A DNA stretch of 64,000 nucleotides from assembly GCF_011761185.1 (NCBI RefSeq), contig NZ_JAAOYM010000001.1:186001-250000 (forward strand), read 5' to 3'. Source of the DNA: Saccharomonospora amisosensis. Lineage in GTDB: Bacteria > Actinomycetota > Actinomycetes > Mycobacteriales > Pseudonocardiaceae. The notes below the pieces were generated by a model, which saw nothing but the letters and a program-made list of their open reading frames with translations, was not told where the DNA came from and made no database searches. The position numbers and the translations under genes were made by a program. Positions 1 through 64,000 of the stretch are shown here, piece by piece; position 1 is the stretch's first letter; every line of letters begins with the position of its first letter.

Positions 1-2
1 GT

Positions 3-1154
3 CCCCGGATCGACGAGCTGGAGCAACCGGGCACAGTGCACCGCAAGCTGTCACGGATGATCGCCGAGCAGGGCTGGATCGGCGTCACCATCGAGCGGCG
101 ATACGGCGGACTCGCCCTCGGCCACCTCGCCAAGACCATCATCATCGAAGAGCTGGCGCGCGTGTGCGGCGCCATGGGCGCCATGGTGCAAGCCTCGCAG
201 CTGGGTGTTGCGAAGATCATCCACTTCGGCAACGAGACCCAGAAGCAGCGATGGCTACCGGAAATCGCCGCCGGCCGGTGCCTGCCGACCATCGTCGTCA
301 CCGAAGCCGACGCAGGCAGCCACGTACTCGGGATGACCACCAGCGCATACCGCGACGGCGACCACTACGTACTCAACGGATCAAAGGTCTTCATCGGGAA
401 CTCCCACGTCGGCGACCTTCACGGCGTCGTAGCCCGCACCGGGGAGGGATCCGGTGGGCTCACCGCATTCCTTGTCGAAGCCGACCGGAAAGGACTCCAC
501 CTCGCGCCGCAGCAGCCGACACTCGGGCTGCACGGTTTCAGCTTCGGCGAGCTCGTGTTCGACAACTGCCGCATTCCTGTCGAGAACAGGCTCGGCCAGG
601 AGGGCGGCGGCCTCGCCGTCGCCCATTCCTCGAGCATTCTCTACGGCCGTCCCAATCTCGCTCCTGTCTCGCTGGGAATCCACACCGCCATCGTGGAGGA
701 CACCGTCCGATTCGCCAACCAGCACAGACGCTACGGTGACCGGCTCAGTGCCCTCCCCACGGTGATTCAACAGATCGGTCACATGCAGTCCAACCTGATG
801 ACCGCGCGGACAGTCCTCTACAACGCGGTGAGCATGCTCGACCAAGGTCGGCCCTGTGACCACGATCTGATCAACGCCAAACTGGTCAACTACGAAACCT
901 CCTTGGACACGCTGCGGCGTGCGATGGACGTGCACGCCGCACACGGGCTCATGGCGGATCGCCCACTCACCCGGTATCTACGCGATGCCTGGCATATCGG
1001 CCCGCCCGGCGGCACGTCGGACGTCCAGCGCATTCGGCTGGCCGAACGGGCACTTGGCACCAACACGAACCCGCCGTTTTCGGTCACTCACCGCGACCAC
1101 CTGATGCGCAGCGCGGAGATGGTCAACGAGCCCATCGAACCTCGGACTGGCTGA
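3..1154 (+). CDS. Acyl-CoA dehydrogenase family protein, 5' end outside the window
   Basis: The reading frame is open from the left edge (codon at 3) to the TGA at 1152-1154, so the start lies upstream and only about 383 residues are seen. The middle (VVTEADAGSHVLGMTTSA, then GSKVFIGNSHVGD) is the acyl-CoA dehydrogenase beta-domain and FAD-binding pattern, and the C-terminal part carries the usual four-helix bundle ending in GGTSDVQRIRLAERALG. Members oxidise acyl-CoA (or acyl-ACP) at the alpha-beta bond with FAD. The catalytic Glu that many short-chain enzymes have just before the GTS motif is not there (PPGGTSD), so either the base sits elsewhere, as in isovaleryl-type enzymes, or the substrate is unusual. 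Its 3' end overlaps the convergent GAF gene by 32 bases. Substrate unknown. Confidence 0.85.
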   Translation, partial: PRIDELEQPGTVHRKLSRMIAEQGWIGVTIERRYGGLALGHLAKTIIIEELARVCGAMGAMVQASQLGVAKIIHFGNETQKQRWLPEIAAGRCLPTIVVTEADAGSHVLGMTTSAYRDGDHYVLNGSKVFIGNSHVGDLHGVVARTGEGSGGLTAFLVEADRKGLHLAPQQPTLGLHGFSFGELVFDNCRIPVENRLGQEGGGLAVAHSSSILYGRPNLAPVSLGIHTAIVEDTVRFANQHRRYGDRLSALPTVIQQIGHMQSNLMTARTVLYNAVSMLDQGRPCDHDLINAKLVNYETSLDTLRRAMDVHAAHGLMADRPLTRYLRDAWHIGPPGGTSDVQRIRLAERALGTNTNPPFSVTHRDHLMRSAEMVNEPIEPRTG

Positions 1155-1770
1155 GCGCCCTGGCCAGCTCGCTGGCACCGGAGTCGATCGCAGCGGTGTC
1201 CGCGTTGGCTGCCGTGATCACCCGGACCAGCTTGTCGGCCACGGACTCGATCACCGCGACGTCGTCCTTGGTGAGATGGTGCGGCTGTGTGTCGATCACG
1301 CACACCGTGCCCACCACGGTGTTCGTCGAGTCGATCAGCGGGGCGCCGAGGTAGGACTGGATCCCGAGCATGTCCACGACGGGATTGCTTCGGAACCTGG
1401 TGAAGTCGCGCACGTCTCCCAGGGGGAACGGAGTGCGTCGCTCCACAGTGTGGGGGCAGAACCCGTGATCGAGCCGCATCGTGCGCTCGACGCTGGGCCC
1501 GTGAGTGGCGATCGCCCGCACCTGCCCCACCTCACCGCTGTCACCCATCCCAGGCGTGTAGAGCCCGGCGAAATACTGCTCGTCGGTGATCAAGTTGACC
1601 ATTCCGTAGGGGTAGGACAGCGTTTTCGCCAGCGTCGCGGCGCACTGATCAAATCCCGCGATGGCGAACTTGCCAAGTCCCAGAGCTTGGAGCCGACCCA
1701 TCACACCTGCCCGGTCGCCCTTCGTCGGCCGGTCACGCCTGCGGTCGGTGGTCACGTCGAAAAAGTCCAT
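1123..1770 (-). CDS. GAF-domain protein, fifth gene of the conservon
   Basis: 215 residues. One GAF domain fills most of the protein, roughly residues 40-190: the segment from CAATLAKTLSYPYGMVNLI to GTVCVIDTQPHHL matches the GAF core, including the CPHTVERRTPF stretch common in actinobacterial GAF proteins. GAF domains bind small molecules or act as sensing modules; the ligand cannot be read from the sequence. It starts at ATG 1770 with a CGGGAG-like site upstream and lies 29 bases after cvnD, so it should belong to the same transcript. In several described conservons the gene after cvnD encodes a P450; here that position holds a GAF protein. Confidence 0.8.
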   Translation of the reverse strand: MDFFDVTTDRRRDRPTKGDRAGVMGRLQALGLGKFAIAGFDQCAATLAKTLSYPYGMVNLITDEQYFAGLYTPGMGDSGEVGQVRAIATHGPSVERTMRLDHGFCPHTVERRTPFPLGDVRDFTRFRSNPVVDMLGIQSYLGAPLIDSTNTVVGTVCVIDTQPHHLTKDDVAVIESVADKLVRVITAANADTAAIDSGASELARALSQSEVRWAR

Positions 1771-1799
1771 GCCGTGTTTCTCCCGATCTCACTACGATC

Positions 1800-2384
1800 T
1801 CATCTGCTTAGCGGGTGCAGCTGGTGCAGGATGTGACGGATCAGCGCGACCAGGACGTCACGGGCATCCGGTCCCCGGCGCGCGTCGCACCTCACCACCG
1901 GAATCTCATGCCCCAGCCCCAGGGCCCGCTGGACCTCACTGGCTGGATACCGATATGCCCCGTCGAACAGGTTGACGGCGACGACGAACGGTATCCGGCG
2001 TTTCTCGAAGAACTCGACGACAGGGAAACTGTCCTGCAGCCGACGGGTGTCCACCAGCACCACAGCGCCGGTCGCTCCGTGGCAAAGCTCGTCCCACAGG
2101 AACCAGAACCGGCTCTGCCCCGGTGTGCCGAACAGGTACAGCACGGTGTTCTCGGCGAACGTTCGTCGACCGAAGTCCATCGCGACCGTGGTGCACTGTT
2201 TGGTTTCGACACCAGCCAGATCGTCGGTGCCGACACTGGCCACCGTCAACCTCTCCTCAGTGGTCAACGGTTCAATCTCGCTGACCGCGCCCACAAAGGT
2301 GGTCTTGCCGGCACCGAAGCCGCCCGCGACGATCACTTTGAGCTGTTCGGGGAACTCAGGTGTACTGCAGTCGTGTAAGACCAT
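1800..2384 (-). CDS. Conservon GTPase-like ATP/GTP-binding protein (CvnD type)
   Basis: 194 residues from ATG 2384. The P-loop VAGGFGAGKTTF is near the N-terminus, a switch-like FGTPGQSRFWFLWDEL follows, and VAVNLFDGA stands in the place of the NKxD guanine motif. This is the small Ras/MglA-like protein of Roadblock conservons, in which the CvnA kinase-like sensor, the CvnB Roadblock protein and CvnC are thought to form a membrane-linked G-protein-like complex. The start is set by family length and by overlap with cvnC (stop at 2356); no strong ribosome site precedes it, so translational coupling is likely. An in-frame ATG at 2423 is an alternative. The LFGTPGQ loop marks it as GTPase-like; biochemical role in this organism is inferred from the family. 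Confidence 0.9.
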   Translation of the reverse strand: MVLHDCSTPEFPEQLKVIVAGGFGAGKTTFVGAVSEIEPLTTEERLTVASVGTDDLAGVETKQCTTVAMDFGRRTFAENTVLYLFGTPGQSRFWFLWDELCHGATGAVVLVDTRRLQDSFPVVEFFEKRRIPFVVAVNLFDGAYRYPASEVQRALGLGHEIPVVRCDARRGPDARDVLVALIRHILHQLHPLSR

Positions 2385-2724
2385 CAAGGACTCGCTCAAG
2401 CACGTCGAGGGAAGGGGGGGCATGCTTCGGTGCGGCCACACGCACCTTACCGAGCACCACAAGATCAGCGATCACGACCTTGACAGCGCTCGCCGGTTGC
2501 CGCATGCGCGAGGCGATCTCAGCGACCGATGTGGGCAACTGGCACCATCGAAGTGCCTCGGCGTATTCCATCCGAAACTCACTTCGGTCGTTCTGGTTGC
2601 CGCCGATCGCGCACACGTGCGTCATCAGCTCCAGGTCAGCACACGGCTGTGTGCGGCCTTGCGTAATGCAGTATGGTCGCGGCTGATCGATACCTTCGAT
2701 CCCACCGCTTTCATCGTCGCTCAT
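2356..2724 (-). CDS. DUF742 protein (CvnC type)
   Basis: 122 residues from ATG 2724, which has GGAGGA eight bases upstream. The protein shows the DUF742 layout: RPYCITQGRT near the N-terminus, a winged-helix-like middle with LPTSVAEIASRMRQPASAVKVVIADL, and the closing DVLERVLDGL. DUF742 proteins are found almost only in conservons, between the Roadblock protein and the GTPase, and are thought to bridge them. It overlaps cvnB by 14 bases and cvnD by 29 bases, so the genes are translationally linked. The longer upstream reading frame up to 2850 is rejected because it runs inside cvnB. Confidence 0.9.
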   Translation of the reverse strand: MSDDESGGIEGIDQPRPYCITQGRTQPCADLELMTHVCAIGGNQNDRSEFRMEYAEALRWCQLPTSVAEIASRMRQPASAVKVVIADLVVLGKVRVAAPKHAPPSLDVLERVLDGLTRLQYT

Positions 2725-3145
2725 ACCGCCCGTCCTCCGGAGTCGACGACACCAACGCCGCCGTCTGTCGCAGTGGCGTCTCCAGATGCGTCTGGATCTT
2801 GCCGCGCAGATCAACCATGTGGTATGTGAGCATGTCCGCATCGACGTCACGATCGGCGAGTACAGCCAGCAGTGAGCCTTCGGCGGCGCCCATGATCAAC
2901 AATACGATCTCGCCGACCTCGGTCATCATCTGGTGGACGGTCCGGTTCCCGCCACACGTCTCTCCCACCGCCGCGGACATACCGTGTAGACCGCTCACCG
3001 CCGCCGCGATCTGATCAGCGGTATCTGTCTCGACCCCGGCCCAAGCCTTCTTGATCCCATCCGAGGACAACAACAACACTGAGCGAGTCCGGGGAACGGT
3101 CGCGAGGATGGTGTCACGCAGGAGGCTTGTCAGGCTGGCCGTCAT
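2711..3145 (-). CDS. Roadblock/LC7 domain protein (CvnB type)
   Basis: 144 residues. A single Roadblock/LC7 fold covers residues about 5-110: a helix with LLRDTILATVPRTRSVLLLSSDGI, the AAAVSGLHGMSAAVGE helix, and the VLLIMGAAEGSLLAVLAD strand. These proteins act as regulators or platforms for small Ras-like GTPases, here probably CvnD. The start ATG at 3143-3145 overlaps the cvnA stop in an ATGA arrangement, a sign of coupled translation. The C-terminal tail of about 30 residues is polar and without recognisable domain. Confidence 0.92.
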   Translation of the reverse strand: MTASLTSLLRDTILATVPRTRSVLLLSSDGIKKAWAGVETDTADQIAAAVSGLHGMSAAVGETCGGNRTVHQMMTEVGEIVLLIMGAAEGSLLAVLADRDVDADMLTYHMVDLRGKIQTHLETPLRQTAALVSSTPEDGRYERR

Positions 3146-4662
3146 GAGCGTTCCTCTTCTTCCATTCCGGACAGCGCGGAAGGCGTTCCCAGCTGTCCAG
3201 CTTCGCGTGTGGGTTCTCGACGCATCATCGCTGTGACGATGCCTGGATGAGGCTGCGGTTTGCCCGGGGAGCGAGAACCAGCCGAGAGCTCGGCCGGTAG
3301 GTACGACCCGGTACGTTGCGGCAGCGGCGGGGGTGTCGCCAGGTCTCCGGCCGTGGAGGTTGGCTGCGCCTGGTCGGCCTCGGCCGCAGGCCGACGCTGG
3401 GGCAACGGCGCCGACGGATCGTCGGCTGTGTGTTGGCCACCAGCATGCTCCGCTGCGCCGCTGTTGTCGGGCGGCAGAGATTGGCTGGGAGCAGGCAATG
3501 TCCTCTCCTGGTCGGTACGGCCGGCAGCCACCCGCTCCTGACCTTGCGATACCGGTCCCGTATCGGTGGAGGCGGATCGCAGCTCGGCGAGTTCGGCCGG
3601 AGGCGAGGCCAGCAGCGCAGACGGCACCACCACGATCGCGTCCACGCCACCGAAAATGTTCGGCCGCAACTGCACCGCGAGCTGCCGCCGCTTGGCGATC
3701 GTGTGGACCACCGCGTGCCCGAACGACCCGCGACCGAGCCGATCACGGAGGTCCTCCTCCGTTGCCGAGCGCAGGATCCGGTTCTCTTCACGTATCTGCT
3801 CGTCCGTCATGGACAGCCCGGGACTTTGGACCTGGAGCGCCACTCCAGCAGGCACCTCCTCTGCCGTCACCCTTACCTGGTGCGGCTCGGGCGTCACGAA
3901 GCTGGCGTTCTTCAGCAACTCGGTCAACACAAGTTGGATCTCTTCAGCGACGTATCCCACCACGTAGTGGTCGGTGCGCGGAGGGACGACCACGACCTTG
4001 CGGTAGTGCTCGCACGGACTGGAAGCGCTCCTCAGCACCGAGTTGATGTGGACCGGCTCGGGCGCCCGCCGCTGGAGCACCTCGCCGCCCAGGATCGCGA
4101 TGCAGTTGGTGTCATGCCATGCTCGCGTGATCGCATGGTCGACCGCGAACGCGCTCCTGAGCAGCTCCGGGTCGGTGATCTGACGCTCGAGGTCGTCCAG
4201 CCGGTGAATCGCCAGACGCAGCAACATGCGAACCCGGGCGGTCAGACTGCGCAGGCCGGCCCCCAGCAGTGCGCCCCGCTCCACCTGGGCTGCTCGCCAG
4301 GTCGCCTGTTGAATTCGATCGTTGGCGGTACTGACGACCTGTGCCGCATGGTTCTGCGCGTGCTCACGCGCAGAACGCTCCCGCTCGATCTCCTCCTCGA
4401 GCAGGTTCACGGCCACGGTTATCCTCCACCAAACCCACCAGCCACCGCCTCCCATCACGAGCACAGCGAGCGTGCTCAGTACGGCAGCCGCCGTGGACGG
4501 CAGCGTGGCCAAGCCTCCGCCCAGCAAACCCCCGGCCACGGCGACGACAGCGAGCCCGCCGACCACCGAAGCCATACCGGGCCGCCGCCCCTGGTGACCG
4601 GGTCCAGACTCGGGGGCCGAGGGGCCTGGTGGCCTCGCATGATCAGCAACTGCGGCAGTCAT
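3142..4662 (-). CDS. Sensor histidine-kinase-like membrane protein (CvnA type)
   Basis: 506 residues from ATG 4662, chosen because GGAGGA lies eight bases upstream; the open frame to 4722 has no such site. Two hydrophobic segments (about residues 30-75: VVGGLAVVAVAGGLLGG and AVLSTLAVLVMGGGGWWVWW) anchor it, followed by a long helical region and an ATPase-like half: ELLKNASFVTPEPHQVRV resembles the N-box, and LRDRLGRGSFGHAVVHTIAKR the G-box of HATPase_c. The last 150 residues are proline- and charge-rich and probably disordered. In conservons this protein is the proposed receptor that passes a signal to CvnB, CvnC and CvnD. It is the first gene of the five-gene minus-strand operon ending at 1123. 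Confidence 0.9.
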   Translation of the reverse strand: MTAAVADHARPPGPSAPESGPGHQGRRPGMASVVGGLAVVAVAGGLLGGGLATLPSTAAAVLSTLAVLVMGGGGWWVWWRITVAVNLLEEEIERERSAREHAQNHAAQVVSTANDRIQQATWRAAQVERGALLGAGLRSLTARVRMLLRLAIHRLDDLERQITDPELLRSAFAVDHAITRAWHDTNCIAILGGEVLQRRAPEPVHINSVLRSASSPCEHYRKVVVVPPRTDHYVVGYVAEEIQLVLTELLKNASFVTPEPHQVRVTAEEVPAGVALQVQSPGLSMTDEQIREENRILRSATEEDLRDRLGRGSFGHAVVHTIAKRRQLAVQLRPNIFGGVDAIVVVPSALLASPPAELAELRSASTDTGPVSQGQERVAAGRTDQERTLPAPSQSLPPDNSGAAEHAGGQHTADDPSAPLPQRRPAAEADQAQPTSTAGDLATPPPLPQRTGSYLPAELSAGSRSPGKPQPHPGIVTAMMRREPTREAGQLGTPSALSGMEEEERS

Positions 4663-5171
4663 GCAGTTGTTCCTCCACATCCACTCGGGAATCGCCCGCC
4701 GACAAGCGGCGCCGGAAGACACAAGGACCCGCGAGCGCAGCGTTTCCCAGTACCACCCTGGACCTCCACGAACAGGTAAGCACTAGGCGGGACCTCCATG
4801 TAACGGTCGCTCACTGCCCCAGCGTTCAACTCAGTTGATCAGCACCGTACATCAAGGGTCACGGCGGCCGACACCGATTCCGCCCAACGTTGCGGTCGGC
4901 CTTGCCTGCGGAGTGGGACCTGGCAGGCCAATGTCGAAACGACCCCCGCATAACCTGCTGAAAGGGAATTCGACCGCCGCACCGAACTGCCGGTCGGATG
5001 CGGCCGGCGGCAGCCAAGCACTGTCTCCGCCGCGACGGCCGCAGTACGGCGCGCCCCTCTGCGGGCCCGCCGCGGCCCGCACTTCGGGCGTCGGTGTGGG
5101 CCGACTGCGGCAGTGGGTGGCCGAAACGAGTGGCAAGGCCGTTCTCGGCGGCTCGAACGAGTTTCGTCCCG
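4663..5171. other. About 510 bases without a convincing gene, upstream of the conservon
   Basis: This stretch should hold the conservon promoter near its left end. Small open frames cross it on both strands, but they have arginine- or proline-rich shadow composition and no ribosome sites. I see no strong palindrome or terminator. The opposite end is the 3' side of the PPOX gene. Confidence 0.5.
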
Positions 5172-5711
5172 TTATGGCGTGGTGAGCTTGGCGAGGTCGG
5201 GGGCGTAGACGGTCATCCAGTGCGGGCGCAGCCGGTAGTAGACCACGTCGCTGTCCCAGTCGAAGAAGTCCTCGCCGTACCAGCTTTTCAGGTGTCGCAG
5301 CGTTTCCAGCCAGCTTTCGGACGGTGCGCGGCCGGGAGGGTTCAGGACCTCCACCGTGCCGTGCGTGAATACGCCCAGATCATCACCACGCAGGTGCGCG
5401 ACGCTGGCGGCAGGTCGAGCGGCGAGGTGGCGGGCTTTGGCCGCCGAACGCGCCGTGCCGAAATGCCACATTCCGTGGAGGAAATGCCCGTCCGCGCCGC
5501 TGATCCGCGGCTGCCCTTTCGCTGTGACCGTGGACAGGGCCAGAGTGCACATTCCGGTGAGAACCTGGGTGAGTTGCTGCGCGGTCAGAGTGCGCTCGGC
5601 GCTGATTATCGACCGCAGGTGAGAGGTGGAGCGGGAAAGCGAGGTATCAAGGAGCGCTTGGAGCTCGCGCAGTTCATCCGGTGTTTCGTACATGGAAATC
5701 CCGTCTGTCAT
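5172..5711 (-). CDS. Pyridoxamine 5'-phosphate oxidase-fold protein
   Basis: 179 residues. From about residue 45 the sequence follows the split-barrel flavin-binding fold: LALSTVTAKGQPRISGADGHFLHGMWHFGT, then AARPAASVAHLRGDDLGVFTHGTVEVL, and the closing HWMTVYAPD. Relatives bind FMN, F420 or haem, and many have no known substrate. The start could be ATG 5711 or ATG 5693; neither has a strong ribosome site. It stands alone between a 500-base gap and the carboxymuconolactone-decarboxylase gene. Function beyond the fold is not assignable. Confidence 0.8.
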   Translation of the reverse strand: MTDGISMYETPDELRELQALLDTSLSRSTSHLRSIISAERTLTAQQLTQVLTGMCTLALSTVTAKGQPRISGADGHFLHGMWHFGTARSAAKARHLAARPAASVAHLRGDDLGVFTHGTVEVLNPPGRAPSESWLETLRHLKSWYGEDFFDWDSDVVYYRLRPHWMTVYAPDLAKLTTP

Positions 5712-5912
5712 GGTTTCGCGGGTCCGGATCCACTGCCGGAGCCGGCGAAATCATGCTCACGCCAAACCCCGACAGCGTGTGTCAAGGTTTCCGCGAGCGC
5801 GGGGGCGCCCTCATGCGGCGGGCCGCAATTGCGGCCCCAGCGGCGTCGAACTCCAGCGTTTACCCTGCCGAGTTCGACGCCGCGGCCGCTCAGCGCCGAG
5901 GTTGCGCCGGGT

Positions 5913-6368
5913 TCACCAGGCGGAGCCCGCAGGTTGCCGGGTCGCGGCATTGAGCCGGTTCCAGACGTTGATCGCCGCGATCGACAGCAGCAGCGAAGAC
6001 AACTGCTGCTCGTCGTAGTGTGCGGCTGCGTCGTCCCACACCGAGTCGGGCACGGGGTCGGGCCGATCCGCGAGGCGGGTCACGCACTCGGCCAGCGCCA
6101 GCGCCGCACGTTCGGCTTCGCTGAAGTAGGGCGATTCTCGCCAAGCCCCCACTCCCCAGATCCGCTCGGCCTTCTCTCCAGCGTCTCGCAGTTCTCTGGC
6201 GTGCATGTCGACGCAGAGGCTGCAGCCGTTGATCTGGCTCACCCGAAGATGGATGAGCTGATGGGTCGTCTCCGCGAGTGTGCTCGACTGAGCGGCCTTG
6301 CTCAGTGCGTGTAGCGCCTTCATCGCGTCCGGCACCACCATCACGGGGTTGGTCATTCGAGCTTGCAT
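5913..6368 (-). CDS. Carboxymuconolactone decarboxylase / AhpD-like protein
   Basis: 151 residues from ATG 6368, which has GGGAGGAA just upstream. The NGCSLCVDMHARELRDAG motif is the CxxC plus His signature of AhpD-like proteins; such proteins act as peroxidase partners or small-molecule decarboxylases. The gene is divergent from an ECF41 sigma factor 68 bases away. In many actinobacteria ECF41 genes sit beside exactly this type of gene (carboxymuconolactone decarboxylases, oxidoreductases or epimerases), and the sigma factor transcribes the neighbour. The longer frame up to 6470 would run into the sigma gene and is rejected. Confidence 0.9.
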   Translation of the reverse strand: MQARMTNPVMVVPDAMKALHALSKAAQSSTLAETTHQLIHLRVSQINGCSLCVDMHARELRDAGEKAERIWGVGAWRESPYFSEAERAALALAECVTRLADRPDPVPDSVWDDAAAHYDEQQLSSLLLSIAAINVWNRLNAATRQPAGSAW

Positions 6369-6415
6369 CTTTCCTCCCGCTGTCACGCCTGCCCGTTCGG
6401 GCGGGTCATGCAGGT

Positions 6416-6442
6416 GACCCGCCACGAAGAGAGGATGTGACA
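6416..6442 (-). promoter_or_regulatory. Candidate ECF41-dependent promoter of the AhpD-like gene
   Basis: Read on the minus strand, TGTCACA (6442-6436) is followed after 16 bases by GGTC (6419-6416). The described ECF41 consensus is TGTCACA, a spacer of about 16, then CGTC, so there is one mismatch in the -10 part. It lies about 50 bases upstream of the AhpD-like start codon and overlaps the start codon of the sigma gene, so occupancy could also affect translation initiation signals or expression of the sigma gene itself. Confidence 0.5.
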
Positions 6443-7306
6443 GTGCAGGACGAGGAATTCTGGGCAGCACGGTTCGAGGAACACCGACCCCGGCTGAGGG
6501 CGCTGGCCTACCGGATGCTCGGTTCGTTCGCCGAGGCCGATGACGCGGTGCAGGAAGCCTGGCTGCGGGTTTCGCGTGCCCGCGGTGACGACGTCGACAA
6601 CGTCGGCGGGTGGCTCACCACGATCGTCTCGCGGCAGTGCCTCAACATGTTGCGCTCGCGGGCGAGCAGGCGGGAGGACCCGCTGGACGTGCGGGTACCC
6701 GACCCGGTCGTGCAGTCGGGCGAGGGCGATCCCGAGGAACATGGCGTCCTTGCCGACACCGTGAGCCTCGCGCTGCTGGTGGTGCTGGAAACGCTCGACC
6801 CGGCGGAGCGGCTCGCGTTCGTGCTGCACGACATGTTCGCGGTGCCGTTCGACGATATCGCCCCGATGGTGGGCCGCACTCCGGCCGCGGCTCGTCAGCT
6901 CGCCAGCCGCGCCCGGCGGCGGGTGCAGGGTGCGGCGACCGCAGGGCAACCGGACCGCGCCCGGCAGCGCCAGATTGTGGACGCGTGGTGGGCGGCCGCG
7001 CGTGGCGGTGACTTCGCGGGTCTGGTTGCCCTGCTGCATCCTGATGCCGTGCTTCGGGTGGACACCGGTGGGGCGGGCTCGAAGCTTGTGCGGGGCGCGG
7101 CCGAGGTCGCCGGGCAGGCGGCTTCGTACCGGGCGGCCGGGCTCGCGGCGCGGTTCGCGGTTGTCAACGGCGGCCCGGGGATCGTCTCGATGATCGGTGG
7201 TCGGCCGGCTGCGGTGTTGGCGTTCACGGTGGTGGACGGGTTGATCGCCGAGATCGACATTCTGGCCGACCGGCGCCGGTTGGCTGCCCTTGAGCTTGCC
7301 TGCTGA
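6437..7306 (+). CDS. ECF41-type RNA polymerase sigma factor (SigJ-like, SnoaL tail)
   Basis: 289 residues from GTG 6437, preceded by GAAGAGAGG; GTG 6443 is also possible. Region 2 lies at about residues 8-75 (RALAYRMLGSFAEADDAVQEAWLRV), region 4 at about 115-165 (AFVLHDMFAVPFDDIAPMVGRTPAAARQLASRARRR), and a SnoaL-like domain fills the C-terminal 110 residues. That C-terminal fusion, with DTGG, NGGPG and the final DRRRLAAL standing for the DGGGR and NPDKL motifs, is the hallmark of ECF41; in this group the tail replaces an anti-sigma factor and tunes activity. The divergent neighbour is the expected target. The inducing signal is unknown. Confidence 0.92.
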   Translation: MTVQDEEFWAARFEEHRPRLRALAYRMLGSFAEADDAVQEAWLRVSRARGDDVDNVGGWLTTIVSRQCLNMLRSRASRREDPLDVRVPDPVVQSGEGDPEEHGVLADTVSLALLVVLETLDPAERLAFVLHDMFAVPFDDIAPMVGRTPAAARQLASRARRRVQGAATAGQPDRARQRQIVDAWWAAARGGDFAGLVALLHPDAVLRVDTGGAGSKLVRGAAEVAGQAASYRAAGLAARFAVVNGGPGIVSMIGGRPAAVLAFTVVDGLIAEIDILADRRRLAALELAC

Positions 7307-7496
7307 CGGCGGTGGGCACGGCGCCCCAGGGGCTTCGCCCGAGTTCAGCAACTTGCGTCTGCTGAGTTCCGTCATGCGAACTTGCTGAAACACAAATACG
7401 AGAAGAGTATCTACGTATCTGAATGCGGGTGAGAAGCTATGCCCGAACGTCGAAAGGGTCAATGCCCGCAACGCGAACGGCGACCGGAGGCCGCTC

Positions 7497-7525
7497 GGGC
7501 CCGGAACCCACCGGATTCCGGGCCC
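7497..7525. terminator. Bidirectional terminator-like hairpin
   Basis: A perfect 10-bp stem, GGGCCCGGAA (7497-7506) and TTCCGGGCCC (7516-7525), encloses a 9-base loop. It sits between the convergent sigma and lcp genes, 24 bases beyond the lcp stop. No U-run follows, as is common in high-GC actinobacteria. Confidence 0.6.
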
Positions 7526-7548
7526 GAATTCGGTAGCCGCGGCGGTGC

Positions 7549-8772
7549 TCAGGACGGGCGGTTGGTCTGCGGGATCTCGATGCTGATCGGGCGTGCTTCG
7601 GACAGGTAGATCAGGGCGGCCTGGCGGATGAACTCCTCGAACAACCAGTAGGTCTCCTTCGCCCCGGGGAAGGGGAGCAGACCCTCGCGGGCCAGGATGA
7701 ACGGCCCCCAGAACGTGTTGAGCAGCGTGTCCCAGAGCGGCTCCCTGGGGATCTGAAGCCATCCGGCGATCTCGTCGCCGAGCATGAAACGCGTGAACGA
7801 GCCGAGGATCGGCTTGCTGAGGATGCCGCCGTCGACTTCCGCGCCGAGGCTGAGCAGGATGTCGGCGAGCTTGATGCCCTCGGGTGTCGGCGCCAGTATC
7901 GGGTCGAGGACCTGTTTGGCCTGGGAGTTGGCCTCGCTCCACGACGCGGGGATGTACTCGTCCTTGATTCCGAGCATGTGCGCGCCGAGTTGCCAGGAGT
8001 GCAGGAACGCCTCGGATTCCGCGTCCGGGATCGGTACCTCCCACGCTGTCAGCTTCTGCATGACGGTCGTCGGCAGGCTGTGCCAGGTGACCATCATGTC
8101 GGCCTGGCTGATCGGGATCTCCTCGTCGGCGGCGCCCTGCCAGTACTGCGACTGCGGCAGCAGGTGACGCACCGCAGCGTGCACCAGCCGGGTCTTGACG
8201 CAGGTCACGATCATCTCGCCATCGGGTTCGTAGGCGTTGCGTGACCCGATGTCGTAGCCCAGTTTGGCGGTCTTGGAGATGCGGTCCTTCATGTCCGCGC
8301 CGCCTTGCGAGTAGTAGACCGCACGCGCTTCCTTGGGGATGACCGTGCTCATCATGCCGCTGGCGAGCCCGTACAGCACACCGAGGTAGAGGCCACGCTT
8401 CTCGTTGAACTCCACCGCGGTGGCGAGCTTTTCCTGGTCTGCCCACGACGGCATCCGGCGGGCGTGCTCCATGAAGTCGCGCAGGTCGGTCGGCAGGCCG
8501 TCCGGCAGCGGCTGGCTGTTCTTCGTCCACGTCCGCAGCAACTCGTTCACCTTCGGCACGTCACCGCGGTCGAGCAGTGAAGCGACCAGTGGGTCGGCCT
8601 CCTCGTCCCACACCCACCGGGGATCGAGGCCCGCTCCGGTGCCGGCGACCGAACCCCTTGCCGACCATGTCCACAGTGGACGTGCTTGGGCGGGGGTCGC
8701 CAAGCTCAGCGCACCGATCGCGCCTAACGCTCCACCTGCCCGCAACACATTGCGCCTGTTGAGCTTGTCCAT
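7549..8772 (-). CDS. lcp: Latex-clearing protein (rubber oxygenase, DUF2236), Tat-exported
   Basis: 407 residues from ATG 8772, which has GAGGAGGAG upstream. The N-terminus has a Tat signal: NRRNVLRAGG, a hydrophobic stretch and a cleavage-like ATPAQA near residue 30, so the enzyme should be secreted. Lcp proteins are b-type haem oxygenases that cut cis-1,4-polyisoprene between double bonds. The functionally important residues known from Lcp of Streptomyces sp. K30 are present at the same numbers here: Glu148, Arg164, Lys167, Thr168, His198 (proximal haem ligand), Arg202 and His203; His231 stands for His232. Length also matches. In strain K30 oxiA/oxiB follow lcp; they are absent here. The divergent TetR gene is the likely regulator, as with LcpR in Gordonia. 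General DUF2236 oxygenases are the alternative, but the residue match argues for Lcp. Confidence 0.85.
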   Translation of the reverse strand: MDKLNRRNVLRAGGALGAIGALSLATPAQARPLWTWSARGSVAGTGAGLDPRWVWDEEADPLVASLLDRGDVPKVNELLRTWTKNSQPLPDGLPTDLRDFMEHARRMPSWADQEKLATAVEFNEKRGLYLGVLYGLASGMMSTVIPKEARAVYYSQGGADMKDRISKTAKLGYDIGSRNAYEPDGEMIVTCVKTRLVHAAVRHLLPQSQYWQGAADEEIPISQADMMVTWHSLPTTVMQKLTAWEVPIPDAESEAFLHSWQLGAHMLGIKDEYIPASWSEANSQAKQVLDPILAPTPEGIKLADILLSLGAEVDGGILSKPILGSFTRFMLGDEIAGWLQIPREPLWDTLLNTFWGPFILAREGLLPFPGAKETYWLFEEFIRQAALIYLSEARPISIEIPQTNRPS

Positions 8773-8807
8773 GCCTTCGCTCCTCCTCCTCGAGGCCGAG
8801 AGCACCT

Positions 8808-8842
8808 TGATACGATGAAACACGATATGCATCTGTGTATCA
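8808..8842. promoter_or_regulatory. Candidate TetR operator between lcp and its divergent regulator
   Basis: TGATAC (8808-8813) and GTATCA (8837-8842) form an inverted repeat with a 23-base gap. It lies about midway in the 161-base region between the two start codons. The arms are short and the gap is long, so this is a weak proposal. Confidence 0.3.
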
Positions 8843-8933
8843 CCATGAGAGCACACCATGGTGCGCATCACAAGGCCCACCGTGGCGGCGACCGTCGGCG
8901 ATTGAGGCAGAATCGGCAGTCTCAGGAGGTGTC

Positions 8934-9611
8934 GTGGAACGTTCGCTGTCCCGCGCCGGAGCGGCCTCGGGGCCCGAGTCCCTACTGGAGCGCGCCTTCA
9001 TCGACGCCGTCGAGCAGGTCGATGACCTGGACCCCACCCGAGCCCGCGTGCTCGACGCGGCGTACGAGCAGTTCTGCCGGATGGGCATCCAGCGTTCCAC
9101 CATGGAAGACGTCGCCAAACGCGCAGGCGTTTCCCGGATCACCGTCTACCGCCGGTTCGCCACCAAGGACGTGCTGGTGGAACAGGTGGTCCGGCGAGAG
9201 TTCCGTCGATACTTCGATCAGTTCCTGCTCGACATCCAGCAGGCCGAGTCCGTCGCCGACCGGGTGGTGCTCGGCTTCGTCAGCTCGCTGCGCGCGATCC
9301 GAGGCAACCCGCTGATCGGCGGGCTGCTCGCGGTCGAACCGGACCTGGTCGCGCCTTCCATGATCAGTGATGGCGGGCGAACCCTTGCCACCGTTCGCGA
9401 GTTCGTCGCGGGTCAGCTGCGACACGAGCAACACGCGGGCAACGTGTCGAAGGAACTCGACACCGACCTCGTGGCCGAGCTGATGGTTCGGATATCCGCG
9501 TCTTTCCTGGCGATTCCCAGCCACATCATCGACATCGAGGACGACGAACAACTGGCCGAGGTGGCCAGGCGGTACCTCGTCCCCATGCTGGAACCGAGGC
9601 CGCGGCGCTGA
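8934..9611 (+). CDS. TetR/AcrR-family regulator, candidate regulator of lcp
   Basis: 225 residues from GTG 8934, which has AGGAGG four bases upstream; the reading frame is open further upstream without a ribosome site. The N-terminal helix-turn-helix is clear: RVLDAAYEQFCRMGIQRSTMEDVAKRAGVSRITVYRRFATKDVLVEQV. The C-terminal ligand domain (about residues 80-220) has no recognisable subgroup. It is divergent from lcp with 161 bases between starts. TetR-type LcpR proteins regulate lcp in rubber-degrading Gordonia, so an analogous role is likely but inferred. Confidence 0.88.
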   Translation: MERSLSRAGAASGPESLLERAFIDAVEQVDDLDPTRARVLDAAYEQFCRMGIQRSTMEDVAKRAGVSRITVYRRFATKDVLVEQVVRREFRRYFDQFLLDIQQAESVADRVVLGFVSSLRAIRGNPLIGGLLAVEPDLVAPSMISDGGRTLATVREFVAGQLRHEQHAGNVSKELDTDLVAELMVRISASFLAIPSHIIDIEDDEQLAEVARRYLVPMLEPRPRR

Positions 9612-9641
9612 GGCTGCTCGGCGAGGGGGCTGCACGCGGGC

Positions 9642-10508
9642 TCAGCGTGTGCTTCGGTAGTGCTCGGCGATCTCGTCGCTGGTGGTGAGCCAGCTGTCGG
9701 GCTGCTCGGCGAGGTATCGCAGTGCCTGATCCAGGTACTTGGCTCGGAACGGCTGCCCGATCACGAACGGATGCAGGGCCAGTGCCATGACGCGGCCGCC
9801 GTGCTCGGAGTCGGCGCGCAGCTGCTCGTACTGGTCCTGCACCAGCCTCACGAACTCCGGTCCGCTCAGCCCCCTTGCGAACAACAGCAGGTCGTTGAGC
9901 TCCACCGAGTACGGAACGCTGATCAACCCGGGTACCTCCAGGTCGTACGGCTGGTCGTCGTTGGTCCAGTCCAATGTGTACGTCAAGCCGAGCTCTGCCA
10001 GCAGCGAGGGAGTGTTGAATGTTTCGGTCAGGCCGGGACCCATCCAGCCGAGCGGATGGCGGCCGGTCGCGGCGGTGATCGTGTCAACGATCTCGGTGAG
10101 GACTCGACGTTCCTCGTCGCGACTCATTCCGCTGTGCAGGATCGAATTGGTCCGCCCGTGCGCGAGCCAGGCCCAGTTCCGGTCCATGCCCGCCTTGACG
10201 ATCTGCGGGTAGTGCTCGGCCGCCGCTGAGTTCAGCAACGCGCTCGCGCGGATCCCGTAGCGGTCCAGGGTCTTGATCGTACGCCAGATACCCACGCGCA
10301 CCCCGTAGTCGCGCCACCCGTAGTTGAGCGCGTCGGGGACCAGTTCGGCCGTGCCTGGCCAGATGCTCGTCGAAGGCCGGTCGAGGAGGAAATGCTCGAT
10401 GTTGAGCCCGACGTAGACAGCCACCCTGGCTCCGCCGGGCCAGTTGATGGCGGGGCGTTCGGTGATCGGGCTGTAGTGGAAGAGTTGATTGCCGGCTGTG
10501 TTCGTCAT
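9642..10508 (-). CDS. Polysaccharide deacetylase-family (NodB-like) hydrolase
   Basis: 288 residues from ATG 10508. The protein has the NodB-like fold of the PuuE/allantoinase-like branch, seen in NYGWRDYGVRVGIWRTIKTLDRYGIRASALLNSAAAEHYPQIV and GWMGPGLTETFNTPSLLAELG. The family hydrolyses C-N bonds using a metal, mostly on N-acetylated sugars or on ring amides such as allantoin; which applies here is not evident. No signal peptide is visible, so the enzyme is probably cytoplasmic, which fits a small-molecule amidohydrolase better than a cell-wall deacetylase. It is divergent from a MerR regulator whose operator sits inside its promoter. Confidence 0.82.
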   Translation of the reverse strand: MTNTAGNQLFHYSPITERPAINWPGGARVAVYVGLNIEHFLLDRPSTSIWPGTAELVPDALNYGWRDYGVRVGIWRTIKTLDRYGIRASALLNSAAAEHYPQIVKAGMDRNWAWLAHGRTNSILHSGMSRDEERRVLTEIVDTITAATGRHPLGWMGPGLTETFNTPSLLAELGLTYTLDWTNDDQPYDLEVPGLISVPYSVELNDLLLFARGLSGPEFVRLVQDQYEQLRADSEHGGRVMALALHPFVIGQPFRAKYLDQALRYLAEQPDSWLTTSDEIAEHYRSTR

Positions 10509-10516
10509 ACGGCCAC

Positions 10517-10546
10517 GGTAAAATCTGACATCAATGTCAGAGTCAA
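10517..10546 (-). promoter_or_regulatory. MerR-type promoter with embedded operator
   Basis: On the minus strand TTGACT (10546-10541) and TTTTAC (10523-10518) look like -35 and -10 boxes about 17-18 bases apart. The spacer is almost entirely a dyad: TCTGACAT (10524-10531), CA, ATGTCAGA (10534-10541), 8-bp perfect arms. A dyad between the boxes is how MerR proteins act, by twisting the promoter. The target is the deacetylase gene. Confidence 0.65.
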
Positions 10547-10558
10547 CCTCGAGGTGAC

Positions 10559-10954
10559 ATGCGGATCGGTGAGCTTGCCCGGCGTACCGGGGTCAGTGAG
10601 CGTTCGCTTCGCTACTACGAGCAGCAAGGTCTGCTGGCTGCGGGTCGCACGACGGGCGGTCATCGGGACTATCCGGAACATGCCGTCGACAGGGTCATCC
10701 GCATCCAGGAGTTGTTCGCCGCAGGGCTGAACAGCAAGAAGATCGCGCGGCTGCTCCCCTGCATGCGCGACGCCGACGGCGGGCCGTCGGAGATCGCGAC
10801 CGCGCAACTGGTCACCGACCTGGTCGCCGAACGCGACCGGATCAACCGGGTGATCAAGGAACTGGCCAACTCTCGCGAAGTGCTCGACGAGGTGATCAAC
10901 GCGGCGAGGCGATCCCCTGGCGAGGCAGGCGACCCCGGACGAACGGCTCCGTGA
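10559..10954 (+). CDS. MerR-family regulator
   Basis: 131 residues from ATG 10559 with a GAGGTGA site just ahead. The winged helix is typical: MRIGELARRTGVSERSLRYYEQQGLLAAGRTTGGHRDY, followed by a dimerisation helix (VTDLVAERDRINRVIKELANSREVLDEVI). A Cys in LLPCMRDADGG is the only cysteine, so metal sensing of the CueR type is unlikely. The gene is divergent from the polysaccharide-deacetylase gene and a matching dyad lies in that promoter. Its 3' end overlaps the convergent hydrolase gene by 59 bases. Confidence 0.9.
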   Translation: MRIGELARRTGVSERSLRYYEQQGLLAAGRTTGGHRDYPEHAVDRVIRIQELFAAGLNSKKIARLLPCMRDADGGPSEIATAQLVTDLVAERDRINRVIKELANSREVLDEVINAARRSPGEAGDPGRTAP

Positions 10955-11774
10955 GGTGCGAGGTCGCCAGCAGTGTGCGTTTTCGGCGGGCCTGTGCCAA
11001 CAGCGTGCGCCGGGTCCGCCTCGCGGTGTCGGGGTCCGACTCGTAGTGGTAGGCGACGTCGGGGTTGACCAGTTGCACCGCGTGCACCGCGACGTCGCCG
11101 GTGACGACGACCCGGCGGCGTCCCGCCTCGACGAGCACGGACTGGTGTCCCGGGGTGTGGCCGGGGGTGGGCACCGCGACGATTCCCTCCGCCGCCCCGC
11201 CGAACAGGCGGGTGCGGCCGTCGATCACCTGCAGTTGACCGGTGCGCCGCAACGGTTGCAACACTCGCGGCTCGATGACCTCGTCGCCGTTGTCCCGTAG
11301 CGCGGTGATCTCGACCCGCTGTACCGCGTAGCGCGCGTTGCCGAACATGGGTACCCCGCTGGGGAGTACCGACCAGCCGAGGTGGTCACCGTGCAGGTGG
11401 GTGAGCACCACGAGGTCCACGTCGAGCGGGTCGATCCCCGCGGCGGCGAGCCGCCGCGGCAGGTTTCCCGGCACCGGCGCCCAACCGGAAGCGGGGCTGC
11501 CCTCGGGGCCCACCCCGGCATCGATCAGGGTCACCTGCCCACCCGGGCGGCGGACCGCGAAACAGCGAAAGTCCAGCAGCCACTCGCCGTCGGCGCCGAA
11601 CGCCCCCGGATCGACCCGCCGGGCACGCCGCCAGTCGGCCTCCGTCGCGCCGAGCAGTACCTCCTCCCTCGGCCGGAAGAACGGCCCGGAGGCGTCCAGC
11701 AGTGCCACGACACCGAGCCTGCCCACAGAGCATGTCGTGGCACCGGCGACAACCGGTCGTCGTCGCAACCGCAA
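10896..11774 (-). CDS. Metallo-beta-lactamase-fold hydrolase
   Basis: About 292 residues if translation starts at TTG 11774, which has AAGGAG seven bases upstream; GTG 11726 is the alternative. The metal site THLHGDHLGW (HxHxDH) is followed by the later ligands in TPGHTPGHQS and VVTGDVAVH, as in lactonase-like and ribonuclease Z-like members of the superfamily. The arrangement DAGVGPEG before the HxHxDH motif is typical of quorum-quenching-lactonase relatives, though the substrate is unknown. It is the third gene of an operon with an ABC exporter, starting 46 bases after the permease. Confidence 0.83.
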   Translation of the reverse strand: MRLRRRPVVAGATTCSVGRLGVVALLDASGPFFRPREEVLLGATEADWRRARRVDPGAFGADGEWLLDFRCFAVRRPGGQVTLIDAGVGPEGSPASGWAPVPGNLPRRLAAAGIDPLDVDLVVLTHLHGDHLGWSVLPSGVPMFGNARYAVQRVEITALRDNGDEVIEPRVLQPLRRTGQLQVIDGRTRLFGGAAEGIVAVPTPGHTPGHQSVLVEAGRRRVVVTGDVAVHAVQLVNPDVAYHYESDPDTARRTRRTLLAQARRKRTLLATSHLTEPFVRGRLPRQGIASPR

Positions 11775-11820
11775 CGTGGTCTCCTTCGGTGCGAGGGATG
11801 GGGGGTCGCTCCTTGCGGTC

Positions 11821-12687
11821 TCAGTCCGTTCGGTTGAACAGCGCGACACCCGCGACCACGATCGCGCCGGTGCAGGCAAGCGCGACCAGGACCTGCAGTG
11901 CGATCGGCACCTGCCACCCGGCCCAGGTGATCGACGGGTCGAAGGCGGCGAGTGCGGCCGGTGTGATGTCGATGTGGTCGAAGACCACCGCGCGCATGGG
12001 TTGCACGACATAGGTCAACGGGTTGATCTTGGTGAGGACGGCAAGCCAATCCGGCAGGTTGCTCATCGGGAACAGCGCGCCGGACAGGAACATCATCGGG
12101 GTGATGATGAGCTGGGTGGCGGGCATGGCCGCCTGCAACTGCTTGATACGTGCCGATATCAGCACCCCGAGTGCGGTGAGCATGAGCGAGCCGACGAAGA
12201 GCAGCGCCAGCAGTGTGAGCAGCAGCAGCGGGTCGTAGGGAACCCCGACGAGCCCGGCGAGTGCGAGCAGCACCACCGTCTGCAAGGTGGCGGTGGTGGC
12301 ACCACCGAGACACTTGCCGAGGATGATCGCCGACTTGCTCACCGGTGCTACCAGCATCTCCCGCAGGAAGCCGAACTCGCGGTCCCACACCAGTGAGATG
12401 CCCGCGAAGGCCGCGCTGAACAGTACCGACATCGCGAGCACGCCGGGGAACAGGAAGGTTCGAAAGTCCAGCCCTCCGGTGTCGCGGACCACGCTGGACA
12501 GTCCCGTGCCCATCACGAACAGGAACAGCAGTGGTTGCAACAGTAGTGCGAACATCCGGGTCCGGTCGTGCCGGAAGCGGATCAGCTCCCTGCGCCACAC
12601 CATCGCGGTGGCGCGCAGCTCGTGCGCGATTCCGCCGGGCGTTGCGGGCACCGGGTATCTTTCGTCGACTGTGTTCGGTGCTGTCAT
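11821..12687 (-). CDS. ABC-2 type exporter permease (DrrB-like)
   Basis: 288 residues. Six hydrophobic segments are visible after a cytoplasmic N-terminus: LLLQPLLFLFVMGTGL, FPGVLAMSVLFSAAFAG, the ATLQTVVLLALAGLVG region, LLTLLALLFVGSLMLTAL, LIITPMMFLSGALFPM and the final VLVALACTGAIVVAGVALF. FLREMLVAPVSKSAIILGK between segments is the ABC-2 signature. The partner ATPase gene ends 16 bases upstream. DrrAB-type pairs export hydrophobic drugs or lipids; the substrate here is unknown. Confidence 0.9.
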   Translation of the reverse strand: MTAPNTVDERYPVPATPGGIAHELRATAMVWRRELIRFRHDRTRMFALLLQPLLFLFVMGTGLSSVVRDTGGLDFRTFLFPGVLAMSVLFSAAFAGISLVWDREFGFLREMLVAPVSKSAIILGKCLGGATTATLQTVVLLALAGLVGVPYDPLLLLTLLALLFVGSLMLTALGVLISARIKQLQAAMPATQLIITPMMFLSGALFPMSNLPDWLAVLTKINPLTYVVQPMRAVVFDHIDITPAALAAFDPSITWAGWQVPIALQVLVALACTGAIVVAGVALFNRTD

Positions 12688-12703
12688 AGTGTGCTCCTGG
12701 GCA

Positions 12704-13681
12704 TCAGCGCTTGGCCAGCATGCGCGCGAACGTGCTCGGGTCGCCCGCCTGCTCGGTGTCGGACATGGTGCGGCCGGTGTAGGCCATGAAGACGTCGTCG
12801 AGGCTGGGCCTGGTCACCGTCACCGTGTCGATGGCGACTCCGAGCGAGGAGAACAACCTCGGCACGAACTGCGCTCCCTCGCTCACCGAGAACGTCACCA
12901 TGCCGTCGTGGATCGCCGCGTCGAGCTGGAACAGTTGTCGTAGCCGCTCGATGGCGAGCGTGTCGTTCTCGGTGCGGATGCGTACCCGGTCCTTACCCAC
13001 GCTGCTCTTCAGCGCGTCGGGCGTGTCGGTGACGACGATCTCGCCGTGGTTCATGATCGCTATGCGGTCGCAGTACTCGGCCTCTTCCATGTAGTGCGTG
13101 GTCACGAAGATCGTGATGTCTTGCTTGCCACGCAGCTCGGCGATGTAGTCCCAGATGGACGCTCTCGTCTGCGGGTCGAGGCCGATGGTGGGCTCGTCGA
13201 GGAACAGCACCTTCGGCGCGTGCAGCAGCCCGCGCCCGATCTCCAGCCTGCGCCTCATTCCGCCGGAGAACTTCTGCACGATGTCGTGTCTTCGCCGCGC
13301 GAGGCCGACCATGTCGAGCACCTCCGTGATGCGTTCGCGCAGTAGCCGCCTCGGCATCCCGTACAGCTCACCGTGGAAGCGCAGGTTTTGCTCCGCGGTC
13401 AGGTAGGTGTCCAGTGTCGGGTCCTGAAACACCACGCCGATCCGGCGGCGGACCTCGGCCCGCTGGCTGCGCACGTCACACCCGGCCACGGTCGCCGAGC
13501 CTGCTGTCGCGTCGGCGATCGTGCACAGGATCTTGATCGCGGTGGTCTTGCCTGCCCCGTTGGGGCCGAGGAAGCCGAACATCTCTCGCTCGGCGACGTC
13601 CAGGTCGATGCCTTTCACCGCATGTAGGTCGCCGTAGGACTTCCGCAGTCCCCTGACGTGCACCGCGTGGTGGTCGGACAT
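12704..13681 (-). CDS. ABC exporter ATPase (DrrA-like, daunorubicin-resistance family)
   Basis: 325 residues. The nucleotide-binding domain has Walker A GPNGAGKTTA, signature SGGMRRRLEIGRGLL, Walker B VLFLDEPTIGLDP, and the switch His in VTTHYMEEAEYC. The C-terminal region about residues 225-320 ending PSLDDVFMAYTGRTM is the DrrA-type extension. ATG 13681 is preceded by GGGAGAGGGG. One TetR operator lies directly upstream of this ribosome site, so the exporter operon is probably under the divergent TetR protein. Confidence 0.92.
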   Translation of the reverse strand: MSDHHAVHVRGLRKSYGDLHAVKGIDLDVAEREMFGFLGPNGAGKTTAIKILCTIADATAGSATVAGCDVRSQRAEVRRRIGVVFQDPTLDTYLTAEQNLRFHGELYGMPRRLLRERITEVLDMVGLARRRHDIVQKFSGGMRRRLEIGRGLLHAPKVLFLDEPTIGLDPQTRASIWDYIAELRGKQDITIFVTTHYMEEAEYCDRIAIMNHGEIVVTDTPDALKSSVGKDRVRIRTENDTLAIERLRQLFQLDAAIHDGMVTFSVSEGAQFVPRLFSSLGVAIDTVTVTRPSLDDVFMAYTGRTMSDTEQAGDPSTFARMLAKR

Positions 13682-13694
13682 GGAACCCCTCTCC

Positions 13695-13733
13695 CTAACG
13701 CCGTTAGAGGAAGCATCTCTCTAACAGTGTTAG
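13695..13733. promoter_or_regulatory. Twin TetR operators
   Basis: Two copies of CTAACnnnGTTAG occur at 13695-13707 (CTAACGCCGTTAG) and 13721-13733 (CTAACAGTGTTAG), with centres 26 bases apart. They fill the 53-base gap between the divergent ATPase and TetR genes, so the regulator probably represses both. The recognition motif can be read directly: 5-bp arms with a 3-base centre. Confidence 0.75.
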
Positions 13734-13734
13734 G

Positions 13735-14445
13735 GTGTCAAGTGTGTCGGCTGACTCTCCTGGCAAACCGGTGTCGAAGGCCGCGATCGTGAACAAGGCC
13801 GTCGAGCTGATGGAGCAGCGCGGTCTCGCGGCGGTGTCACTGCGCCGCATCGCCACCGAACTCGGTATCTCGGCGCCCACGCTGTACTGGTACATCTCCG
13901 GCAAGCGCGAGTTGCTCGACGCGGTGGCGGAGCAACTGCTGCGGCGCGGCCTTGCCGGTATGGACAACCGACCCGCCGAGGGACAACCGTGGTGGGAATG
14001 GCTCGAACAGCGGTGCAGCGCGATGTTTCGGGCGATGCTGTCCGTACCGGACGCGCCGCAGGTGGTGGCCGGAAACCGGCCGACACCGGAAACGTTGCCC
14101 GACATCGAGGCCGGACTGGCGGAACTGGTCGCGGCCGGCTTCACCGCTGCCGAGGCGCAGCAGGTGTTCCTCGTGCTCGGCGGCTACATCACGGGAATGG
14201 CCCTGGAATGGCAGTCGGAGGCGGCCCGCGAGGTCGACACCGACGTCAACGACCACGAACTCGGCGAGCTCGTCCGCGACCCCGCCCGCTTTCCGTACCT
14301 CGCCGCCGCTGTCCGAGGCCGTCCCGACTCGCCTGTGCAGACGTTCGACTACGGCCTCTCACTGCTGATCAGGGGTATCCGTGACAGGCATGCCGAGTTG
14401 GTGGGCGACCGCGTCGAGGCGAAAGGACCCGGCCGCCGGGATTGA
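13735..14445 (+). CDS. TetR-family regulator of the ABC exporter operon
   Basis: 236 residues from GTG 13735; GTG 13744, nine bases after TTAGGG, is equally plausible. The helix-turn-helix is AIVNKAVELMEQRGLAAVSLRRIATELGISAPTLYWYISGKRELLDAV. The C-terminal part resembles the TetR_C domain with the tetracycline-repressor style ligand pocket. Twin CTAACnnnGTTAG operators lie directly upstream. Divergent arrangement with an exporter suggests substrate-induced release, as in classical efflux control. Confidence 0.9.
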   Translation: MSSVSADSPGKPVSKAAIVNKAVELMEQRGLAAVSLRRIATELGISAPTLYWYISGKRELLDAVAEQLLRRGLAGMDNRPAEGQPWWEWLEQRCSAMFRAMLSVPDAPQVVAGNRPTPETLPDIEAGLAELVAAGFTAAEAQQVFLVLGGYITGMALEWQSEAAREVDTDVNDHELGELVRDPARFPYLAAAVRGRPDSPVQTFDYGLSLLIRGIRDRHAELVGDRVEAKGPGRRD

Positions 14446-14462
14446 CGGCGCCGCCTGCCGGC

Positions 14463-14795
14463 TCAGCCGAGCTTGGCGACGGTGAGCAGCACGGCCGAGT
14501 CCTGCAACGCCTCGAGGCTGTGCTTGGCCTGCGGGATGACGATCAGGTCACCTGAGATCCCGTCCCAGGACACCTCCCCGGAGTGCAGCCTGACCCGGCC
14601 ACGCAGCACGAACAACGTCGCCTCGCCAGGATTCTCGTGCTCGGCGAGCGTGCTTCCCGCGGTGAGGGTGATCACCGTCTGCCGCAGTACGTGCTCGTGG
14701 CCTCCGTAGACGGTGTCGGCGCTTCGGCCGTGACGCGCCGTGGCGGCGCGCTGGAGGAGTTCGCGGGCCATCGCGTCAAGCGAGAACTTCTGCAT
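14463..14795 (-). CDS. Cupin-domain protein
   Basis: 110 residues from ATG 14795. A single small beta-barrel covers most of it: TLTAGSTLAEHENPGEATLFVLRGRVRLHSG followed by GDLIVIPQAKHSLEALQDSAVLLTVA. The first His/Glu motif (EHENPGEATLFVLRG) and the later H in PQAKHS suit a metal-binding cupin. Such stand-alone cupins include dioxygenases, isomerases and simple binding proteins; the role is unknown. It ends 17 bases from the TetR stop in convergent orientation. Confidence 0.82.
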   Translation of the reverse strand: MQKFSLDAMARELLQRAATARHGRSADTVYGGHEHVLRQTVITLTAGSTLAEHENPGEATLFVLRGRVRLHSGEVSWDGISGDLIVIPQAKHSLEALQDSAVLLTVAKLG

Positions 14796-14876
14796 ACGTC
14801 GAGTGTGTGCCACAACCGCGCGGGACGCGACAAGGGTTCAACCGGCCACGTGGCCGACCTCGCTCGGCAGGCGGGC

Positions 14877-15398
14877 TCAGCCGCCGTAGGTACCCTCGTC
14901 GTAGTCGTCCAGACCGAGCAGTCCACGGATGGTTGCGGCGGCCTGCCCGCCGTCGTGCTCGGCGGCGCTGATCACCGCGTCGATCAGATCCTGGCGGGTG
15001 TCTGCCCGCTGTGCCTGGTGCCAGTACCGCTGTGCCTGCTTCGAATCGTCCACCAGCCGAGCCACCGCGGCATCGACTTCGGGCGGCCAGCGAGTCGACT
15101 CCAGCTCTCGCAGGTGCCGCTCGTTGGCGGTGGCGGTCTCGGCGGCGAGGGCGTTGAGCGTGGACAGTGGCTGCCCGGCGTTGACCGCCTGCTCGAGTCG
15201 TTCCAGCGCACGGTTGTACGGCTCGACGATCGCCAGGTAGCGCGCCGCGGCCTGCTCGGTGGACAGCACGGCCTGCGTGCTCTCCACCGAGGTCGAGGCC
15301 TGCGGTGGTGGGAGTGAAACGGGTGAGCCCGAGGTGGTCGCGCACCCTGCCGTCGAGGCAAGGAGCGCGACCACTATCGGCGTGACAGCTCGACGCAA
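14877..15398 (-). CDS. Small secreted lipoprotein of unknown function
   Basis: About 173 residues if translation begins at TTG 15398, just after the amidase stop at 15412. The N-terminus LRRAVTPIVVALLASTAGC has a positively charged start, a hydrophobic core and a lipobox ending at Cys19. The mature part is helical: TEQAAARYLAIVEPYNRALERLEQAV and TATANERHLRELESTRWPPEVDAAVARLVDDSKQA look like a helix bundle without enzymatic motifs. It follows the amidase with a 13-base gap, so it may serve the same envelope process. The longer open frame to 16247 in this phase is a shadow of the amidase repeats. Confidence 0.75.
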   Translation of the reverse strand: MRRAVTPIVVALLASTAGCATTSGSPVSLPPPQASTSVESTQAVLSTEQAAARYLAIVEPYNRALERLEQAVNAGQPLSTLNALAAETATANERHLRELESTRWPPEVDAAVARLVDDSKQAQRYWHQAQRADTRQDLIDAVISAAEHDGGQAAATIRGLLGLDDYDEGTYGG

Positions 15399-15411
15399 GG
15401 CCTGCCGCCCG

Positions 15412-17352
15412 TCAGTAGGAGTAGGCCGTGGTCGCCCCTGTGGAGGCGTTCCAGGTGATGTAGCCGTGCTGGAAGTTGCTGCGGCGTCCACCGGAGATGG
15501 CGAACTCGTCACTGGTCGGGTAGCCCAGGAACGACCGTTCCCAGCCGAGCTGTGCCCACTTCGACTTGATGGCGCCGTAGATGGCGTGTGCTCCGGTGCT
15601 GGGTGTCCAGTAGACGGAGCCGTACTGGAAGTGGTTGTAGCGGCCGACGCCGTCGGGGGTGCCGTGTTCGTCGGTCTTGGGGTAGCGCAGCACGCTGCGT
15701 TCCCAGCCGAGCTGCGCCCACTTCGACTTGATGGCGCCGTAGATGGCGTGTGCTCCGGTGCTGGGTGTCCAGTAGACGGAGCCGTACTGGAAGTGGTTGT
15801 AGCGGCCGACGCCGTCGGGGGTGCCGTGTTCGTCGGTCTTGGGGTAGCGCAGCACGCTGCGTTCCCAGCCGAGTTCCGCCCACTTCGACCTGATCGCGCC
15901 CCGGATCTCGTGTGCACCCGTTTCGGGCGTCCAGTAGATGGAGCCGCCTTCCTTGGCGAAGTGGTTGTAACGTCCCACGCCGTCCGGCGTGGCGTGCTCG
16001 TCCGTCTTGGGGTAGCCCAGATGCCCGGTCTCGCTGCCGTAGCGGTCCCACGTGTCGCGGATCGGACCCTGGATGAGGTGTGCTCCGGTGCCTGCCGACC
16101 AGTACACCGAGGCTGCCCCTGAGTCGAAGGTCGTGCGCAGCCCACCATCGGCTGCCGCTTGTTCGAGCTGGTACACGCCACCCAGCGGCCCGGAGTCGCC
16201 GCCGTCGGACTGCCAGCGCTGGTAGATCGGGCTGGAGGTCCAGTCACCCATCAGTTCCCCGACCCGTTGCCGGATGGCGGGCAGTTGCTGGTAACCGAGC
16301 TCGCCAGGGCACTCGGTGTAGCCGACGTCTCGGTGGCCGTAGATCGTCGGCAGCGTGACCTCGGTGCCTTGCGGGTACTTCGCGGTGCCGCCACCGCCGG
16401 AAACGAGGGTGACGGTTCCCGCGGGGTCGCGGTAGCCGCGCGACAGCTTCCACGCCGCGAACCTCGAAACGGCCTCCAACTGCTCGGCACTCGGCGCCAC
16501 GTCGGTGTAGGTGCCGAGCATCGAGATGCCGGTGGTGTACTTGTTGAAGCCACCCGCGTGCGCGCCCCACACGGGAAGGTCAAGGCCACCGTAGCGACCC
16601 TCGAAGAGCTGCCCGTACTTGTCGACCAGCACGTTGTAGCCGATGTCGCACCACTGCAGGGATTGCGCGTGGTAGGCGTAGATGCCACGCACGATCCTGG
16701 CGGAATCGGCCGCGGTGTAGTCGTTTTCCCCTGCCGTGTGGTGGATTGTCACGGCCTTCACCGTCGGGCTGTACTCGACCCCGATGCCCTGCTCGGCGAA
16801 GCACTGCGTGCGGATCGACTCGTCCGCGCCCCAGCTCGCGCGGCTGATCACCGTCGGCTGCTCGGTGGTAATACCGGCTCTCGGGGCGATGGCGTCGCTG
16901 CTGCTGGTCCCTGGGTCGATCAGCACGACGGAGAAGGACTGGGCATTCACAGGTGAGTCGCCGCGTTCCGCGCGCACCCTGAGCGCGGTCGAGTCGCCGA
17001 CCCATGCCGGCTCGCTCGCCTTACGGCTGCCCGGCTTGCCCGTGTCGAGCCCGTCCACCGTCTCCAGTTCCACCCACTCGCCCCATTCGCCTTCGGAGTC
17101 TTGGGCCTGCACCTCGAGCACGTCGGGAGCGTTTCCGGTCCAGCGCACCGCCGCCATGGCGAACGTGCGGTCGGGTTCCAGCTCTCTCACCTTTCCCGAC
17201 TCTGCGACGCCACGTGCGGCCGCGAGCGGAACGGTGTCGATGACGGGTTTCACCGCGGCCGGAGTCCCGGGTGGAGGTTCCGCGCTTGACACGACGGGCA
17301 CCAGGCCCAGCGGAAGCGCGATTACCGCGGCGGTGATGAATCTTGGTCGCAC
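15412..17352 (-). CDS. Secreted N-acetylmuramoyl-L-alanine amidase (PGRP fold) with LGFP repeats
   Basis: 646 residues. A signal peptide (FITAAVIALPLGLVPVVSSAEP) is followed by a beta-rich region, then a PGRP/amidase_2 domain at about residues 165-365, with zinc ligands in TIHHTAGEN, and in GHRDVGYTECPGE. The C-terminal 250 residues are five LGFP modules of about 54 residues, recognisable from GRYNHF, SVYWTPSTGAHAI and GAIKSKWAQLGWERS. LGFP repeats are thought to bind the arabinogalactan-peptidoglycan envelope of mycolate-type or related actinobacteria. It should cleave peptidoglycan stem peptides outside the membrane. Confidence 0.93.
   Translation of the reverse strand: MRPRFITAAVIALPLGLVPVVSSAEPPPGTPAAVKPVIDTVPLAAARGVAESGKVRELEPDRTFAMAAVRWTGNAPDVLEVQAQDSEGEWGEWVELETVDGLDTGKPGSRKASEPAWVGDSTALRVRAERGDSPVNAQSFSVVLIDPGTSSSDAIAPRAGITTEQPTVISRASWGADESIRTQCFAEQGIGVEYSPTVKAVTIHHTAGENDYTAADSARIVRGIYAYHAQSLQWCDIGYNVLVDKYGQLFEGRYGGLDLPVWGAHAGGFNKYTTGISMLGTYTDVAPSAEQLEAVSRFAAWKLSRGYRDPAGTVTLVSGGGGTAKYPQGTEVTLPTIYGHRDVGYTECPGELGYQQLPAIRQRVGELMGDWTSSPIYQRWQSDGGDSGPLGGVYQLEQAAADGGLRTTFDSGAASVYWSAGTGAHLIQGPIRDTWDRYGSETGHLGYPKTDEHATPDGVGRYNHFAKEGGSIYWTPETGAHEIRGAIRSKWAELGWERSVLRYPKTDEHGTPDGVGRYNHFQYGSVYWTPSTGAHAIYGAIKSKWAQLGWERSVLRYPKTDEHGTPDGVGRYNHFQYGSVYWTPSTGAHAIYGAIKSKWAQLGWERSFLGYPTSDEFAISGGRRSNFQHGYITWNASTGATTAYSY
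15541..15864 (-). repeat. Tandem 162-bp coding duplication inside the amidase
   Basis: Two 162-bp units (15541-15702 and 15703-15864) are almost identical in DNA and encode the third and fourth LGFP modules of the amidase; a more diverged third copy starts at 15865. Near identity at silent positions suggests a recent duplication or gene conversion. Confidence 0.85.
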
Positions 17353-17521
17353 TCGACCCCCAGAGTTCGGTGGCGAATCTCAACAAATTGGTGCCGCGGT
17401 TCGCGCGGCCGCCGAATCGTAACCGACCGATTTCGTAAGTTTTCGGGGGCCAATGTTGGCAAATAACGAACTTGGCTCTGAATCGGAATGTTGCCGCGGG
17501 GAGAACAATTCGGCGATGTGA

Positions 17522-17872
17522 TCAGAGCGCGAGATGCAGCCGCAATGCGTCGTCGAGCGCCCGAAGCGAGGCGGAGCCGAGCCTGCCGATCCGGCGGTTG
17601 CCGAGTCGCTCGACAGCGATCGAGCGCACCTGCTCGGCCTGCGCCTTCGAGGCATGGCGCAACCCGGATTCGCCCGCCTGGAGCAGCACCTGAAACGGGT
17701 AGACGCGGGCCACGTTCGACGTCACGGGCACCACGGTGACGACACCCCGGCCGAGTCGGCTGGCGGTGCCGTTGGCTCCGTCGTTGCCGACGATCACTAC
17801 CGGGCGTTGCTTGCTGGTTTCGCTGCCGCGCGTGGGGTCGAGGTCGGCGAGGTAGATGTCGCCCCTGCGCAT
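17522..17872 (-). CDS. PemK/MazF-family toxin
   Basis: 116 residues. The family fold is visible in MRRGDIYLADLDPTRGSETSKQRPVVIVGND, VVTVVPVTSNVARVYPFQVLL and SKAQAEQVRSIAVERLG, the last being the active-site-proximal Ser/Thr-Lys-Ala region. MazF-type toxins cut mRNA at short sequences. The start codon follows the antitoxin stop with no gap, so expression is coupled to the antitoxin, as usual. The target sequence cannot be predicted. Confidence 0.9.
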   Translation of the reverse strand: MRRGDIYLADLDPTRGSETSKQRPVVIVGNDGANGTASRLGRGVVTVVPVTSNVARVYPFQVLLQAGESGLRHASKAQAEQVRSIAVERLGNRRIGRLGSASLRALDDALRLHLAL

Positions 17873-18091
17873 CTACGGTCGCAACCCGTCGGCCGCCGTG
17901 GCGTCCCAGTCTGCCGCTTCGGTTTCGTCCCAGTCGCGCCATGCCTGCGCGTAGGCATCACCGAGTTGTGCCGCCTTGAGCAGTTCGACGGCGCGGTGTA
18001 GCACCGCCGAACGTGAGCCGATCTCGTGTTCGCGGGCGTAGTGGTCGAGGAACTCGATGTCGTCGGGCGGCAGGCTGACGCTGACCTTCAT
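17873..18091 (-). CDS. Ribbon-helix-helix antitoxin
   Basis: 72 residues from ATG 18091. The N-terminal MKVSVSLPPDDIEFLDHYAREHEIGSRSAVLHRAVELL is a ribbon-helix-helix DNA-binding domain as in CopG/ParD-like antitoxins. The acidic C-terminal tail (WDETEAADWDATAADG) is suited to block the toxin. The stop codon TAG (17875-17873) abuts the toxin ATG. The pair probably represses its own promoter just upstream. Longer frames in this phase up to 18619 run through the P450 gene and are rejected. Confidence 0.88.
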   Translation of the reverse strand: MKVSVSLPPDDIEFLDHYAREHEIGSRSAVLHRAVELLKAAQLGDAYAQAWRDWDETEAADWDATAADGLRP

Positions 18092-18139
18092 ACCCACCAT
18101 GCTACCGAGGGTAGGAAGGGGGTGGTAAGGCACTCGAGT

Positions 18140-18218
18140 GCAGAACTCGCGGGCGGGGACGCAGAACTCGCTGGCAACAGCGGGGGACTCGCGGGCAGGA
18201 GCGGGGGACTCGCGGGTG
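18140..18218. repeat. Dispersed intergenic repeat, copy A
   Basis: Four imperfect units of about 20 bases built on GCAGAACTCGCGGGCGGGA occur in tandem between the antitoxin gene and the P450 gene. The same family occurs at 52550-52610, so it is a dispersed intergenic repeat rather than a local accident. Confidence 0.75.
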
Positions 18219-18222
18219 GCGG

Positions 18223-19449
18223 TTACCAGCCCGTGGTGGAGGTGTGGGTCGGGGTGAACTCCACCGGCAATGCGATGAGGCCCCGCATCCACACCGACTG
18301 GCGCCACTCCAGCTGCTCGCCCGGCACACTGAGATGCACGTCGGGAAGCCGGTCGAGAACCACCTCGATGCCACCCTCCACGATGGTCGCCGCGATCTCC
18401 TGCGCGGGGTAGGGGCAGCCGTGTTCGCCGTGGCTGAACGACATGTACGCCTGGTTTCCGACGGCGTTGTCGTAGGACTCCGGGCGCACGTGCGGGTCGG
18501 TGTTGGCCGCGGCCAGGCCCAACACAAGCAGGTCGCCGGTCTGGATGTGGTGCCCGCCGAGATGGGTGTCCCTGGTGGCGAAGCGGCCGATGAAGTTCTG
18601 GGTCGGGGTTTCCTCCCACAGCACCTCGTTGAGCGCCTGCCCCACGCTTCGCCTCCCACCGGAGAGGTTGACCGCGAACCGGTCGTCGGTGAGCATCAGC
18701 CGCAGGGCGTTGCCCATCCAGTCGGCGGTGGTCAGCTGACCCGCGCCCATCGTGAGGAACAGGTCGGTGGCGATCTCGTCGTCCGAAAGCGCCATCGGGT
18801 GCTCCAGGATTCGCGAAGGCAGGTCACCGCCGGGTCGCTCGCGCTTCTCCCGGACGAGGGCGCGCATGCGTTCCACGATCCGCTGGTGGGCGCGAACCGC
18901 CTCGTCACCCTCGTCGGCGGAGGCGGCCACGTCGCGCACCAGCACGGGGGCCTCGGCGTCGGGCAGCCCGAACAGCTTGGCCAGCACCAACAGCGGAAGT
19001 TGATGGGTGTACTCGCTGACCAGGTCGGCCTCGCCCTTGCCCGCGAACCGGTCGATCAGCTGGTCGGCGAGCCGCTGCACGTGGGAGCGCAGCTCTACCT
19101 GGTCCACCTCCGCCAGCGCTCCGTGCAGCGCCGGTGCCAGCCGCTGGTGTTCCTCGGCGTCGGTCAGGATCGAGGAGGGCTGGTACTCCACGTACGGCCG
19201 CAGCGACCAGTCCGGCGAGACGTGTTTCCAGCCGTGCCAGCCCCGTGACGTGCGGGCGAACAGGTGTGGGTTGCTGGTCACGTAGTAGACCTCGCGGTAG
19301 CCGAGCACCAGCCAACCGGGCACATCGCCTTCGAGCAGCACGGGGGCCACCGGCCCGTACTTCTCGCGCATCTGCCGGTACAGCTCCGCAGGATTGTTCT
19401 GGAAGCGCGGACCGTACAAAGTAGCGACTTCCTGGTGCGTACTTGTCAT
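18223..19449 (-). CDS. Cytochrome P450 lacking the ExxR arginine (CYP157-like)
   Basis: 408 residues. The haem loop is FSHGEHGCPYPAQEIA with the ligand at Cys345, and the I-helix is MGAGQLTTADWMG near residue 235. The K-helix, normally ExxR, reads EVLW at residues 275-278, so the conserved Arg is a Trp; a PERF-like segment follows only loosely. Loss of this Arg is known from CYP157C1 of Streptomyces coelicolor (EQSLW), a conservon-linked P450. This gene is not beside the conservon at 1-5 kb but 14 kb away. No ferredoxin gene is adjacent. Substrate unknown. Confidence 0.88.
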   Translation of the reverse strand: MTSTHQEVATLYGPRFQNNPAELYRQMREKYGPVAPVLLEGDVPGWLVLGYREVYYVTSNPHLFARTSRGWHGWKHVSPDWSLRPYVEYQPSSILTDAEEHQRLAPALHGALAEVDQVELRSHVQRLADQLIDRFAGKGEADLVSEYTHQLPLLVLAKLFGLPDAEAPVLVRDVAASADEGDEAVRAHQRIVERMRALVREKRERPGGDLPSRILEHPMALSDDEIATDLFLTMGAGQLTTADWMGNALRLMLTDDRFAVNLSGGRRSVGQALNEVLWEETPTQNFIGRFATRDTHLGGHHIQTGDLLVLGLAAANTDPHVRPESYDNAVGNQAYMSFSHGEHGCPYPAQEIAATIVEGGIEVVLDRLPDVHLSVPGEQLEWRQSVWMRGLIALPVEFTPTHTSTTGW

Positions 19450-19531
19450 CGCGGGCTCCCGGGCCGGTGGTGGCTGAGACGGATCTTGAAGGCGCTGATC
19501 CTAACCCCAGCCATTTCGGATGCGACGAGGG

Positions 19532-20044
19532 TCACGTTTCCGCGCCGGGAAGGTCGTCCGACGCGGTGGGGAGGGCTTTTCTGCCGCGCACGGTGGCTTC
19601 GATGCTCGCATAGAGGAAGCGAGCGATCACGGCGCGTTCGGCGTCGTCGAAATGTGCCCACGCCGCGGCGTACTGCTCCCCGAGTGGAGCGAAGAAATCG
19701 CGACCGGAGCGCTGCACCTGCGCTCGCAGGTGCAGCTCCACCCGCCTGCGGTCGGTCGGGCTGCGGTCGCGCCGGACATAGCCTCCCGCTTCGAGCCGGT
19801 CCAGCAGCGCCGTGGTCGCCGAGGGGCTCAGGTGCAGCAACTCGGAGAGTTCGCCCGGGCTGAGTGGCTTGCCGGCCCCCGCCGAGTCCATGATCACCGC
19901 GAGGGCACTGAAGTCCGTCCGGTGCATCCCCAGCGTTTCCCTGAGCACGTCGGAGAACCGGTCGGTCTCCACGGTGAGCCTGCGTAACTGCCGGATCAGC
20001 GACCGGTCGCTGTAGTCGTCCTCGTGCTGTTCAATGAGTGTCAC
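19532..20044 (-). CDS. MarR-family regulator
   Basis: 170 residues. The winged helix runs through LSPGELSELLHLSPSATTALLDRLEAGGYVRRDRSPTDRRRVELHL, with the wing DRSPTDRRR typical of the family. It is divergent from an MMPL transporter with 91 bases between start codons, and two identical-type dyads lie in this gap. Control of both itself and the transporter is the likely role; ligand unknown. Confidence 0.9.
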   Translation of the reverse strand: MTLIEQHEDDYSDRSLIRQLRRLTVETDRFSDVLRETLGMHRTDFSALAVIMDSAGAGKPLSPGELSELLHLSPSATTALLDRLEAGGYVRRDRSPTDRRRVELHLRAQVQRSGRDFFAPLGEQYAAAWAHFDDAERAVIARFLYASIEATVRGRKALPTASDDLPGAET

Positions 20045-20094
20045 GCTCGACTCTCCTTACCCCGGTTTGCCGCCACCCAACACAAAATCTATAT

Positions 20095-20123
20095 TTCGGC
20101 AATCGAATAGTTCGACGATCGAA
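20095..20123. promoter_or_regulatory. Twin MarR operators
   Basis: TTCGGCAATCGAA (20095-20107) and TTCGACGATCGAA (20111-20123) share the pattern TTCG-N5-CGAA and are 16 bases apart centre to centre. They sit immediately upstream of the MMPL start at 20136 and about 50 bases from the MarR start. Confidence 0.65.
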
Positions 20124-20135
20124 AGAGTATGTACG

Positions 20136-22196
20136 GTGCGCAGGCTTCGCTGGCTTCTTCCCGCGTTGATCATGATCGGATGGCTCGTCGTCGGTGCTTT
20201 CGGCGGCCCCTACGCGGGAAAGCTCAGCGAGATCGCGGAGAACGACGCCTCGGCGTTCCTGCCGGAATCCGCTGAGGCCACGGAAGTGCAGCGGCTGCTG
20301 CAACACTTTCCGGGAAGCGAGGCCGCCCCCGCGGTCGTCGTCGCCGAGCGGCAGTCCGGCATCACGGCGGCCGACCGCGGCTACCTGCGCCAGGTGCGGG
20401 ACACGGTATCCGGAATCGAAGGTGTCAAGCCGCCGGTCTCGCCCGTCATCCCCGCCGCGGACAACAAGGCGTTGCAGTTCGTCGTGCCGGTGAGCGGGGA
20501 CCCCACCGCGACCGTCGACACGCTGCGGCAACGGCTGGACGAGCAGCGCCCGCAGGGGCTCTCGGTGTTCGTCACCGGCCCCGCCGGGCAGATCGCCGAC
20601 CTTTCCGAGGCATTCAGCGGCATCGACGGTCTGCTGTTGGTGGTGGCGGGCTCGGTGGTCGCGGCGATTCTCATCGTGGTCTATCGCAGCCCGCTGCTGC
20701 CGATCGTCGTCCTGCTTTCCGCGCTTTTCGCGCTCGGGCTGGCGAGTCTGGTCGTCTACCTGTTCGCGGACGGCGGAGTGCTTGCGGTCAACGGGCAGAG
20801 TCAGGGCATCCTGTTCATCCTCGTGTTCGGTGCGGCCACCGACTACGCCCTACTGCTGGTGTCGCGATATCGGGAGGAACTGCGTGGTACCGCCGATCGG
20901 TACTCCGCGGTCCGCAGGGCGTGGCGCGCCACACTCGAACCCATCCTCGCCTCCGCGGGCACCGTGATTCTCGGGCTGCTCTGCCTGCTGTTCAGCGACC
21001 TGGCGTCCAACCAGGACCTCGGACCCGTCGCGGCCATCGGCATCGCAGCCGCCCTGCTGGCCTCGTTGACGTTCCTACCCGCCGCACTGGTGCTGTTCGG
21101 TCGCGCCGCCTTCTGGCCGTTCCGTCCCCGGTTCGGCTCGAAGCCCCCGGAGTCGGGCGGCATCTGGGGCAGGGTGGCCGCAAGGGTGGACAAGGGACCC
21201 AGGGTCGTTTGGGTGGTCACCTCGCTGGTGCTGGTGGCGGGTGCGGCGTTCCTGCCACAACTCAGGGCCGAGGGAACGGCCCAGTCCGAACTGTTCCTCA
21301 CTCCGGTGGAGTCGGTCGCCGGCCAGGAGGTTCTCGGCCGGCACTTCCCCGCGGGTGCGGGCTCACCCGCGATCGTGATCGCCGACGCGGACGCGACGCC
21401 GGCCGTGCTCTCGGCTACCAGGAGCGTGGAGGGGGTGTCCAGTGCCGAGGCCGCGGGGACGGCGGGCGGGTTGGTTCGCGTCGACGCCGTGCTCGACGCT
21501 CCGGCCGACTCCGACGCCGCCGTCGCGACAGTGCAGCGACTTCGCGATTCCGTGCACGGCGTGCGCGGGGCAGATGCGCTGGTCGGCGGTCAGACCGCGG
21601 TGCAACTTGACACCAGGGAGACGTCCAAGCGCGACCGGATCGTCATTATCCCGATCGTGCTCGCGGTGGTGCTCGCCGTGCTGGCGCTGCTGCTGCGCGC
21701 GCTGATCGCTCCGCTGCTGCTGGTGGCCACGGTAGTGCTGTCCTTCGCGGCCACCATGGGCATTTCCGCGCTCGTGTTCAACCACATCTTTGATTTCCCG
21801 GGAGCGGATCCGGCCGTTCCGCTGTTCGCGTTCGTGTTCCTCGTGGCGCTCGGGATTGACTACAACATCTTCCTGATGACGCGGGTGCGCGAGGAAACTC
21901 TCGCTTCGGGCACGAGGGAGGGCACGTTGCGCGGGCTCACCGTGACAGGAGGTGTGATCACGTCGGCAGGTGTGGTGCTGGCGGCGACGTTCTCCGCGTT
22001 GGCGGTGCTGCCCATCCTGTTCCTGGCGCAGATGGCGTTCATCGTGGCCTTCGGCGTGCTGCTGGACACCTTCGTCGTCCGGTCTCTGCTGGTCCCCGCG
22101 TTGACCATCGACATAGGCCCGAAAGTGTGGTGGCCCTCGCGGCTGGCCAGGGAGGGTTTTCCCAAGTCGGATTCGGGAATGCCTACCCGTGCATGA
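20136..22196 (+). CDS. MMPL/RND-family transporter
   Basis: 686 residues from GTG 20136, set by the first hydrophobic segment (RLRWLLPALIMIGWLVVGAFGG) and by the operators upstream. Twelve transmembrane segments fall in two halves, each with an outer domain (about residues 40-165 and 370-510) followed by five segments; GAATDYALLLVSRYREEL and ALGIDYNIFLMTRVREETL are the proton-relay GxxxDY signatures. Such transporters export lipids, drugs or dyes using the proton gradient. It is controlled, probably, by the divergent MarR. Substrate unknown. Confidence 0.93.
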   Translation: MRRLRWLLPALIMIGWLVVGAFGGPYAGKLSEIAENDASAFLPESAEATEVQRLLQHFPGSEAAPAVVVAERQSGITAADRGYLRQVRDTVSGIEGVKPPVSPVIPAADNKALQFVVPVSGDPTATVDTLRQRLDEQRPQGLSVFVTGPAGQIADLSEAFSGIDGLLLVVAGSVVAAILIVVYRSPLLPIVVLLSALFALGLASLVVYLFADGGVLAVNGQSQGILFILVFGAATDYALLLVSRYREELRGTADRYSAVRRAWRATLEPILASAGTVILGLLCLLFSDLASNQDLGPVAAIGIAAALLASLTFLPAALVLFGRAAFWPFRPRFGSKPPESGGIWGRVAARVDKGPRVVWVVTSLVLVAGAAFLPQLRAEGTAQSELFLTPVESVAGQEVLGRHFPAGAGSPAIVIADADATPAVLSATRSVEGVSSAEAAGTAGGLVRVDAVLDAPADSDAAVATVQRLRDSVHGVRGADALVGGQTAVQLDTRETSKRDRIVIIPIVLAVVLAVLALLLRALIAPLLLVATVVLSFAATMGISALVFNHIFDFPGADPAVPLFAFVFLVALGIDYNIFLMTRVREETLASGTREGTLRGLTVTGGVITSAGVVLAATFSALAVLPILFLAQMAFIVAFGVLLDTFVVRSLLVPALTIDIGPKVWWPSRLAREGFPKSDSGMPTRA

Positions 22197-22215
22197 GCAC
22201 GGAGGTGACATCGGT

Positions 22216-22467
22216 ATGGCTACCTGTGAGGTCTGCGGAAACGACTACGAGATGTCGTTCGACGTTTTGACCACCGGCGGCGGGCGGCACACGTTCGATT
22301 CCTTCGAGTGTGCCATCCACAAGCTCGCGCCGATTTGCGAGCACTGCGGCGCCAGGGTGATCGGCCACGGCGTGCAGGTCGATGGCCGGTTCTACTGCAG
22401 TGCGCACTGCGCCCGGCAGATGAGCGCGCTCGGTGCGCAGGCTCGCGATGCCGTGACCACGGCCTGA
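22216..22467 (+). CDS. Small zinc-ribbon-like protein
   Basis: 83 residues from ATG 22216, nine bases after GGAGGT. Cysteines and histidines are arranged as CEVCGNDY, FECAIHKLAP, CEHCGARVIGHGV and YCSAHCARQ, enough for two zinc sites. No wider domain is recognised, and similar small proteins are usually annotated as prokaryotic-metallothionein-like or hypothetical. It lies 19 bases after the MMPL gene on the same strand and could be cotranscribed. Confidence 0.78.
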   Translation: MATCEVCGNDYEMSFDVLTTGGGRHTFDSFECAIHKLAPICEHCGARVIGHGVQVDGRFYCSAHCARQMSALGAQARDAVTTA

Positions 22468-22556
22468 GCGGTTCGCCCCACGGTTTCGTCACGACTCACC
22501 TACCCCGGCCGCGTTCGTGATTCAATCTCACCGGACGAACGGCGAAGGGGATGGAC

Positions 22557-22913
22557 GTGGCGAGGCTGGGCGAACTGGAGCGCGCGGTCATGGATGTGCT
22601 CTGGGCACACGATGAGCCCATGAGCGTGCGCGCGGTTCACGCTGCCCTCTCCGGCCGCGACCTCGCCTACACCACGGTTATGACCGTGCTGACCCGGCTC
22701 GCGAACAAGAACGTCGTTCGGCGTGCACGCGAGGGAAGGGCCTGGTTGTACGCCCCTGCGGCCAGCAGGGAGGAGTACGTCGCCGAGTTGATGCTGCAAG
22801 CCCTCGAACTCACCGGCGACAGGGGTTCGGCGCTGGTGAGGTTCGCGCAGTCGGTGAGCACCGACGAGGCCGACGCGCTGCGACAGGCGCTCGAGCGGGG
22901 CGAGCCGGCGTGA
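22557..22913 (+). CDS. blaI: BlaI/MecI/CopY-family repressor
   Basis: 118 residues from GTG 22557, which is six bases after GAAGGGG; ATG 22551 would leave no spacing. The winged helix LGELERAVMDVLWAHDEPMSVRAVHAAL and AYTTVMTVLTRLANKNVVRRAREGRAWLYAP is the BlaI/MecI signature. Homologues bind TACnnC-type boxes and are inactivated by cleavage through an M56 membrane peptidase, which is the next gene. Two matching TACTAC-N5-GTAG boxes occur at 23803 and 24951, so nearby membrane-protein genes are likely targets. Beta-lactam control is not implied, as no beta-lactamase is present. Confidence 0.9.
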   Translation: MARLGELERAVMDVLWAHDEPMSVRAVHAALSGRDLAYTTVMTVLTRLANKNVVRRAREGRAWLYAPAASREEYVAELMLQALELTGDRGSALVRFAQSVSTDEADALRQALERGEPA

Positions 22914-23797
22914 TTCTGGTGGGGCACCAGATCGGGGCTGGTCTTGTCGCCACGGCGGTCGCCGTGTGGTTGCTTTACAGCCGCTGGACCCACACCCATC
23001 CACGTGCCGCGCTGGTGTTGTGGCAGCTCAGCGGGCTCACCGTCGTCGTTTCGGTGATCGGCGCACTGCTCGGCTTCGGGCTCGCACCGTTTCGGCGTGG
23101 CATATTCCCCGCGCTGCTCCAGTTGCCGGTGCGGCTGAACGAACTGGACGCGTGGCATCTCGCCGCCGTCGCGGCGGGCCTCGTCGTCGCGGGCTGGCTG
23201 GTGGTGAATCAGCTGCTCTCCGTGCTCAGTACCGCGCGGGCGCGGGCAAGGCACCGGTTGCTGCTGCAACTGGTGGCCAGGCAGGGTGAGGACGCGCTTG
23301 TGGTCGACCATCCCGTTGCCGTGGCGTACTGCCTACCGGGTCGGCGGCCTCGCATCGTGGTCAGTGCGGGCGCGCGGCGGTTGCTCAGCGAGGCCGAGTT
23401 GGATGCCGTTCTCGCGCACGAGCGTGCGCACGCGCGCGAACGGCACGATCTGGTGGTGGCGCCGTTTCAGGCGTTGCGCGGGCTGTTGCCAGGTAGCAGG
23501 GTGCTCACGCGGGTGTGCGCGGCGATCGAACTGCTCGTTGAGATGTGTGCCGACGACCGCGCCGTACGCCAGCACGGCAAGGAGCCGCTGGCCAGCGCAC
23601 TCGAACGGTTTCGAGCCAACGGTCTGGCCCATACCCCTGCCGGCACGTTGGCGGTGGCGGACACACCCGTGGAGGCCAGGATTCGCAGGCTGCGGCAGCC
23701 GGAGCGGCTGCGCGTGCCGCCCACCTTGCCGCTGGCCTGCCTGCTGCTGCTCACGGCGTTGGCCACCTCCGCGAGCCTGTTCGCGGTACCGTACTGA
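22910..23797 (+). CDS. M56-family membrane metallopeptidase (BlaR1/MecR1-like, no sensor domain)
   Basis: 295 residues. It starts with GTG 22910, overlapping the blaI stop by four bases. Several hydrophobic segments surround the peptidase core, whose zinc motif is AVLAHERAHARERHDLV, with a second acidic ligand in EMCADDRAVRQHG. The C-terminal penicillin-binding sensor of BlaR1 is missing; the protein ends soon after a last hydrophobic segment. In mycobacteria the same short type pairs with BlaI. It probably cleaves BlaI in response to an envelope or respiratory signal. Confidence 0.88.
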   Translation: MILVGHQIGAGLVATAVAVWLLYSRWTHTHPRAALVLWQLSGLTVVVSVIGALLGFGLAPFRRGIFPALLQLPVRLNELDAWHLAAVAAGLVVAGWLVVNQLLSVLSTARARARHRLLLQLVARQGEDALVVDHPVAVAYCLPGRRPRIVVSAGARRLLSEAELDAVLAHERAHARERHDLVVAPFQALRGLLPGSRVLTRVCAAIELLVEMCADDRAVRQHGKEPLASALERFRANGLAHTPAGTLAVADTPVEARIRRLRQPERLRVPPTLPLACLLLLTALATSASLFAVPY

Positions 23798-23802
23798 TCG
23801 AT

Positions 23803-23819
23803 TACTACGAGATGTAGTA
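23803..23819. promoter_or_regulatory. BlaI box upstream of the 116-residue membrane protein
   Basis: TACTAC (23803-23808), five bases, GTAGTA (23814-23819): a perfect 6-bp-arm dyad eleven bases before the start at 23830. It resembles known BlaI boxes of actinobacteria. Confidence 0.75.
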
Positions 23820-23829
23820 CCTTGCTGCC

Positions 23830-24180
23830 ATGGAAATCGTCTACGACCTTCTCGTGGTGACTCACCTGCTGGGCATGGCGGGCATCATCAGCGGCGTGGT
23901 GGCGCGCGCCATCACAACCGCGGGGCCCGCCGGTGCCATCACCCTCTACAGTGCTGGGGCCCAGGTGATCACCGGCCTCGCCCTGGTCGGGATCGCGTCA
24001 GCGGGCCTGGTCGCCGCAGACGTGAACAACACCAAGGTCGCGGTCAAGCTCGGTATCGCGGTGCTCGTGCTCGTGCTGGCTCACGTGTTGTGGCGCAGGC
24101 CGCAGTCCTCCGGTAAGGGCCTCTTCGCGACACTGGCCGGGCTCACTGTGGCAAACGTCGTCATCGCTGTGTTCTGGTGA
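23830..24180 (+). CDS. Small integral membrane protein under a BlaI box
   Basis: 116 residues with four hydrophobic segments: VYDLLVVTHLLGMAGIISGVVA, TLYSAGAQVITGLALVGIA, AVKLGIAVLVLVLAHVLW and FATLAGLTVANVVIAVFW. No catalytic motif is seen; H in VTHLLGMAG near the N-terminus would sit inside the membrane and could bind a cofactor. It ends 20 bases inside the convergent gene. Regulation by the upstream BlaI/M56 pair is likely because a perfect BlaI box overlaps its promoter. Confidence 0.8.
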   Translation: MEIVYDLLVVTHLLGMAGIISGVVARAITTAGPAGAITLYSAGAQVITGLALVGIASAGLVAADVNNTKVAVKLGIAVLVLVLAHVLWRRPQSSGKGLFATLAGLTVANVVIAVFW

Positions 24181-24577
24181 CCCGGTTCGGCGCCGTCCTG
24201 CGTAGCCACAGCAGCCCCACCACCGGCAACACCAACGGGATGAACAGGTAGCCCCTGCCGTAGTCGGACCACACGGTCTCGTCGGGGAACGCGGCCGGGT
24301 CCAGCAGGCTCAGCGTGCCGACGGCCAACACCCCGGCGAGTTCTATCGAGCACGCTGTCAGCGCGACGCGCCACCAGGTGGTGCTCGCCTTCGCCAGTGC
24401 CACGGTCGCCACCACGTACACCACGGCGGCGAAGGCGGAGAGCGCGTACGGCAGGGGCGCTTCGTCGAAGCGGGTGGCGAGCTGCACGGCGGCGCGTGAG
24501 GTGGCGGCCACGGCGAAGATCGCGTAGATCGCCACGAGAACCCGTCCGGGGCCGGTGGCTGTCGCGGGTTCAGACAT
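24161..24577 (-). CDS. Integral membrane protein, second gene of a two-gene unit
   Basis: 138 residues with four hydrophobic segments (VLVAIYAIFAVAAT, YALSAFAAVVYVVATVALA, VALTACSIELAGVLAVGTLSLL and GYLFIPLVLPVVGLLWL). This looks like the small conserved actinobacterial membrane proteins usually called integral membrane protein. Its start overlaps the end of the upstream gene by eight bases, so both are made from one mRNA. No function can be assigned. Confidence 0.8.
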   Translation of the reverse strand: MSEPATATGPGRVLVAIYAIFAVAATSRAAVQLATRFDEAPLPYALSAFAAVVYVVATVALAKASTTWWRVALTACSIELAGVLAVGTLSLLDPAAFPDETVWSDYGRGYLFIPLVLPVVGLLWLRRTAPNRVTRTQR

Positions 24578-24935
24578 TGGCGCCCTCCCACACCTGATAC
24601 ATGCGCAGCACCAGCACCGGGACGGTCAGGCAGGCGACACCGAGAACCGCCGTGCTCGACCGAGTGCGCTCGGCGAGCGCCCAGACCGTGCCGATCGGGA
24701 GCACCAGAAGTGAGCCAACCAGGTAGGCCAGGAACGTCACCATGCTCCCCGGCCGCTCACCGCTGATCATGAGCACGATCGCGAGCACAACCTGCACCGC
24801 CAGTAGCGCCTCCACCGCGGCCAGCCCGAGCAGCAATGGCCGAGCGGGCGGCCGGTTTCTCGCCACCAGGACGAAACTCCATACCGCGACGGCAAGCGAG
24901 CACACCGCGACCGCCGTTGCGTACCCTGTGACCAC
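24570..24935 (-). CDS. Integral membrane protein, first gene of a two-gene unit
   Basis: 121 residues from GTG 24935, preceded by GGGGAGGA; the longer frame from 24968 would begin inside a BlaI box. Four hydrophobic segments can be seen (TAVAVCSLAVAVWSFVLVA, LLGLAAVEALLAVQVVLAIVLMI, FLAYLVGSLLVLPIGTVWALA and TAVLGVACLTVPVLVLRMY). It carries no known motif. The second BlaI box of the region lies 16 bases before its start, suggesting shared control with the gene at 23830. Confidence 0.78.
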   Translation of the reverse strand: MVTGYATAVAVCSLAVAVWSFVLVARNRPPARPLLLGLAAVEALLAVQVVLAIVLMISGERPGSMVTFLAYLVGSLLVLPIGTVWALAERTRSSTAVLGVACLTVPVLVLRMYQVWEGANV

Positions 24936-24950
24936 GGTCCTCCCCTCAGC

Positions 24951-24967
24951 TACTACTAGCCGTAGCA
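24951..24967. promoter_or_regulatory. Second BlaI box, upstream of the minus-strand membrane genes
   Basis: TACTAC (24951-24956), five bases, GTAGCA (24962-24967). It matches the box at 23803 except for one base and keeps the same 5-base centre. Confidence 0.65.
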
Positions 24968-25219
24968 TAGAGGTTCCCTTACCCGGCTTCGCCAGTAGCC
25001 GGTGTGGTCGACGGACGCGGCCTTAGTGGCTGTCCCACTTCACCTTCCGTGGCCCCTTGCGCGGGTATCCGGTGCCCGCCTTCGTGGCATGGCGCCGCGG
25101 CAGTCGCTCGGGTAGCGTCCGTGGCAGAAGCCAGTAGCGGCCGAGGCTGCTCGATGCGCCGGTGCTCATCACTCATCCCACGATTCCTTGCCCAGCACAC
25201 CGAGAAAGCCGAGGTCTTC

Positions 25220-26161
25220 ATGTCCGCTTCCGACACCCAGACAAAGCCGAGGCGCCCCAAATCCATCACCTCCGGACCCAAGTCGTTGCCGGAGCACCTG
25301 ACGGTCAAGGTGTTCGTGCTCGTGCCGTTGCTGGCGCTGACGGTGGCCGTACCCTTCGCGTGGGGCTGGGGACTGAGCTGGCTGGACATCGGGCTTGCCG
25401 CGTTCTTCTTCGTGCTCAGCGGCCTCGGCGTGACCGTCGGCTACCACCGGCTGTTCACCCATGGCTCGTTCAAGGCCAAGAAGCCGTTGCGTATCGCGCT
25501 CGCCATCGCGGGCAGTTTCGCCGCGCAGGGACAGGTGACGGCCTGGGTCGCCGACCACCGCAGGCACCATGCGTTCTCCGATCGCGCGGGCGATCCGCAT
25601 TCGCCGTGGCTGTTCGGTACCAGTCCCTCGGCGCTGGCCAAGGGGTTCTGGCACTCCCACATGGGCTGGCTGTTCGAGCGTGAGGTCACCAACGCGGAGC
25701 GGTTCGCGCCCGACCTGCTCGCCGAGCGTTCGATCCGGACGGTTGACCGGCTGTTCCCGCTGTGGGTGGTGCTCAGTCTGGTGTTGCCCGGACTGATCGG
25801 CGGGTTGCTCACCTGGTCGTTGTGGGGCGGTGTGACGGCGTTCTTCTGGGCCGGGTTGGTCAGGGTGGGGCTGCTGCATCACGTGACCTGGTCGGTGAAC
25901 TCGATCTGTCACATGATCGGGGAGCGGCCCTTCGCCAGCAGGGACAAGGCCGCGAACTTCTGGCCGCTGGCGATCCTCTCCTTCGGTGAGGCCTGGCACA
26001 ACCTGCACCATGCCGACCCCACCTGCGCGCGGCACGGCGTGCTGCGCGGCCAGATCGACATCTCCGCCCGGCTGATCTGGATCTTCGAAAAGCTGGGCTG
26101 GGTACGGGACGTGCGCTGGCCGACCTCCGGGCGGCTCGACCGGCTCGCCGCGACAGCCTAG
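25220..26161 (+). CDS. Acyl-CoA/fatty-acid desaturase (delta-9 type)
   Basis: 313 residues from ATG 25220. The three histidine boxes of membrane desaturases are clear: HRLFTHGSF, DHRRHHAFSDR and WHNLHHADP, holding the di-iron centre. Hydrophobic pairs flank them (VLVPLLALTVAVPFAWGWG with IGLAAFFFVLSGLGV, and WVVLSLVLPGLIGGLL with GGVTAFFWAGLVRVGLL). It introduces a cis double bond, most likely at delta-9 of stearoyl or palmitoyl groups, in the cell membrane. Electron partner genes are not adjacent; some relatives use a separate oxidoreductase. Confidence 0.93.
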   Translation: MSASDTQTKPRRPKSITSGPKSLPEHLTVKVFVLVPLLALTVAVPFAWGWGLSWLDIGLAAFFFVLSGLGVTVGYHRLFTHGSFKAKKPLRIALAIAGSFAAQGQVTAWVADHRRHHAFSDRAGDPHSPWLFGTSPSALAKGFWHSHMGWLFEREVTNAERFAPDLLAERSIRTVDRLFPLWVVLSLVLPGLIGGLLTWSLWGGVTAFFWAGLVRVGLLHHVTWSVNSICHMIGERPFASRDKAANFWPLAILSFGEAWHNLHHADPTCARHGVLRGQIDISARLIWIFEKLGWVRDVRWPTSGRLDRLAATA

Positions 26162-26345
26162 CTTCCCCTCCTCATGCGGCCGGTCGCCGCTGTTCCACCA
26201 CTCCACGGCCCGCCATCCGAGGCGACTGATCCACCCAGCAGGTCACGGCCGCGCCACGATGTCGTCGTGTTGCAGGAGTCCGTACTCCTGCCGCGCCACT
26301 CTCGGCTACGGTCATGCGGGTGCCTGAACTGGGTGGAGGAACGCG

Positions 26346-27794
26346 ATGACGAGCGCCGTGACCGGTCGCGGTCCGGGCGTGCCCGCCGTACAACAAGTGC
26401 CTCCGGGACCTGCGACACCGTCCTCGGATCCGCCGGACGATCCGAAGGGGCCGAGGTCCGGGTTCGCGTGGCTGCTCGAGCTGCCTGCCAGGGCGGTTCG
26501 CAACCTCACCGCGTCCGCCGCGACCACACCGGGCAGGTTGACCTTGATCGGCGCGGGCCTCATCGTGCTCTCGCTGGTCACCGGCCTGGTGGGCACGCTG
26601 TCGGTGCAGGACAGGGCCAACACGATCGACGGCCTTGTCGAGCACCGCGAACCGCTCGCGGCCGCCGCGCAGCAGGTCTACCGGTCACTGTCGGACGCCG
26701 ACGCCACGGCGGCGAGTTCGCTGCTCTCCACCGGAGGTGAGGCGCCCGCGCTGCGGGACCGCTACGAGTTCGACATCGCCAAGGCGGGTGCCGCACTGGC
26801 CAAGGCCGCTTCCGACTCCGCGAGCGTGCCCGCGGCCGCCGAGCAGGTCAACATCCTCAACCAGCTGTTGCCGGTCTACACCGGCCTTGTCGAGACCGCA
26901 CGGGCCAACAACCTGCAGGGCTTCCCCGCCGGAGCCGCCTACCTGCGCGAGGCGTCCGAACTCATGCGCGCGAAGATCCTGCCCGCCGCGCACCGGCTCT
27001 ACGAGACCGACACCGAGCGGCTGCTCGCGGAGCAGGACGACGCCACCAGCTTCCCGTGGCTGACCACGGTGCTGGTGCTGGGTCTGGTCGCGGCGCTTGT
27101 GGTGACGCAGGTCTATCTCAGGCGCAAGACGAACCGGGTGTTCAACATCGGTCTTCTCGCGGGCACGGTCGCCGTCGGCGTGGTCGTGCTGTGGACCGCG
27201 ACCGCGCTGATCGTGCAGAGCGTGCAGGTCAGCGGTGGTAGAGAAGACGGAACCGAACACGTCGACCTGCTCGTGCGGGCACGCATCGCGGCACTGCAGG
27301 CCCGCGCCGACGAGACGCTCACCCTGGTGGCCAGGGGCGGCGGCGAGCAGTACGAGAAGGAGTTCACCGTCCAGTTCCAGCGCCTCGCCGGCCAGGACGG
27401 CCAGGGTGGTCTGCTCGACCAGGCACGGCAGAGCGCGGCGGGGCAGTCGTCGGCGCAGCACCTCGAGTCGGCCACCGAGGCCGCGAGCGCGTGGCTGGCC
27501 GCCCACGAGAAGGTGCGTGCGTTGGATTCCTCGGGCAGCCACCTGGAAGCCGTCGCTATGGCCATCGGCGGGCAGTCCGGACAGGACGCCGACGGCAGTG
27601 CCGCGGCCGCGTTCAACCGCCTTGACAAGGAACTCGCCGCGGCGATCAGCGCGGGGCGGCAGAACTTCCTCGACGACACCACCAACGGGTCGAGAGCGCT
27701 CACCTTGCTGGCTCCCGGGTTCGCGGTACTCACCGTGATCGCCGCGCTCGGCTCGACGCTCGGAATCCGCGAACGCCTGCGGGAGTATCGCTGA
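26346..27794 (+). CDS. glnX: GlnX-like transmembrane protein of the pknG operon
   Basis: 482 residues from ATG 26346 with GGAGGA upstream. A short proline-rich cytoplasmic head is followed by one membrane segment (LTLIGAGLIVLSLVTGLVG), an outer helical domain of about 135 residues, two central membrane segments, a second outer domain and a last membrane segment (LLAPGFAVLTVIAALGSTLG). The layout and position match GlnX of Corynebacterium and its mycobacterial counterpart, which joins the GlnH sensor lipoprotein to the kinase PknG. Its stop overlaps the glnH start (TGATG). Confidence 0.88.
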   Translation: MTSAVTGRGPGVPAVQQVPPGPATPSSDPPDDPKGPRSGFAWLLELPARAVRNLTASAATTPGRLTLIGAGLIVLSLVTGLVGTLSVQDRANTIDGLVEHREPLAAAAQQVYRSLSDADATAASSLLSTGGEAPALRDRYEFDIAKAGAALAKAASDSASVPAAAEQVNILNQLLPVYTGLVETARANNLQGFPAGAAYLREASELMRAKILPAAHRLYETDTERLLAEQDDATSFPWLTTVLVLGLVAALVVTQVYLRRKTNRVFNIGLLAGTVAVGVVVLWTATALIVQSVQVSGGREDGTEHVDLLVRARIAALQARADETLTLVARGGGEQYEKEFTVQFQRLAGQDGQGGLLDQARQSAAGQSSAQHLESATEAASAWLAAHEKVRALDSSGSHLEAVAMAIGGQSGQDADGSAAAAFNRLDKELAAAISAGRQNFLDDTTNGSRALTLLAPGFAVLTVIAALGSTLGIRERLREYR

Positions 27795-28753
27795 TGAGAA
27801 CCGCGAGACCGCTGCTGTCGCTGCTGTCACTACTGGCCGTACTGCTCGCGGGTTGCGCCTCACCGGGCGCCCCGGTGGACCCGGCACCCATCGGCACACC
27901 GCAGCGTCCGATGCCACCCAACGCCGTGATCGGGGCCGACGTCGAGGGCGGTGGCTCCGGCGACAGTGATTGCGACCCCGCGGCCAGCCTCAGTCCCAAC
28001 GGCGCGATCTCGGCCGGTTCCACGATGGCCGAGATCAAGCAGCGCGGTTACCTCAAGGCGGGCGTGGACCAGAACACCTTCCTGTTCGGGTTCCGCGATC
28101 CCACCACGGGACGGCTGGAAGGCTTCGACATCGACATCGCCAAGGAGATCGCCCGCGCCATTTTCGGCGATCCGGACGCCATCCAGTTCCGGGCCATCAG
28201 TTCGGCGCAGCGGGATGTCGCACTGATGAACGGTGACGTCGACATCGTCGTTCGCACCTACTCGATCACCTGCCAGCGCCTGCAGAAGGTCGGTTTCTCC
28301 ACGGTGTACTACGTGGCGGGGCAGCGGGTGCTGGTGAAGCAGAACTCACAGGTAGGCGGAATCGGCGACCTCGGAGGTAAGCGGGTGTGCGCCACCAAGG
28401 AGTCCACCTCGTTGGAGAACATCGCGAACTCGGAGCCGAAACCGGTCCCGGTCTCGGTCGACGACTGGTCCGACTGTCTGGTGATGCTCCAACAAGGTCA
28501 GGTGGACGCCGTCTCGACCGACGACACGATCCTCGCAGGGATGGCTGAGCAGGACCCGACGACCAAGATCGTCGGGGACCGGTTCACCGAAGAACTCTAC
28601 GGCGTTGGCATTCCCAAGGAGAATGAGGACATGGTGCGCTTCGTCAACGCCGTCCTCGAAGACATCAGGGGCAGCGCCTGGAAGCGCAGCTACGACAACT
28701 GGCTGCGCGAGCGGCTCGGCCCGGCTTCCCCGCCCGCACCCAGGTATCGGTGA
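27794..28753 (+). CDS. glnH: GlnH-type solute-binding lipoprotein, sensor for PknG
   Basis: 319 residues. The signal peptide ends in LLAVLLAGC, a lipobox, so the protein is anchored on the outer face. The rest is a type 3 solute-binding fold: KAGVDQNTFLFGFRDPTTGRLEGFDIDIAKEIARAIFG and the later LGGKRVCATKESTSLENIA and VDAVSTDDTILAGM. In Corynebacterium and Mycobacterium this protein senses aspartate and glutamate and signals through GlnX to PknG. No cognate ABC permease or ATPase is present, which supports a sensing role. Confidence 0.92.
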   Translation: MRTARPLLSLLSLLAVLLAGCASPGAPVDPAPIGTPQRPMPPNAVIGADVEGGGSGDSDCDPAASLSPNGAISAGSTMAEIKQRGYLKAGVDQNTFLFGFRDPTTGRLEGFDIDIAKEIARAIFGDPDAIQFRAISSAQRDVALMNGDVDIVVRTYSITCQRLQKVGFSTVYYVAGQRVLVKQNSQVGGIGDLGGKRVCATKESTSLENIANSEPKPVPVSVDDWSDCLVMLQQGQVDAVSTDDTILAGMAEQDPTTKIVGDRFTEELYGVGIPKENEDMVRFVNAVLEDIRGSAWKRSYDNWLRERLGPASPPAPRYR

Positions 28754-28771
28754 CAGCTTTCGGAGGTAGCA

Positions 28772-31255
28772 GTGTCGCAAGAGCCAGGAGAATCCCGGCA
28801 CGAGCGGCGGGAGGAACCCGGCGAGCCGCGGGAAAGCGACAGCGCACCGGAGGCGGAGGCGCTGACCACGTCCATCGGCGCGCCCCAGGACCTTCCGCAG
28901 CAGCGGGTGGTGCCGCAGGAGCAGGTTGCGCAGACCACGTGGCAGGCAGCCGACGAGCAGCAGGCACAGCCGACCAGCGTGCTGGCTGCCGCCGCTCCGG
29001 TGACCGAGAGCATCACCCCACCCATGCCTGTTCCCGAACCAAGCGTGCCTGCTGAGTTGCCGGACCCTGGCACCGAAAGCGTGCTGCCCCCCAGCACGAG
29101 CAGCGGGCTGGGCACCGGAGCCGGAACCGGGCCGGACACCGGTTCCGGTGCCTTCCCAGGAACCTCCCGGCGCACGGCATCTCGATCCCGGCGAGGCAGG
29201 CTGGGAGCAGGTCTCGTCGAGGTGCCGCAGGTTCCCTACCGTGACCCGGCTTCGGCGGTGCTGACCAACCCGGCGGTGTCGGAGGAGAAGCGCTTCTGCG
29301 GAAACTGTGGCGCGAAGGTGGGCAGGAGTCGAAACGGTGAGCCCGGGAATCCGGAAGGCTACTGCGACGACTGCGGCACCCGGTTCTCGTTCGTACCCAA
29401 GCTGCGGCCGGGCGAACTGGTCGGGGGCCAGTACGAGGTGCTCGGTGCGCTCGCCTACGGCGGGCTCGGCTGGATCTACCTCGCCCGTGACCACAATGTG
29501 AGCAGCCGGTGGGTGGTCCTCAAAGGACTCATCAACACCGGTGACACCACCGCGATGGCCGCCGCCGTCAACGAGACACGATTCCTCGCCGAGGTCGAGC
29601 ACCCCAACATCGTCAAGATCTACAACTTCGTCCAGCACCCGGACCCGGACACCGGCAACGCCGTCGGCTACATCGTGATGGAGTACGTGGGTGGGCAGTC
29701 GCTGCGGCAGCTCGCACTGGCTCATCACAGGGAAACCGGCAGGGCCGAGCCGCTGCCGATCGGTCAGGTGATCGCGTACGGGCTGGAGATTTTGCCCGCG
29801 CTCGGCTACCTGCACAGCCAGAACCTGCTGTACTGCGATCTCAAGCCGGACAACGTCATCCAGACGCACGAACAGCTCAAGCTGATCGACCTCGGCGCGG
29901 TGCGGCGCATGGACGACTACTCCAGCCCGCTGTTCTTCACCTCCGGTTACAGCGCCCCCGAACTTCCGACCCGTGGCGCCTCGGTGGCATCGGACCTGTT
30001 CACCGTCGGCCGCACGCTTGCGGTTCTCAGTTTCGAGTTCAGTGGCTACACCACGAGGTACAAGACCACGCTGCCGGCTGCCGACGACGTGCCGCTGTTC
30101 AAGCTGTTCGGTTCCTACTACCGCTTTCTGCGCAGGGCGACGCACGCCGACCCGGACCGACGCTTCCTTTCCGCCGAGGACATGGCCGACCAGCTCACCG
30201 GTGTGCTGCGCGAGATCATGGCGCTCGGCACCGGCAAGCCGAGGCCCGGACCCTCCACCGTGTTCGGACCGGAGACCAACACCTTCGGCGTTGACCTGAC
30301 CGTTCCGCCGCCAGGCGAGCCCGTGCCACTGCCCGACCCGCACGAGGTGGTCACCGGCCTGCCGATCCCGCAGGTCTACACCGACGATCCGGGCGCGGGC
30401 GTGCTCGCGAGCACGTTGTCGGTCGACCCGAAGACCGCGATCGAGGCGCTCGCCAACGCACCGAGGGAATCCATCGAGGTGCGGCTGCGCATCGTGCGCG
30501 CCCGCATCGATCTCGGCGAGCTGGCCGAGGCGAACCGGCAGTTGCAGGCCGCGCAGTACCTGGCGATCAAGACCGGTTACCCGCACGACTGGCGCATCGA
30601 CTGGTACCGGGGGCTGATCGAACTCGCAGGCGGGCGGCCTCGGGTCGCGCATGTGGCGTTCGACGCGGTATACGACGAGCTGCCCGGGGAGATCGCACCG
30701 AAGCTGGCGCTGGCCATCAGTGCCGAAGCGGTCGGTGACTACTTCAACGCTTCCCGGATCTACGAGCTGGTCTGGCGCACCGACAGGTCCTACGTCAGCG
30801 CCGCATTCGGCCTGGCGAGGGTGTACCTGGCGCAGGGTGCGAGGGCGGGCGCCATCGAGGTGCTGGAGTCCGTGCCCGCGTCCTCCACTCACCATGTGGC
30901 CGCACAGGTCGCCGCCATCAAGATCAAGACTCAGGTCAGTGGAAGCAGTGATCAGGCGATGGTCGAACGCGACCTGCTGGACGCCGCGGGGAGGCTGGAG
31001 CGGCTTGCGCTGGACGCCGAGCGCAGGACGCGGCTCGCGGCCGAGGTGCTCGAGGCGGCCTTCGCATGGTTGCGGTCGGGCCGAGTGGCTCCGAGGCGAG
31101 GTTCCAAGATCCTCGGTTGGGAGCTGTCCGAACGCGAGCTGCGGTTCGGGCTCGAACGCTGCTACCGGGCGCTTGCCAGGCTGGCCACCCGCACGGAGCA
31201 GCGGATCGAACTCGTCGACAAGGCCAACGCCATTCGACCGCGCACCTTGACCTGA
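28772..31255 (+). CDS. pknG: Serine/threonine protein kinase PknG
   Basis: 827 residues from GTG 28772, six bases after GGAGGT. Residues 1-150 are low-complexity, Pro/Glu/Ser-rich. A rubredoxin-like metal site follows (Cys176, Cys179, Cys198, Cys201), then the kinase domain at about 221-490 with the Lys251 ATP contact, YCDLKPDNV at 354-362 and DLG at 373-375 in place of DFG. TPR-like helices fill residues about 530-800. PknG phosphorylates the FHA protein GarA/OdhI, which controls 2-oxoglutarate use. The N-terminal disordered part is longer than in mycobacteria. Confidence 0.95.
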   Translation: MSQEPGESRHERREEPGEPRESDSAPEAEALTTSIGAPQDLPQQRVVPQEQVAQTTWQAADEQQAQPTSVLAAAAPVTESITPPMPVPEPSVPAELPDPGTESVLPPSTSSGLGTGAGTGPDTGSGAFPGTSRRTASRSRRGRLGAGLVEVPQVPYRDPASAVLTNPAVSEEKRFCGNCGAKVGRSRNGEPGNPEGYCDDCGTRFSFVPKLRPGELVGGQYEVLGALAYGGLGWIYLARDHNVSSRWVVLKGLINTGDTTAMAAAVNETRFLAEVEHPNIVKIYNFVQHPDPDTGNAVGYIVMEYVGGQSLRQLALAHHRETGRAEPLPIGQVIAYGLEILPALGYLHSQNLLYCDLKPDNVIQTHEQLKLIDLGAVRRMDDYSSPLFFTSGYSAPELPTRGASVASDLFTVGRTLAVLSFEFSGYTTRYKTTLPAADDVPLFKLFGSYYRFLRRATHADPDRRFLSAEDMADQLTGVLREIMALGTGKPRPGPSTVFGPETNTFGVDLTVPPPGEPVPLPDPHEVVTGLPIPQVYTDDPGAGVLASTLSVDPKTAIEALANAPRESIEVRLRIVRARIDLGELAEANRQLQAAQYLAIKTGYPHDWRIDWYRGLIELAGGRPRVAHVAFDAVYDELPGEIAPKLALAISAEAVGDYFNASRIYELVWRTDRSYVSAAFGLARVYLAQGARAGAIEVLESVPASSTHHVAAQVAAIKIKTQVSGSSDQAMVERDLLDAAGRLERLALDAERRTRLAAEVLEAAFAWLRSGRVAPRRGSKILGWELSERELRFGLERCYRALARLATRTEQRIELVDKANAIRPRTLT

Positions 31256-31272
31256 CCGGCTGGGCCTGCGGG

Positions 31273-32433
31273 CTACGCGGCCCGCAACTCGACGATGGTG
31301 ACGTCCGGTGGCGCGCCGACGCGCACCGGCGGGCCCCAGAACCCCGCGCCACGGGTGACATACAGCTTGGTGTCCTCGACCTGGTAGAACCCTGCGACCG
31401 CGCCCTGCTGCAGGTTCACTATCAGTTCGAACGGGGAGAGCTGGCCGCCGTGGGTGTGGCCCGCGAGCATCAGGTCTACGTCGTGTCGCACCGCGTGCCG
31501 CACATCCACCGGCTGGTGCGCAACGAGCACGACGGCTCGGGAGGGGTCGCGCCCGGCCACTGCTTCGCCGACATCGCCAGCGTCCTGCCACTGGTAGCCC
31601 GTGGCGTCGTTGATGCCCGCGAGGTCGAACACGCCGCCGTTGTGGCTGATCTCGACCCGCTCGTTGCGCAGCGGGCGGATGCCCAGCGAGGGCACGTACT
31701 CGACCCACTGCCGGTAGCCCACGTAGTACTCGTGGTTGCCGGTCACATAGAAGGTGCCGTAGCTGCTGCGCAACCGCGCCAGCGGTGCGGCGGCGTCGGC
31801 AAGGTCGGCGACGTCACCGTCCACCAGGTCCCCCGCCAGCGCCACCACGTCAGGCCGTTCGGCGTTGACGAGATCGACGACGCGTTCGGTGAACGAGCGG
31901 CCGAGGATCGGGCCGAGGTGCAGGTCACTGATCAGCGCGATGCGGCACCCTGCGGCTCGTGGGTCGAGCCTGCGCAGCGTGATGGGAACCCTCGTGACCG
32001 TGGGCGGACCCAAAGCGACCGTGGTCCCGTAGCCGACCAGGCCGGCGACCGTGACGCCTGCGACCGCCGCGGCACCTCGTGCGAGCACCACCCGCCTGCT
32101 CACCGAGCCTGGACTGGCGTCAGCGGAAGCGGGCCGCTTCCGCGTCCAAGGCAACAACACCAACCTGGGCAACTCCAGCACCAGCAGCGCCAGCAACAGG
32201 TAGAAGAAGACCGCCAGCCACAGGTAGCCGGGCCAGGTGAACCATCGCGCGATGTCGGGGTTGAGCCGGGTTCCGAGAGCCAGCGCCGCCACCATCAGCA
32301 GCGCAAGCGCCACCAGCACCGCCGTGCCGACCCGGCGGGCGGTGGTGCCCGCACGGGTGGTGTCGATGACCAGGCGTTTCCAGAGGTAGAGGTGGACGAG
32401 GGCCAGCAGGCCGATCGCCACGAAGAAGAACAT
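31273..32433 (-). CDS. Membrane-anchored metallophosphoesterase
   Basis: 386 residues. Four hydrophobic segments fill roughly residues 1-140 (VAIGLLALVHLYLW, VGTAVLVALALLMVAALALG, GYLWLAVFFYLLLALLVLELP and a fourth near GAAAVAGVTVAGLVGYG). The calcineurin-like core follows: ISDLHLGPILG, ALAGDLVDGD, VTGNHEYY, LVAHQPVDV and LAGHTHGGQ. It resembles YaeI/YkuE-type phosphoesterases with the active site outside the membrane. Its ATG shares one base with the stop of the thioesterase upstream (32433). The convergent pknG ends 17 bases away. Substrate unknown, perhaps a phospholipid. Confidence 0.9.
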   Translation of the reverse strand: MFFFVAIGLLALVHLYLWKRLVIDTTRAGTTARRVGTAVLVALALLMVAALALGTRLNPDIARWFTWPGYLWLAVFFYLLLALLVLELPRLVLLPWTRKRPASADASPGSVSRRVVLARGAAAVAGVTVAGLVGYGTTVALGPPTVTRVPITLRRLDPRAAGCRIALISDLHLGPILGRSFTERVVDLVNAERPDVVALAGDLVDGDVADLADAAAPLARLRSSYGTFYVTGNHEYYVGYRQWVEYVPSLGIRPLRNERVEISHNGGVFDLAGINDATGYQWQDAGDVGEAVAGRDPSRAVVLVAHQPVDVRHAVRHDVDLMLAGHTHGGQLSPFELIVNLQQGAVAGFYQVEDTKLYVTRGAGFWGPPVRVGAPPDVTIVELRAA

Positions 32434-33014
32434 CAGGGATTGATGTCCCAGTCTCTGTGTCCGCTCTTCTGGCGCGCCTCACGGAACTTGTGCAGCGCGT
32501 CGGAGTCGCCGTGCGCGGTGAAGTGCCCGACCCCCACGGTGACGAACAGAGCTCTGGCCTGGACCGCGATGGGGCCGTCCTCGGCGTTGAGATGCCCGTT
32601 GGCGCTCACGTAGATCTTTCGGCCTGCCACACCGTCGAGCTTTGCCACGATGTGCAGGACCGAACCGACCGGGACCGGACGCCGGAAGTCGGTTTCCAGC
32701 TTGCCGGTCACCGCGGGCTTACGGAGCAGGTTGCCGACGGCGGTGCCGAGCGCCTCGTCGAACGCGCATGCGAGCAGGCCGCCGTGGGCGAGCCCTGGTG
32801 CGCCCTGATGCTGTTCCAGCACCGTGAACTGCGAGGTCACGACCGTGCCCTCAGCAACGGTCGACTGGATGTGCAGGCCGGAGTCAACCTCGTCGCCGCA
32901 ACCGAAGCAGTGGGCGTAGTGCACTCCCAGTTTGCTGCCCGGTGCCGGCGCGTCCGGGTGCGGTACGGCCGGTTCCGTATCGACCGGCGGCCAGCTCTGT
33001 GCGGGTTTGCTCAC
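32433..33014 (-). CDS. PaaI-like hotdog-fold thioesterase
   Basis: 193 residues from GTG 33014. The hotdog domain at about residues 50-165 includes HQGAPGLAHGGLLACAFDEALGTAVG, with the conserved HGG/Asp-Glu layout, and VTGKLETDFRRPVPVGSVL. An N-terminal CFGCGDEVDSGL motif is common in this actinobacterial subgroup. It likely hydrolyses acyl-CoA thioesters in the cytoplasm. Its stop overlaps the start of the metallophosphoesterase by one base, so the two are translated together. Confidence 0.88.
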   Translation of the reverse strand: MSKPAQSWPPVDTEPAVPHPDAPAPGSKLGVHYAHCFGCGDEVDSGLHIQSTVAEGTVVTSQFTVLEQHQGAPGLAHGGLLACAFDEALGTAVGNLLRKPAVTGKLETDFRRPVPVGSVLHIVAKLDGVAGRKIYVSANGHLNAEDGPIAVQARALFVTVGVGHFTAHGDSDALHKFREARQKSGHRDWDINP

Positions 33015-33044
33015 CCGTCCACGGTATCCGGTAGTCAGCGATTA

Positions 33045-33091
33045 CCGGGTGGCGGTCTCGCTCACAGGCCGTTGAGCTGACCGCCACCCGG
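33045..33091 (-). terminator. Terminator-like hairpin after the L,D-transpeptidase gene
   Basis: CCGGGTGGCGGTC (33045-33057) pairs perfectly with GACCGCCACCCGG (33079-33091) around a 21-base loop. It lies six bases past the transpeptidase stop and before the thioesterase start. Confidence 0.6.
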
Positions 33092-33096
33092 AAACG

Positions 33097-34290
33097 TCAC
33101 TGACTGAGGGCCGACTTGGCCGTCCACTCCTCCCATGAGTAGGCCCAGTCGTGATAGTCGCCGTCCTTCGGCCCGAGGCGTTGCGTGCTGCCCTCGATCT
33201 CGACGGGATCACCCATCAGCGCGCTGTCGAAGTACGCCTTCGCGTTGGGGGGTGCGAGGTTGATGCAGCCGTGTGAGACGTTGCGCGCTCCCTGGTCGCC
33301 GACCGACCACGGAGCGGAATGCGTGAACTCGCCGTTGTTGGAGATGCGCACCGCCCACTGGACCTCGAAGTCCTCGTAGCCGTAACCGGGATTGTTCATG
33401 AAGTACGTCGAGTGCTTGCTCATCACCACATGCGTACCGCTGCGGGTGACTCGGCCCGGGTCGGAGTCGAGTCCGAAGCTCGCCGGGTAGTCGGCGACCT
33501 GCACGCCGTCCCTGATGACGATCAGGCGGTGCGTCTGGGTGTTCGCCTTCACGATCTGCGAGCGCCCGATGTCGAAGCTCACGGTCAGGTCGTTGGCCCC
33601 GTAGACCCCGTTGCCCATGTGCACGCCGTACAGGTCGGCCTTGACGCTTACCTTGGTGCCCGGCTGCCAGTACTCCTTCGGCCGCCAGTGCACCGAGGTG
33701 TCCTGCTCGAGCCATGCCCAGGAACCCTCGGTCTGCGGTGTCGTCCGCACCTCCAGGGCCTTCTCCACCGCCGCTTTGTCCTGGACCGGCGCGTCGAAGC
33801 TGATGGCGATCGGCATGGCGATGCCGTACGTGCGGTCGTCACCCACGTTGAGCTTTGCCGAGTTCGTGGCCGCGGGGGTGACGGTGCTGAAGGAGCCCTT
33901 GATGGGCACCTGCCTGCCGTCACTGCCCACCGCGTTGCCGGACCAGGTGTACTGCTTGCCATAGCCGAGAGGTTCGGTGACCGTCCAGGTTCGCTCGTCG
34001 CCGGACAGCTCACCCTCGACCTTCTCGCCCGCCGGATTCTTCAGCGCTACCGACTTGATCGTGCCGTCGGTCACCGACAGCTCGACGCGGTCCCTCGGTT
34101 TCACCTTCGAGGCGCCGTTGGCCGGTTGCGCTACCACCTTCGCCACCGGTGCCGGTGGGTTTGGCTGCTCCAGTGCCTGCCCGCCTACTCGGTCGTCCCC
34201 GGTACACGCGCTGAGCCCGAGCGCGGCAGCCAGCGCCAGCGCGATCCCCGCGATACCCCGTCTTCTCGGTGTTCCCACCCGATATGTCAC
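33097..34290 (-). CDS. L,D-transpeptidase lipoprotein (YkuD, LdtMt2-like)
   Basis: 397 residues from GTG 34290. A lipoprotein signal ends at Cys29 (AAALGLSAC). Residues about 45-240 form two immunoglobulin-like domains, as in LdtMt2, and the catalytic YkuD domain holds SHGCINL with Cys342, preceded by the His of HSAPWSV. The enzyme makes 3-3 cross-links between peptidoglycan stems and is a carbapenem target in relatives. Its divergent neighbour is the cold-shock gene. A clear hairpin follows its stop codon. Confidence 0.94.
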   Translation of the reverse strand: MTYRVGTPRRRGIAGIALALAAALGLSACTGDDRVGGQALEQPNPPAPVAKVVAQPANGASKVKPRDRVELSVTDGTIKSVALKNPAGEKVEGELSGDERTWTVTEPLGYGKQYTWSGNAVGSDGRQVPIKGSFSTVTPAATNSAKLNVGDDRTYGIAMPIAISFDAPVQDKAAVEKALEVRTTPQTEGSWAWLEQDTSVHWRPKEYWQPGTKVSVKADLYGVHMGNGVYGANDLTVSFDIGRSQIVKANTQTHRLIVIRDGVQVADYPASFGLDSDPGRVTRSGTHVVMSKHSTYFMNNPGYGYEDFEVQWAVRISNNGEFTHSAPWSVGDQGARNVSHGCINLAPPNAKAYFDSALMGDPVEIEGSTQRLGPKDGDYHDWAYSWEEWTAKSALSQ

Positions 34291-34694
34291 TGAGTGCCCC
34301 TCTGTTGCCCCTACAACTCACTGACGCCATGGGCGGGCGCTTCGTTTGCCGCCGCGGAAAGTGACAATGGACACATTCTAGGCCCGAGGCGTCATTGAGT
34401 GTCGGCGACCTGTCCCGACGACACCGGGATCGCCGGAAGTGGGCGTCGCGCAACCGTTCGGCGCGGAATCCGCCCGGTCGGACCAACCCGTGGACGGAGG
34501 GGTTCGCAAAACGCCGGTTGCCGGTAGGCTTCTGGTTGGCCGTCGTTTTGCGTGTTCGTGGCTTCACACTCGCGGAACTTCTGACGCGAGCCTTGAGCCA
34601 AGCGCGCTCGTTGCTCGTCTCGTTGGAACCGCCCGGGACGGCCGGGACGGCACTTCGGTGGCGTCCAAGCGGAACAGCAACGAGGAGTAAAGCG
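34291..34694. other. About 400 bases holding the transpeptidase promoter and a long csp leader
   Basis: No convincing gene is present. The stretch must carry two divergent promoters. The part before the cold-shock gene is long enough for the kind of structured 5' leader that csp mRNAs often have, but I cannot assign a defined thermosensor fold. Confidence 0.45.
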
Positions 34695-34898
34695 GTGGCG
34701 CAAGGCACTGTGAAGTGGTTCAACGCCGAAAAGGGCTTCGGATTCATCGCCCAGGACGGTGGCGAGGGCGACGTGTTCGTTCACTACTCGGAGATCGAGG
34801 GTCGCGGTTTCCGCACTCTCGAGGAGAACCAGCGAGTAGAGTTCGAGGTCGGCCAGGGCCAGAAGGGCCCGCAGGCCCAGAAGGTCCGCGCGCTCTGA
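34695..34898 (+). CDS. Cold-shock protein (CspA family)
   Basis: 67 residues from GTG 34695, eight bases after GAGGAG. The protein is a single cold-shock domain with RNP1 KGFGFIAQ and RNP2 VFVHYSEI, the aromatic residues that stack on single-stranded RNA or DNA. It has the length and sequence of the abundant actinobacterial CspA-type RNA chaperone. A strong hairpin terminator follows 22 bases after the stop, so the gene is monocistronic. Confidence 0.97.
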
Positions 34899-34920
34899 CG
34901 CGGAACGCCTACTGACAACA

Positions 34921-34957
34921 CCGAGCCCCCCGTCGCGGTCAGCGACGGGGGGCTCGG
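34921..34957 (+). terminator. Rho-independent-type terminator of the cold-shock gene
   Basis: A perfect 16-bp stem (34921-34936 with 34942-34957) around the loop GGTCA, rich in G and C, lies 22 bases past the stop. Only a weak T run (TCGTTGGGT) follows. Confidence 0.85.
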
Positions 34958-35038
34958 TCGTTGGGTCGGGCTACCGGCGGCCGACCGCGGGCAGCTTTCG
35001 GTTTTCGGCGGGTTTCAGCCGCCAGGCATTTGCGACGG

Positions 35039-35099
35039 AGGCTGTGTCGACGGAGGCTGTGTCGACGGAGGCTACGGAGGCAGCGTCAACGGAGGCTGC
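35039..35099. repeat. Short tandem GGAGGCTGTGTCGAC repeat
   Basis: Four to five copies of a 12-15-base unit built on ACGGAGGCT(GTGTCG) lie just past the stop of the minus-strand gene. The unit is degenerate at its right end. It may simply be slippage in non-coding DNA. Confidence 0.6.
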
Positions 35100-35523
35100 C
35101 GCGGACTGGCCGGTCCCACTGCGTGCGATCCACGACGAACTCGTCGGTGATCGGCTCCTCGGGGTCGTGAGCGTTCTGCTGAAGCCGGTCGGCGGAGCCC
35201 TGCGATTCCCACGAAAGCCGCTCGAGCACCCATTCCAGTGCCAGCGCCTGCGGAGAGGTGCCTCGCTCGGTGGCGAGGTCCTTCAGTTGCTGTCCCGCGA
35301 TGTGGTTCATCCGTAGCTGGTAGACCTGGGCCTCCCCGAACCGCCGTCCGGACCCGGTGCTCTCCGGAGCCGACTCCGGCGCCAGCGCCGCGAGATAGCT
35401 CGACAGTTCGTGGTCGTCGGCGGGCGGCTCCGCGCTGGTCTTCGCAGGCTCGCGGCGACGTCGGTCGTTCGCGCTCTTGCTGGTGGTGCGGCTGCTCTGC
35501 CGTCCGAATGAGGGAAGTGGCAC
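35086..35523 (-). CDS. Hypothetical protein with a ribbon-helix-helix-like core
   Basis: 145 residues from GTG 35523; longer starts lack a ribosome site and are less likely. The first 70 residues are charged and Ser/Arg-rich (FGRQSSRTTSKSANDRRRREP), probably disordered. Residues about 75-125 contain GEAQVYQLRMNHIAGQQLKDLATERG and ALALEWVLERLSWE, which look like a strand followed by two helices of a ribbon-helix-helix. It could be a DNA-binding protein. No neighbour suggests a target. Confidence 0.6.
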   Translation of the reverse strand: MPLPSFGRQSSRTTSKSANDRRRREPAKTSAEPPADDHELSSYLAALAPESAPESTGSGRRFGEAQVYQLRMNHIAGQQLKDLATERGTSPQALALEWVLERLSWESQGSADRLQQNAHDPEEPITDEFVVDRTQWDRPVRGSLR

Positions 35524-35589
35524 GGCCCCACGATAACGGTTATGTCTCGACGTTCCTACTCCTGTGGGCCCACCCACACGAGCCGTCAC

Positions 35590-35995
35590 CGAAAAGCCAG
35601 TGTGTCTTACTCCGTCCGGCGCAACGTCCCCACTCGGCCGGCGGCAGGTCGTTCCGCTGTCCTGCGTGCCCGCGTACCCCGCGACACAAATGGAGAGGCC
35701 CCCGCGCCAGGGGGAGGAACGCGGGGGCCGGAGGGGATCTCCACAGGCGCTGACCGGGGGTGTGTCAGCACGTTGATTGTTACACGATCCGCGGCCGGAT
35801 AGCGAGTGCTGAGGGGCAAAAAGCCCCCCGACCTGTCACTTTCCCGTTCCCGGGGGTTCACTTGGCAACTGTGCCCGATTGGCGGCTCAAGTCGACGCAG
35901 CGTGCCCGGAGGTTCACTCTCCGGGGGGCTGTGGCTTCGATCGGCCGCTCGCTAGCCTCGCGGCGAAGTGATCCAGGAGCCCCTTTGGAGGAGCC
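35590..35995. other. Divergent intergenic region with a strong hairpin
   Basis: No gene is seen in these 406 bases between two divergent small genes. It contains a GC-rich hairpin, GGCCCCCGCG (35697-35706) with CGCGGGGGCC (35720-35729), which could be a terminator or part of a leader. After it an AT-richer stretch (TTGATTGTTACACGA near 35774) may hold the promoter for the 81-residue gene. Confidence 0.5.
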
Positions 35996-36241
35996 ATGAG
36001 CGGGTCGGTGGAGGTTCGGGAGTTCCTCCTTCGCTATGAGGGAGAGAGCCAGACCGGGTACGGCAACCTGCCCGCGCAGCGCGCCGGGCAGGGAGACACC
36101 GAGCGTGTTTCCGATGACCAGGTCCGCAGGGCGCGGCTCGCCGTGGCTCGCGGGGCACTGAGCGTCGAGGACTGCGCGAAGTTGCTCGACATGCTCGGCC
36201 TTACCCCGGAAAAGGACGGCAAGGCGCCGGTCCAGCGGTGA
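35996..36241 (+). CDS. Small conserved-type hypothetical protein
   Basis: 81 residues from ATG 35996, with GGAGGAG directly upstream. The C-terminal half, SDDQVRRARLAVARGALSVEDCAKLLDMLGLTPEK, forms two predicted helices; the N-terminal half is variable. No domain is recognised. A hairpin terminator follows 20 bases after the stop, which supports a real, separately transcribed gene. Confidence 0.72.
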   Translation: MSGSVEVREFLLRYEGESQTGYGNLPAQRAGQGDTERVSDDQVRRARLAVARGALSVEDCAKLLDMLGLTPEKDGKAPVQR

Positions 36242-36261
36242 GTCGCGGGGCGAGCATGAAA

Positions 36262-36300
36262 TTGCCCAGATGCACACCCCCTGGTCGTGCACCTGGGCAA
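36262..36300 (+). terminator. Terminator hairpin after the 81-residue gene
   Basis: TTGCCCAG(A)TGCAC (36262-36275) pairs with GTGCACCTGGGCAA (36287-36300), 14-bp arms with one mismatch around an 11-base loop. The next 320 bases up to tRNA-Glu hold no gene that I can see. Confidence 0.7.
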
Positions 36301-36620
36301 CCCGACAGCCAAATTACTGGTCCAGACCGACAAGAGGCAATCGATTGCCTCCCTGGCCACGTTCGGGCTGGAAGGTCTTTCGCTTTCGCTAACGTCGCGG
36401 CAGCTCTTCCGCAACACCGTTGTCGATCAACTCGAGGTGTGAACATGCTTGACCCGCATCGCGCCCTTCGTGGAGCGGAGGCCGCTGTTCGTCGAGGTCA
36501 ACGACTTGGCGGCCGGAAGTGGAACCCGCGTGGAAAGGGCTTGAGGCGGTGTCCTAAACTTGTAGTCGCTCCCAGGGGGACCTGAGAGCACGGTCGATCG
36601 GTTCCCACCGAACCGACTGG

Positions 36621-36693
36621 GCTCCCATCGTCTAGCGGCCTAGGACTCCGCCCTTTCAAGGCGGCAACGCGGGTTCGAATCCCGTTGGGAGTA
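36621..36693 (+). tRNA. tRNA-Glu (anticodon TTC)
   Basis: The acceptor GCTCCCA (36621-36627) pairs with TGGGAGT (36686-36692). The anticodon stem-loop is CCGCC-CTTTCAA-GGCGG, giving TTC. The T arm has GGGTTCGAATCCC. CCA is not encoded. Confidence 0.95.
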
Positions 36694-36709
36694 CGCTGTA
36701 ACTGAATAT

Positions 36710-36786
36710 GGCCCTGTGGCGCAGTTGGTTAGCGCGTCGCCCTGTCACGGCGAAGGTCGCGGGTTCGAGTCCCGTCAGGGTCGCCA
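36710..36786 (+). tRNA. tRNA-Asp (anticodon GTC)
   Basis: The acceptor GGCCCTG (36710-36716) pairs with CAGGGTC (36776-36782); the anticodon loop CTGTCAC gives GTC. The T arm is GGGTTCGAGTCCC. The CCA end is encoded at 36784-36786. Confidence 0.95.
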
Positions 36787-36812
36787 TGCGTTCGGTTTCG
36801 TACCGGCGTTTC

Positions 36813-36886
36813 GGCCAGGTAGCTCAGTTGGTACGAGCGTCCGCCTGAAAAGCGGAAGGTCGCCGGTTCGACCCCGGCCCTGGCCA
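36813..36886 (+). tRNA. tRNA-Phe (anticodon GAA), integration target
   Basis: The acceptor GGCCAGG (36813-36819) pairs perfectly with CCTGGCC (36879-36885). The anticodon loop CTGAAAA gives GAA. From the anticodon loop onwards the gene is the left copy of the 46-bp att repeat, so the integrated element restores the 3' half of the gene. Confidence 0.96.
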
Positions 36887-36890
36887 CACC
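36845..36890 (+). other. attL
   Basis: Left copy of the 46-bp att core, from CTGAAAAGCGG in the anticodon loop to four bases past the tRNA-Phe end (CACC). Identity with the right copy is complete. Confidence 0.92.
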
Positions 36891-36902
36891 CCATACCAGC
36901 GC

Positions 36903-36936
36903 AAACAGCCTCCGCCGATCACAGCGGGGGCTGTTT
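36903..36936. terminator. Hairpin between tRNA-Phe and the integrase
   Basis: AAACAGCC(T)CCGC (36903-36915) pairs with GCGGGGGCTGTTT (36924-36936), 13-bp arms with one G-T pair. It can end transcription from the tRNA cluster and from int on the other strand. Confidence 0.7.
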
Positions 36937-36950
36937 CGCATCCGGCCTCG

Positions 36951-36969
36951 TTGCAGTCTTGGTTGCAGT
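36951..36969. promoter_or_regulatory. Left integrase arm-type sites
   Basis: TTGCAGT occurs at 36951-36957 and 36963-36969, 12 bases apart, between attL and int. An identical pair with the same spacing lies near attR (45072, 45084), as expected for arm-binding sites of a tyrosine integrase. Confidence 0.6.
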
Positions 36970-36989
36970 TGGCCTCGATTACGTGCCGG

Positions 36990-38309
36990 TCAGGACTCCC
37001 ACAAGTAGCCGTTCAGCCGGTCCGCGATGTCCCGCCGGAGCGCTCCCGTGATGTGCTGGTACCGCTTAGCCATCGCGGTGTTGGACCATCCCATGAACTC
37101 CATGACAGCCCGCTCAGGGACGCCGAGCACAAGCAGCACGGTCGCGGCCGTATGGCGCGCGTCGTGCAACCGGGCCTCCCTCACCCCGGCCTCTTCGAGC
37201 AACGCCTTCCACTCGTCGAGGTCGCGTCGCGGGTCCAGCGGCTTTCCGTTCGGCTGCGCGAACATCCAGTCGCCCTCGTGCCACTCCGACCCGGCCAGCT
37301 CGCGCTCCTTGGCCTGCTTCTCCTCGTGCGCAATCAGGAGGTCATACAGGCGATCAGGCAGCACGATCCCTCGCTTGCCAGCATGGGACTTCACGTCCAC
37401 CTCGACCAGGCCGCCACCGTGGCGCTTCGGACACCACCGCGCGTGACTCATGCAGTCCGGCGGACACGGGGGTGGACACGGCTTGCGCTGGTGCCGCTTG
37501 CAGTCCTCCTTGCACGGATTCGCTTTGTGGTATTTCGCACCGCACTTGTGCGGGTTGTCGCATCCGTGCTTCCAGGTCTGCCGCTGCAATTGCTTCGCGA
37601 TGCGGAGAGCCTTGTGCTTCCTGTCCAGGCGTGACCACTTCAGGCCGATCGTTTCGCCCTGCCGTGTTCCGAGCGTCAAGGCAAGCACGAAACGGACGCC
37701 GTTTCGCCACGACAATGCCGTTACGAGAAGCTGACCTATCTCGTCTGCCTCGAATGGCTCGATCTCCGCTTCTTCGAGCCGTGGCGGCTTCGCCAGCTCA
37801 ACCGGATTCCGAACGGTGTGCCCGCGCCGCAATGCCTCACCAAACGCGGTGCGGGCCGTCCGATGTACCTGATGTGCCGTCCCCGCCTTGAGTCCAGAAG
37901 TCAACATCTTCGCGTACAGCTTCTCGAAGTGTTCCGGCTCGATCCTGTCAACCCGATGCGCTCCCAAATTCGGGATTAGGTGCCGGTACACAGCGGTCCG
38001 GTACGCGTTCGCGGCTTTGTGGCGAACGGATGGTGCCGCGATGTTCTCGAACCAGTGCGTGAGCCACTTCTCTACGGTCCATGCACGGCCAGGCTTCTTG
38101 ACCTTTCCTGAATCGCGCTGCTTCTCGAGCTCGCGTACGGCGTCGATCACTTCGGCTTCGGTTCTGCGCTGGAGGTGGCGGCGGTCGGGTTTGCCGTCGT
38201 CGCGGGTGCCCATCGTGACCCAGCCGTGCCACTTGCCGTCGCTGCCTTGGTAGATCGAACTGGCTCCGTTGGGGCGTCGGGTGCCCTCGGATCGCTTCTT
38301 GCGTGGCAT
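36990..38309 (-). CDS. int: Tyrosine integrase with a Cys/His-rich insertion
   Basis: 439 residues. An N-terminal arm-binding domain (SIYQGSDGKWHGWVTMGTRDDGKPDRRHL), a SAM-like core-binding domain (about residues 75-165) and the catalytic domain follow. Catalytic residues are visible as LGTRQGE, HDARHTAATVLL, GWSN and the Tyr in AKRYQHI. Between the first Arg and the catalytic Lys, at about residues 245-295, lies a Cys/His-rich insertion starting CDNPHKCGAKYH and ending CPKRH with eight or more Cys, likely zinc-binding; similar insertions occur in other actinomycete integrases. It should recombine attP with the tRNA-Phe attB. Confidence 0.95.
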   Translation of the reverse strand: MPRKKRSEGTRRPNGASSIYQGSDGKWHGWVTMGTRDDGKPDRRHLQRRTEAEVIDAVRELEKQRDSGKVKKPGRAWTVEKWLTHWFENIAAPSVRHKAANAYRTAVYRHLIPNLGAHRVDRIEPEHFEKLYAKMLTSGLKAGTAHQVHRTARTAFGEALRRGHTVRNPVELAKPPRLEEAEIEPFEADEIGQLLVTALSWRNGVRFVLALTLGTRQGETIGLKWSRLDRKHKALRIAKQLQRQTWKHGCDNPHKCGAKYHKANPCKEDCKRHQRKPCPPPCPPDCMSHARWCPKRHGGGLVEVDVKSHAGKRGIVLPDRLYDLLIAHEEKQAKERELAGSEWHEGDWMFAQPNGKPLDPRRDLDEWKALLEEAGVREARLHDARHTAATVLLVLGVPERAVMEFMGWSNTAMAKRYQHITGALRRDIADRLNGYLWES

Positions 38310-38330
38310 GTGTCGTGTCCCCCTGGGTGT

Positions 38331-38558
38331 TCAGGCTGCGGTGTGCTGGGTCTTGGTGAGTTGCTGGACGTAGGTGGTGAGGGCGTCGGCGGGTACGCGG
38401 CGGAGGTGGCCTATGCGGACGGTGGTGATGTGTCCGGCTTTGATGAGGGCGTACATGGTGGTTCGGCCGATGGACAGTTGCTGGGCGGCTTCCTCGACGG
38501 TCAGGAGCACTCGCCCGCGGTTCGGGGTGGTTGTCGGGTTGGTGTGGGGGGTGTGCAT
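38331..38558 (-). CDS. xis: Xis-like helix-turn-helix protein (excisionase)
   Basis: 75 residues from ATG 38558. The MerR-like/HTH_17 fold is typical of excisionases: LLTVEEAAQQLSIGRTTMYALIKAGHITTVRIGHLRRVPADALTTYVQQL. It directly precedes int on the same strand (21 bases), the usual xis-int order in actinomycete elements. It probably bends the att DNA to favour excision. Confidence 0.88.
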   Translation of the reverse strand: MHTPHTNPTTTPNRGRVLLTVEEAAQQLSIGRTTMYALIKAGHITTVRIGHLRRVPADALTTYVQQLTKTQHTAA

Positions 38559-38639
38559 CTGCTGCGGCTCCCGTGGTTCGCGGTGGTGTGGGGTCGCGGA
38601 GATGGCATGGCGTGCTCCTTGTCGTGGGGTTGGTGTGAG

Positions 38640-39635
38640 GGTTGGGCGGTAGTGAGTGCGTAGTGACTGGGCCAGTGAGTGGCGCGGGTGGGAGTGGATA
38701 TTCACTTGCCCGCTCACTAGGCCCGGTCACTAGGGATGTCCTGCTGAAACAGGCAGGAAGTGAGTCAGTGACCGGAGTGAGTCACCGCCGGTGTGGGGCC
38801 GGTTCTGGGCGGGTACGGGGGTGGCTTCGGTTCGACTCACTCCCGTGTCTTCGGAGTCACTGGCTGCGTGGTCGGGCGTGGTGAGTTAGCTCGGGCCTTG
38901 ACGGTCGCCACCCCCCGTATTCGCCGTGTCAGGTATGGCTGGCGGCGGGGGCTAACTGGGCTCACTGGCTAACTTCGTGCTGGTCAGCGTGGGTTAGCCC
39001 CGGTCCGGGCGGCGAGTTAGGAACCTAACTCGCCGGTGCCGGCTCACTCGCGGCCTCACCGCCCGTTGACCGGTCGGTCCGGTGCCCTGTGTGGCGGTGG
39101 CCGGGCCGTGTCGCGGGTGTGGGCACGGTAGGCAGGCGGAGGGAATCGGCGAGGGAGTCGCCGGGGATGGAGGGAATTTTCCCTCACCGCCTCCCTTGGC
39201 CGCTTCCCTCGGGTTGACGTGCGGAAAGGCTGTTGGAGGGAGGCAGGGAGGCAAGGGAATCCGACCCGCTGAGACCTGCTGTGAGCGGCTTTCGCGGCAG
39301 GAGGGGTGATTCCCTCCCTCGACGCACCGGCGGGTGGGGAGGGAGGCCGCCCGCGATGTCCAACAACCCCGGTTCGAGGCTGTCTGCCATGGCTGTGACG
39401 GTGACTCCCCAGCCTCCCCAAGGTCGGTTTGGGCAGCTCAGCGGGGGGAGGACAGGCGGGGAGGGTGTTGGGGAGAACTCCCCGCCTCCCTACGGCCTCC
39501 CGCGCCGCCTCCCCACCGGTCCCCTGCCACAGAGAGTGACAGAGGTGGGTGGCCAGTAGCGCCACGTTGGTCCAGTGGCGCCAGTGGCGCCATGGCTCGG
39601 GGGTGTGGCGCGACTGGCGCCACTGTGGCGGGACT
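38640..39635. repeat. Thousand-base non-coding block of layered short repeats
   Basis: No credible gene lies between xis and the AAA gene (38559-39639). Instead successive sub-blocks use different short motifs on both strands: AGTGAGT/AGTGACT (about a dozen between 38651 and 38970), GTTAG/CTAAC (38884-39034), GAGGGAA/TTCCCTC (39138-39320, including a dyad at 39170-39185), GGGGAG/CTCCCC (39336-39500, dyad at 39470-39483) and TGGCGCCA (39576, 39586, 39615). The composition suggests an origin, transfer or regulatory region, but the role is inferred. Confidence 0.7.
39011..39034. repeat. Perfect 11-bp-arm palindrome
   Basis: GGCGAGTTAGG (39011-39021), AA, CCTAACTCGCC (39024-39034). This is the strongest dyad in the repeat block and could be a protein-binding or cruciform site. 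Confidence 0.8.
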
Positions 39636-39639
39636 GTGG

Positions 39640-40863
39640 TCATGGCAGGCTCCAGAAGGTCCGGCGTGGGAAGCCCTCGGCTTGGGCGGTTACTTTGAGT
39701 GACCTTCGAGCGCGTTCGATGGTGCGTTCGGAGAACCCGGCCGTGCGGCCTGCTTTCTTGGCGTCGGCCGATGCTGCGGTACCGCCATTGGCGGTGAGGT
39801 AGTCGGAAAGCCAGCCCTCGGCGGCATCACGTTCGGTGCGATCGTCGCCGCCGTTGTCGGCGTCGTTGAGTAGTGCCTCTACGTGGGTGTCGGTCTCGCC
39901 GGTGATGGTGAGTCGGCCCCATTCGGCGGGGCCTTCCTCGGTGTCGAGGGTGATCGACTCGACCACGTAGCGCAGGGATGGCAGGTCGAGTCGCCCGAGG
40001 TTGTTCTTGGCCTGTGAGATCACGCAGGAGCCGTCGTCGGCGCTGGTGTCGCGGGCGAAGGCGATTGCGGCACGGGCGACGGCGGAGAATGCCCGTGAGC
40101 CGGTGATGCGGGAGAGCACGTCCGTCCCGGTGGCTTTGTTGAAGTGGGCGAGGCCGAAGATCGTGCAGCCGGACGCATCCGCCAGCCGTGCCAGTGGTTC
40201 CAGTGCGCCGCGTAGCTCCCGGTCCTGGTTGACGTTGATCCGGGCGTCCACGGCGGAGATGAGCGGGTCCACGATTAGCAGGGCGACCTCGTGCGCGGTG
40301 ATCTCGGTAGCGAGGTCGTCGCAGTCACGCGGAAGTGACAGCGGGACCGTGGTTCCGGTCGCGTGCTCGACTTCGACCCGGTAGACCCGTTGCATGTCGG
40401 CCCCGGCCACGATGAGCCGTCCCGCGAGGGTGCGTTCCCAAGAGTCCTCAGTTGCCGCGTAGATCACGCTCATTGGGCGACCGTGGTAGACGCCGGGGAG
40501 TTCGCCGTGAGTGACCCGTGCGGCCAGCCACGAACAGAACAGGGACTTGCCGATGCCTTCCCGGCCCGGTCCGAGGGTGAGCGCACCGTGCGGCATGCGG
40601 CCGTCCCACAGCCAGTACGTCGGGCGTAGTCGCACACTGGCCGCCGGGGTGAGCCGGACCCGTCGCGACCCGTCCGCAGGTTCTCGGTTCCGGGCGGTGC
40701 TGGGGTTCTTCCCATGCAGGTCGGCGGGTTCGGGAAGAACCTCGGATGAAGGTTCGGGAAGAACGTCGGTAGAGGGTTCGCCGGTGGGTTGTTCACGGGG
40801 CGCGTTCACCGGGCGAAGGTGTCGTTCGCCTGGCTGTGGGGCGGTCAAATCCAGACTCCTCAC
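39640..40863 (-). CDS. RepA-like AAA (RecA-fold) ATPase
   Basis: 407 residues from a putative GTG 40863; the start is uncertain, and GTG 40808 is another choice. The RecA-like core begins near residue 80: Walker A GREGIGKSLFCSWLAARV, Walker B VALLIVDPLISAV, and the downstream ARAAIAFARDTS. Relatives include the hexameric replicative helicases RepA of RSF1010 type and AAA_25 proteins of actinomycete elements. The N-terminal 75 residues are disordered. It lies between two repeat arrays, so it is likely to act in replication of the excised circle. No primase-polymerase gene accompanies it. Confidence 0.85.
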   Translation of the reverse strand: MRSLDLTAPQPGERHLRPVNAPREQPTGEPSTDVLPEPSSEVLPEPADLHGKNPSTARNREPADGSRRVRLTPAASVRLRPTYWLWDGRMPHGALTLGPGREGIGKSLFCSWLAARVTHGELPGVYHGRPMSVIYAATEDSWERTLAGRLIVAGADMQRVYRVEVEHATGTTVPLSLPRDCDDLATEITAHEVALLIVDPLISAVDARINVNQDRELRGALEPLARLADASGCTIFGLAHFNKATGTDVLSRITGSRAFSAVARAAIAFARDTSADDGSCVISQAKNNLGRLDLPSLRYVVESITLDTEEGPAEWGRLTITGETDTHVEALLNDADNGGDDRTERDAAEGWLSDYLTANGGTAASADAKKAGRTAGFSERTIERARRSLKVTAQAEGFPRRTFWSLP

Positions 40864-41019
40864 CAGAGGGGATGGGTGTTCGTGAACGGGTGTGTCGTCG
40901 AGTCGAGTCGACCCCTCGACTGCCTCGACTTTCGCTGGTCAGCGCGAGCGATCGAGGCGGCCCGATCGAGGCCGGTTTCGCCTGGTTTTTTGCTGTGCGC
41001 TGCCTCGGATGGGTTGGCT

Positions 41020-41210
41020 GTGACACTTGGGTGTGGGTGTCTCCGTCCCCTGGCTGTGGGCGGGTTGTGCCGTCACGTGCGTGGGGGTGTTGAGCGGCGT
41101 TGGGGGCTGGGGAAGTGTCACAAGTGTCATCGGGGCAGGTCAGAGGCCATGGGCAAGTGTCACGGGGGCTGTGACACTTGCTCGATGTGTCGCAGGGGGT
41201 GTGACACTTG
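41020..41210. repeat. Iteron-like array of CAAGTGTCAC / GTGACACTTG
   Basis: Six copies of a 9-10-base motif: GTGACACTTG at 41020-41029, AAGTGTCA at 41113-41120, AAGTGTCA at 41122-41129, CAAGTGTCAC at 41154-41163, GTGACACTTG at 41171-41180 and 41201-41210. The fourth and fifth form a perfect 10-bp inverted repeat with a 7-base gap. Located about 160-350 bases upstream of the AAA gene, they resemble iterons or an operator array. No gene is seen in 40864-41600. Confidence 0.75.
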
Positions 41211-41322
41211 CTCGCGGTTACGGTGTGTAGTGGATTGTGGGTAGGGGCTACGGGGCGAGTACCCGGGGAGGGAGTCGCGTGGGGGGTGTCTTCGTGTGGT
41301 TGTGATGGGGGTGTTGGCGGGT

Positions 41323-41395
41323 GTGGCTCCGTTCGTTGTGACCCCGATCGGTGCGGGCGTGCGTGGCTCCGTTCGTTGTGACCCCGATCGGTGCG
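41323..41395. repeat. 33-bp direct repeat
   Basis: The 33-bp unit at 41323-41355 (GTGGCTCCGTTCGTTGTGAC and thirteen more bases) is repeated exactly at 41363-41395, period 40. A partial third copy may follow near 41425. It is in the same gene-free stretch as the iterons. Confidence 0.8.
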
Positions 41396-41600
41396 CCTGC
41401 CGGTCGAGGTCGATTTCCGCAGGTCCATTGCTGTGGGTCGCTCCGATCGACCCCGGTTGGGGTGCTTGCCGTTCGCGGCCGGGTGGGTGGCATGTCCCCC
41501 AGCATCGGCGGCTGCGGCGGTTCACGGCAGGGCGCACAGGGGGGCGCATTGGAGCGCGAGGGGGGCACACGGCGTCGGCTGTGTGCCCCCTGCGGAGGTG

Positions 41601-42011
41601 CTACCCGGCCGCTGTCGCCAACGCGCGCCGATCGGACGCCGGGCGGGTCCGGGGTGTCGGGACCAACGCCGGAGCGAACGCGCGGCGAACGGCCTGGCGC
41701 ATGGCGTTGGTGAACTCGTGCATCACCGTGCCCGGCTCCAGCGCGCACATTCGCGCGTAGGCCTCGTTGATCTGGTCCAGGCCAGCGTTGATGACCTGAT
41801 CGGCGACCATCTCGCGCACAAACTCCAGGTCGTCCAGCTCGTCGGCCTCCAGGCCGATCTCGGCTGCCCGGAACAGGGCCGCGACCATGTCATCCTCGCT
41901 CAACCGCAGCGGCGCGCTGAACGCCACCGTGCGCGGTCCCCCGTCGTACTGGGCAGCCTGGACTCGCACCGTCTGCGGACCGAATCGGGCCGTGGTCATG
42001 ATCTTCGCCAT
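41601..42011 (-). CDS. Hypothetical protein of the element
   Basis: 136 residues from ATG 42011. It starts one base after the stop of the HTH gene, so the two are translated together. The sequence starts with a beta-like segment (TARFGPQTVRVQAAQYDGGPRTVAFSAPLRL) and continues with acidic helices (EADELDDLEFVREMVADQVINAGLDQINEAYARM). No family is recognised. Similar small genes next to the Xis-like HTH are frequent in actinomycete elements. Confidence 0.72.
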   Translation of the reverse strand: MAKIMTTARFGPQTVRVQAAQYDGGPRTVAFSAPLRLSEDDMVAALFRAAEIGLEADELDDLEFVREMVADQVINAGLDQINEAYARMCALEPGTVMHEFTNAMRQAVRRAFAPALVPTPRTRPASDRRALATAAG

Positions 42012-42012
42012 C

Positions 42013-42270
42013 TCAGGCCACCTCCCCAGCCTGCTCGCCCTCAGCGTCCGCAGCCGAGGCACCCTCGACCACGTAGGACTGATACGCCGCCTCCGAACAC
42101 GCATTGACGTAGGCGTTCGCGGCCGCGCCCGTGACGCGCAAGGTGGCCTTGCCCAGCTTCAGCGCGTCCAGCTTCCCGGCCTCAATGGCCCGGTAGATCG
42201 TCGTAGCCGAGACGTCCAGCGCCTCTGCCACTGCCTTCACCCGGTACATCCGGTTAGGCTCGAACTGCAT
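42013..42270 (-). CDS. Helix-turn-helix (HTH_17/excisionase-fold) protein
   Basis: 85 residues from ATG 42270 with GGGAG upstream. The HTH_17 core is MYRVKAVAEALDVSATTIYRAIEAGKLDALKLGKATLRVTGAAANAYV. The acidic tail of about 25 residues is without motif. It is divergent from the GntR gene across a 190-base region. It may be a transcription factor for the element's minus-strand genes rather than a second excisionase. Confidence 0.8.
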   Translation of the reverse strand: MQFEPNRMYRVKAVAEALDVSATTIYRAIEAGKLDALKLGKATLRVTGAAANAYVNACSEAAYQSYVVEGASAADAEGEQAGEVA

Positions 42271-42399
42271 CGATGCTCCCAAGGTTTCGATGTCCGCCCC
42301 GGCCGGTGTGCCAGCACCGGTCGGGGCTTTCTGCCGTGTCGGGGGAGTCAGTGACTCGCGCGACGACTGCAACACTAGAGAAAACAGCCAACATAGACA

Positions 42400-42426
42400 A
42401 CCTAGGTAAGCTGTTATCACCTAGAT
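42400..42426. promoter_or_regulatory. Candidate operators of the element's GntR regulator
   Basis: ACCTAGGT (42400-42407, a perfect 8-bp palindrome) and ACCTAGAT (42419-42426) are 19 bases apart, and CTAGGT with ACCTAG form an inverted repeat across them. They lie between the divergent HTH and GntR genes, the expected place for autoregulation. Confidence 0.5.
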
Positions 42427-42460
42427 GGGTTAGTTGCCTGTGTGGCGTATCCTGCTGGTC

Positions 42461-42817
42461 GTGGACAGCCTCGACCCTGACGACGTACGACCGCCGTATC
42501 TCCAGGTCGCTTCCGCGATCCGGGGCGACATTGAGGACGGCAGCTACAAGCTGGGAGACAAGCTTCCGCCTCACCAGGCCATCGCGGAGCAGTACGGCGT
42601 TTCGGTCGGCACCGTGAAACGTGCGTACGGTCTGCTCCAGCAAGAGCGCTTGATCATCACTCGCCAAGGACAGGGTTCGTTCGTCCGATCGAAACCGGCT
42701 CAAGAGGAAGCGGCAGGGGAGACCGGCGACCTCGCCGAGGTCTACTCGCAACTGGCCTCCATTCGCCGCCGCCTGGATGTCCTTGAGCGCGAGCTGCGGG
42801 AAGTCAAGGCGCGCTAG
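42461..42817 (+). CDS. GntR-family regulator of the element
   Basis: 118 residues if GTG 42461 is used; TTG 42434 or GTG 42440 would add up to nine residues, and none has a good ribosome site. The winged helix reads PPYLQVASAIRGDIEDGSYKLGDKLPPHQAIAEQYGVSVGTVKRAYGLLQQERLIITRQGQGSFVR. A short coiled-coil C-terminus (EVYSQLASIRRRLDVLERELREVK) could mediate dimerisation. It resembles KorSA-type repressors of pSAM2-like elements, which control the replication and transfer genes. Confidence 0.88.
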   Translation: MDSLDPDDVRPPYLQVASAIRGDIEDGSYKLGDKLPPHQAIAEQYGVSVGTVKRAYGLLQQERLIITRQGQGSFVRSKPAQEEAAGETGDLAEVYSQLASIRRRLDVLERELREVKAR

Positions 42818-43002
42818 CCGCCCACCTGACGCAAGAAGGTCACAACGCCGTCGAGCCAGCTCAGCAGTGTCTTCACCCAGCTCGCGGCGTCGGCTGGGTA
42901 TTTCGCGACGACTACCAAGAGCGCCAGGACCACTACGGTGCCGATCACCTTTTTCAGCGGGCTGGTGCTGGTCTGAAGTCCGGGAAACGTCTGCTTGGCC
43001 AT
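42814..43002 (-). CDS. Small single-helix membrane protein
   Basis: 62 residues from ATG 43002, preceded by GGAGGGA. One membrane helix covers about residues 18-34 (VIGTVVVLALLVVVAKY), followed by an amphipathic segment, ASWVKTLLSWLDGVVTFLRQ. It overlaps the end of the GntR gene by four bases in convergent orientation. Small membrane proteins of this kind occur in actinomycete elements, sometimes near transfer functions. Function unknown; a toxin-like peptide is one possibility. Confidence 0.75.
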   Translation of the reverse strand: MAKQTFPGLQTSTSPLKKVIGTVVVLALLVVVAKYPADAASWVKTLLSWLDGVVTFLRQVGG

Positions 43003-43201
43003 CGTTGCTCCCTCCGTCGCAATCGTTGCTGGCTGCGCCGTGCTTGCTCATGTCTCCAGCGTGCTGCCAGCCAGCGCGGGTGAGAACTGTCCAGAAACCC
43101 CCTCAGCGCTGAACTTCTGCCGAACCAGCGGCACTGAACCTCCGCTGAACTTCGCGGCTGTCAGGGCGCGATCGAGGCCACTCAGATGGGAGGCTGACGG
43201 C

Positions 43202-43981
43202 ATGCAACTGAACGGTGTCGAACCGGACCCCGACCAGATCAAGGCCCTTGCGTTGACCAACTACGGCCACTTCACGTCGATGTTGGTCGAGCGTGGCGAG
43301 GTGCGCGGGCTGTCACTCCACATGCAACGGTTGGCGAGGGACTGCCGCCAACTGTTCGACGTCGAACTGGACACCGAGCGAGTGCGCGGTTACGTGCGCC
43401 ATGCTCTCGGCAGCGACGCTCGACGCACCGTTGTACGGGTCACCGTGTACGACCCCGCACTCGGCCTGGGCAACATCGGGGCGGACGCTGACCCGCACAT
43501 ACTCGTAACCACGAGACCTGCCCCGGATGCCGCTTCTCCGCCGCTGCGTCTCCAAGCAGCGTCCTACCGTCGTGAGATGCCGTCTGTGAAGCACATCGGC
43601 CTGTTCGGCGCCCTGAAGCATCGGCGCGACGCGCAGCGTGAAGGCTACGACGACGTCCTCTTCGTCAACCCCGATGGCACGATCTCGGAAATCGCCACGT
43701 CGAACATCGGGTTCATTCGCGACGGGCAAGTCGTTTGGCCCCGTTCGGAGTGGCTCGCCGGAACCACGATGAACCTGATCAACCGGGCACTTGACGAGCC
43801 GGTAGCGACGGAGCCCTTGACCCTGTCGCACCTGGGTGGCATGGAAGCTGCGTTCGCTACCAATGCCGCGACCGGCGTCCGGCCGGTCGCCGCAGTTGAC
43901 AGCACGGAATGGCCAACCACTCACAAGATCCTTGACGAGCTGCGCGAGCTGTACGCGGACATCCCCGGCGAAACCGTGTAG
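43202..43981 (+). CDS. Class-IV aminotransferase (PLP), element cargo
   Basis: 259 residues from ATG 43202, eight bases after GGGAGG. The fold is that of branched-chain/D-amino-acid aminotransferases and aminodeoxychorismate lyase. The likely PLP Lys is in PSVKHIGLFGALKHRRDAQREGYDDVLFVN, and the following GTISEIATSNIGFI holds the conserved Glu and Ser-Asn pair. TNYGHFTSMLVERGEVRGLSLHMQRLARDC resembles the N-terminal domain. The substrate is not evident. It is followed after 59 bases by the HTH-SUMF1 gene. Confidence 0.87.
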   Translation: MQLNGVEPDPDQIKALALTNYGHFTSMLVERGEVRGLSLHMQRLARDCRQLFDVELDTERVRGYVRHALGSDARRTVVRVTVYDPALGLGNIGADADPHILVTTRPAPDAASPPLRLQAASYRREMPSVKHIGLFGALKHRRDAQREGYDDVLFVNPDGTISEIATSNIGFIRDGQVVWPRSEWLAGTTMNLINRALDEPVATEPLTLSHLGGMEAAFATNAATGVRPVAAVDSTEWPTTHKILDELRELYADIPGETV

Positions 43982-44040
43982 TCCGGCGGACACGGTCCGC
44001 TACGCTCCCCTCGCGGGATGTATCACCTTGGGGGTAGCGA

Positions 44041-44988
44041 GTGGCGACGGTCGAACGGTGGACCGGCATCGAGGTACGTGCACTTCGCGAGGCGAAGCGG
44101 ATGAGCATCCGCGAGTTCGCCGCACACCTGGGCGTCAGCGAGCGCATGATCTCCAAGTGGGAAGCCGGTCGGGAGAACATACGTCCCCGGCCGGTCAACC
44201 AGGCCGCGCTCGACACCTGCCTGACACGGTCGGACGCGGACACCCGTGCCCGGTTCGCGCACCTCGTCGGCGATTCGCTCGTTTCGGATGCTCAACCCGA
44301 CCTGCATCCCGAGCCCATCGGTTCCGACCGGATCAAGCATCCTCGCGACGGCAGCGACATGGTCAAGGTGGAGGGGAGCGTTTTCCTGTCCGGTCCCAGC
44401 AACGAACCGGTCTGGGTGCCTGAGTTCTACCTTGACGCTCATCTCGTGAGCAATGCTCAGTACGCGCAGTTCCTCGCTGCCACAGGGCGGACACCGCCGC
44501 AACGGTGGGAGAACGGCCGCTACCCCGAGGGGCTCGCTGACCATCCGGTCGTGTTCGTGACCTGGTATGACGCTGCCGCATACGCGGAATGGGCAGGCAA
44601 GACGCTACCGACCAGCCAGCAGTGGGAGAAGGCGGCCCGCGGCACGCGAGGCAACGTGTATCCCTGGGGTGACCAGCCAACCCCGGCGAAGTGCAACGTC
44701 CGAGAGAACGGCGTCGGTTCCACAACCCCCGTGGACTGCTACCAGAGCGGTATCAGCCCGTACGGGGTCTACGACATGTGCGGCAACGTCTGGGAGTGGT
44801 GCTCGACCGAGACTCGGCACGGCCGGTACGAGCTGAAGGGCGGAGCGTGGACAAGCCTGTTCGACCGTGCCACGCCGTCGTCGTTCAACGACGCGGCCGC
44901 GACCATGTGCGACGACGACACCGGCTTTCGGTGCGCGACATCGGTGGAAGCGCTCGACACCCTGCTGAGTGACCGTCACGGGCGGTAA
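44041..44988 (+). CDS. HTH (XRE)-SUMF1 fusion protein, element cargo
   Basis: 315 residues from GTG 44041 (GGGGGTAGCGA just ahead). Residues about 8-60 are an XRE-type helix-turn-helix (VRALREAKRMSIREFAAHLGVSERMISKWEAGRE). Residues about 105-300 are a SUMF1/formylglycine-generating-enzyme fold: MVKVEGSVFLSG, VSNAQYAQFLAATG, PVVFVTWYDAAAYAEWAGKTLPT, YDMCGNVWEW and GFRCA. The Cys pair used by true FGE for copper-dependent oxidation (CxxxxC shortly before GFRCA) is absent; only TMCDDDTGFRC is seen. It may be a regulator with a binding SUMF1 domain or a non-haem iron enzyme. Confidence 0.88.
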   Translation: MATVERWTGIEVRALREAKRMSIREFAAHLGVSERMISKWEAGRENIRPRPVNQAALDTCLTRSDADTRARFAHLVGDSLVSDAQPDLHPEPIGSDRIKHPRDGSDMVKVEGSVFLSGPSNEPVWVPEFYLDAHLVSNAQYAQFLAATGRTPPQRWENGRYPEGLADHPVVFVTWYDAAAYAEWAGKTLPTSQQWEKAARGTRGNVYPWGDQPTPAKCNVRENGVGSTTPVDCYQSGISPYGVYDMCGNVWEWCSTETRHGRYELKGGAWTSLFDRATPSSFNDAAATMCDDDTGFRCATSVEALDTLLSDRHGR

Positions 44989-45071
44989 GGGCTGCTGGAA
45001 CACTGGGGGGCGCGTGGCTCCTGACGGTCAGCAGAGAGCGACTGAGCGGCTCATTCCTGATTTGCTGCGCG

Positions 45072-45090
45072 TTGCAGTCCGCGTTGCAGT
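45072..45090. promoter_or_regulatory. Right integrase arm-type sites
   Basis: TTGCAGT at 45072-45078 and 45084-45090, the same motif and 12-base spacing as at the left end. They lie 95 bases inside attR. Confidence 0.6.
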
Positions 45091-45184
45091 TCAAGCCCGT
45101 TCAGACTGCCCCAACTGTTCCAGCCAGCGTGTTTTCCGCAGGTCGCGGTACCGGTCGGACGTGGCTGAACGGTCATCCCGAGAG

Positions 45185-45230
45185 CTGAAAAGCGGAAGGT
45201 CGCCGGTTCGACCCCGGCCCTGGCCACACC
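45185..45230 (+). other. attR
   Basis: Right copy of the 46-bp att core; it carries the 3' part of tRNA-Phe (anticodon loop to acceptor end) without the 5' half. Confidence 0.92.
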
Positions 45231-45237
45231 ATCTGAC

Positions 45238-45265
45238 AACCGTCCTGGCTCTGTTCAGGACGGTT
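45238..45265. terminator. Hairpin just outside attR
   Basis: AACCGTCCTG (45238-45247) pairs perfectly with CAGGACGGTT (45256-45265), loop of eight. Before integration it would have followed tRNA-Phe directly; it also lies downstream of the convergent NTPase gene. Confidence 0.75.
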
Positions 45266-45329
45266 CATCGGTTTTGTGTGTCGATCGTGACGTCGCTGGG
45301 TTGCCCGCGACTGAGGCGGGCCTTCGTGC

Positions 45330-48300
45330 TCAACCTTCGGCCGCGTCGTCCGGTCCGGTGTGGGTGTGCATCCGAGCGGCCATGTCGTTCCAGAACTGCC
45401 GCAGATCTCGCCGCTTCGTGTGTTGCCAGGGGGCGCGGTGTCGGCGGAACGGATGCCGCCACCCTCTTTCCCTGAAGCCTGAACTCACCGCGGTCGCCTG
45501 CCTGCGGCAGAACGCTTCACCAAGTTCACGCAGGTCTCGGGCCCCGCGCGGCGGGTAGGGGCACAACTCGAATGAGCAGCCGTCCACACATCTGGAACCC
45601 GGTCGACTTGGGCCCTGCTTGGCCACGCTGAGCAGCGGGTCCAGCGGCCTGCGATCGCCGTCGAGGCATGGCGGAAGTTCGGGCTGATTGACGCGCTCGA
45701 GGTAACGATCGCGTTCTCGCGGGGTCTCGCCCCGCTCGCTGAGGTTCAGCAGCAACAGCACGTCGCCGACGAGTTGCTGGGCTTCGGGCCGCAGCGCGCT
45801 CCAGCCGGTGGAGGGTGGTATCCACAGGCTGTGGATCCGGTGCCGGGTCGGGTCGCCCGTCGCCGACCCGATCCTGTTCACCACACCTACCTCGTCGATC
45901 CAGATGAACTGTTCCGGCTTGCGTGTCCGCAACGCCGACTCCGCGAGATTGGCTGCTTCCAGCACGAAGGGATGCAGGCGGCCTGCCGAGCCGATACTGG
46001 CGAGGTCGAGCCACTGATCGACGCGGTTGCGTGGCGACTTGTCCTGCCATTGCGCAGTGTTGTCACCGGTGGCGACCTCCTCGTCGGGAAGTGCCCACAG
46101 CGTGAGCGCATGGATAAGGGTGAGCTGGGTGAACCATGACCTCGCACACCTGAGCATCTGCTCGGCTTGGCCGATCAGGATGTCCCGTGCCTCCGTGGAG
46201 CTGGCCGGATGGCGCACTCGCCGGTTCGCCGCCGCTTTGAAGCCGCGGGCCAAAGCTCGCTCGACCGACAGCGGCAACCGGTCACGGTGTCCGTCCTCCC
46301 GCCTGTCCGGGTTGATGCCCTCGCACCAGCTGTGTAGCCAGCGCTTGACGTTCTCGCGATGCTCGGATTGGGCAACCGACCCCAGCAACAGCGGAGTCAC
46401 CTGTGCGGCGAGTACGACCTCCCGCCAGAGGTCCCATGCGTTGCCGGGTGGTTGCCGCGGTGGGCCTTTCGTCACCGGAACCTTCCTCACGCCTTCACGT
46501 CGTGCTCCGGCGGCCGTTCCCTTCGTTGCTACCCGTTCTTGCGCGACGACCCGATCCGCCTCCCGGATCTCGATGTCTTCGGTGTCTTGCTGCCGGATCT
46601 TGTACCTGGTCCACGGGTCCTTCAGTTCGTCGTAGAGCGCGACGTGTGCGGTGTCTCCTCCCGCTCCGAGCTCTTCCACGATCGCTATCCGGACGCGGTA
46701 GGACTCCTCCTGCAGTCCTATCTCGCGGAGGCGTTCGTAGGCAGGCAGGTGGAGGTTCACGCTTACCGCGTTGTCCGGGTGGGAACGGTCGGCTTCCCAT
46801 TGCTCCCCGAGACTGCGCAGCACTTCGCCGAATCGGTGCACCAACTGAAGCTTGGCCTCCTCAAGGCCTTTGGTGTCGTCCGACCGTATTTCTCTCCATT
46901 TCTTGGCAAGCTCCGCGGCGAGTTCGTGGTGTAGGCAGAGCCCGCCGCAACCGGAACCGGCGAGGGTTCGCGTGGCCGGGTGAGAGTTGGCTTGCCTGTG
47001 CCGTCGCACGACGTGGGCGGCGTCGATCTCCAGCGCGGTCCCGTAGAGGTCGAGGACCTTCTCTCCCTTGCGTCGATCCGATCTGTTCCCGTTGCCCATG
47101 AGATCCTGAGCGGCTCTCTGGAGTTCCTTCACCAACTTGGCTTCGGACTGGGCGTCATCGTCGGTCCGCGCGTGCTGCCCGTCGCGCTGTATCGTCGCGT
47201 CGAGGTCATTGCGGGACAGGAAAACCAGCGCGGTCAGCAACTCCGGACCCGGCCCGGTGGAGTTCCGGATCGCCGGGGAGACAATCTGTCCCACATCTTC
47301 CTTCGGCAGATCCTCCATGAACCGCGCGCCCAGGTAAGCCTGCATCAGGCTGTGCTGAAACCTGACTCGCTCGCCGTGGGCTTCCACAAGGCCCAGTTGC
47401 TCGGCCCAGATGGCCGCGAGCGGGAGGTCGATGCCGAAATGGTCCGGCCCGGCCCGGCCGCTCAGCTCGTCCAGTTTCCGACTCAATCGCTGCGCTATGG
47501 ACCAGTGGGTCTGGCCGTGGTCGGTTCGCGGTGGTCGATGATGGAAGCTGAGCAAGGCATCCCAGCCCCTGCCGGCCTCGCCACCGGGCGTGTCGGTGGT
47601 GGCGAACTGCGCGACGGCCATGTCGACCCCCTCCGTCTCCCGGTTGTCGGGCAGCGCGGTGTCGAGTTCGCCGAACGGCACCTCGACGGTGTCCAGCCGC
47701 AGACCGATGCAGGCCAGAGCGGAGACCTGGAGTATCGCGGCCTCACGTTCGAAGCGGGTCAGCGCGGGCTTCTCCTGGATTTCTCCCTCGATCACCGCGT
47801 CGACCCAGGTCTTCATCAGCCGCCTGCGTAACGCGGGACGGTCGACGGATCGGGTGTCGAGTTTGCCCTTAGCGGTCCTGCCCAGCACGTGCTGCAGCAT
47901 CCGCTTCCGGGAGAGCTCCTTGGTGATCCGGAGGTAGAGGGGCATGTCGGTAACCCGGCCTCGCTCCACCACCCAATCCAGGCGGTGCTCCTCCTCGGGG
48001 TCGTAGTGCTGCTGCACGTACGCCAGTGCCGCTTCCTCGCTCAACGGCTCCAGCTCGACGACTGCCGCCTCCACCGACTCCAGCGGGGCGTGTGGCCGGG
48101 TGGCGATGATCAGCGGAAGCCGGTCCTTGCCGGCGTCCCGGATGGCGTTGCGGATCAGGTTGTCGCGGTCCTTTTCCTTCTTCCCGTCGGCGAACACTTC
48201 CTCGAGCCCGTCGGCCAGCACGACGATCCGGTTCTCCTTGCGCAACCAGCGCCATGCCTCCTCGGCAATACGTGTCTTGACAAGCCAACTCTCGAGCATG

Positions 48301-48938
48301 GCCTCGTCAACCTCGCGGCAGAAGCGTTTCCGTGCCAACTCGCTGAAGTCGAGTTCGGTGCCGTCGCCCAGATCGCGTAGCCGGAGAGGAACGGGTACCG
48401 CACGGTTCTTGGCGAGCAGTTTCGTGAGCCGCACGATTACGGCCGTCTTGCCAGCACCCGGGCCTCCGACGAGGAGGTGCGGTCGCCGCTCGTTGGGGTC
48501 GCGCAGGTTCTCCTTGAGTACGTAGCACATCTGGTCCCTGCCGACGACGTCCTGGATGATGCTGCCCTTCGCGGTCGGGACGAACTCGCGGGTGTTCTTC
48601 ACGGCCCGTTTGGTGAAGGCGCGCTTGGCCAGCCGTAGCCGAAGCAGGAGCAAACCGGCCAGCCCGACAGCCAACGGCAGGAGGACATAGATGATGGCTT
48701 CGTACCGATCGATCCAGGGCTGCACCCCGCCTGGCTTTTGCGGCACCGCAGGCCAGACGAGCAGGAAGGCATAGGCGAGCAGGCCTGCGACGGCCAGCCA
48801 GGAAAGGATCCTGGTCCGCCAGCGGCGCGGCCACCGCCAGATGTTTGCGAACCTGCCGAAGAACCCTGGGGTCGCGACCGACTCCAGTGCTTCGCGCTCG
48901 TGGGTCACCGGCTGTCCGGCACGCTCGTTTCGTGGCAT
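45330..48938 (-). CDS. Membrane-anchored NACHT-type NTPase, candidate defence protein
   Basis: 1202 residues from ATG 48938, with GGAGTGGG upstream. Two membrane helices at about residues 45-63 and 81-101 anchor the N-terminus. The NTPase core has Walker A GGPGAGKT at 158-165 and the Walker B form VVLADGLEEV near 240-248, as in NACHT/STAND proteins, then a winged-helix-like region and about 800 residues of helical C-terminus without recognised repeats. STAND NTPases with large C-terminal sensors serve as antiphage receptors (Avs and bNACHT families) or as regulators. It lies 100 bases outside attR. The C-terminal Cys/Arg/His-rich end is unusual. Confidence 0.85.
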   Translation of the reverse strand: MPRNERAGQPVTHEREALESVATPGFFGRFANIWRWPRRWRTRILSWLAVAGLLAYAFLLVWPAVPQKPGGVQPWIDRYEAIIYVLLPLAVGLAGLLLLRLRLAKRAFTKRAVKNTREFVPTAKGSIIQDVVGRDQMCYVLKENLRDPNERRPHLLVGGPGAGKTAVIVRLTKLLAKNRAVPVPLRLRDLGDGTELDFSELARKRFCREVDEAMLESWLVKTRIAEEAWRWLRKENRIVVLADGLEEVFADGKKEKDRDNLIRNAIRDAGKDRLPLIIATRPHAPLESVEAAVVELEPLSEEAALAYVQQHYDPEEEHRLDWVVERGRVTDMPLYLRITKELSRKRMLQHVLGRTAKGKLDTRSVDRPALRRRLMKTWVDAVIEGEIQEKPALTRFEREAAILQVSALACIGLRLDTVEVPFGELDTALPDNRETEGVDMAVAQFATTDTPGGEAGRGWDALLSFHHRPPRTDHGQTHWSIAQRLSRKLDELSGRAGPDHFGIDLPLAAIWAEQLGLVEAHGERVRFQHSLMQAYLGARFMEDLPKEDVGQIVSPAIRNSTGPGPELLTALVFLSRNDLDATIQRDGQHARTDDDAQSEAKLVKELQRAAQDLMGNGNRSDRRKGEKVLDLYGTALEIDAAHVVRRHRQANSHPATRTLAGSGCGGLCLHHELAAELAKKWREIRSDDTKGLEEAKLQLVHRFGEVLRSLGEQWEADRSHPDNAVSVNLHLPAYERLREIGLQEESYRVRIAIVEELGAGGDTAHVALYDELKDPWTRYKIRQQDTEDIEIREADRVVAQERVATKGTAAGARREGVRKVPVTKGPPRQPPGNAWDLWREVVLAAQVTPLLLGSVAQSEHRENVKRWLHSWCEGINPDRREDGHRDRLPLSVERALARGFKAAANRRVRHPASSTEARDILIGQAEQMLRCARSWFTQLTLIHALTLWALPDEEVATGDNTAQWQDKSPRNRVDQWLDLASIGSAGRLHPFVLEAANLAESALRTRKPEQFIWIDEVGVVNRIGSATGDPTRHRIHSLWIPPSTGWSALRPEAQQLVGDVLLLLNLSERGETPRERDRYLERVNQPELPPCLDGDRRPLDPLLSVAKQGPSRPGSRCVDGCSFELCPYPPRGARDLRELGEAFCRRQATAVSSGFRERGWRHPFRRHRAPWQHTKRRDLRQFWNDMAARMHTHTGPDDAAEG

Positions 48939-49093
48939 GGTTCCCACTCCAGCCGTGCTCGCCGGGTCACCTGGCCAGGAGCTACCCGGATCTCTTCTCG
49001 AAATGCCGTTCTGTGACCGCGGCAAACGTCGCTCACTCGAAAGGGTGAAAGGGGCTTCGTGGTGGCAAGGTCTGCCGACGGTGTGATCAAGTC

Positions 49094-49661
49094 ATGGCTG
49101 ATCAGCGAGACCGCATGCTGCGTGGTGAGTGGTACAAGGACGGTGACCCGGTGCTGGTGCAGGAGCGGCGCCGGTGTCAGGCGTTGCTCGACCGGTTCAA
49201 CGCTACCCAAGGAGACGGGGGCGGAGCAGGAACGGCAGGGAATCCTCGCGGAGCTGCTCGGCGAGATCGGTGCGGGCTCGTGGATCATGCCGCGACTACA
49301 GTGCGACTACGGCTACCTCGTGCGGATTGGTGCCAACAGCTTCCTCAACTACGACGCCGTTCTGCTCGACTGCGCGCCCATCACCATTGGCGATGACGTG
49401 TCGGTCGGGCCAAGGGCCCAGTTCCTGACCGCGTTGCGTCCGATGGACGAGCACGAACTCCGTCGCCGACGGTGGGAGCGTGCCGAGCCGATCAGCGTTG
49501 GTGACAACGTGTGGTTCGGCGGAGGGGTCATCGTATGCGCAGGCGTAACGGCCGGCGCCAACACCGTGGTGGGTACGGGAAGTGTCGTGACACGGGATCT
49601 CCCGCCCGGGGTGTTCGCGGCGGGCAACCCTGCGCGGGTGGTGCGCCAGCTGAATCGTTGA
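49094..49661 (+). pseudogene. Maltose/galactoside O-acetyltransferase, frameshifted
   Basis: The N-terminal mac domain (MADQRDRMLRGEWYKDGDPV to RFNAT) starts at ATG 49094 in one frame; the left-handed beta-helix part (KETGAEQERQGILAELLGEIG to NPARVVRQLNR) continues in another. The frames meet at the CCC run at 49206-49208, where removing one C restores an uninterrupted protein of about 188 residues. Hexapeptide repeats such as ITIGDDVSVGPRA and ISVGDNVWFGGGVIVCAGVTAG are intact. Either the gene is recently broken or the base is a sequencing error. Intact relatives acetylate sugars such as maltose or galactosides. Confidence 0.82.
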
Positions 49662-49673
49662 GGAAAGCCCGGC

Positions 49674-50375
49674 TCACAGTTCCCATATCTCGGTGGGCCT
49701 GCTCATGCGTGCGGCCACAGACTTGACCTCCTCGGCGGCGTGGGTCTCGTCCACGTCGCCCGACACGAACACCACGGCTACCGCGGCGGCCGAGCCGTGC
49801 CCCAGCCGGACGGGCGCGGCGATCTCGGTGAGCCCGGCGTGCACCTCGCCCACCGTGCGTACGTAGCCGGTCTGCCGAGCCCACGTCACCTCGGGTCTTT
49901 CGTCCGCTCGCGCGGGCTGCGCCGACAGGATCGCCAGCCCACACGCGCCTCGGTCCATGGGCGAGCGTGCGCCCGGACGGTAGGCGATCGCCGTCCGGTG
50001 CCGAGCCGGTTCCACCGTCACCAGCGCCACTACCTCGCGTCCCTGTGGCACCGCCAGGAACGCCGTTGCCGAAACGGTATTCGCGAGCTGGCCGAGCTGG
50101 TCCTGCAACTCGGCCTGCGCTTCGCCGAGCACCGTGCGCGACAGCACCAGCAGTCCGAGTCCCAATGTGTAGCGCCCCTCGGCGGTGCGGCTGACGAGCT
50201 GGCGATCCTCCAGAGTTCGCAGGATGCGGTAAACGATCGAGCGGTGCAGCCCCGAGGCGGTGGCCAGCTCCTGACTCGATCGCGGCTGCCCGTCCGCGAG
50301 GAGGTCGAGTACGTCGAGGGCGCGGTCGAGCGTCTGCGAGCGCACGCTCGCTCTGGACGATGTTGCCTCGCTCAC
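49674..50375 (-). CDS. IclR-family regulator
   Basis: 233 residues from GTG 50375 (TTGGAG upstream). The winged helix is TLDRALDVLDLLADGQPRSSQELATASGLHRSIVYRILRTLEDRQLVSRTAEGRYTLG, and an IclR effector domain follows. It is divergent from the flavin-monooxygenase cassette with 82 bases between start codons. IclR proteins often activate aromatic or small-acid catabolic operons, which suits an oxygenase cassette. It is convergent with the broken acetyltransferase (13-base gap). Confidence 0.88.
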   Translation of the reverse strand: MSEATSSRASVRSQTLDRALDVLDLLADGQPRSSQELATASGLHRSIVYRILRTLEDRQLVSRTAEGRYTLGLGLLVLSRTVLGEAQAELQDQLGQLANTVSATAFLAVPQGREVVALVTVEPARHRTAIAYRPGARSPMDRGACGLAILSAQPARADERPEVTWARQTGYVRTVGEVHAGLTEIAAPVRLGHGSAAAVAVVFVSGDVDETHAAEEVKSVAARMSRPTEIWEL

Positions 50376-50456
50376 AATCTCCAAGCTACCTTTGCTCGTA
50401 TATAGAGCTGTCCGGTGAGTAATCTGCTCGCTATGCGATTCTTGCGGAGGAGCGCT

Positions 50457-50975
50457 GTGAGGACGAAGTCCCCGCTGCACCGCTCGACCGTCGACCCTAT
50501 CCACTTTCGCCGCACCATGGGCAGGTTCACCAGCGGAGTCACCGTGGTCACGACCGTTGCCGAGGGTGACGTCCACGGCATGACCGCCAACGGCTTTCTC
50601 TCTGTCTCGCTCGACCCGCCGCTCGTGCTGGTCTCAGTGAGCAAGACGTCTCGGATGGCGAGCCTGCTGGAACGGACCGGGCATTACGGCGTGAGCATCC
50701 TGACCGAGCAGCAACGCCCGCACTCGCGGCACTTCGCCGGTAACCCGGTACCCGGCTTACAGCCTGAGTTCGATCTAGTCGACGGGTCCGCGTTCCTGCG
50801 CGGCTCGATGGCCCAGATCGGCTGCGACGTGGTGGACACCCATGACGCTGGTGATCACCTGCTGTACGTCGGCCATGTCAAACACCTCGACTACAGCGAC
50901 GCGACTCCACTGGTGTTCTTCACCGGCGACTACCGGGCACTGGACAGCGACGCCGACAACCTCTACACACACTGA
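50457..50975 (+). CDS. Flavin reductase (HpaC/StyB-like)
   Basis: 172 residues from GTG 50457, five bases after GGAGGAGC. The protein is the small FMN/FAD-reductase split-barrel: FRRTMGRFTSGVTVVTTVAEGDVHGMTANGFLSVSLDPPLVLVSVSK, with the usual GVSILTEQQ and FTGDYRAL. It should supply free reduced flavin, using NADH, to the monooxygenase whose gene begins 20 bases downstream. Confidence 0.9.
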   Translation: MRTKSPLHRSTVDPIHFRRTMGRFTSGVTVVTTVAEGDVHGMTANGFLSVSLDPPLVLVSVSKTSRMASLLERTGHYGVSILTEQQRPHSRHFAGNPVPGLQPEFDLVDGSAFLRGSMAQIGCDVVDTHDAGDHLLYVGHVKHLDYSDATPLVFFTGDYRALDSDADNLYTH

Positions 50976-50995
50976 ACTGGGACAAGGAGCCACTA

Positions 50996-52222
50996 ATGGA
51001 AGGGATCGGGATCGTAGGCGCGGGCGTCGCAGGGTTGCATCTGGGCCTGCTGTTGCGCGGGCACGGCGTGCCCGTGACGATCTACAGCGATCGCACGGCA
51101 GAGCAGTTGGCCGGTGGTCGGATTCCTAATACCGTCGCCCACCACCATGCCACCGTCGAGCGGGAGCGACTGCTCGGCGTGGATCACTGGGACATCGAGG
51201 AGTACGGGTACTTCGGCCACCACCACTACATCGGCGGGCCGCAGCCGCTCCGCTTCCCTGGCTTTTTCGCCGCGCCGTCCCGTGCCCTCGACTACCGGAT
51301 CTACCTACCCAGACTGCTTTCGGATTTCGTCGAGCGTGGCGGCGAGTTCGAAGTGCGTCCGGTGCAGGCGGTCGACGTGGAGGAACTGTCGCAGCGGCAC
51401 GACCTGGTGGTGATAGCCACCGGCCGAGGCAGCATGGGCGCGATGTTCCCGCGCAGGGCTGACAAGTCTCCGTACGACACGCCGCAGCGCAAGCTGTGCG
51501 GCGGTCTCTACGAAGGGGTGGCGCACTCCGAACCGAAGGGCGTCACGATGAGTATCTCGCCTGGGCACGGTGAGTTGCTCGCGATCCCGATGTACTCCTT
51601 CGCGGGCCACGTCACCGCGTTGCTGTTCGAGGCGGTTCCCGGCGGCGAGTTCGAGGTGCTGACCGCGACCAGGTACGACGACGACCCAGCCACGTTCGAG
51701 AAGCTGGTGCTCAAGACCATTTCGGAGCACCACCCGACGATCTTCGAGCGGATCGACCCCGCCGCCTTCCGGTTGACCGGGCCGCAGGACCTGCTCCAGG
51801 GTGCCGTGGTGCCCTCCGTGCGGGAGGACTACACCCGGCTGCCCAACGGGCGCTACGTCGTCGCGGTCGGTGACGTCCACACGGTGGTGGACCCGGTCAT
51901 CGGCCAGGGGGCCAACTCGGCCTCGTACTCGGCATGGGAACTGGGGCAGACGATCCTGGAGGACCAGAACTTCGACGAGCGCTTCTGCAAGAAGGTGGCA
52001 CGCCGCAGGGAAGATCGGGTGCATGCGGTGTCGGACTGGACGAATCTGATGATCCGTACGCCGCCGCCTCCGCACCTGCTGGAACTGCTCGGCGCGATGT
52101 CGCAGAACCAGGCCATCGCGGACACGTTCACGGACAACTTCAGCTACCCGGAGCGCCAGTGGGACATCCTGGCCACCCCCGAGCGCACCAGGAACTTCCT
52201 CACCGGTCACGGCATGAGTTGA
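50996..52222 (+). CDS. Styrene/indole monooxygenase-type flavoprotein (StyA-like)
   Basis: 408 residues. A Rossmann FAD site, GIVGAGVAGLHLGLLLRGHG, opens the protein, and VGDVHTVVDPVIGQGANSASYSAWELG forms the second FAD contact. The NADPH-binding site of one-component hydroxylases is missing, as in group E flavoprotein monooxygenases, which use a separate reductase. Enzymes of this group epoxidise styrene and oxidise indole to indigo-like dyes. The adjacent reductase and EthD genes support a two-component oxygenase. Native substrate unknown; downstream styrene-pathway genes are absent. Confidence 0.88.
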   Translation: MEGIGIVGAGVAGLHLGLLLRGHGVPVTIYSDRTAEQLAGGRIPNTVAHHHATVERERLLGVDHWDIEEYGYFGHHHYIGGPQPLRFPGFFAAPSRALDYRIYLPRLLSDFVERGGEFEVRPVQAVDVEELSQRHDLVVIATGRGSMGAMFPRRADKSPYDTPQRKLCGGLYEGVAHSEPKGVTMSISPGHGELLAIPMYSFAGHVTALLFEAVPGGEFEVLTATRYDDDPATFEKLVLKTISEHHPTIFERIDPAAFRLTGPQDLLQGAVVPSVREDYTRLPNGRYVVAVGDVHTVVDPVIGQGANSASYSAWELGQTILEDQNFDERFCKKVARRREDRVHAVSDWTNLMIRTPPPPHLLELLGAMSQNQAIADTFTDNFSYPERQWDILATPERTRNFLTGHGMS

Positions 52223-52234
52223 AAGGAGACCGGG

Positions 52235-52540
52235 ATGCACAAGATGGTCGTCCTCTACCACCCGCCCACCGATCCCGAGGTTTTCAAGCAGCATTATCTC
52301 GGTACGCATATCCCGCTGGTGGAGCAACTACCCGGCCTGCTGTCGATGCGATACACCTTCGATGTGCGGACGGCGGGCCACGAACCCGGATTCTTCGCGG
52401 TGTTCGAGGGTGAGTTCGCCGACGCCGACGCGATGCGTGCAGCGCTGGCTTCACCGCAGGGGCAGGCCGTTTCGGCCGACGTGCCCAAGTACGCGACGGG
52501 CGGGGCGATCATCCTGGACTATCCCGTCGACGGCAGCTGA
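52235..52540 (+). CDS. EthD-family protein
   Basis: 101 residues from ATG 52235, following GGAG; it lies 12 bases after the oxygenase. It is a ferredoxin-like dimeric barrel (EthD fold): MVVLYHPPTDPEVFKQHYLGTHIPLVEQLPGLLSMRY. EthD proteins accompany oxygenases and are thought to stabilise or assist them; some decompose unstable products. It is the last gene of the three-gene cassette. Confidence 0.87.
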   Translation: MHKMVVLYHPPTDPEVFKQHYLGTHIPLVEQLPGLLSMRYTFDVRTAGHEPGFFAVFEGEFADADAMRAALASPQGQAVSADVPKYATGGAIILDYPVDGS

Positions 52541-52549
52541 GCGGCCAAC

Positions 52550-52610
52550 CGCAGAACTCGCGGGCGAGAACGCAGAACTCGCGGGCGGGAGCGGGGGACT
52601 CGCGGGTCAG
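52550..52610. repeat. Dispersed intergenic repeat, copy B
   Basis: Three units of the same 20-base family as at 18140-18218, (GCAGAACTCGCGGGCG...), lie between the convergent EthD and LacI genes; the last overlaps the LacI stop by a few bases. Confidence 0.75.
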
Positions 52611-53614
52611 GGGGTGGTGGACTCCCTGACCACCAGTTCAGGTTTGAACATGACCTGTTGGTGTGCGTGGGTTTCGGGGTGGTCGCACTCCTCCACCAGT
52701 AGCTGTGCGGCGGCTCTGCCGATCTGTTGCGTCGGCTGGCTGATCGAGGTGAGCGGCACGGCGGCGTCGGCGGCGAACTCGATGTCGTCGTAGCCGACGA
52801 TGGCAAGGTCCCTCGGCACCCGGCGGCCGGCGCTCAGCGCCGCGCGCAGCACACCGAGCGCCATCAGGTCGTTGGCGCAGAACGCCGCCGTGGTGTGGTC
52901 GCCTTCGGCGAACCTGGCGCGTGCGACCTCGTGTGCGAGGCGGGCGTTCATCGCGGGCGCCTCCACCACGTCGATCGCGCTGTCCGGGTCGAGGCCGGCC
53001 GAAGCGACGGCATGGTGCAACCCCTGCAACCGGTCGGAACACTGCCGCAGCGTGAGCGGGCCGCTGAAGTAGGTGATCCGCTCGTGGCCGAGTTCGGTGA
53101 GGTGGTTGCCCGCCAGTTGCCCGCCGATCACGTCGTCCACCGCGACCGAGCAGCAGTTCACCCTCGGGTCGTGCCGGTCGACCAGCACGGTGGGCGTGCC
53201 CCGCTTGCGCAGTGCGTCCAGCCGTTTCGAACTGACCTCGATCGGTGTGATGAGCACACCCCGTACCCGCTGCTCCTCGAGCACCTGCAGGTAGCGGTCC
53301 TCGCGTGCCGCCTGGTCGTCGGAGTCGCACAGCACCACCGCGTAGCCGAGTTCGTCGGCGACCTCTTCCACGCCCTTGGCCACGTAGTGGAAGAACGGGT
53401 TGGCCATGTCGAGCACGATGAGGCCGATCGAGCGACTTGTGCCCGCCCGCAGTTGCGCGGCTGAGGAGTTGCGCACGAACCCGAGCTCGGAGATCGCCGC
53501 CAGCACGGTTTGCCTCGTGCTTTCCGACACCCGCTCCGGGCGGTTGAGCACATTGGACACCGTTCCCACGGAGACGCCCGCCCGCTCGGCGACGTCCTTG
53601 ATGCTCGGAGACAT
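52607..53614 (-). CDS. LacI-family repressor of the rhamnose operon
   Basis: 335 residues. The N-terminus is the LacI headpiece (SIKDVAERAGVSVGTVSNVLNRPERVSESTRQTVLAAISELGF), followed by the periplasmic-binding-like sensor (GLIVLDMANPFFHYVAKGVEEVADELGY to SITSISQPTQQIGRAAAQLLVEE). It is divergent from the rhamnose operon, and a TGAAACGTTTCA operator stands in the operon's promoter region, with an imperfect copy 20 bases ahead of this gene. L-rhamnose or a breakdown product is the probable inducer. Confidence 0.9.
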   Translation of the reverse strand: MSPSIKDVAERAGVSVGTVSNVLNRPERVSESTRQTVLAAISELGFVRNSSAAQLRAGTSRSIGLIVLDMANPFFHYVAKGVEEVADELGYAVVLCDSDDQAAREDRYLQVLEEQRVRGVLITPIEVSSKRLDALRKRGTPTVLVDRHDPRVNCCSVAVDDVIGGQLAGNHLTELGHERITYFSGPLTLRQCSDRLQGLHHAVASAGLDPDSAIDVVEAPAMNARLAHEVARARFAEGDHTTAAFCANDLMALGVLRAALSAGRRVPRDLAIVGYDDIEFAADAAVPLTSISQPTQQIGRAAAQLLVEECDHPETHAHQQVMFKPELVVRESTTP

Positions 53615-53633
53615 ACCGCGACTCCCACTTCCG

Positions 53634-53645
53634 TGAAACGTCTCA
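53634..53645. promoter_or_regulatory. LacI-type operator (imperfect) near the repressor gene
   Basis: TGAAACGTCTCA differs from a perfect dyad by one base and lies 20 bases upstream of the repressor start, suggesting autoregulation. Confidence 0.6.
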
Positions 53646-53744
53646 ACCCAGGAAGCCTACATCGGCGCTCCTCGGGCTAGATGCACGCTAACACAGGGGT
53701 TGACGTATGGCTCTCACTGGCCTAATTTGAGCGCCACTCGTGAA

Positions 53745-53756
53745 TGAAACGTTTCA
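53745..53756. promoter_or_regulatory. LacI-type operator of the rhamnose operon
   Basis: TGAAACGTTTCA is a perfect 12-bp dyad, 27 bases upstream of the ATPase start at 53783. It is the typical LacI/GalR half-site arrangement with central CG. Confidence 0.75.
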
Positions 53757-53782
53757 CGATCTCCAACGAGGGAGGGTGGCCC

Positions 53783-55300
53783 GTGGAAACACCGGAGCAC
53801 TCGCCCCCGCCGCTGCTCGAACTCGCCGACGTCACGAAGTCGTTCCAGGCGGTTCGGGCGCTGCGCGGGGTGTCGCTCACACTGCGCGCGGGAGAGGTGC
53901 ACGCGCTCGCGGGCGAGAACGGGGCTGGCAAGTCCACAGTGGTCCGCATCATCGGCGGCGAACACCAGCCCGACAGCGGCGAAGTGCTGCTCGACGGCGA
54001 ACCGGTACGGTTCGGGGGCCCCCGCGACGCGCAGCAGGCGGGTGTGGCGGTGATCCACCAGGAGCCGATCCAGTTTCCCGACCTCTCGGTGGCCGAGAAC
54101 GTCTTCATGGGCCGCCAACCGCTGCGTCCTGGCAGGCGCATCGACCGCCGCGAGATGCGGCGCAGGGCACGCGAGGTGTTCGACCTGCTCGGCGTCCCGA
54201 TCGATCCTGCCAGGCAAACCAGCGGCCTTTCCATCGCCGACCAGCAGATCCTCGAGATCGCCAAGGCGCTGGTGGCCGACGCGCGCACCATCGTGATGGA
54301 CGAGCCGACCGCGGCACTTTCGGCGGTAGAGGCGCAGCGGCTGTTCCGGGTGGCGCGCGGCCTCGCCGAGCGCGGTGCGGCGCTGCTTTTCATCTCGCAT
54401 CGGCTGGACGAGATGTACGCGCTCTGCGACCGGGTCACGGTGCTGCGCGACGGCTGCCTCGTCGCGACCTCGGCGATGGACGAGATCGACCACGACACCC
54501 TGGTGCGGCAGATGGTGGGGCGGTCGGTGGAACAACTCTTTCCCAAGCGCGACACGCTGATCGGCGAAGAGGTGCTCGTCGTCGAGAACCTCACCCGAGC
54601 CGGGGTGTTTCGGGACGTGTCCTTCTCCGTCCGGCGCGGCGAGATCGTCGGGCTCGCGGGGCTGGTCGGTTCCGGCCGCTCCGAGGTAGCCCGCGCGATC
54701 TTCGGGGTGGACGAACGCGACGGCGGGAACGTGTCGGTCAACGCGGAGCCGCTGCCCCCCGGTAACCCGCGTGCGGCGATCGAGCGCGGCCTCGCGCTGG
54801 TGCCCGAGGACCGCAGGGAACAGGGCTTGGTGCTGGAACTGTCGATCGAGCGCAACACCAGCCTCGCGCGGTTGCGGCAGGTGTCCCCGGCGGGCGTCAC
54901 AAGGCCCTCGCTCGAACATGAGCTCGCGGCCCGCTGGGGTGAGCGGCTCTCGTTGAAGTACGGCAGGCTTTCCGACCCCGCCGCGACACTTTCCGGGGGC
55001 AACCAGCAGAAGGTCGTGCTGGGCAAGTGGCTGGCGACGGAGCCGTCGGTGCTCATCGTCGACGAACCAACGCGCGGCATCGACATCGGCGCCAAGGTCG
55101 AGGTGCATGCGCTGCTTTCCGACCTCGCCGCGCAGGGCATCGCCGTGCTGTTGATCTCCTCGGAACTGCCCGAGGTGCTCGGCATGGCGGACCGGGTGCT
55201 AGTCATGCACGAGGGGCGGATCACCGCGGAACTTTCGAGGCAGGAAGCCACGGAAGAGTCGGTCATGTACGCCGCGACCGGGAACGGGACGGCGGCATGA
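53783..55300 (+). CDS. Sugar ABC importer ATPase (RbsA/RhaT type)
   Basis: 505 residues from GTG 53783, set by GGGAGGG upstream; ATG 53744 would start inside the operator. Two nucleotide-binding domains in tandem follow: the first with GENGAGKST and LSIADQQILEIAKAL, the second with the degenerate Walker A GLVGSGRSE and a full signature LSGGNQQKVVLGKWLA with Walker B VLIVDEPTRGID. The layout is that of carbohydrate-uptake ATPases of the RbsA kind. Operon position with rha genes points to L-rhamnose as substrate. Its stop overlaps the next start (ATGA). Confidence 0.93.
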   Translation: METPEHSPPPLLELADVTKSFQAVRALRGVSLTLRAGEVHALAGENGAGKSTVVRIIGGEHQPDSGEVLLDGEPVRFGGPRDAQQAGVAVIHQEPIQFPDLSVAENVFMGRQPLRPGRRIDRREMRRRAREVFDLLGVPIDPARQTSGLSIADQQILEIAKALVADARTIVMDEPTAALSAVEAQRLFRVARGLAERGAALLFISHRLDEMYALCDRVTVLRDGCLVATSAMDEIDHDTLVRQMVGRSVEQLFPKRDTLIGEEVLVVENLTRAGVFRDVSFSVRRGEIVGLAGLVGSGRSEVARAIFGVDERDGGNVSVNAEPLPPGNPRAAIERGLALVPEDRREQGLVLELSIERNTSLARLRQVSPAGVTRPSLEHELAARWGERLSLKYGRLSDPAATLSGGNQQKVVLGKWLATEPSVLIVDEPTRGIDIGAKVEVHALLSDLAAQGIAVLLISSELPEVLGMADRVLVMHEGRITAELSRQEATEESVMYAATGNGTAA

Positions 55301-56298
55301 ACCGCCTGCAGTCGTTGCTCTCCGGGCGTGAGCTGAGCATCGTCGGCGCACTGGTCGCCGTGGTCGCGGTGACGACCGTGGTCAACCCGTCGTTCCTGAA
55401 CGCGCAGGGTGTGCACGACCTCTTTCTCAACGCCTCGATCATCGCGCTGCTCGCCATCGGGCAGACGCTGCTGGTGATCACCAGGAACATCGACCTCTCG
55501 GTCGGGTCGGTGATGGGGCTGACCGCGTACCTGTCGGGTCAGCTGTTCATCGCCGACCAGGAGACGCCGACGGTCCTCGTGATGCTGGCAGGGGTGGCGC
55601 TCGGCGCGGCATGCGGCGCTTTCAACGGTGCGCTCGTCGCTATCGCCAAGGTGCCCGCGCTCGTGGTGACGCTGGGTACGCTCTACGTCTTCCGTGGCAT
55701 CGACTACGGCTGGGCGAGCGCGACGGGAGTGCACCAGATCAACGCCGCCCAGATGTCGCCGGACTTCCTCGCCTTCGGCAGCGGATCGATACTCGGCATC
55801 CCTCACCTGTCGCTGATCGCGTTGGTCGCGCTGGTGATCGCCGGATACGCGCTGCACAACTGGCGGTCCGGCCGAGACCTCTACGCCATCGGGTCCAATC
55901 CGGACGCCGCTCGGCTCGCGGGCATACCCGCGGGGCGGCGGGTGTTCACCGCGTTCGTCGTCTCCGGTGCGCTGGTCGGCCTGGCGGGCGTGCTGCATGC
56001 CTCCTACTTCGGCACCATCAACGCCTCCGTCGGCACGGGCAAGGAGCTGGCGGTCGTCGCGGCCGTCGTGGTCGGCGGTGTCGCCATCTTCGGGGGCAGC
56101 GGCACCGTGCTCGGTGCCGTGCTCGGCGCCCTGCTGCTGACCACCATCACGAGTGCGCTTCCGATTCTGGGTGTGCCCGCCTTCTGGCAGCGGGCGGTGG
56201 ACGGTGCCGCGTTGCTGCTGGCCATCTCCCTCGACCGGGCCGTGCAGCTGCGGCTCGCCGAGCGGCTGAGGAAGGAACGGAGCGTGCGCCGTGCGTGA
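55297..56298 (+). CDS. Sugar ABC importer permease 1 (RbsC-like)
   Basis: 333 residues from ATG 55297, inside the ATGA overlap with the ATPase. About eight to nine hydrophobic segments are seen, with the conserved ARLAGIPAGRRVFTAFVVSGALVGLAGVL region contacting the ATPase. Two permeases are encoded, as in AI-2 and rhamnose importers, so the channel is probably a heterodimer. Confidence 0.92.
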   Translation: MNRLQSLLSGRELSIVGALVAVVAVTTVVNPSFLNAQGVHDLFLNASIIALLAIGQTLLVITRNIDLSVGSVMGLTAYLSGQLFIADQETPTVLVMLAGVALGAACGAFNGALVAIAKVPALVVTLGTLYVFRGIDYGWASATGVHQINAAQMSPDFLAFGSGSILGIPHLSLIALVALVIAGYALHNWRSGRDLYAIGSNPDAARLAGIPAGRRVFTAFVVSGALVGLAGVLHASYFGTINASVGTGKELAVVAAVVVGGVAIFGGSGTVLGAVLGALLLTTITSALPILGVPAFWQRAVDGAALLLAISLDRAVQLRLAERLRKERSVRRA

Positions 56299-57340
56299 AA
56301 AGATCCTGCGCTGGGAGTCGATCCTGCTGCTGCTGGTCGTCGCCGTGTTCGCATGGGGCTGGCAGAGCACGCCCGGCTTCGCCGAGGCCGACAATCTCAG
56401 CTTCCTGTTGCTGGACTACACCGAGGTCGCGCTGCTGGCGCTGGCGTTGTTGCCGATCATCCTGACCGGTCAGATCGACCTCTCGGTGGCTTCCATCCTC
56501 GGCTTCTGCTCGGCGCTGACCGGCGTGCTGTGGAACGCGGGCATGGCGTTCGAGACGATCGTGCCGCTGGTGCTGCTGGCGGGTGCCGTGCTGGGCTCGC
56601 TGAACGCCGCGCTGATCGTCAGGTTCGGCCTGCCGGCGCTCGCCGTCACGATCGGCACGCTCGGGCTGTATCGCGGGCTGGCTTACATCGTGCTCGGCGA
56701 CGGCGCGGTGACCGGCTTCCCGGATTCCTACCGTCCATTCGCGACCGACACGGTGGCGGGCTCGTTCCTGCCCTACGCGACGTTGCTGGTGCTCGTCGTG
56801 GCCGCACTCGCCGCGGTGGTCGTGCACCACACGCCGATCGGCCGCTCCCTCTATGCGATCGGTCTCGGCGAGCAGACCGCGCGGTTTTCCGGCATCCGGG
56901 TTGATCGGCTCAAGTTCACCCTCTACATCGTCTCCGGCGTGCTGTGCGCCATCGCCTCGCTCGTCTACACCCTGCGCTACAACAGCGCGCGGGCCGACAA
57001 CGCCTACGGCATGGAGCTGATCGCGGTCGCCGCCGTGCTGCTCGGCGGCGTGTCGATCTTCGGAGGGCGCGGCACGGTCGTCGGTGTCGGCAGCGCGCTG
57101 CTGCTCATGGCCGGGCTGCGAAACGTGCTGTTCCTCAACGACGTCACCAACGAGATTCAGAACGTGATCAACGGCCTGCTGCTGATCATCTCAGTGCTGG
57201 TGCCGGTGGTCGCGGGCCTGCTGCGCAGGCGGCGCCACCCCGTCGCCGCCGCGGCGACCGAACAACCCCCACAACAGACCCTGCCAGACCCCGTGGCGGC
57301 CTCCACCGCACACGGTTCCCCCGAGGAGGACCAAAGATGA
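56291..57340 (+). CDS. Sugar ABC importer permease 2 (RbsC-like)
   Basis: 349 residues from GTG 56291, overlapping permease 1 by eight bases. The pattern of membrane helices is the same, including the ARFSGIRVDRLKFTLYIVSGVLCAIASLVYTLRY motif. It forms the second half of the channel. The C-terminal tail (about 35 residues, Pro/Ala-rich) is cytoplasmic. Its stop overlaps the start of the binding-protein gene (ATGA). Confidence 0.92.
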   Translation: MREKILRWESILLLLVVAVFAWGWQSTPGFAEADNLSFLLLDYTEVALLALALLPIILTGQIDLSVASILGFCSALTGVLWNAGMAFETIVPLVLLAGAVLGSLNAALIVRFGLPALAVTIGTLGLYRGLAYIVLGDGAVTGFPDSYRPFATDTVAGSFLPYATLLVLVVAALAAVVVHHTPIGRSLYAIGLGEQTARFSGIRVDRLKFTLYIVSGVLCAIASLVYTLRYNSARADNAYGMELIAVAAVLLGGVSIFGGRGTVVGVGSALLLMAGLRNVLFLNDVTNEIQNVINGLLLIISVLVPVVAGLLRRRRHPVAAAATEQPPQQTLPDPVAASTAHGSPEEDQR

Positions 57341-58422
57341 TCCACTCCCGCTGGAGAAGGAGTCGCGCGGCGCTCGCCGTCATCAGTGCGGGCCTGGTGG
57401 CCGCCCTGGTCGCCGGATGCGGCGGCACGACGAAGGACTCCGCGTCCGAGGCCGACACCGGATCGGGCACGCAGCGGTCGGCCGACCCGAACGCCCCGAT
57501 CAAGGACGGGCTGAAGATCGCGTTCCTTCCGAAGGAGATCGACAACCCCTACGAGAACATCGTCGACGAGGGCGGTATCGAGGCGGTCACCGAACTCAAG
57601 GGCACCGGAAAGGAGGTCGGACCGTCCGACGCGTCGGCGTCCTCGCAGGTGTCATACATCAACACGCTGGTGCAGCAGAACCAGGACGCCATCGTCATCG
57701 CGGCCAACGACCCCAACGCCGTCGCGCCCGCGCTGAAGGACGCGATGGCCAAGGACATCGCGGTGGTCACCTACGACTCCGACGCCGCGGCCGACGCCCG
57801 CCAGGTTTTCGTCAACCAGGCCAACTCAGAGGACATCGGCCGCAAGCAGATTCAGCTGATCTCCGAGCAGATCGGTGGCAAGGGCAAGATCGCGATCCTG
57901 TCCGCGACCCCGAACGCGACGAACCAGAACACCTGGATCAAGTTCATGAAGGACGAACTGAAGAAGCCCGAGTACGCCGACATCGAACTGGTCAAGATCG
58001 CTTATGGCGACGATGACGACCAGAAGTCGTTCCAGGAGACCCAGGCGCTGCTGCGTTCGATCCCGGACCTGAAGGGCATCGTCTCGCCGACAACCGTCGG
58101 CATCTCGGCCGCGGCGCGCTACATCTCCTCCTCGCCGTACAAGGGCAAGGTGAAGCTCACCGGGCTGGGCACGCCCAACCAGATGCGGCAGTTCATCAAG
58201 GACGGCACGGTCGAGGCGTTCGCACTGTGGGATCCCAAGCAACTCGGCTACCTCGCGGGCTATGCCGCGGCGGCGCTGGCTTCAGGACAGATCAGCGGCG
58301 CGGAGGGCGAGACGTTGAAGGCGGGCAAGCTCGGGGAACGTGAGATCGGCAAGGACGGGGAGATCATCCTCGGCCCGCCGACCGTGTTCGACGCGGACAA
58401 CATCGACCAGTACGACTTCTAG
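57337..58422 (+). CDS. rhaS: Rhamnose-type sugar-binding lipoprotein
   Basis: 361 residues from ATG 57337. The lipoprotein signal ends in LVAGC near residue 28. A type-1 sugar-binding fold (RbsB/RhaS-like) follows: KIAFLPKEIDNPYENIVDEGGIEAVTELKGTGKEVGP, then DAIVIAANDPNAVAPALKDAM and LGTPNQMRQFIKDGTVEAFALWDPKQLGYLAGYAA. It resembles RhaS-type rhamnose binders, and the following catabolic genes support L-rhamnose as ligand. Confidence 0.92.
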   Translation: MIHSRWRRSRAALAVISAGLVAALVAGCGGTTKDSASEADTGSGTQRSADPNAPIKDGLKIAFLPKEIDNPYENIVDEGGIEAVTELKGTGKEVGPSDASASSQVSYINTLVQQNQDAIVIAANDPNAVAPALKDAMAKDIAVVTYDSDAAADARQVFVNQANSEDIGRKQIQLISEQIGGKGKIAILSATPNATNQNTWIKFMKDELKKPEYADIELVKIAYGDDDDQKSFQETQALLRSIPDLKGIVSPTTVGISAAARYISSSPYKGKVKLTGLGTPNQMRQFIKDGTVEAFALWDPKQLGYLAGYAAAALASGQISGAEGETLKAGKLGEREIGKDGEIILGPPTVFDADNIDQYDF

Positions 58423-58432
58423 TTCACCGAAG

Positions 58433-58465
58433 GGGTCGTGAGTGCTCGTGCAGCGCTCACGACCC
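58433..58465 (+). promoter_or_regulatory. Hairpin inside the rhamnose operon
   Basis: GGGTCGTGAGTGC (58433-58445) pairs with GCGCTCACGACCC (58453-58465), 13-bp arms with one G-T pair. Placed between the transporter and the catabolic genes, it could act as a processing site or partial attenuator that sets the higher level of the binding protein. Confidence 0.6.
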
Positions 58466-58481
58466 GCCGGGGAGGTTCGTG

Positions 58482-58808
58482 ATGCCCAGCGCGAGGCGGG
58501 TCTGCTTCCTGCTCAGGGTGAAGCCCGACCGGATGGCGGAGTACCGGCGGCGGCATGCCGAGGTCTGGCCCGAGATGCTCGACGCGCTGCGCGAGACCGG
58601 CTGGCACAACTACTCGCTGTTTCTCGCCGAAGACGGGCTGCTCGTCGGCTACTTCGAGACGCACGACCTCGAAGCGGCGCTCGAAGGTATGGCGGCCAGG
58701 GACGTCAACGCGAGGTGGCAGGCGGAGATGGCGCCGTTCTTCGAACGGCTCGACGGCCGTCCGGACGAGGGAATCGTGCCGTTGACAGAGGTTTTCCACC
58801 TCGACTGA
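58482..58808 (+). CDS. rhaM: L-rhamnose mutarotase
   Basis: 108 residues from ATG 58482, five bases after GGAGGT. The dimeric alpha/beta-barrel family is clear: [55 protein letters not shown]. The family's active-site His in RRHAEVWP and the Tyr/Trp residues are present. It converts between alpha and beta anomers of L-rhamnose, feeding the isomerase. Confidence 0.94.
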
Positions 58809-58831
58809 CCACAATGCACAGAGAGGACCAC

Positions 58832-59998
58832 ATGTCCGACCACACCGCCGTCAAAGCGGCACTGCGGGCGCAGCACATCGAGACGCCGTCGTGGGCCTTC
58901 GGCAACTCGGGCACCCGGTTCAAGGTGTTCGCGCAGGAGGGTATCCCTCGCGACGCCTACGAGAAGATCGACGATGCCGCCACGGTGCACCGCTTCACCG
59001 GGGTAGCGCCGAGCGTGGCCGTGCACATCCCGTGGGACAAGGTCGCCGACTACGCCGACCTCGCCAGGTACGCGCGGGAGGCGGGCGTGCGCATCGGCGC
59101 GGTGAACCCGAACGTGTTCCAGGACGACGACTACCGCCTCGGCAGCGTGTGCAACCCCGACCCGGCGGTGCGCCGCAAAGCCGTTGATCACCTGCTGGAG
59201 TGCGTGGACATCATGGACGTCACGGGGTCGCGTGAGTTGTCGGTATGGCTGGCCGACGGGCTCAACTACCCGGGCCAGGACTCCATCGCCGACCGGCAGG
59301 CCAGGCTTGAGGAAGCGCTGGCGACGGTGTACGAACGGCTTGGCGAGCACCAGCGCATGCTGCTGGAATACAAGCTCTTCGAGCCCGCCTTCTACGCCAC
59401 CGACGTGCCCGACTGGGGCACCAGCTACGCGCACTGTCTCGAACTGGGCCCGAAGGCGCAGGTCCTCGTGGACACCGGGCACCACGCGCCTGGCACGAAC
59501 ATCGAGTTCATCGTGGCGTTCCTGCTGCGTAAGGGCAGGCTCGGCGGCTTTCACTTCAACTCCCGCTTCTACGCCGACGACGACCTGATGGTCGGCGCTG
59601 CCGACCCCTACCAGTTGTTCCGCATCATGGTCGAGATCGTGCTCGGCGGCGGGCTCGACGCGAGCGCGGGGGTGGCTTTCATGCTCGACCAGTGCCACAA
59701 CATCGAGCCGAAGATCCCGGCGCTGATCCGCTCGGTGCTGAACGTGCAGGAGGCCACGGCAAAGGCCCTGCTCGTGGACACCGACGCGTTGCGGACGGCG
59801 CAGCGGGAAGGCGATGTGCTGGGCGCCAACGCGGTGCTCGTCGACGCCTTTTCCACCGACGTGCGACCGCTGCTGGCCGAACTCAGGGAGGAGATGGGGC
59901 TCGACCCCGACCCGGTCGCGGCTTACCACCGCAGCGGTCACGCCGAGAAGATCCGCGCCGAGCGTGTCGGCGGCACCGCGGCCGGCTGGGGGGCGTGA
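58832..59998 (+). CDS. rhaI: L-rhamnose isomerase (RhaI, Pseudomonas stutzeri type)
   Basis: 388 residues from ATG 58832 with GAGAGG upstream; the longer open frame from 58442 is rejected. It has the TIM-barrel metal-dependent sugar-isomerase fold: [41 protein letters not shown] and [18 protein letters not shown] carry the metal-binding Glu, Asp and His residues. This is the type found in Gram-positives and P. stutzeri, distinct from E. coli RhaA. It turns L-rhamnose into L-rhamnulose. Confidence 0.93.
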
Positions 59999-60000
59999 AG

Positions 60001-62046
60001 GTGACCGAACCAACGCACCCTGCGGTGGCAGAACTCCTCGCCCGCTCGCACGAGCTGGGCTCCGACCGCCGAAACACCAACTACGCGGGTGGGAACGCCT
60101 CCGCGAAGGGCACCGACGTCGACCCCGCTACCGGCGCCGACGTGGAGCTGATGTGGGTCAAGGGTTCCGGCGGGGACCTCGGCACGCTCACCGAAGCGGG
60201 GCTGGCGGTGCTGCGGCTGGACCGGGTACGCGCACTCGTCGATCGCTACCCCGGACAGGATCGCGAGGACGAGATGGTCGCCGCGTTCGACTACTGCCTG
60301 CATGGCAAGGGCGGCGCGGCACCCAGCATCGACACGGCCATGCACGGGCTTGTCGACGCACCACACGTCGACCACCTGCATCCGGACTCCGGCATCGCGC
60401 TCGCCACCGCCGTGGACGGTGAGGAGCTGACGCGGGAGGTCTTCGGCGACCGCGTGGTGTGGGTCCCGTGGCGAAGGCCGGGCTTCCAACTCGGGCTGGA
60501 CATCGCCGCGATCAAACAGGCCAATCCCCACGCCATCGGTTGTGTCCTGGGCGGGCACGGCATCACGGCGTGGGGCGCGACCAGCGACGAGTGTAGACAG
60601 AACTCGCTGGACATCATCCGAACCGCGGAGGCCTACCTGGCCGAACACGGCGACCCCGAACCGTTCGGTGCCGTGCTGCCCGGGTACGAGCCGTTGCCCG
60701 AGGGCGAGCGTCGAAAGCGGGCCGCCGCGCTGTTCCCCGTGCTGCGTGGGCTGGCTTCCACCGACTCACCCCAGCTCGGCCATTTCACCGACAGCGGCGA
60801 GGTGCTGGAGTTCCTCTCCCGCACCAAACACCCGGAACTGGCCGCGCTCGGCACGTCGTGCCCGGACCACTTCCTGCGCACCAAGGTCGCACCGCTGGTC
60901 GTGGACCTGCCCGCGACCGCGCCGCTGGAGCGGGTGGTGGAGCGGGTCCGCGAGCTGCACGCCACCTACCGGGAGGACTACGCCGCCTACTACGACCGGC
61001 ATGCCACGCCGGGCTCCCCGCCGATGCGCGGGGCGGACCCGGCGATCGTGCTGGTTCCCGGCGTCGGGATGTTCAGTTTCGGCCGCGACAAGCAGACGGC
61101 GCGGGTCGCTGGCGAGTTCTACGTCAACGCCATCAATGTCATGCGCGGCGCCGAGTCGGTGTCGACGTACGCACCGATCCCGGAGTCCGAGAAGTTCCGC
61201 ATCGAGTACTGGGAGTTGGAGGAAGCCAAGCTGCGGCGGATGCCGAAACCCAAGCCGCTCGCCACGCGGGTCGCGCTCGTCACCGGGGGTGGCTCCGGGA
61301 TCGGCAAGGCCATCGCGCGGCGGCTCGCCGCCGAGGGTGCCTGTGTGGCCGTCGCCGATCGTGACGTGGCCGCGGCCGCCGAGGTCGCCGAGGGGATCGG
61401 CGGCCCGGACCTCGCGGTGCCGGTCGGCGTCGACGTCACCGACGAGGCCGCGATCGGCGAGGCGATGGCGGCCTGCACGCTGGCCTTCGGTGGGGTGGAC
61501 CTCGTGGTCAACAACGCCGGACTGTCGGTGTCCAAACCGTTGCTGGAGACCACCGCGAAGGACTGGGACCTGCAGCACGGCGTGATGGCGCGCGGCTCGT
61601 TCCTGGTCTCGCGAGAGGCCGCTCGCGTGATGATCGAACAGGGCCTCGGCGGCGACATCGTGTACATCGCCAGCAAGAACGGCGTGTTCGCCGGACCCAA
61701 CAACATCGCCTACGGCGCCACGAAGGCCGACCAGGCCCACCAGGTGCGGCTGCTCGCCGCCGAACTCGGCGAGCACGGCATCAGGGTCAACGGCGTCAAC
61801 CCCGACGGTGTGGTGCGTGGTTCGGGAATCTTCGCCTCCGGTTGGGGTGCCCAGCGTGCGGCCGTTTACGGCGTGCCGGAGTCGGAACTGGGCGCCTTCT
61901 ACGCCAAACGCACGCTGCTGGGCAGGGAGGTGCTGCCCGAGCACGTCGCGAACGCGGTGTTCGTGCTCACCTGCGGCGAGCTGTCGCACACGACGGGGCT
62001 GCACATCCCGGTCGACGCCGGGGTGGCGGCGGCCTTCCTGAGGTAG
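60001..62046 (+). CDS. Bifunctional rhamnulose-1-phosphate aldolase / short-chain dehydrogenase
   Basis: 681 residues from GTG 60001, three bases after the rhaI stop. The first half (about residues 1-400) is a class-II aldolase: SDRRNTNYAGGNASAKGTDV, and HVDHLHPDSGIALA with the zinc ligands. The second half (about 415-680) is a short-chain dehydrogenase with TGGGSGIGKAIARRLAAEG, NNAGLS and YGATKADQ. The pair splits L-rhamnulose-1-phosphate into dihydroxyacetone phosphate and L-lactaldehyde and then oxidises the latter to lactate, as in RhaEW of Bacillus. Activity of the SDR half is inferred from those homologues. Confidence 0.93.
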   Translation: MTEPTHPAVAELLARSHELGSDRRNTNYAGGNASAKGTDVDPATGADVELMWVKGSGGDLGTLTEAGLAVLRLDRVRALVDRYPGQDREDEMVAAFDYCLHGKGGAAPSIDTAMHGLVDAPHVDHLHPDSGIALATAVDGEELTREVFGDRVVWVPWRRPGFQLGLDIAAIKQANPHAIGCVLGGHGITAWGATSDECRQNSLDIIRTAEAYLAEHGDPEPFGAVLPGYEPLPEGERRKRAAALFPVLRGLASTDSPQLGHFTDSGEVLEFLSRTKHPELAALGTSCPDHFLRTKVAPLVVDLPATAPLERVVERVRELHATYREDYAAYYDRHATPGSPPMRGADPAIVLVPGVGMFSFGRDKQTARVAGEFYVNAINVMRGAESVSTYAPIPESEKFRIEYWELEEAKLRRMPKPKPLATRVALVTGGGSGIGKAIARRLAAEGACVAVADRDVAAAAEVAEGIGGPDLAVPVGVDVTDEAAIGEAMAACTLAFGGVDLVVNNAGLSVSKPLLETTAKDWDLQHGVMARGSFLVSREAARVMIEQGLGGDIVYIASKNGVFAGPNNIAYGATKADQAHQVRLLAAELGEHGIRVNGVNPDGVVRGSGIFASGWGAQRAAVYGVPESELGAFYAKRTLLGREVLPEHVANAVFVLTCGELSHTTGLHIPVDAGVAAAFLR

Positions 62047-62055
62047 GGAGTGACG

Positions 62056-63462
62056 ATGACGAACGGCAGGCGGCGACCGAGGGTCGGCCTGGTGGCCGGT
62101 GGGCTCGGCGCCTACTGGGACCAGTTTCCCGACCTGCTGCCGACGTTGCAGCGGTCGGCGGCCTACGTCAGCGAGCGCATCGCTTCCTTCGACGCCGAGA
62201 TAGTCGATGCCGGCTTCATCTCGGATGCGCAGGAAGGCGCCGTGGCGGCTGAGAAGCTGCGCACGGCGGGCTGCGATCTGATCGTCGGGTTCCTCACCAC
62301 GTACCTGACGGCAACGATGTTGCTGCCCGTCGCCCAGCGCAGCGGGGCACCGGTGCTGCTGATCAACCTGCAGCCCACCGAGTCGATGGACCACGCGAAC
62401 GTGGACACCGGGCAGTGGCTTGCCTACTGCGGGGCCTGCCCGCTGCCGGAGCTGGCCAACACCTTCCAAAGGGCTGGTGTCGAGTTTCGCAGCGTCTCCG
62501 GCTACCTGCGTGACGAGCGGGCATGGGCCAAGATCGAGCGGTGGGTCCGTGCGGCGGCGGTGCGTAAGGTGCTCAGGCACGGCCGCCACGGGTTGATGGG
62601 CCACCTGTACCCGGGGATGTACGACGTTTCGACCGATCTGACCATGGTCAGCGCGCACTTCGGTGGGCACATCGAGGTGCTGGAGTTCGACGACCTGCGC
62701 GTACGCGTCGAGCGGGTGAGCGACGCCGAGGTGGCGGCGAAGGTGGCAGAGGCCGAGTCGGTGTTCGAACTGGACTCCTCGGTGAACCGGTCGGACCTGG
62801 AGTGGGGTGCCAAGGTGGCGGTCGGCCTCGACCGGCTTGTCGCGGATTTCGAGCTGGACAGCCTCGCCTATTACCACCGTGGCCTCGGCGGCGAGATACA
62901 CGAGCGACTCGGCGCGGGCATGATCCTCGGCGCGAGCTTGCTCACCGCACGCGGTGTTCCGGCGGCGGGCGAATTCGAGTTGCGCACCAGTATCGCCATG
63001 CTGATCTTCGATGTACTCGGCGCGGGTGGCTCGTTCACCGAGTTGCAGGCGTTGGACTTCGCCCGTGGCCATGTCGAGATGGGCCACGACGGCCCAGCTC
63101 ACCTTTCCATCAGCTCGAAGCGGCCGCTGCTGCGCGGTCTTGGGGTGTACCACGGGAAGCGGGGCTGGGGTGTGTCGGTCGAGTTCGATGTCGCGCACGG
63201 GCCGGTGACGCTGCTGGGTGTCGGGCAGGACCGGCACGGGCGCTACTCGCTCATCGTGTCCGAAGGCGAGGTGGTGGACGGTCCGTTGATGCGTATCGGC
63301 AACACCACGAGCCGCGTCGATTTCGGCCGCGATCCGGGGGAGTGGACCGATGAGTGGTCGGCGAGTGGGGTCGCCCACCACTGGGCGCTCGGTATCGGCC
63401 ACCGCGCCTCCGAATTACGCGCCGTCGCCAGCCTGCTGGGCCTGCCCATGGTCACGGTGTAG
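62056..63462 (+). CDS. L-arabinose/L-fucose isomerase-like protein of unclear role
   Basis: 468 residues from ATG 62056; GTG 62050 is an alternative start. The fold of arabinose/fucose isomerases is seen: RRPRVGLVAGGLGAYWDQFPDLLPTLQRSA, LIVGFLTTYLTATMLLPVAQRSGAPVLLINLQPTE and HGRHGLMGHLYPGMYDVSTDLTMVSAHFG. No step of the known rhamnose pathway needs it, since rhaI already supplies the isomerase. It may act on a related deoxysugar such as L-fucose, or serve as a regulator or second isomerase. It lies 9 bases after the aldolase gene and 2 bases before rhaB, so it is coexpressed. Confidence 0.82.
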   Translation: MTNGRRRPRVGLVAGGLGAYWDQFPDLLPTLQRSAAYVSERIASFDAEIVDAGFISDAQEGAVAAEKLRTAGCDLIVGFLTTYLTATMLLPVAQRSGAPVLLINLQPTESMDHANVDTGQWLAYCGACPLPELANTFQRAGVEFRSVSGYLRDERAWAKIERWVRAAAVRKVLRHGRHGLMGHLYPGMYDVSTDLTMVSAHFGGHIEVLEFDDLRVRVERVSDAEVAAKVAEAESVFELDSSVNRSDLEWGAKVAVGLDRLVADFELDSLAYYHRGLGGEIHERLGAGMILGASLLTARGVPAAGEFELRTSIAMLIFDVLGAGGSFTELQALDFARGHVEMGHDGPAHLSISSKRPLLRGLGVYHGKRGWGVSVEFDVAHGPVTLLGVGQDRHGRYSLIVSEGEVVDGPLMRIGNTTSRVDFGRDPGEWTDEWSASGVAHHWALGIGHRASELRAVASLLGLPMVTV

Positions 63463-63464
63463 CT

Positions 63465-64000
63465 ATGCGGTCGTTCGTCGCCGTAGACCTTGGCGCCACC
63501 AGCGGCCGGGTAATGCTCGGCAGGGTCGGGCAGGCAACCGCAGCGGTGGAGCTGACACAGCTACGACGGTTCGCCACCGGCCCGAGGCAGCGGCCCGGAG
63601 GCGGCCTGCGCTGGGACGTCGAAGCCATGTACGGCGAGATCCTCGCCGGGTTGCGGCAGGCTCGGGCGGCAGAGCCGGTCTCGATCGGCATCGACTCGTG
63701 GGCCGTCGACTACGGCCTCATCGGAGCCGACGGAAAGCTTGACGGCGATGTGCGCTGCTACCGCGATCCTCGCACCGACGGCATGGCTGACAAGCTGCGC
63801 GAGTCGGTGTCCGACGAGCTGCTGTACCGCATCACCGGCCTGCAGTACCTGCCGTTCAACACCGTCTACCAGTTGCTGTCCGAACCGGCCGAGCGGCTCG
63901 AGGGCGCGACGATGCTGCTGCTGCCCGATCTGATCGCATACTGGCTGACCGGTGAGGTAGGCGCCGAGGTCACCAACGCGTCGACCACCGCGCTGCTCGA
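63465..64000 (+). CDS. rhaB: L-rhamnulokinase, cut by the right edge
   Basis: The first 178 residues are seen, from ATG 63465. The FGGY-kinase N-terminal domain is clear: FVAVDLGATSGRVMLGRV (phosphate loop), DSWAVDYGLIGADGKLDGDVRCYRDPRTDG and YRITGLQYLPFNTVYQLLSE. This matches rhamnulokinases, which phosphorylate L-rhamnulose at O1 before the aldolase step. The C-terminal half lies outside the window. Confidence 0.92.
   Translation, partial: MRSFVAVDLGATSGRVMLGRVGQATAAVELTQLRRFATGPRQRPGGGLRWDVEAMYGEILAGLRQARAAEPVSIGIDSWAVDYGLIGADGKLDGDVRCYRDPRTDGMADKLRESVSDELLYRITGLQYLPFNTVYQLLSEPAERLEGATMLLLPDLIAYWLTGEVGAEVTNASTTALL

Follow-up and report, generated by a model that had tools for sequence, protein, structure and literature searches.

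A traB-less tRNA-Phe element of Saccharomonospora amisosensis with several clt-like arrays, probably mobilised by AICEs

How could an integrated element spread when it carries no gene for its own transfer? This question is raised by an 8.4 kb element in the genome of Saccharomonospora amisosensis. The window, i.e. the whole stretch of DNA that was analysed, comprises 64,000 nt (GCF_011761185.1, NZ_JAAOYM010000001.1, positions 186,001-250,000, forward strand), and two att copies limit the element to 36845-45230. In window coordinates the target and the genes are as follows.

36813-36887, + strand: tRNA-Phe, the integration target (ARAGORN)
36845-36890, + strand: att repeat of 46 bp, tRNA side, at the end of the tRNA-Phe (exact repeat)
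36990-38309, - strand: int, tyrosine integrase (PF00589)
38331-38558, - strand: xis-like gene, 75 aa (HTH_17/TIGR01764); an alternative longer GTG start is at 38717
39640-40863, - strand: RepA-type AAA_25 helicase/ATPase (PF13481, phrog_10729)
41601-42014, - strand: small protein with a sub-threshold DUF6181 match (Pfam)
42013-42270, - strand: HTH_17 protein, 85 aa, kept in relatives from the host family
42434-42817, + strand: GntR regulator (Pfam)
42814-43002, - strand: 62-aa membrane protein (by eye), with homologues near GntR in both resident AICEs
43202-43981, + strand: cargo, aminotransferase class IV (PRK09266), present in element L169 too
44041-44988, + strand: cargo, protein with HTH and FGE-sulfatase-type domains, present in L169 too
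45185-45230, + strand: att repeat of 46 bp, distal side (exact repeat)

The gene order is int, xis, AAA_25 RepA, DUF6181-like, HTH_17, GntR, 62-aa membrane protein, aminotransferase IV and HTH-FGE, nine proteins in the set scanned with Pfam. No stops or frameshifts were seen in these genes. The true start of xis is probably at 38558, as in the 75-aa ORF of a sibling element. ARAGORN, exact repeats and Pfam bore out what the initial annotation had read from the DNA, namely exact 46-bp att repeats, tRNA-Phe, int, xis, an AAA RepA-like ATPase and GntR. The match of RepA to a phage primase/polymerase family was limited to the helicase half of the latter (368-714 of 722).

Next to these genes a transfer motor is missing. 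Pfam detected no FtsK/TraB among the nine proteins, and an HMM built from 57 TraB sequences, applied to all six reading frames of this element and of 23 other traB-less elements, returned no match up to E = 10. Of nine loci selected as AICE controls, some of them represented in its training set, the same HMM matched all nine. Neither a primase domain in the element nor, among its nine proteins, a relaxase gene as in integrative mobilisable elements (IMEs) of the relaxase type was identified by Pfam. The absence of FtsK/TraB in the initial annotation therefore held with both methods, the better models which it had called for in the search for a translocase or primase.

What the element does possess resembles AICEs of the pSAM2, SLP1 and pMEA300 kind: a tyrosine integrase for a tRNA 3' end, xis, GntR, a small membrane protein, a Rep of its own as the predicted replication module, and clt-like arrays. 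It differs by the lack of the FtsK/SpoIIIE-type TraB, by several array types and by a size about half that of an AICE of 17 kb which another genome, G027, carries at this tRNA-Phe. The latter encodes Prim-Pol and an FtsK/SpoIIIE protein, and its integrase is 92.5% identical to that of the window. For int, xis, GntR and the small membrane protein AICE relatives exist. The AAA_25 RepA is none of the AICE replication types RepSA, RepAM and Prim-Pol which are named in the accessible part of PMC3218068. The genome of S. amisosensis itself (G000) contains two TraB-bearing AICEs (PF01580, 28.7 bits each). By Pfam one has a DUF3631 Rep and GntR, the other Prim-Pol; inspection by eye showed genes resembling NUDIX and GntR in both, and each has a relative of the 62-aa protein close to GntR. 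Their TraB proteins are full-length and 98% identical. These AICEs are located at G000 C1:1388000-1406000 and 1968500-1986500, with traB at 1396572-1398764 and 1976579-1978795, and their surrounding genes are partly different.

The non-coding DNA around repA is rich in repeats. In the xis-repA interval the best hexamer occurred seven times per 300 bp, a count which none of 300 Markov simulations reached, and there were 14 copies of AGGGA (simulation mean 2.58, maximum 9). The interval from repA to the next gene was weaker, with a best hexamer count of 6 (reached in 10 of 300 simulations) and five copies of TGTCAC (mean 0.55, maximum 3). The initial annotation had described two arrays flanking the RepA-like ATPase; arrays are indeed present on both sides, but there are more than two. 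The repeat regions, given without strand, are:

38640-38779: clt-like array A (AGTGAGT/ACTCACT); a 140-bp alignment with the region 3' of another traB, resident in the same-genus genome G001, shows 84% identity
38885-39050: CTAAC/GTTAG word array, of the word class of CTAACCC arrays in other elements and in the traB 3' region L228
39127-39267: clt-like array B (AGGGA; palindromic core 39171-39209), core as 3' of the resident traBs
39390-39514: clt-like array C (GGGGAG), matched by 20 of 70 traB 3' regions, some of which also match array B
39552-39639: GTGGCGCCA array, no traB match by alignment
41019-41214: array D (AAGTGTCAC), with a TGASCWGC box as in other clt-like modules
41213-41327: segment that aligns over 113 bp, with 80% identity, to the outer part of the DNA 3' of traB in the resident AICEs

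The AGGGAGGC and CCTCCC repeats of array B, from 39139 onwards, recur immediately 3' of the traB genes of the two resident AICEs. In the own genome of 5.53 Mb a triple GAGGGA pattern was present at exactly three places, one in the element and one in each AICE; the reversed pattern, as control, did not occur. These are repeats in common with AICEs of the kind the initial annotation had proposed to look for. Because the loose triple pattern, like its control, hit many background sites in other genomes, only a strict core was used there (AGGGARWWTTCCCT, then CTCCCT, then YTCCCT). Among 390 genomes of the family 13 contained it, with 17 sites in total; the control had 0. Six sites are 3' of traB, i.e. 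in the two own AICEs, G027, G304, G404 and G407, with the core starting 18, 18, 94, 17, 94 and 17 bp after the respective stop. Ten are in traB-less elements, one each in the window, G001, G036, G279, G341 and G011, and two each in G247 and G260; G279 has a TraB-like frame too, situated some 3.5 kb beyond the tRNA-side end of the element and thus not within it. One site was unplaced, on a 43-kb contig in which no TraB was found (L174, G025:C10). The 17 sites aligned over 111 columns with 71% mean identity and 22 invariant positions. The rep genes that accompany the core are of the AAA_25, DUF3987 and DUF3631 types, and the integrases are of two or more types. Consequently, traB is the constant neighbour in these AICEs.

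Does the array of an element agree with the traB of its host? Array B resides in a traB-less element in eight genomes. Among the traBs looked at, four of these genomes (G000, G011, G247, G341) have one with at least six AGGGA and the other four (G001, G036, G260, G279) have none of this kind. The mismatch could mean that another array is used, that the helper is encountered elsewhere or that there is no function. Eight relatives without array B, which by their genus names we take to be Micromonosporaceae, had 1-3 AGGGA per 300 bp; six of the eight carry a CTAG-type array.

The comparison was extended to 60 traB 3' regions, which were chosen by hand, mostly among the top matches of the family search, and include one wrong pick without TraB (L265). 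Between -60 and +340 bp of the traB stop at least six AGGGA, a word selected after inspection, were present in 31 regions and at least four in 40; the palindromic core was present in 21. Of 657 background windows of 400 bp two reached six; the set contained array B and the array from the G027 AICE, and these were the two. Other traBs have other 3' repeat words, including GGGGAG, CTAACCC, CTAGACC, CCGCTAG, GGGTGGA and ACTCACT. When 70 traB 3' regions were compared by blastn with 24 traB-less elements, 56 matched, compared to 6 of 70 in the coding control and 0, 0 and 1 in shuffles. The matched regions numbered 37 in 198 kb of elements vs 0 in 188 kb of chromosome, a background from which loci known to hold elements had been excluded. 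Eight AICE loci had one array type and at most one short further match each. Repeat matches between element and traB of the same genome exceeded label permutation (43 of 5000 as high). Sharing of repeated 7-mers was 9/105 for host-family elements (anagram control mean 2.47, maximum 9; traB coding set 6/105) and 5/60 for other elements (mean 1.62, maximum 6). Unrestricted 7-mer sharing is modestly above the anagram control, and alignment is the stronger test. A box-based finder reported 29 modules in the 198 kb of elements, none in the 188 kb of chromosome and one in the window; as it caught only 7 of the 70 traB windows, it undercounts.

How common are such elements? A scan of GTDB genomes with RepA yielded 28 loci. 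Fifteen of these, the G001 sibling and the window element are bounded by att copies. The 17 bounded elements measure 6.7-9.7 kb and reside in tRNA-Phe, Ser, Pro, Ala, Arg or Thr, 15 of them in 11 named genera. From the 13 RepA loci without an att pair 11 were dropped, and L018 (as L044) and L041 were kept with approximate bounds. The traB-less set of 24, including the window element, consists of the 17 bounded elements and seven with approximate bounds, three of the latter at or near a contig edge. Among the 13 loci without att pair a TraB search found traB in one, L037 (Streptomyces speibonae, 10001-18704). There, traB is 5 kb from repA, and GAGGGA repeats start beside the end of the traB frame. 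Thus, a RepA and an array of this type also occur together at a Streptomyces locus with traB.

In G001 the sibling occupies the same tRNA-Phe, and the two att repeats are present there without a mismatch. Compared to the window, identity is 98.7-99.8% in its int-xis, HTH-GntR-membrane protein and cargo segments, 95.9% in the non-coding stretch from xis to array B and 92.8-94.2% in the flanking chromosome. The higher identity of the element segments over the flanks suggests recent exchange between the two species, after they had split. The sibling encodes a different kind of Rep, with 59% identity to the DUF3987 Rep in the G027 AICE; array B was kept although rep was swapped (AAA_25 to DUF3987). 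In G015 the site holds a single tRNA-Phe copy, the order of the downstream genes is kept, and 12 kb contained no match to the window int or xis. An empty attB in a relative and an element near-identical in most segments, both of which the initial annotation had suggested to search for, therefore exist. Just outside the G001 sibling there is an integrase fragment (L043 3978-4283, 42% identity), perhaps left by an element that had previously used this tRNA-Phe.

Streptomyces TraB is an FtsK-like hexamer which recognises short clt repeats and moves double-stranded DNA, as described in the accessible sections of PMC4170104 and PMC3583192. The window element lacks a transfer gene, yet carries sites of the kinds that accompany traB in AICEs, two of which reside in its genome; hence it probably borrows AICE machinery. 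We propose that it is an AICE-dependent mobilisable element with several clt, i.e. TraB docking, sites, a reading which we hold to be likely. The initial idea of an integrating element with a replication-type gene and no translocase that must borrow its transfer gains support from these comparisons. An own transfer motor is absent and a clt-like site is common with the putative helper, the latter at the level of sequence. Arrays A, B and C, perhaps also array D and 41213-41327, would be the clt sites. Int and Xis would excise the element and RepA would copy the circle. The TraB hexamer of a resident AICE would then dock on whichever array suits and pump the circle as double-stranded DNA into a neighbouring cell, where Int would insert it into the tRNA-Phe of the recipient. 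Several array types may make several helpers usable. Beyond this element, the traB-less elements of actinomycetes appear, on balance, to form a widespread class carrying batteries of clt sites of different TraB lineages and served by many helper AICEs. The window element has four such putative regions, three of them matched to resident AICEs of its own genome (39127-39267, 41213-41327) or of the sibling genome (38640-38779). A regulator or a partition protein, rather than TraB, could also bind the common arrays.

Might the arrays be replication origins or iterons, common to these elements through exchanged replication modules, with transfer uninvolved? Iterons are frequent at origins, the arrays flank repA in the window, and in AICEs they sit between traB and the replication genes; the initial annotation had called them replication-like. 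Still, array B was retained in G001 despite the new rep gene, it accompanies three rep types and yet is at most 94 bp from the traB stop in six AICEs, and one Rep needs no multiple array types in a small replicon. We regard an origin function as unlikely. As the arrays are mostly of the kind found 3' of AICE traB, a reading as transfer (clt) sites is preferable. The box which array D has in common with other clt-like modules is the reason why array D is not claimed as an origin either. TGTCAC was considered as a general RepA iteron and rejected, since clusters (at least four per 300 bp) were present in only 4 of 20 AAA_25 elements (the window element, L015, L016, L032).

That the element is the remnant of an AICE which lost traB, its arrays being left-over clt sites of no present use, is less probable still. 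Such a history would agree with the integrase, 92.5% identical to that of an AICE in the same tRNA, with GntR and membrane-protein genes common to AICEs, and with Frankia elements without tra or rep which the accessible text of PMC3218068 terms remnants or mobilisable. It does not agree with genes free of visible stops or frameshifts, with 24 traB-less elements, 17 of them bounded, of similar size and 15 of these in 11 named genera, or with near-identity across species, and a single loss of traB does not leave arrays of several traB types. Packaging as a phage satellite by a helper phage, to which the initial annotation had likened the element, we consider very improbable. The element is small, a distant relative (L040) has a capsid gene, and RepA has relatives in Mycobacterium and Microbacterium phages (98 records; in the 20 listed, identity is 32-37% and the annotation mostly primase/polymerase). 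In addition, the HTH of the FGE protein weakly matched a terminase small subunit family (phrog_57, E 0.00035); the only other match of this sort was between the FGE domain and a tail family (phrog_11262, E 1.6e-6), and it was partial. Beyond these weak HTH-FGE matches, Pfam, phrog and the array B core in IMG/VR disclosed no packaging or capsid-hijack genes and no sites common with phages. The core had 0 matches in 2.9 million viral contigs, which leaves the suspected sharing of repeats with phages unsupported, and the integration and regulation genes are AICE-type. IMG/VR contained ten loci with RepA relatives; the TraB of L080 had no matches there. Borrowed AICE transfer is thus the reading we retain.

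The closest parallels are known in part. The clt of pWTY27 consists of 16 bp inside tra plus the adjacent 159 bp, with short direct and inverted repeats bound by Tra, in the accessible part of PMC3583192; the position relative to tra is alike, but the repeat words differ and the plasmid carries its own tra. The Frankia elements Fean1457, Fcci0407, Fcci1144 and Feul5809 are, like the window element, AICE relatives, there without tra or rep; evidence for clt or helpers is absent from the portion of PMC3218068 available. Non-conjugative staphylococcal plasmids are mobilised because they copy the transfer site of pWBG749 (oriT mimics), and the mimic subtypes correspond to helper subtypes (PMC8136818 and PMC4652767, accessible portions). 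Here too non-conjugative DNA would copy the transfer site of a helper, but the pWBG749 system is single-stranded, of relaxase type, and concerns plasmids rather than an integrative element. IMEs and iOriT hitchers are likewise integrated and helper-dependent, and plasmids with several oriTs are mentioned in the available text of PMC11389934; by contrast, the docking site of the window element would serve a double-strand FtsK-like pump, and no relaxase was found. With multiple oriTs and oriT mimics known for relaxase systems in the accessible parts of PMC11389934 and PMC8136818, the principle of hitchhiking is not new. Choufa et al. (2022), in the text accessible, pose the question of hijacking as open and mention cis-mobilisation of defective AICEs. 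Titles and abstract starts of the open-access literature, a scope outside which most subscription papers and preprints fall, contained no traB-less elements with clt sites for several TraBs. The element and its relatives supply candidate clt sequences for several TraB lineages, and one genome holds a natural candidate hijacker together with two candidate helpers. If the proposal is true, double-strand conjugation has helper-dependent hitchhikers of its own, and the array type predicts which helper moves which element.

Some observations concern individual loci. L174, the contig with the unplaced core, is plasmid-like with ParA-like and recombinase-like genes (by eye) and is perhaps a mobilisable plasmid. 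L040 (Flaviflexus, 6426-15227), between tRNA-Pro repeats, encodes a primase-helicase and a phage capsid protein; it is a possible capsid-encoding satellite and with its capsid gene an outlier among the 17 bounded elements. L114 and L115 (Streptomyces plasmids NZ_CP058979 and CP108844) are 22-kb circles with GntR beside a RepA-type ATPase, as well as HNH, integrase and ParA, one with a tape-measure-like protein. They are candidates for a phage-plasmid or satellite. PADLOC had no match for the aminotransferase, the 62-aa protein, a 137-aa protein, GntR or a NACHT gene, and its matches to the FGE protein were confined to the HTH region. The cargo pair of aminotransferase IV and HTH-FGE (43202-44988) is kept at 71% and 75% in L169 (14521-16243), an element near tRNA-Ser of G260. 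The NACHT gene encodes a NACHT/STAND NTPase of 1231 aa (window 45330-49025) and is located between the distal att and the flank common to G001.
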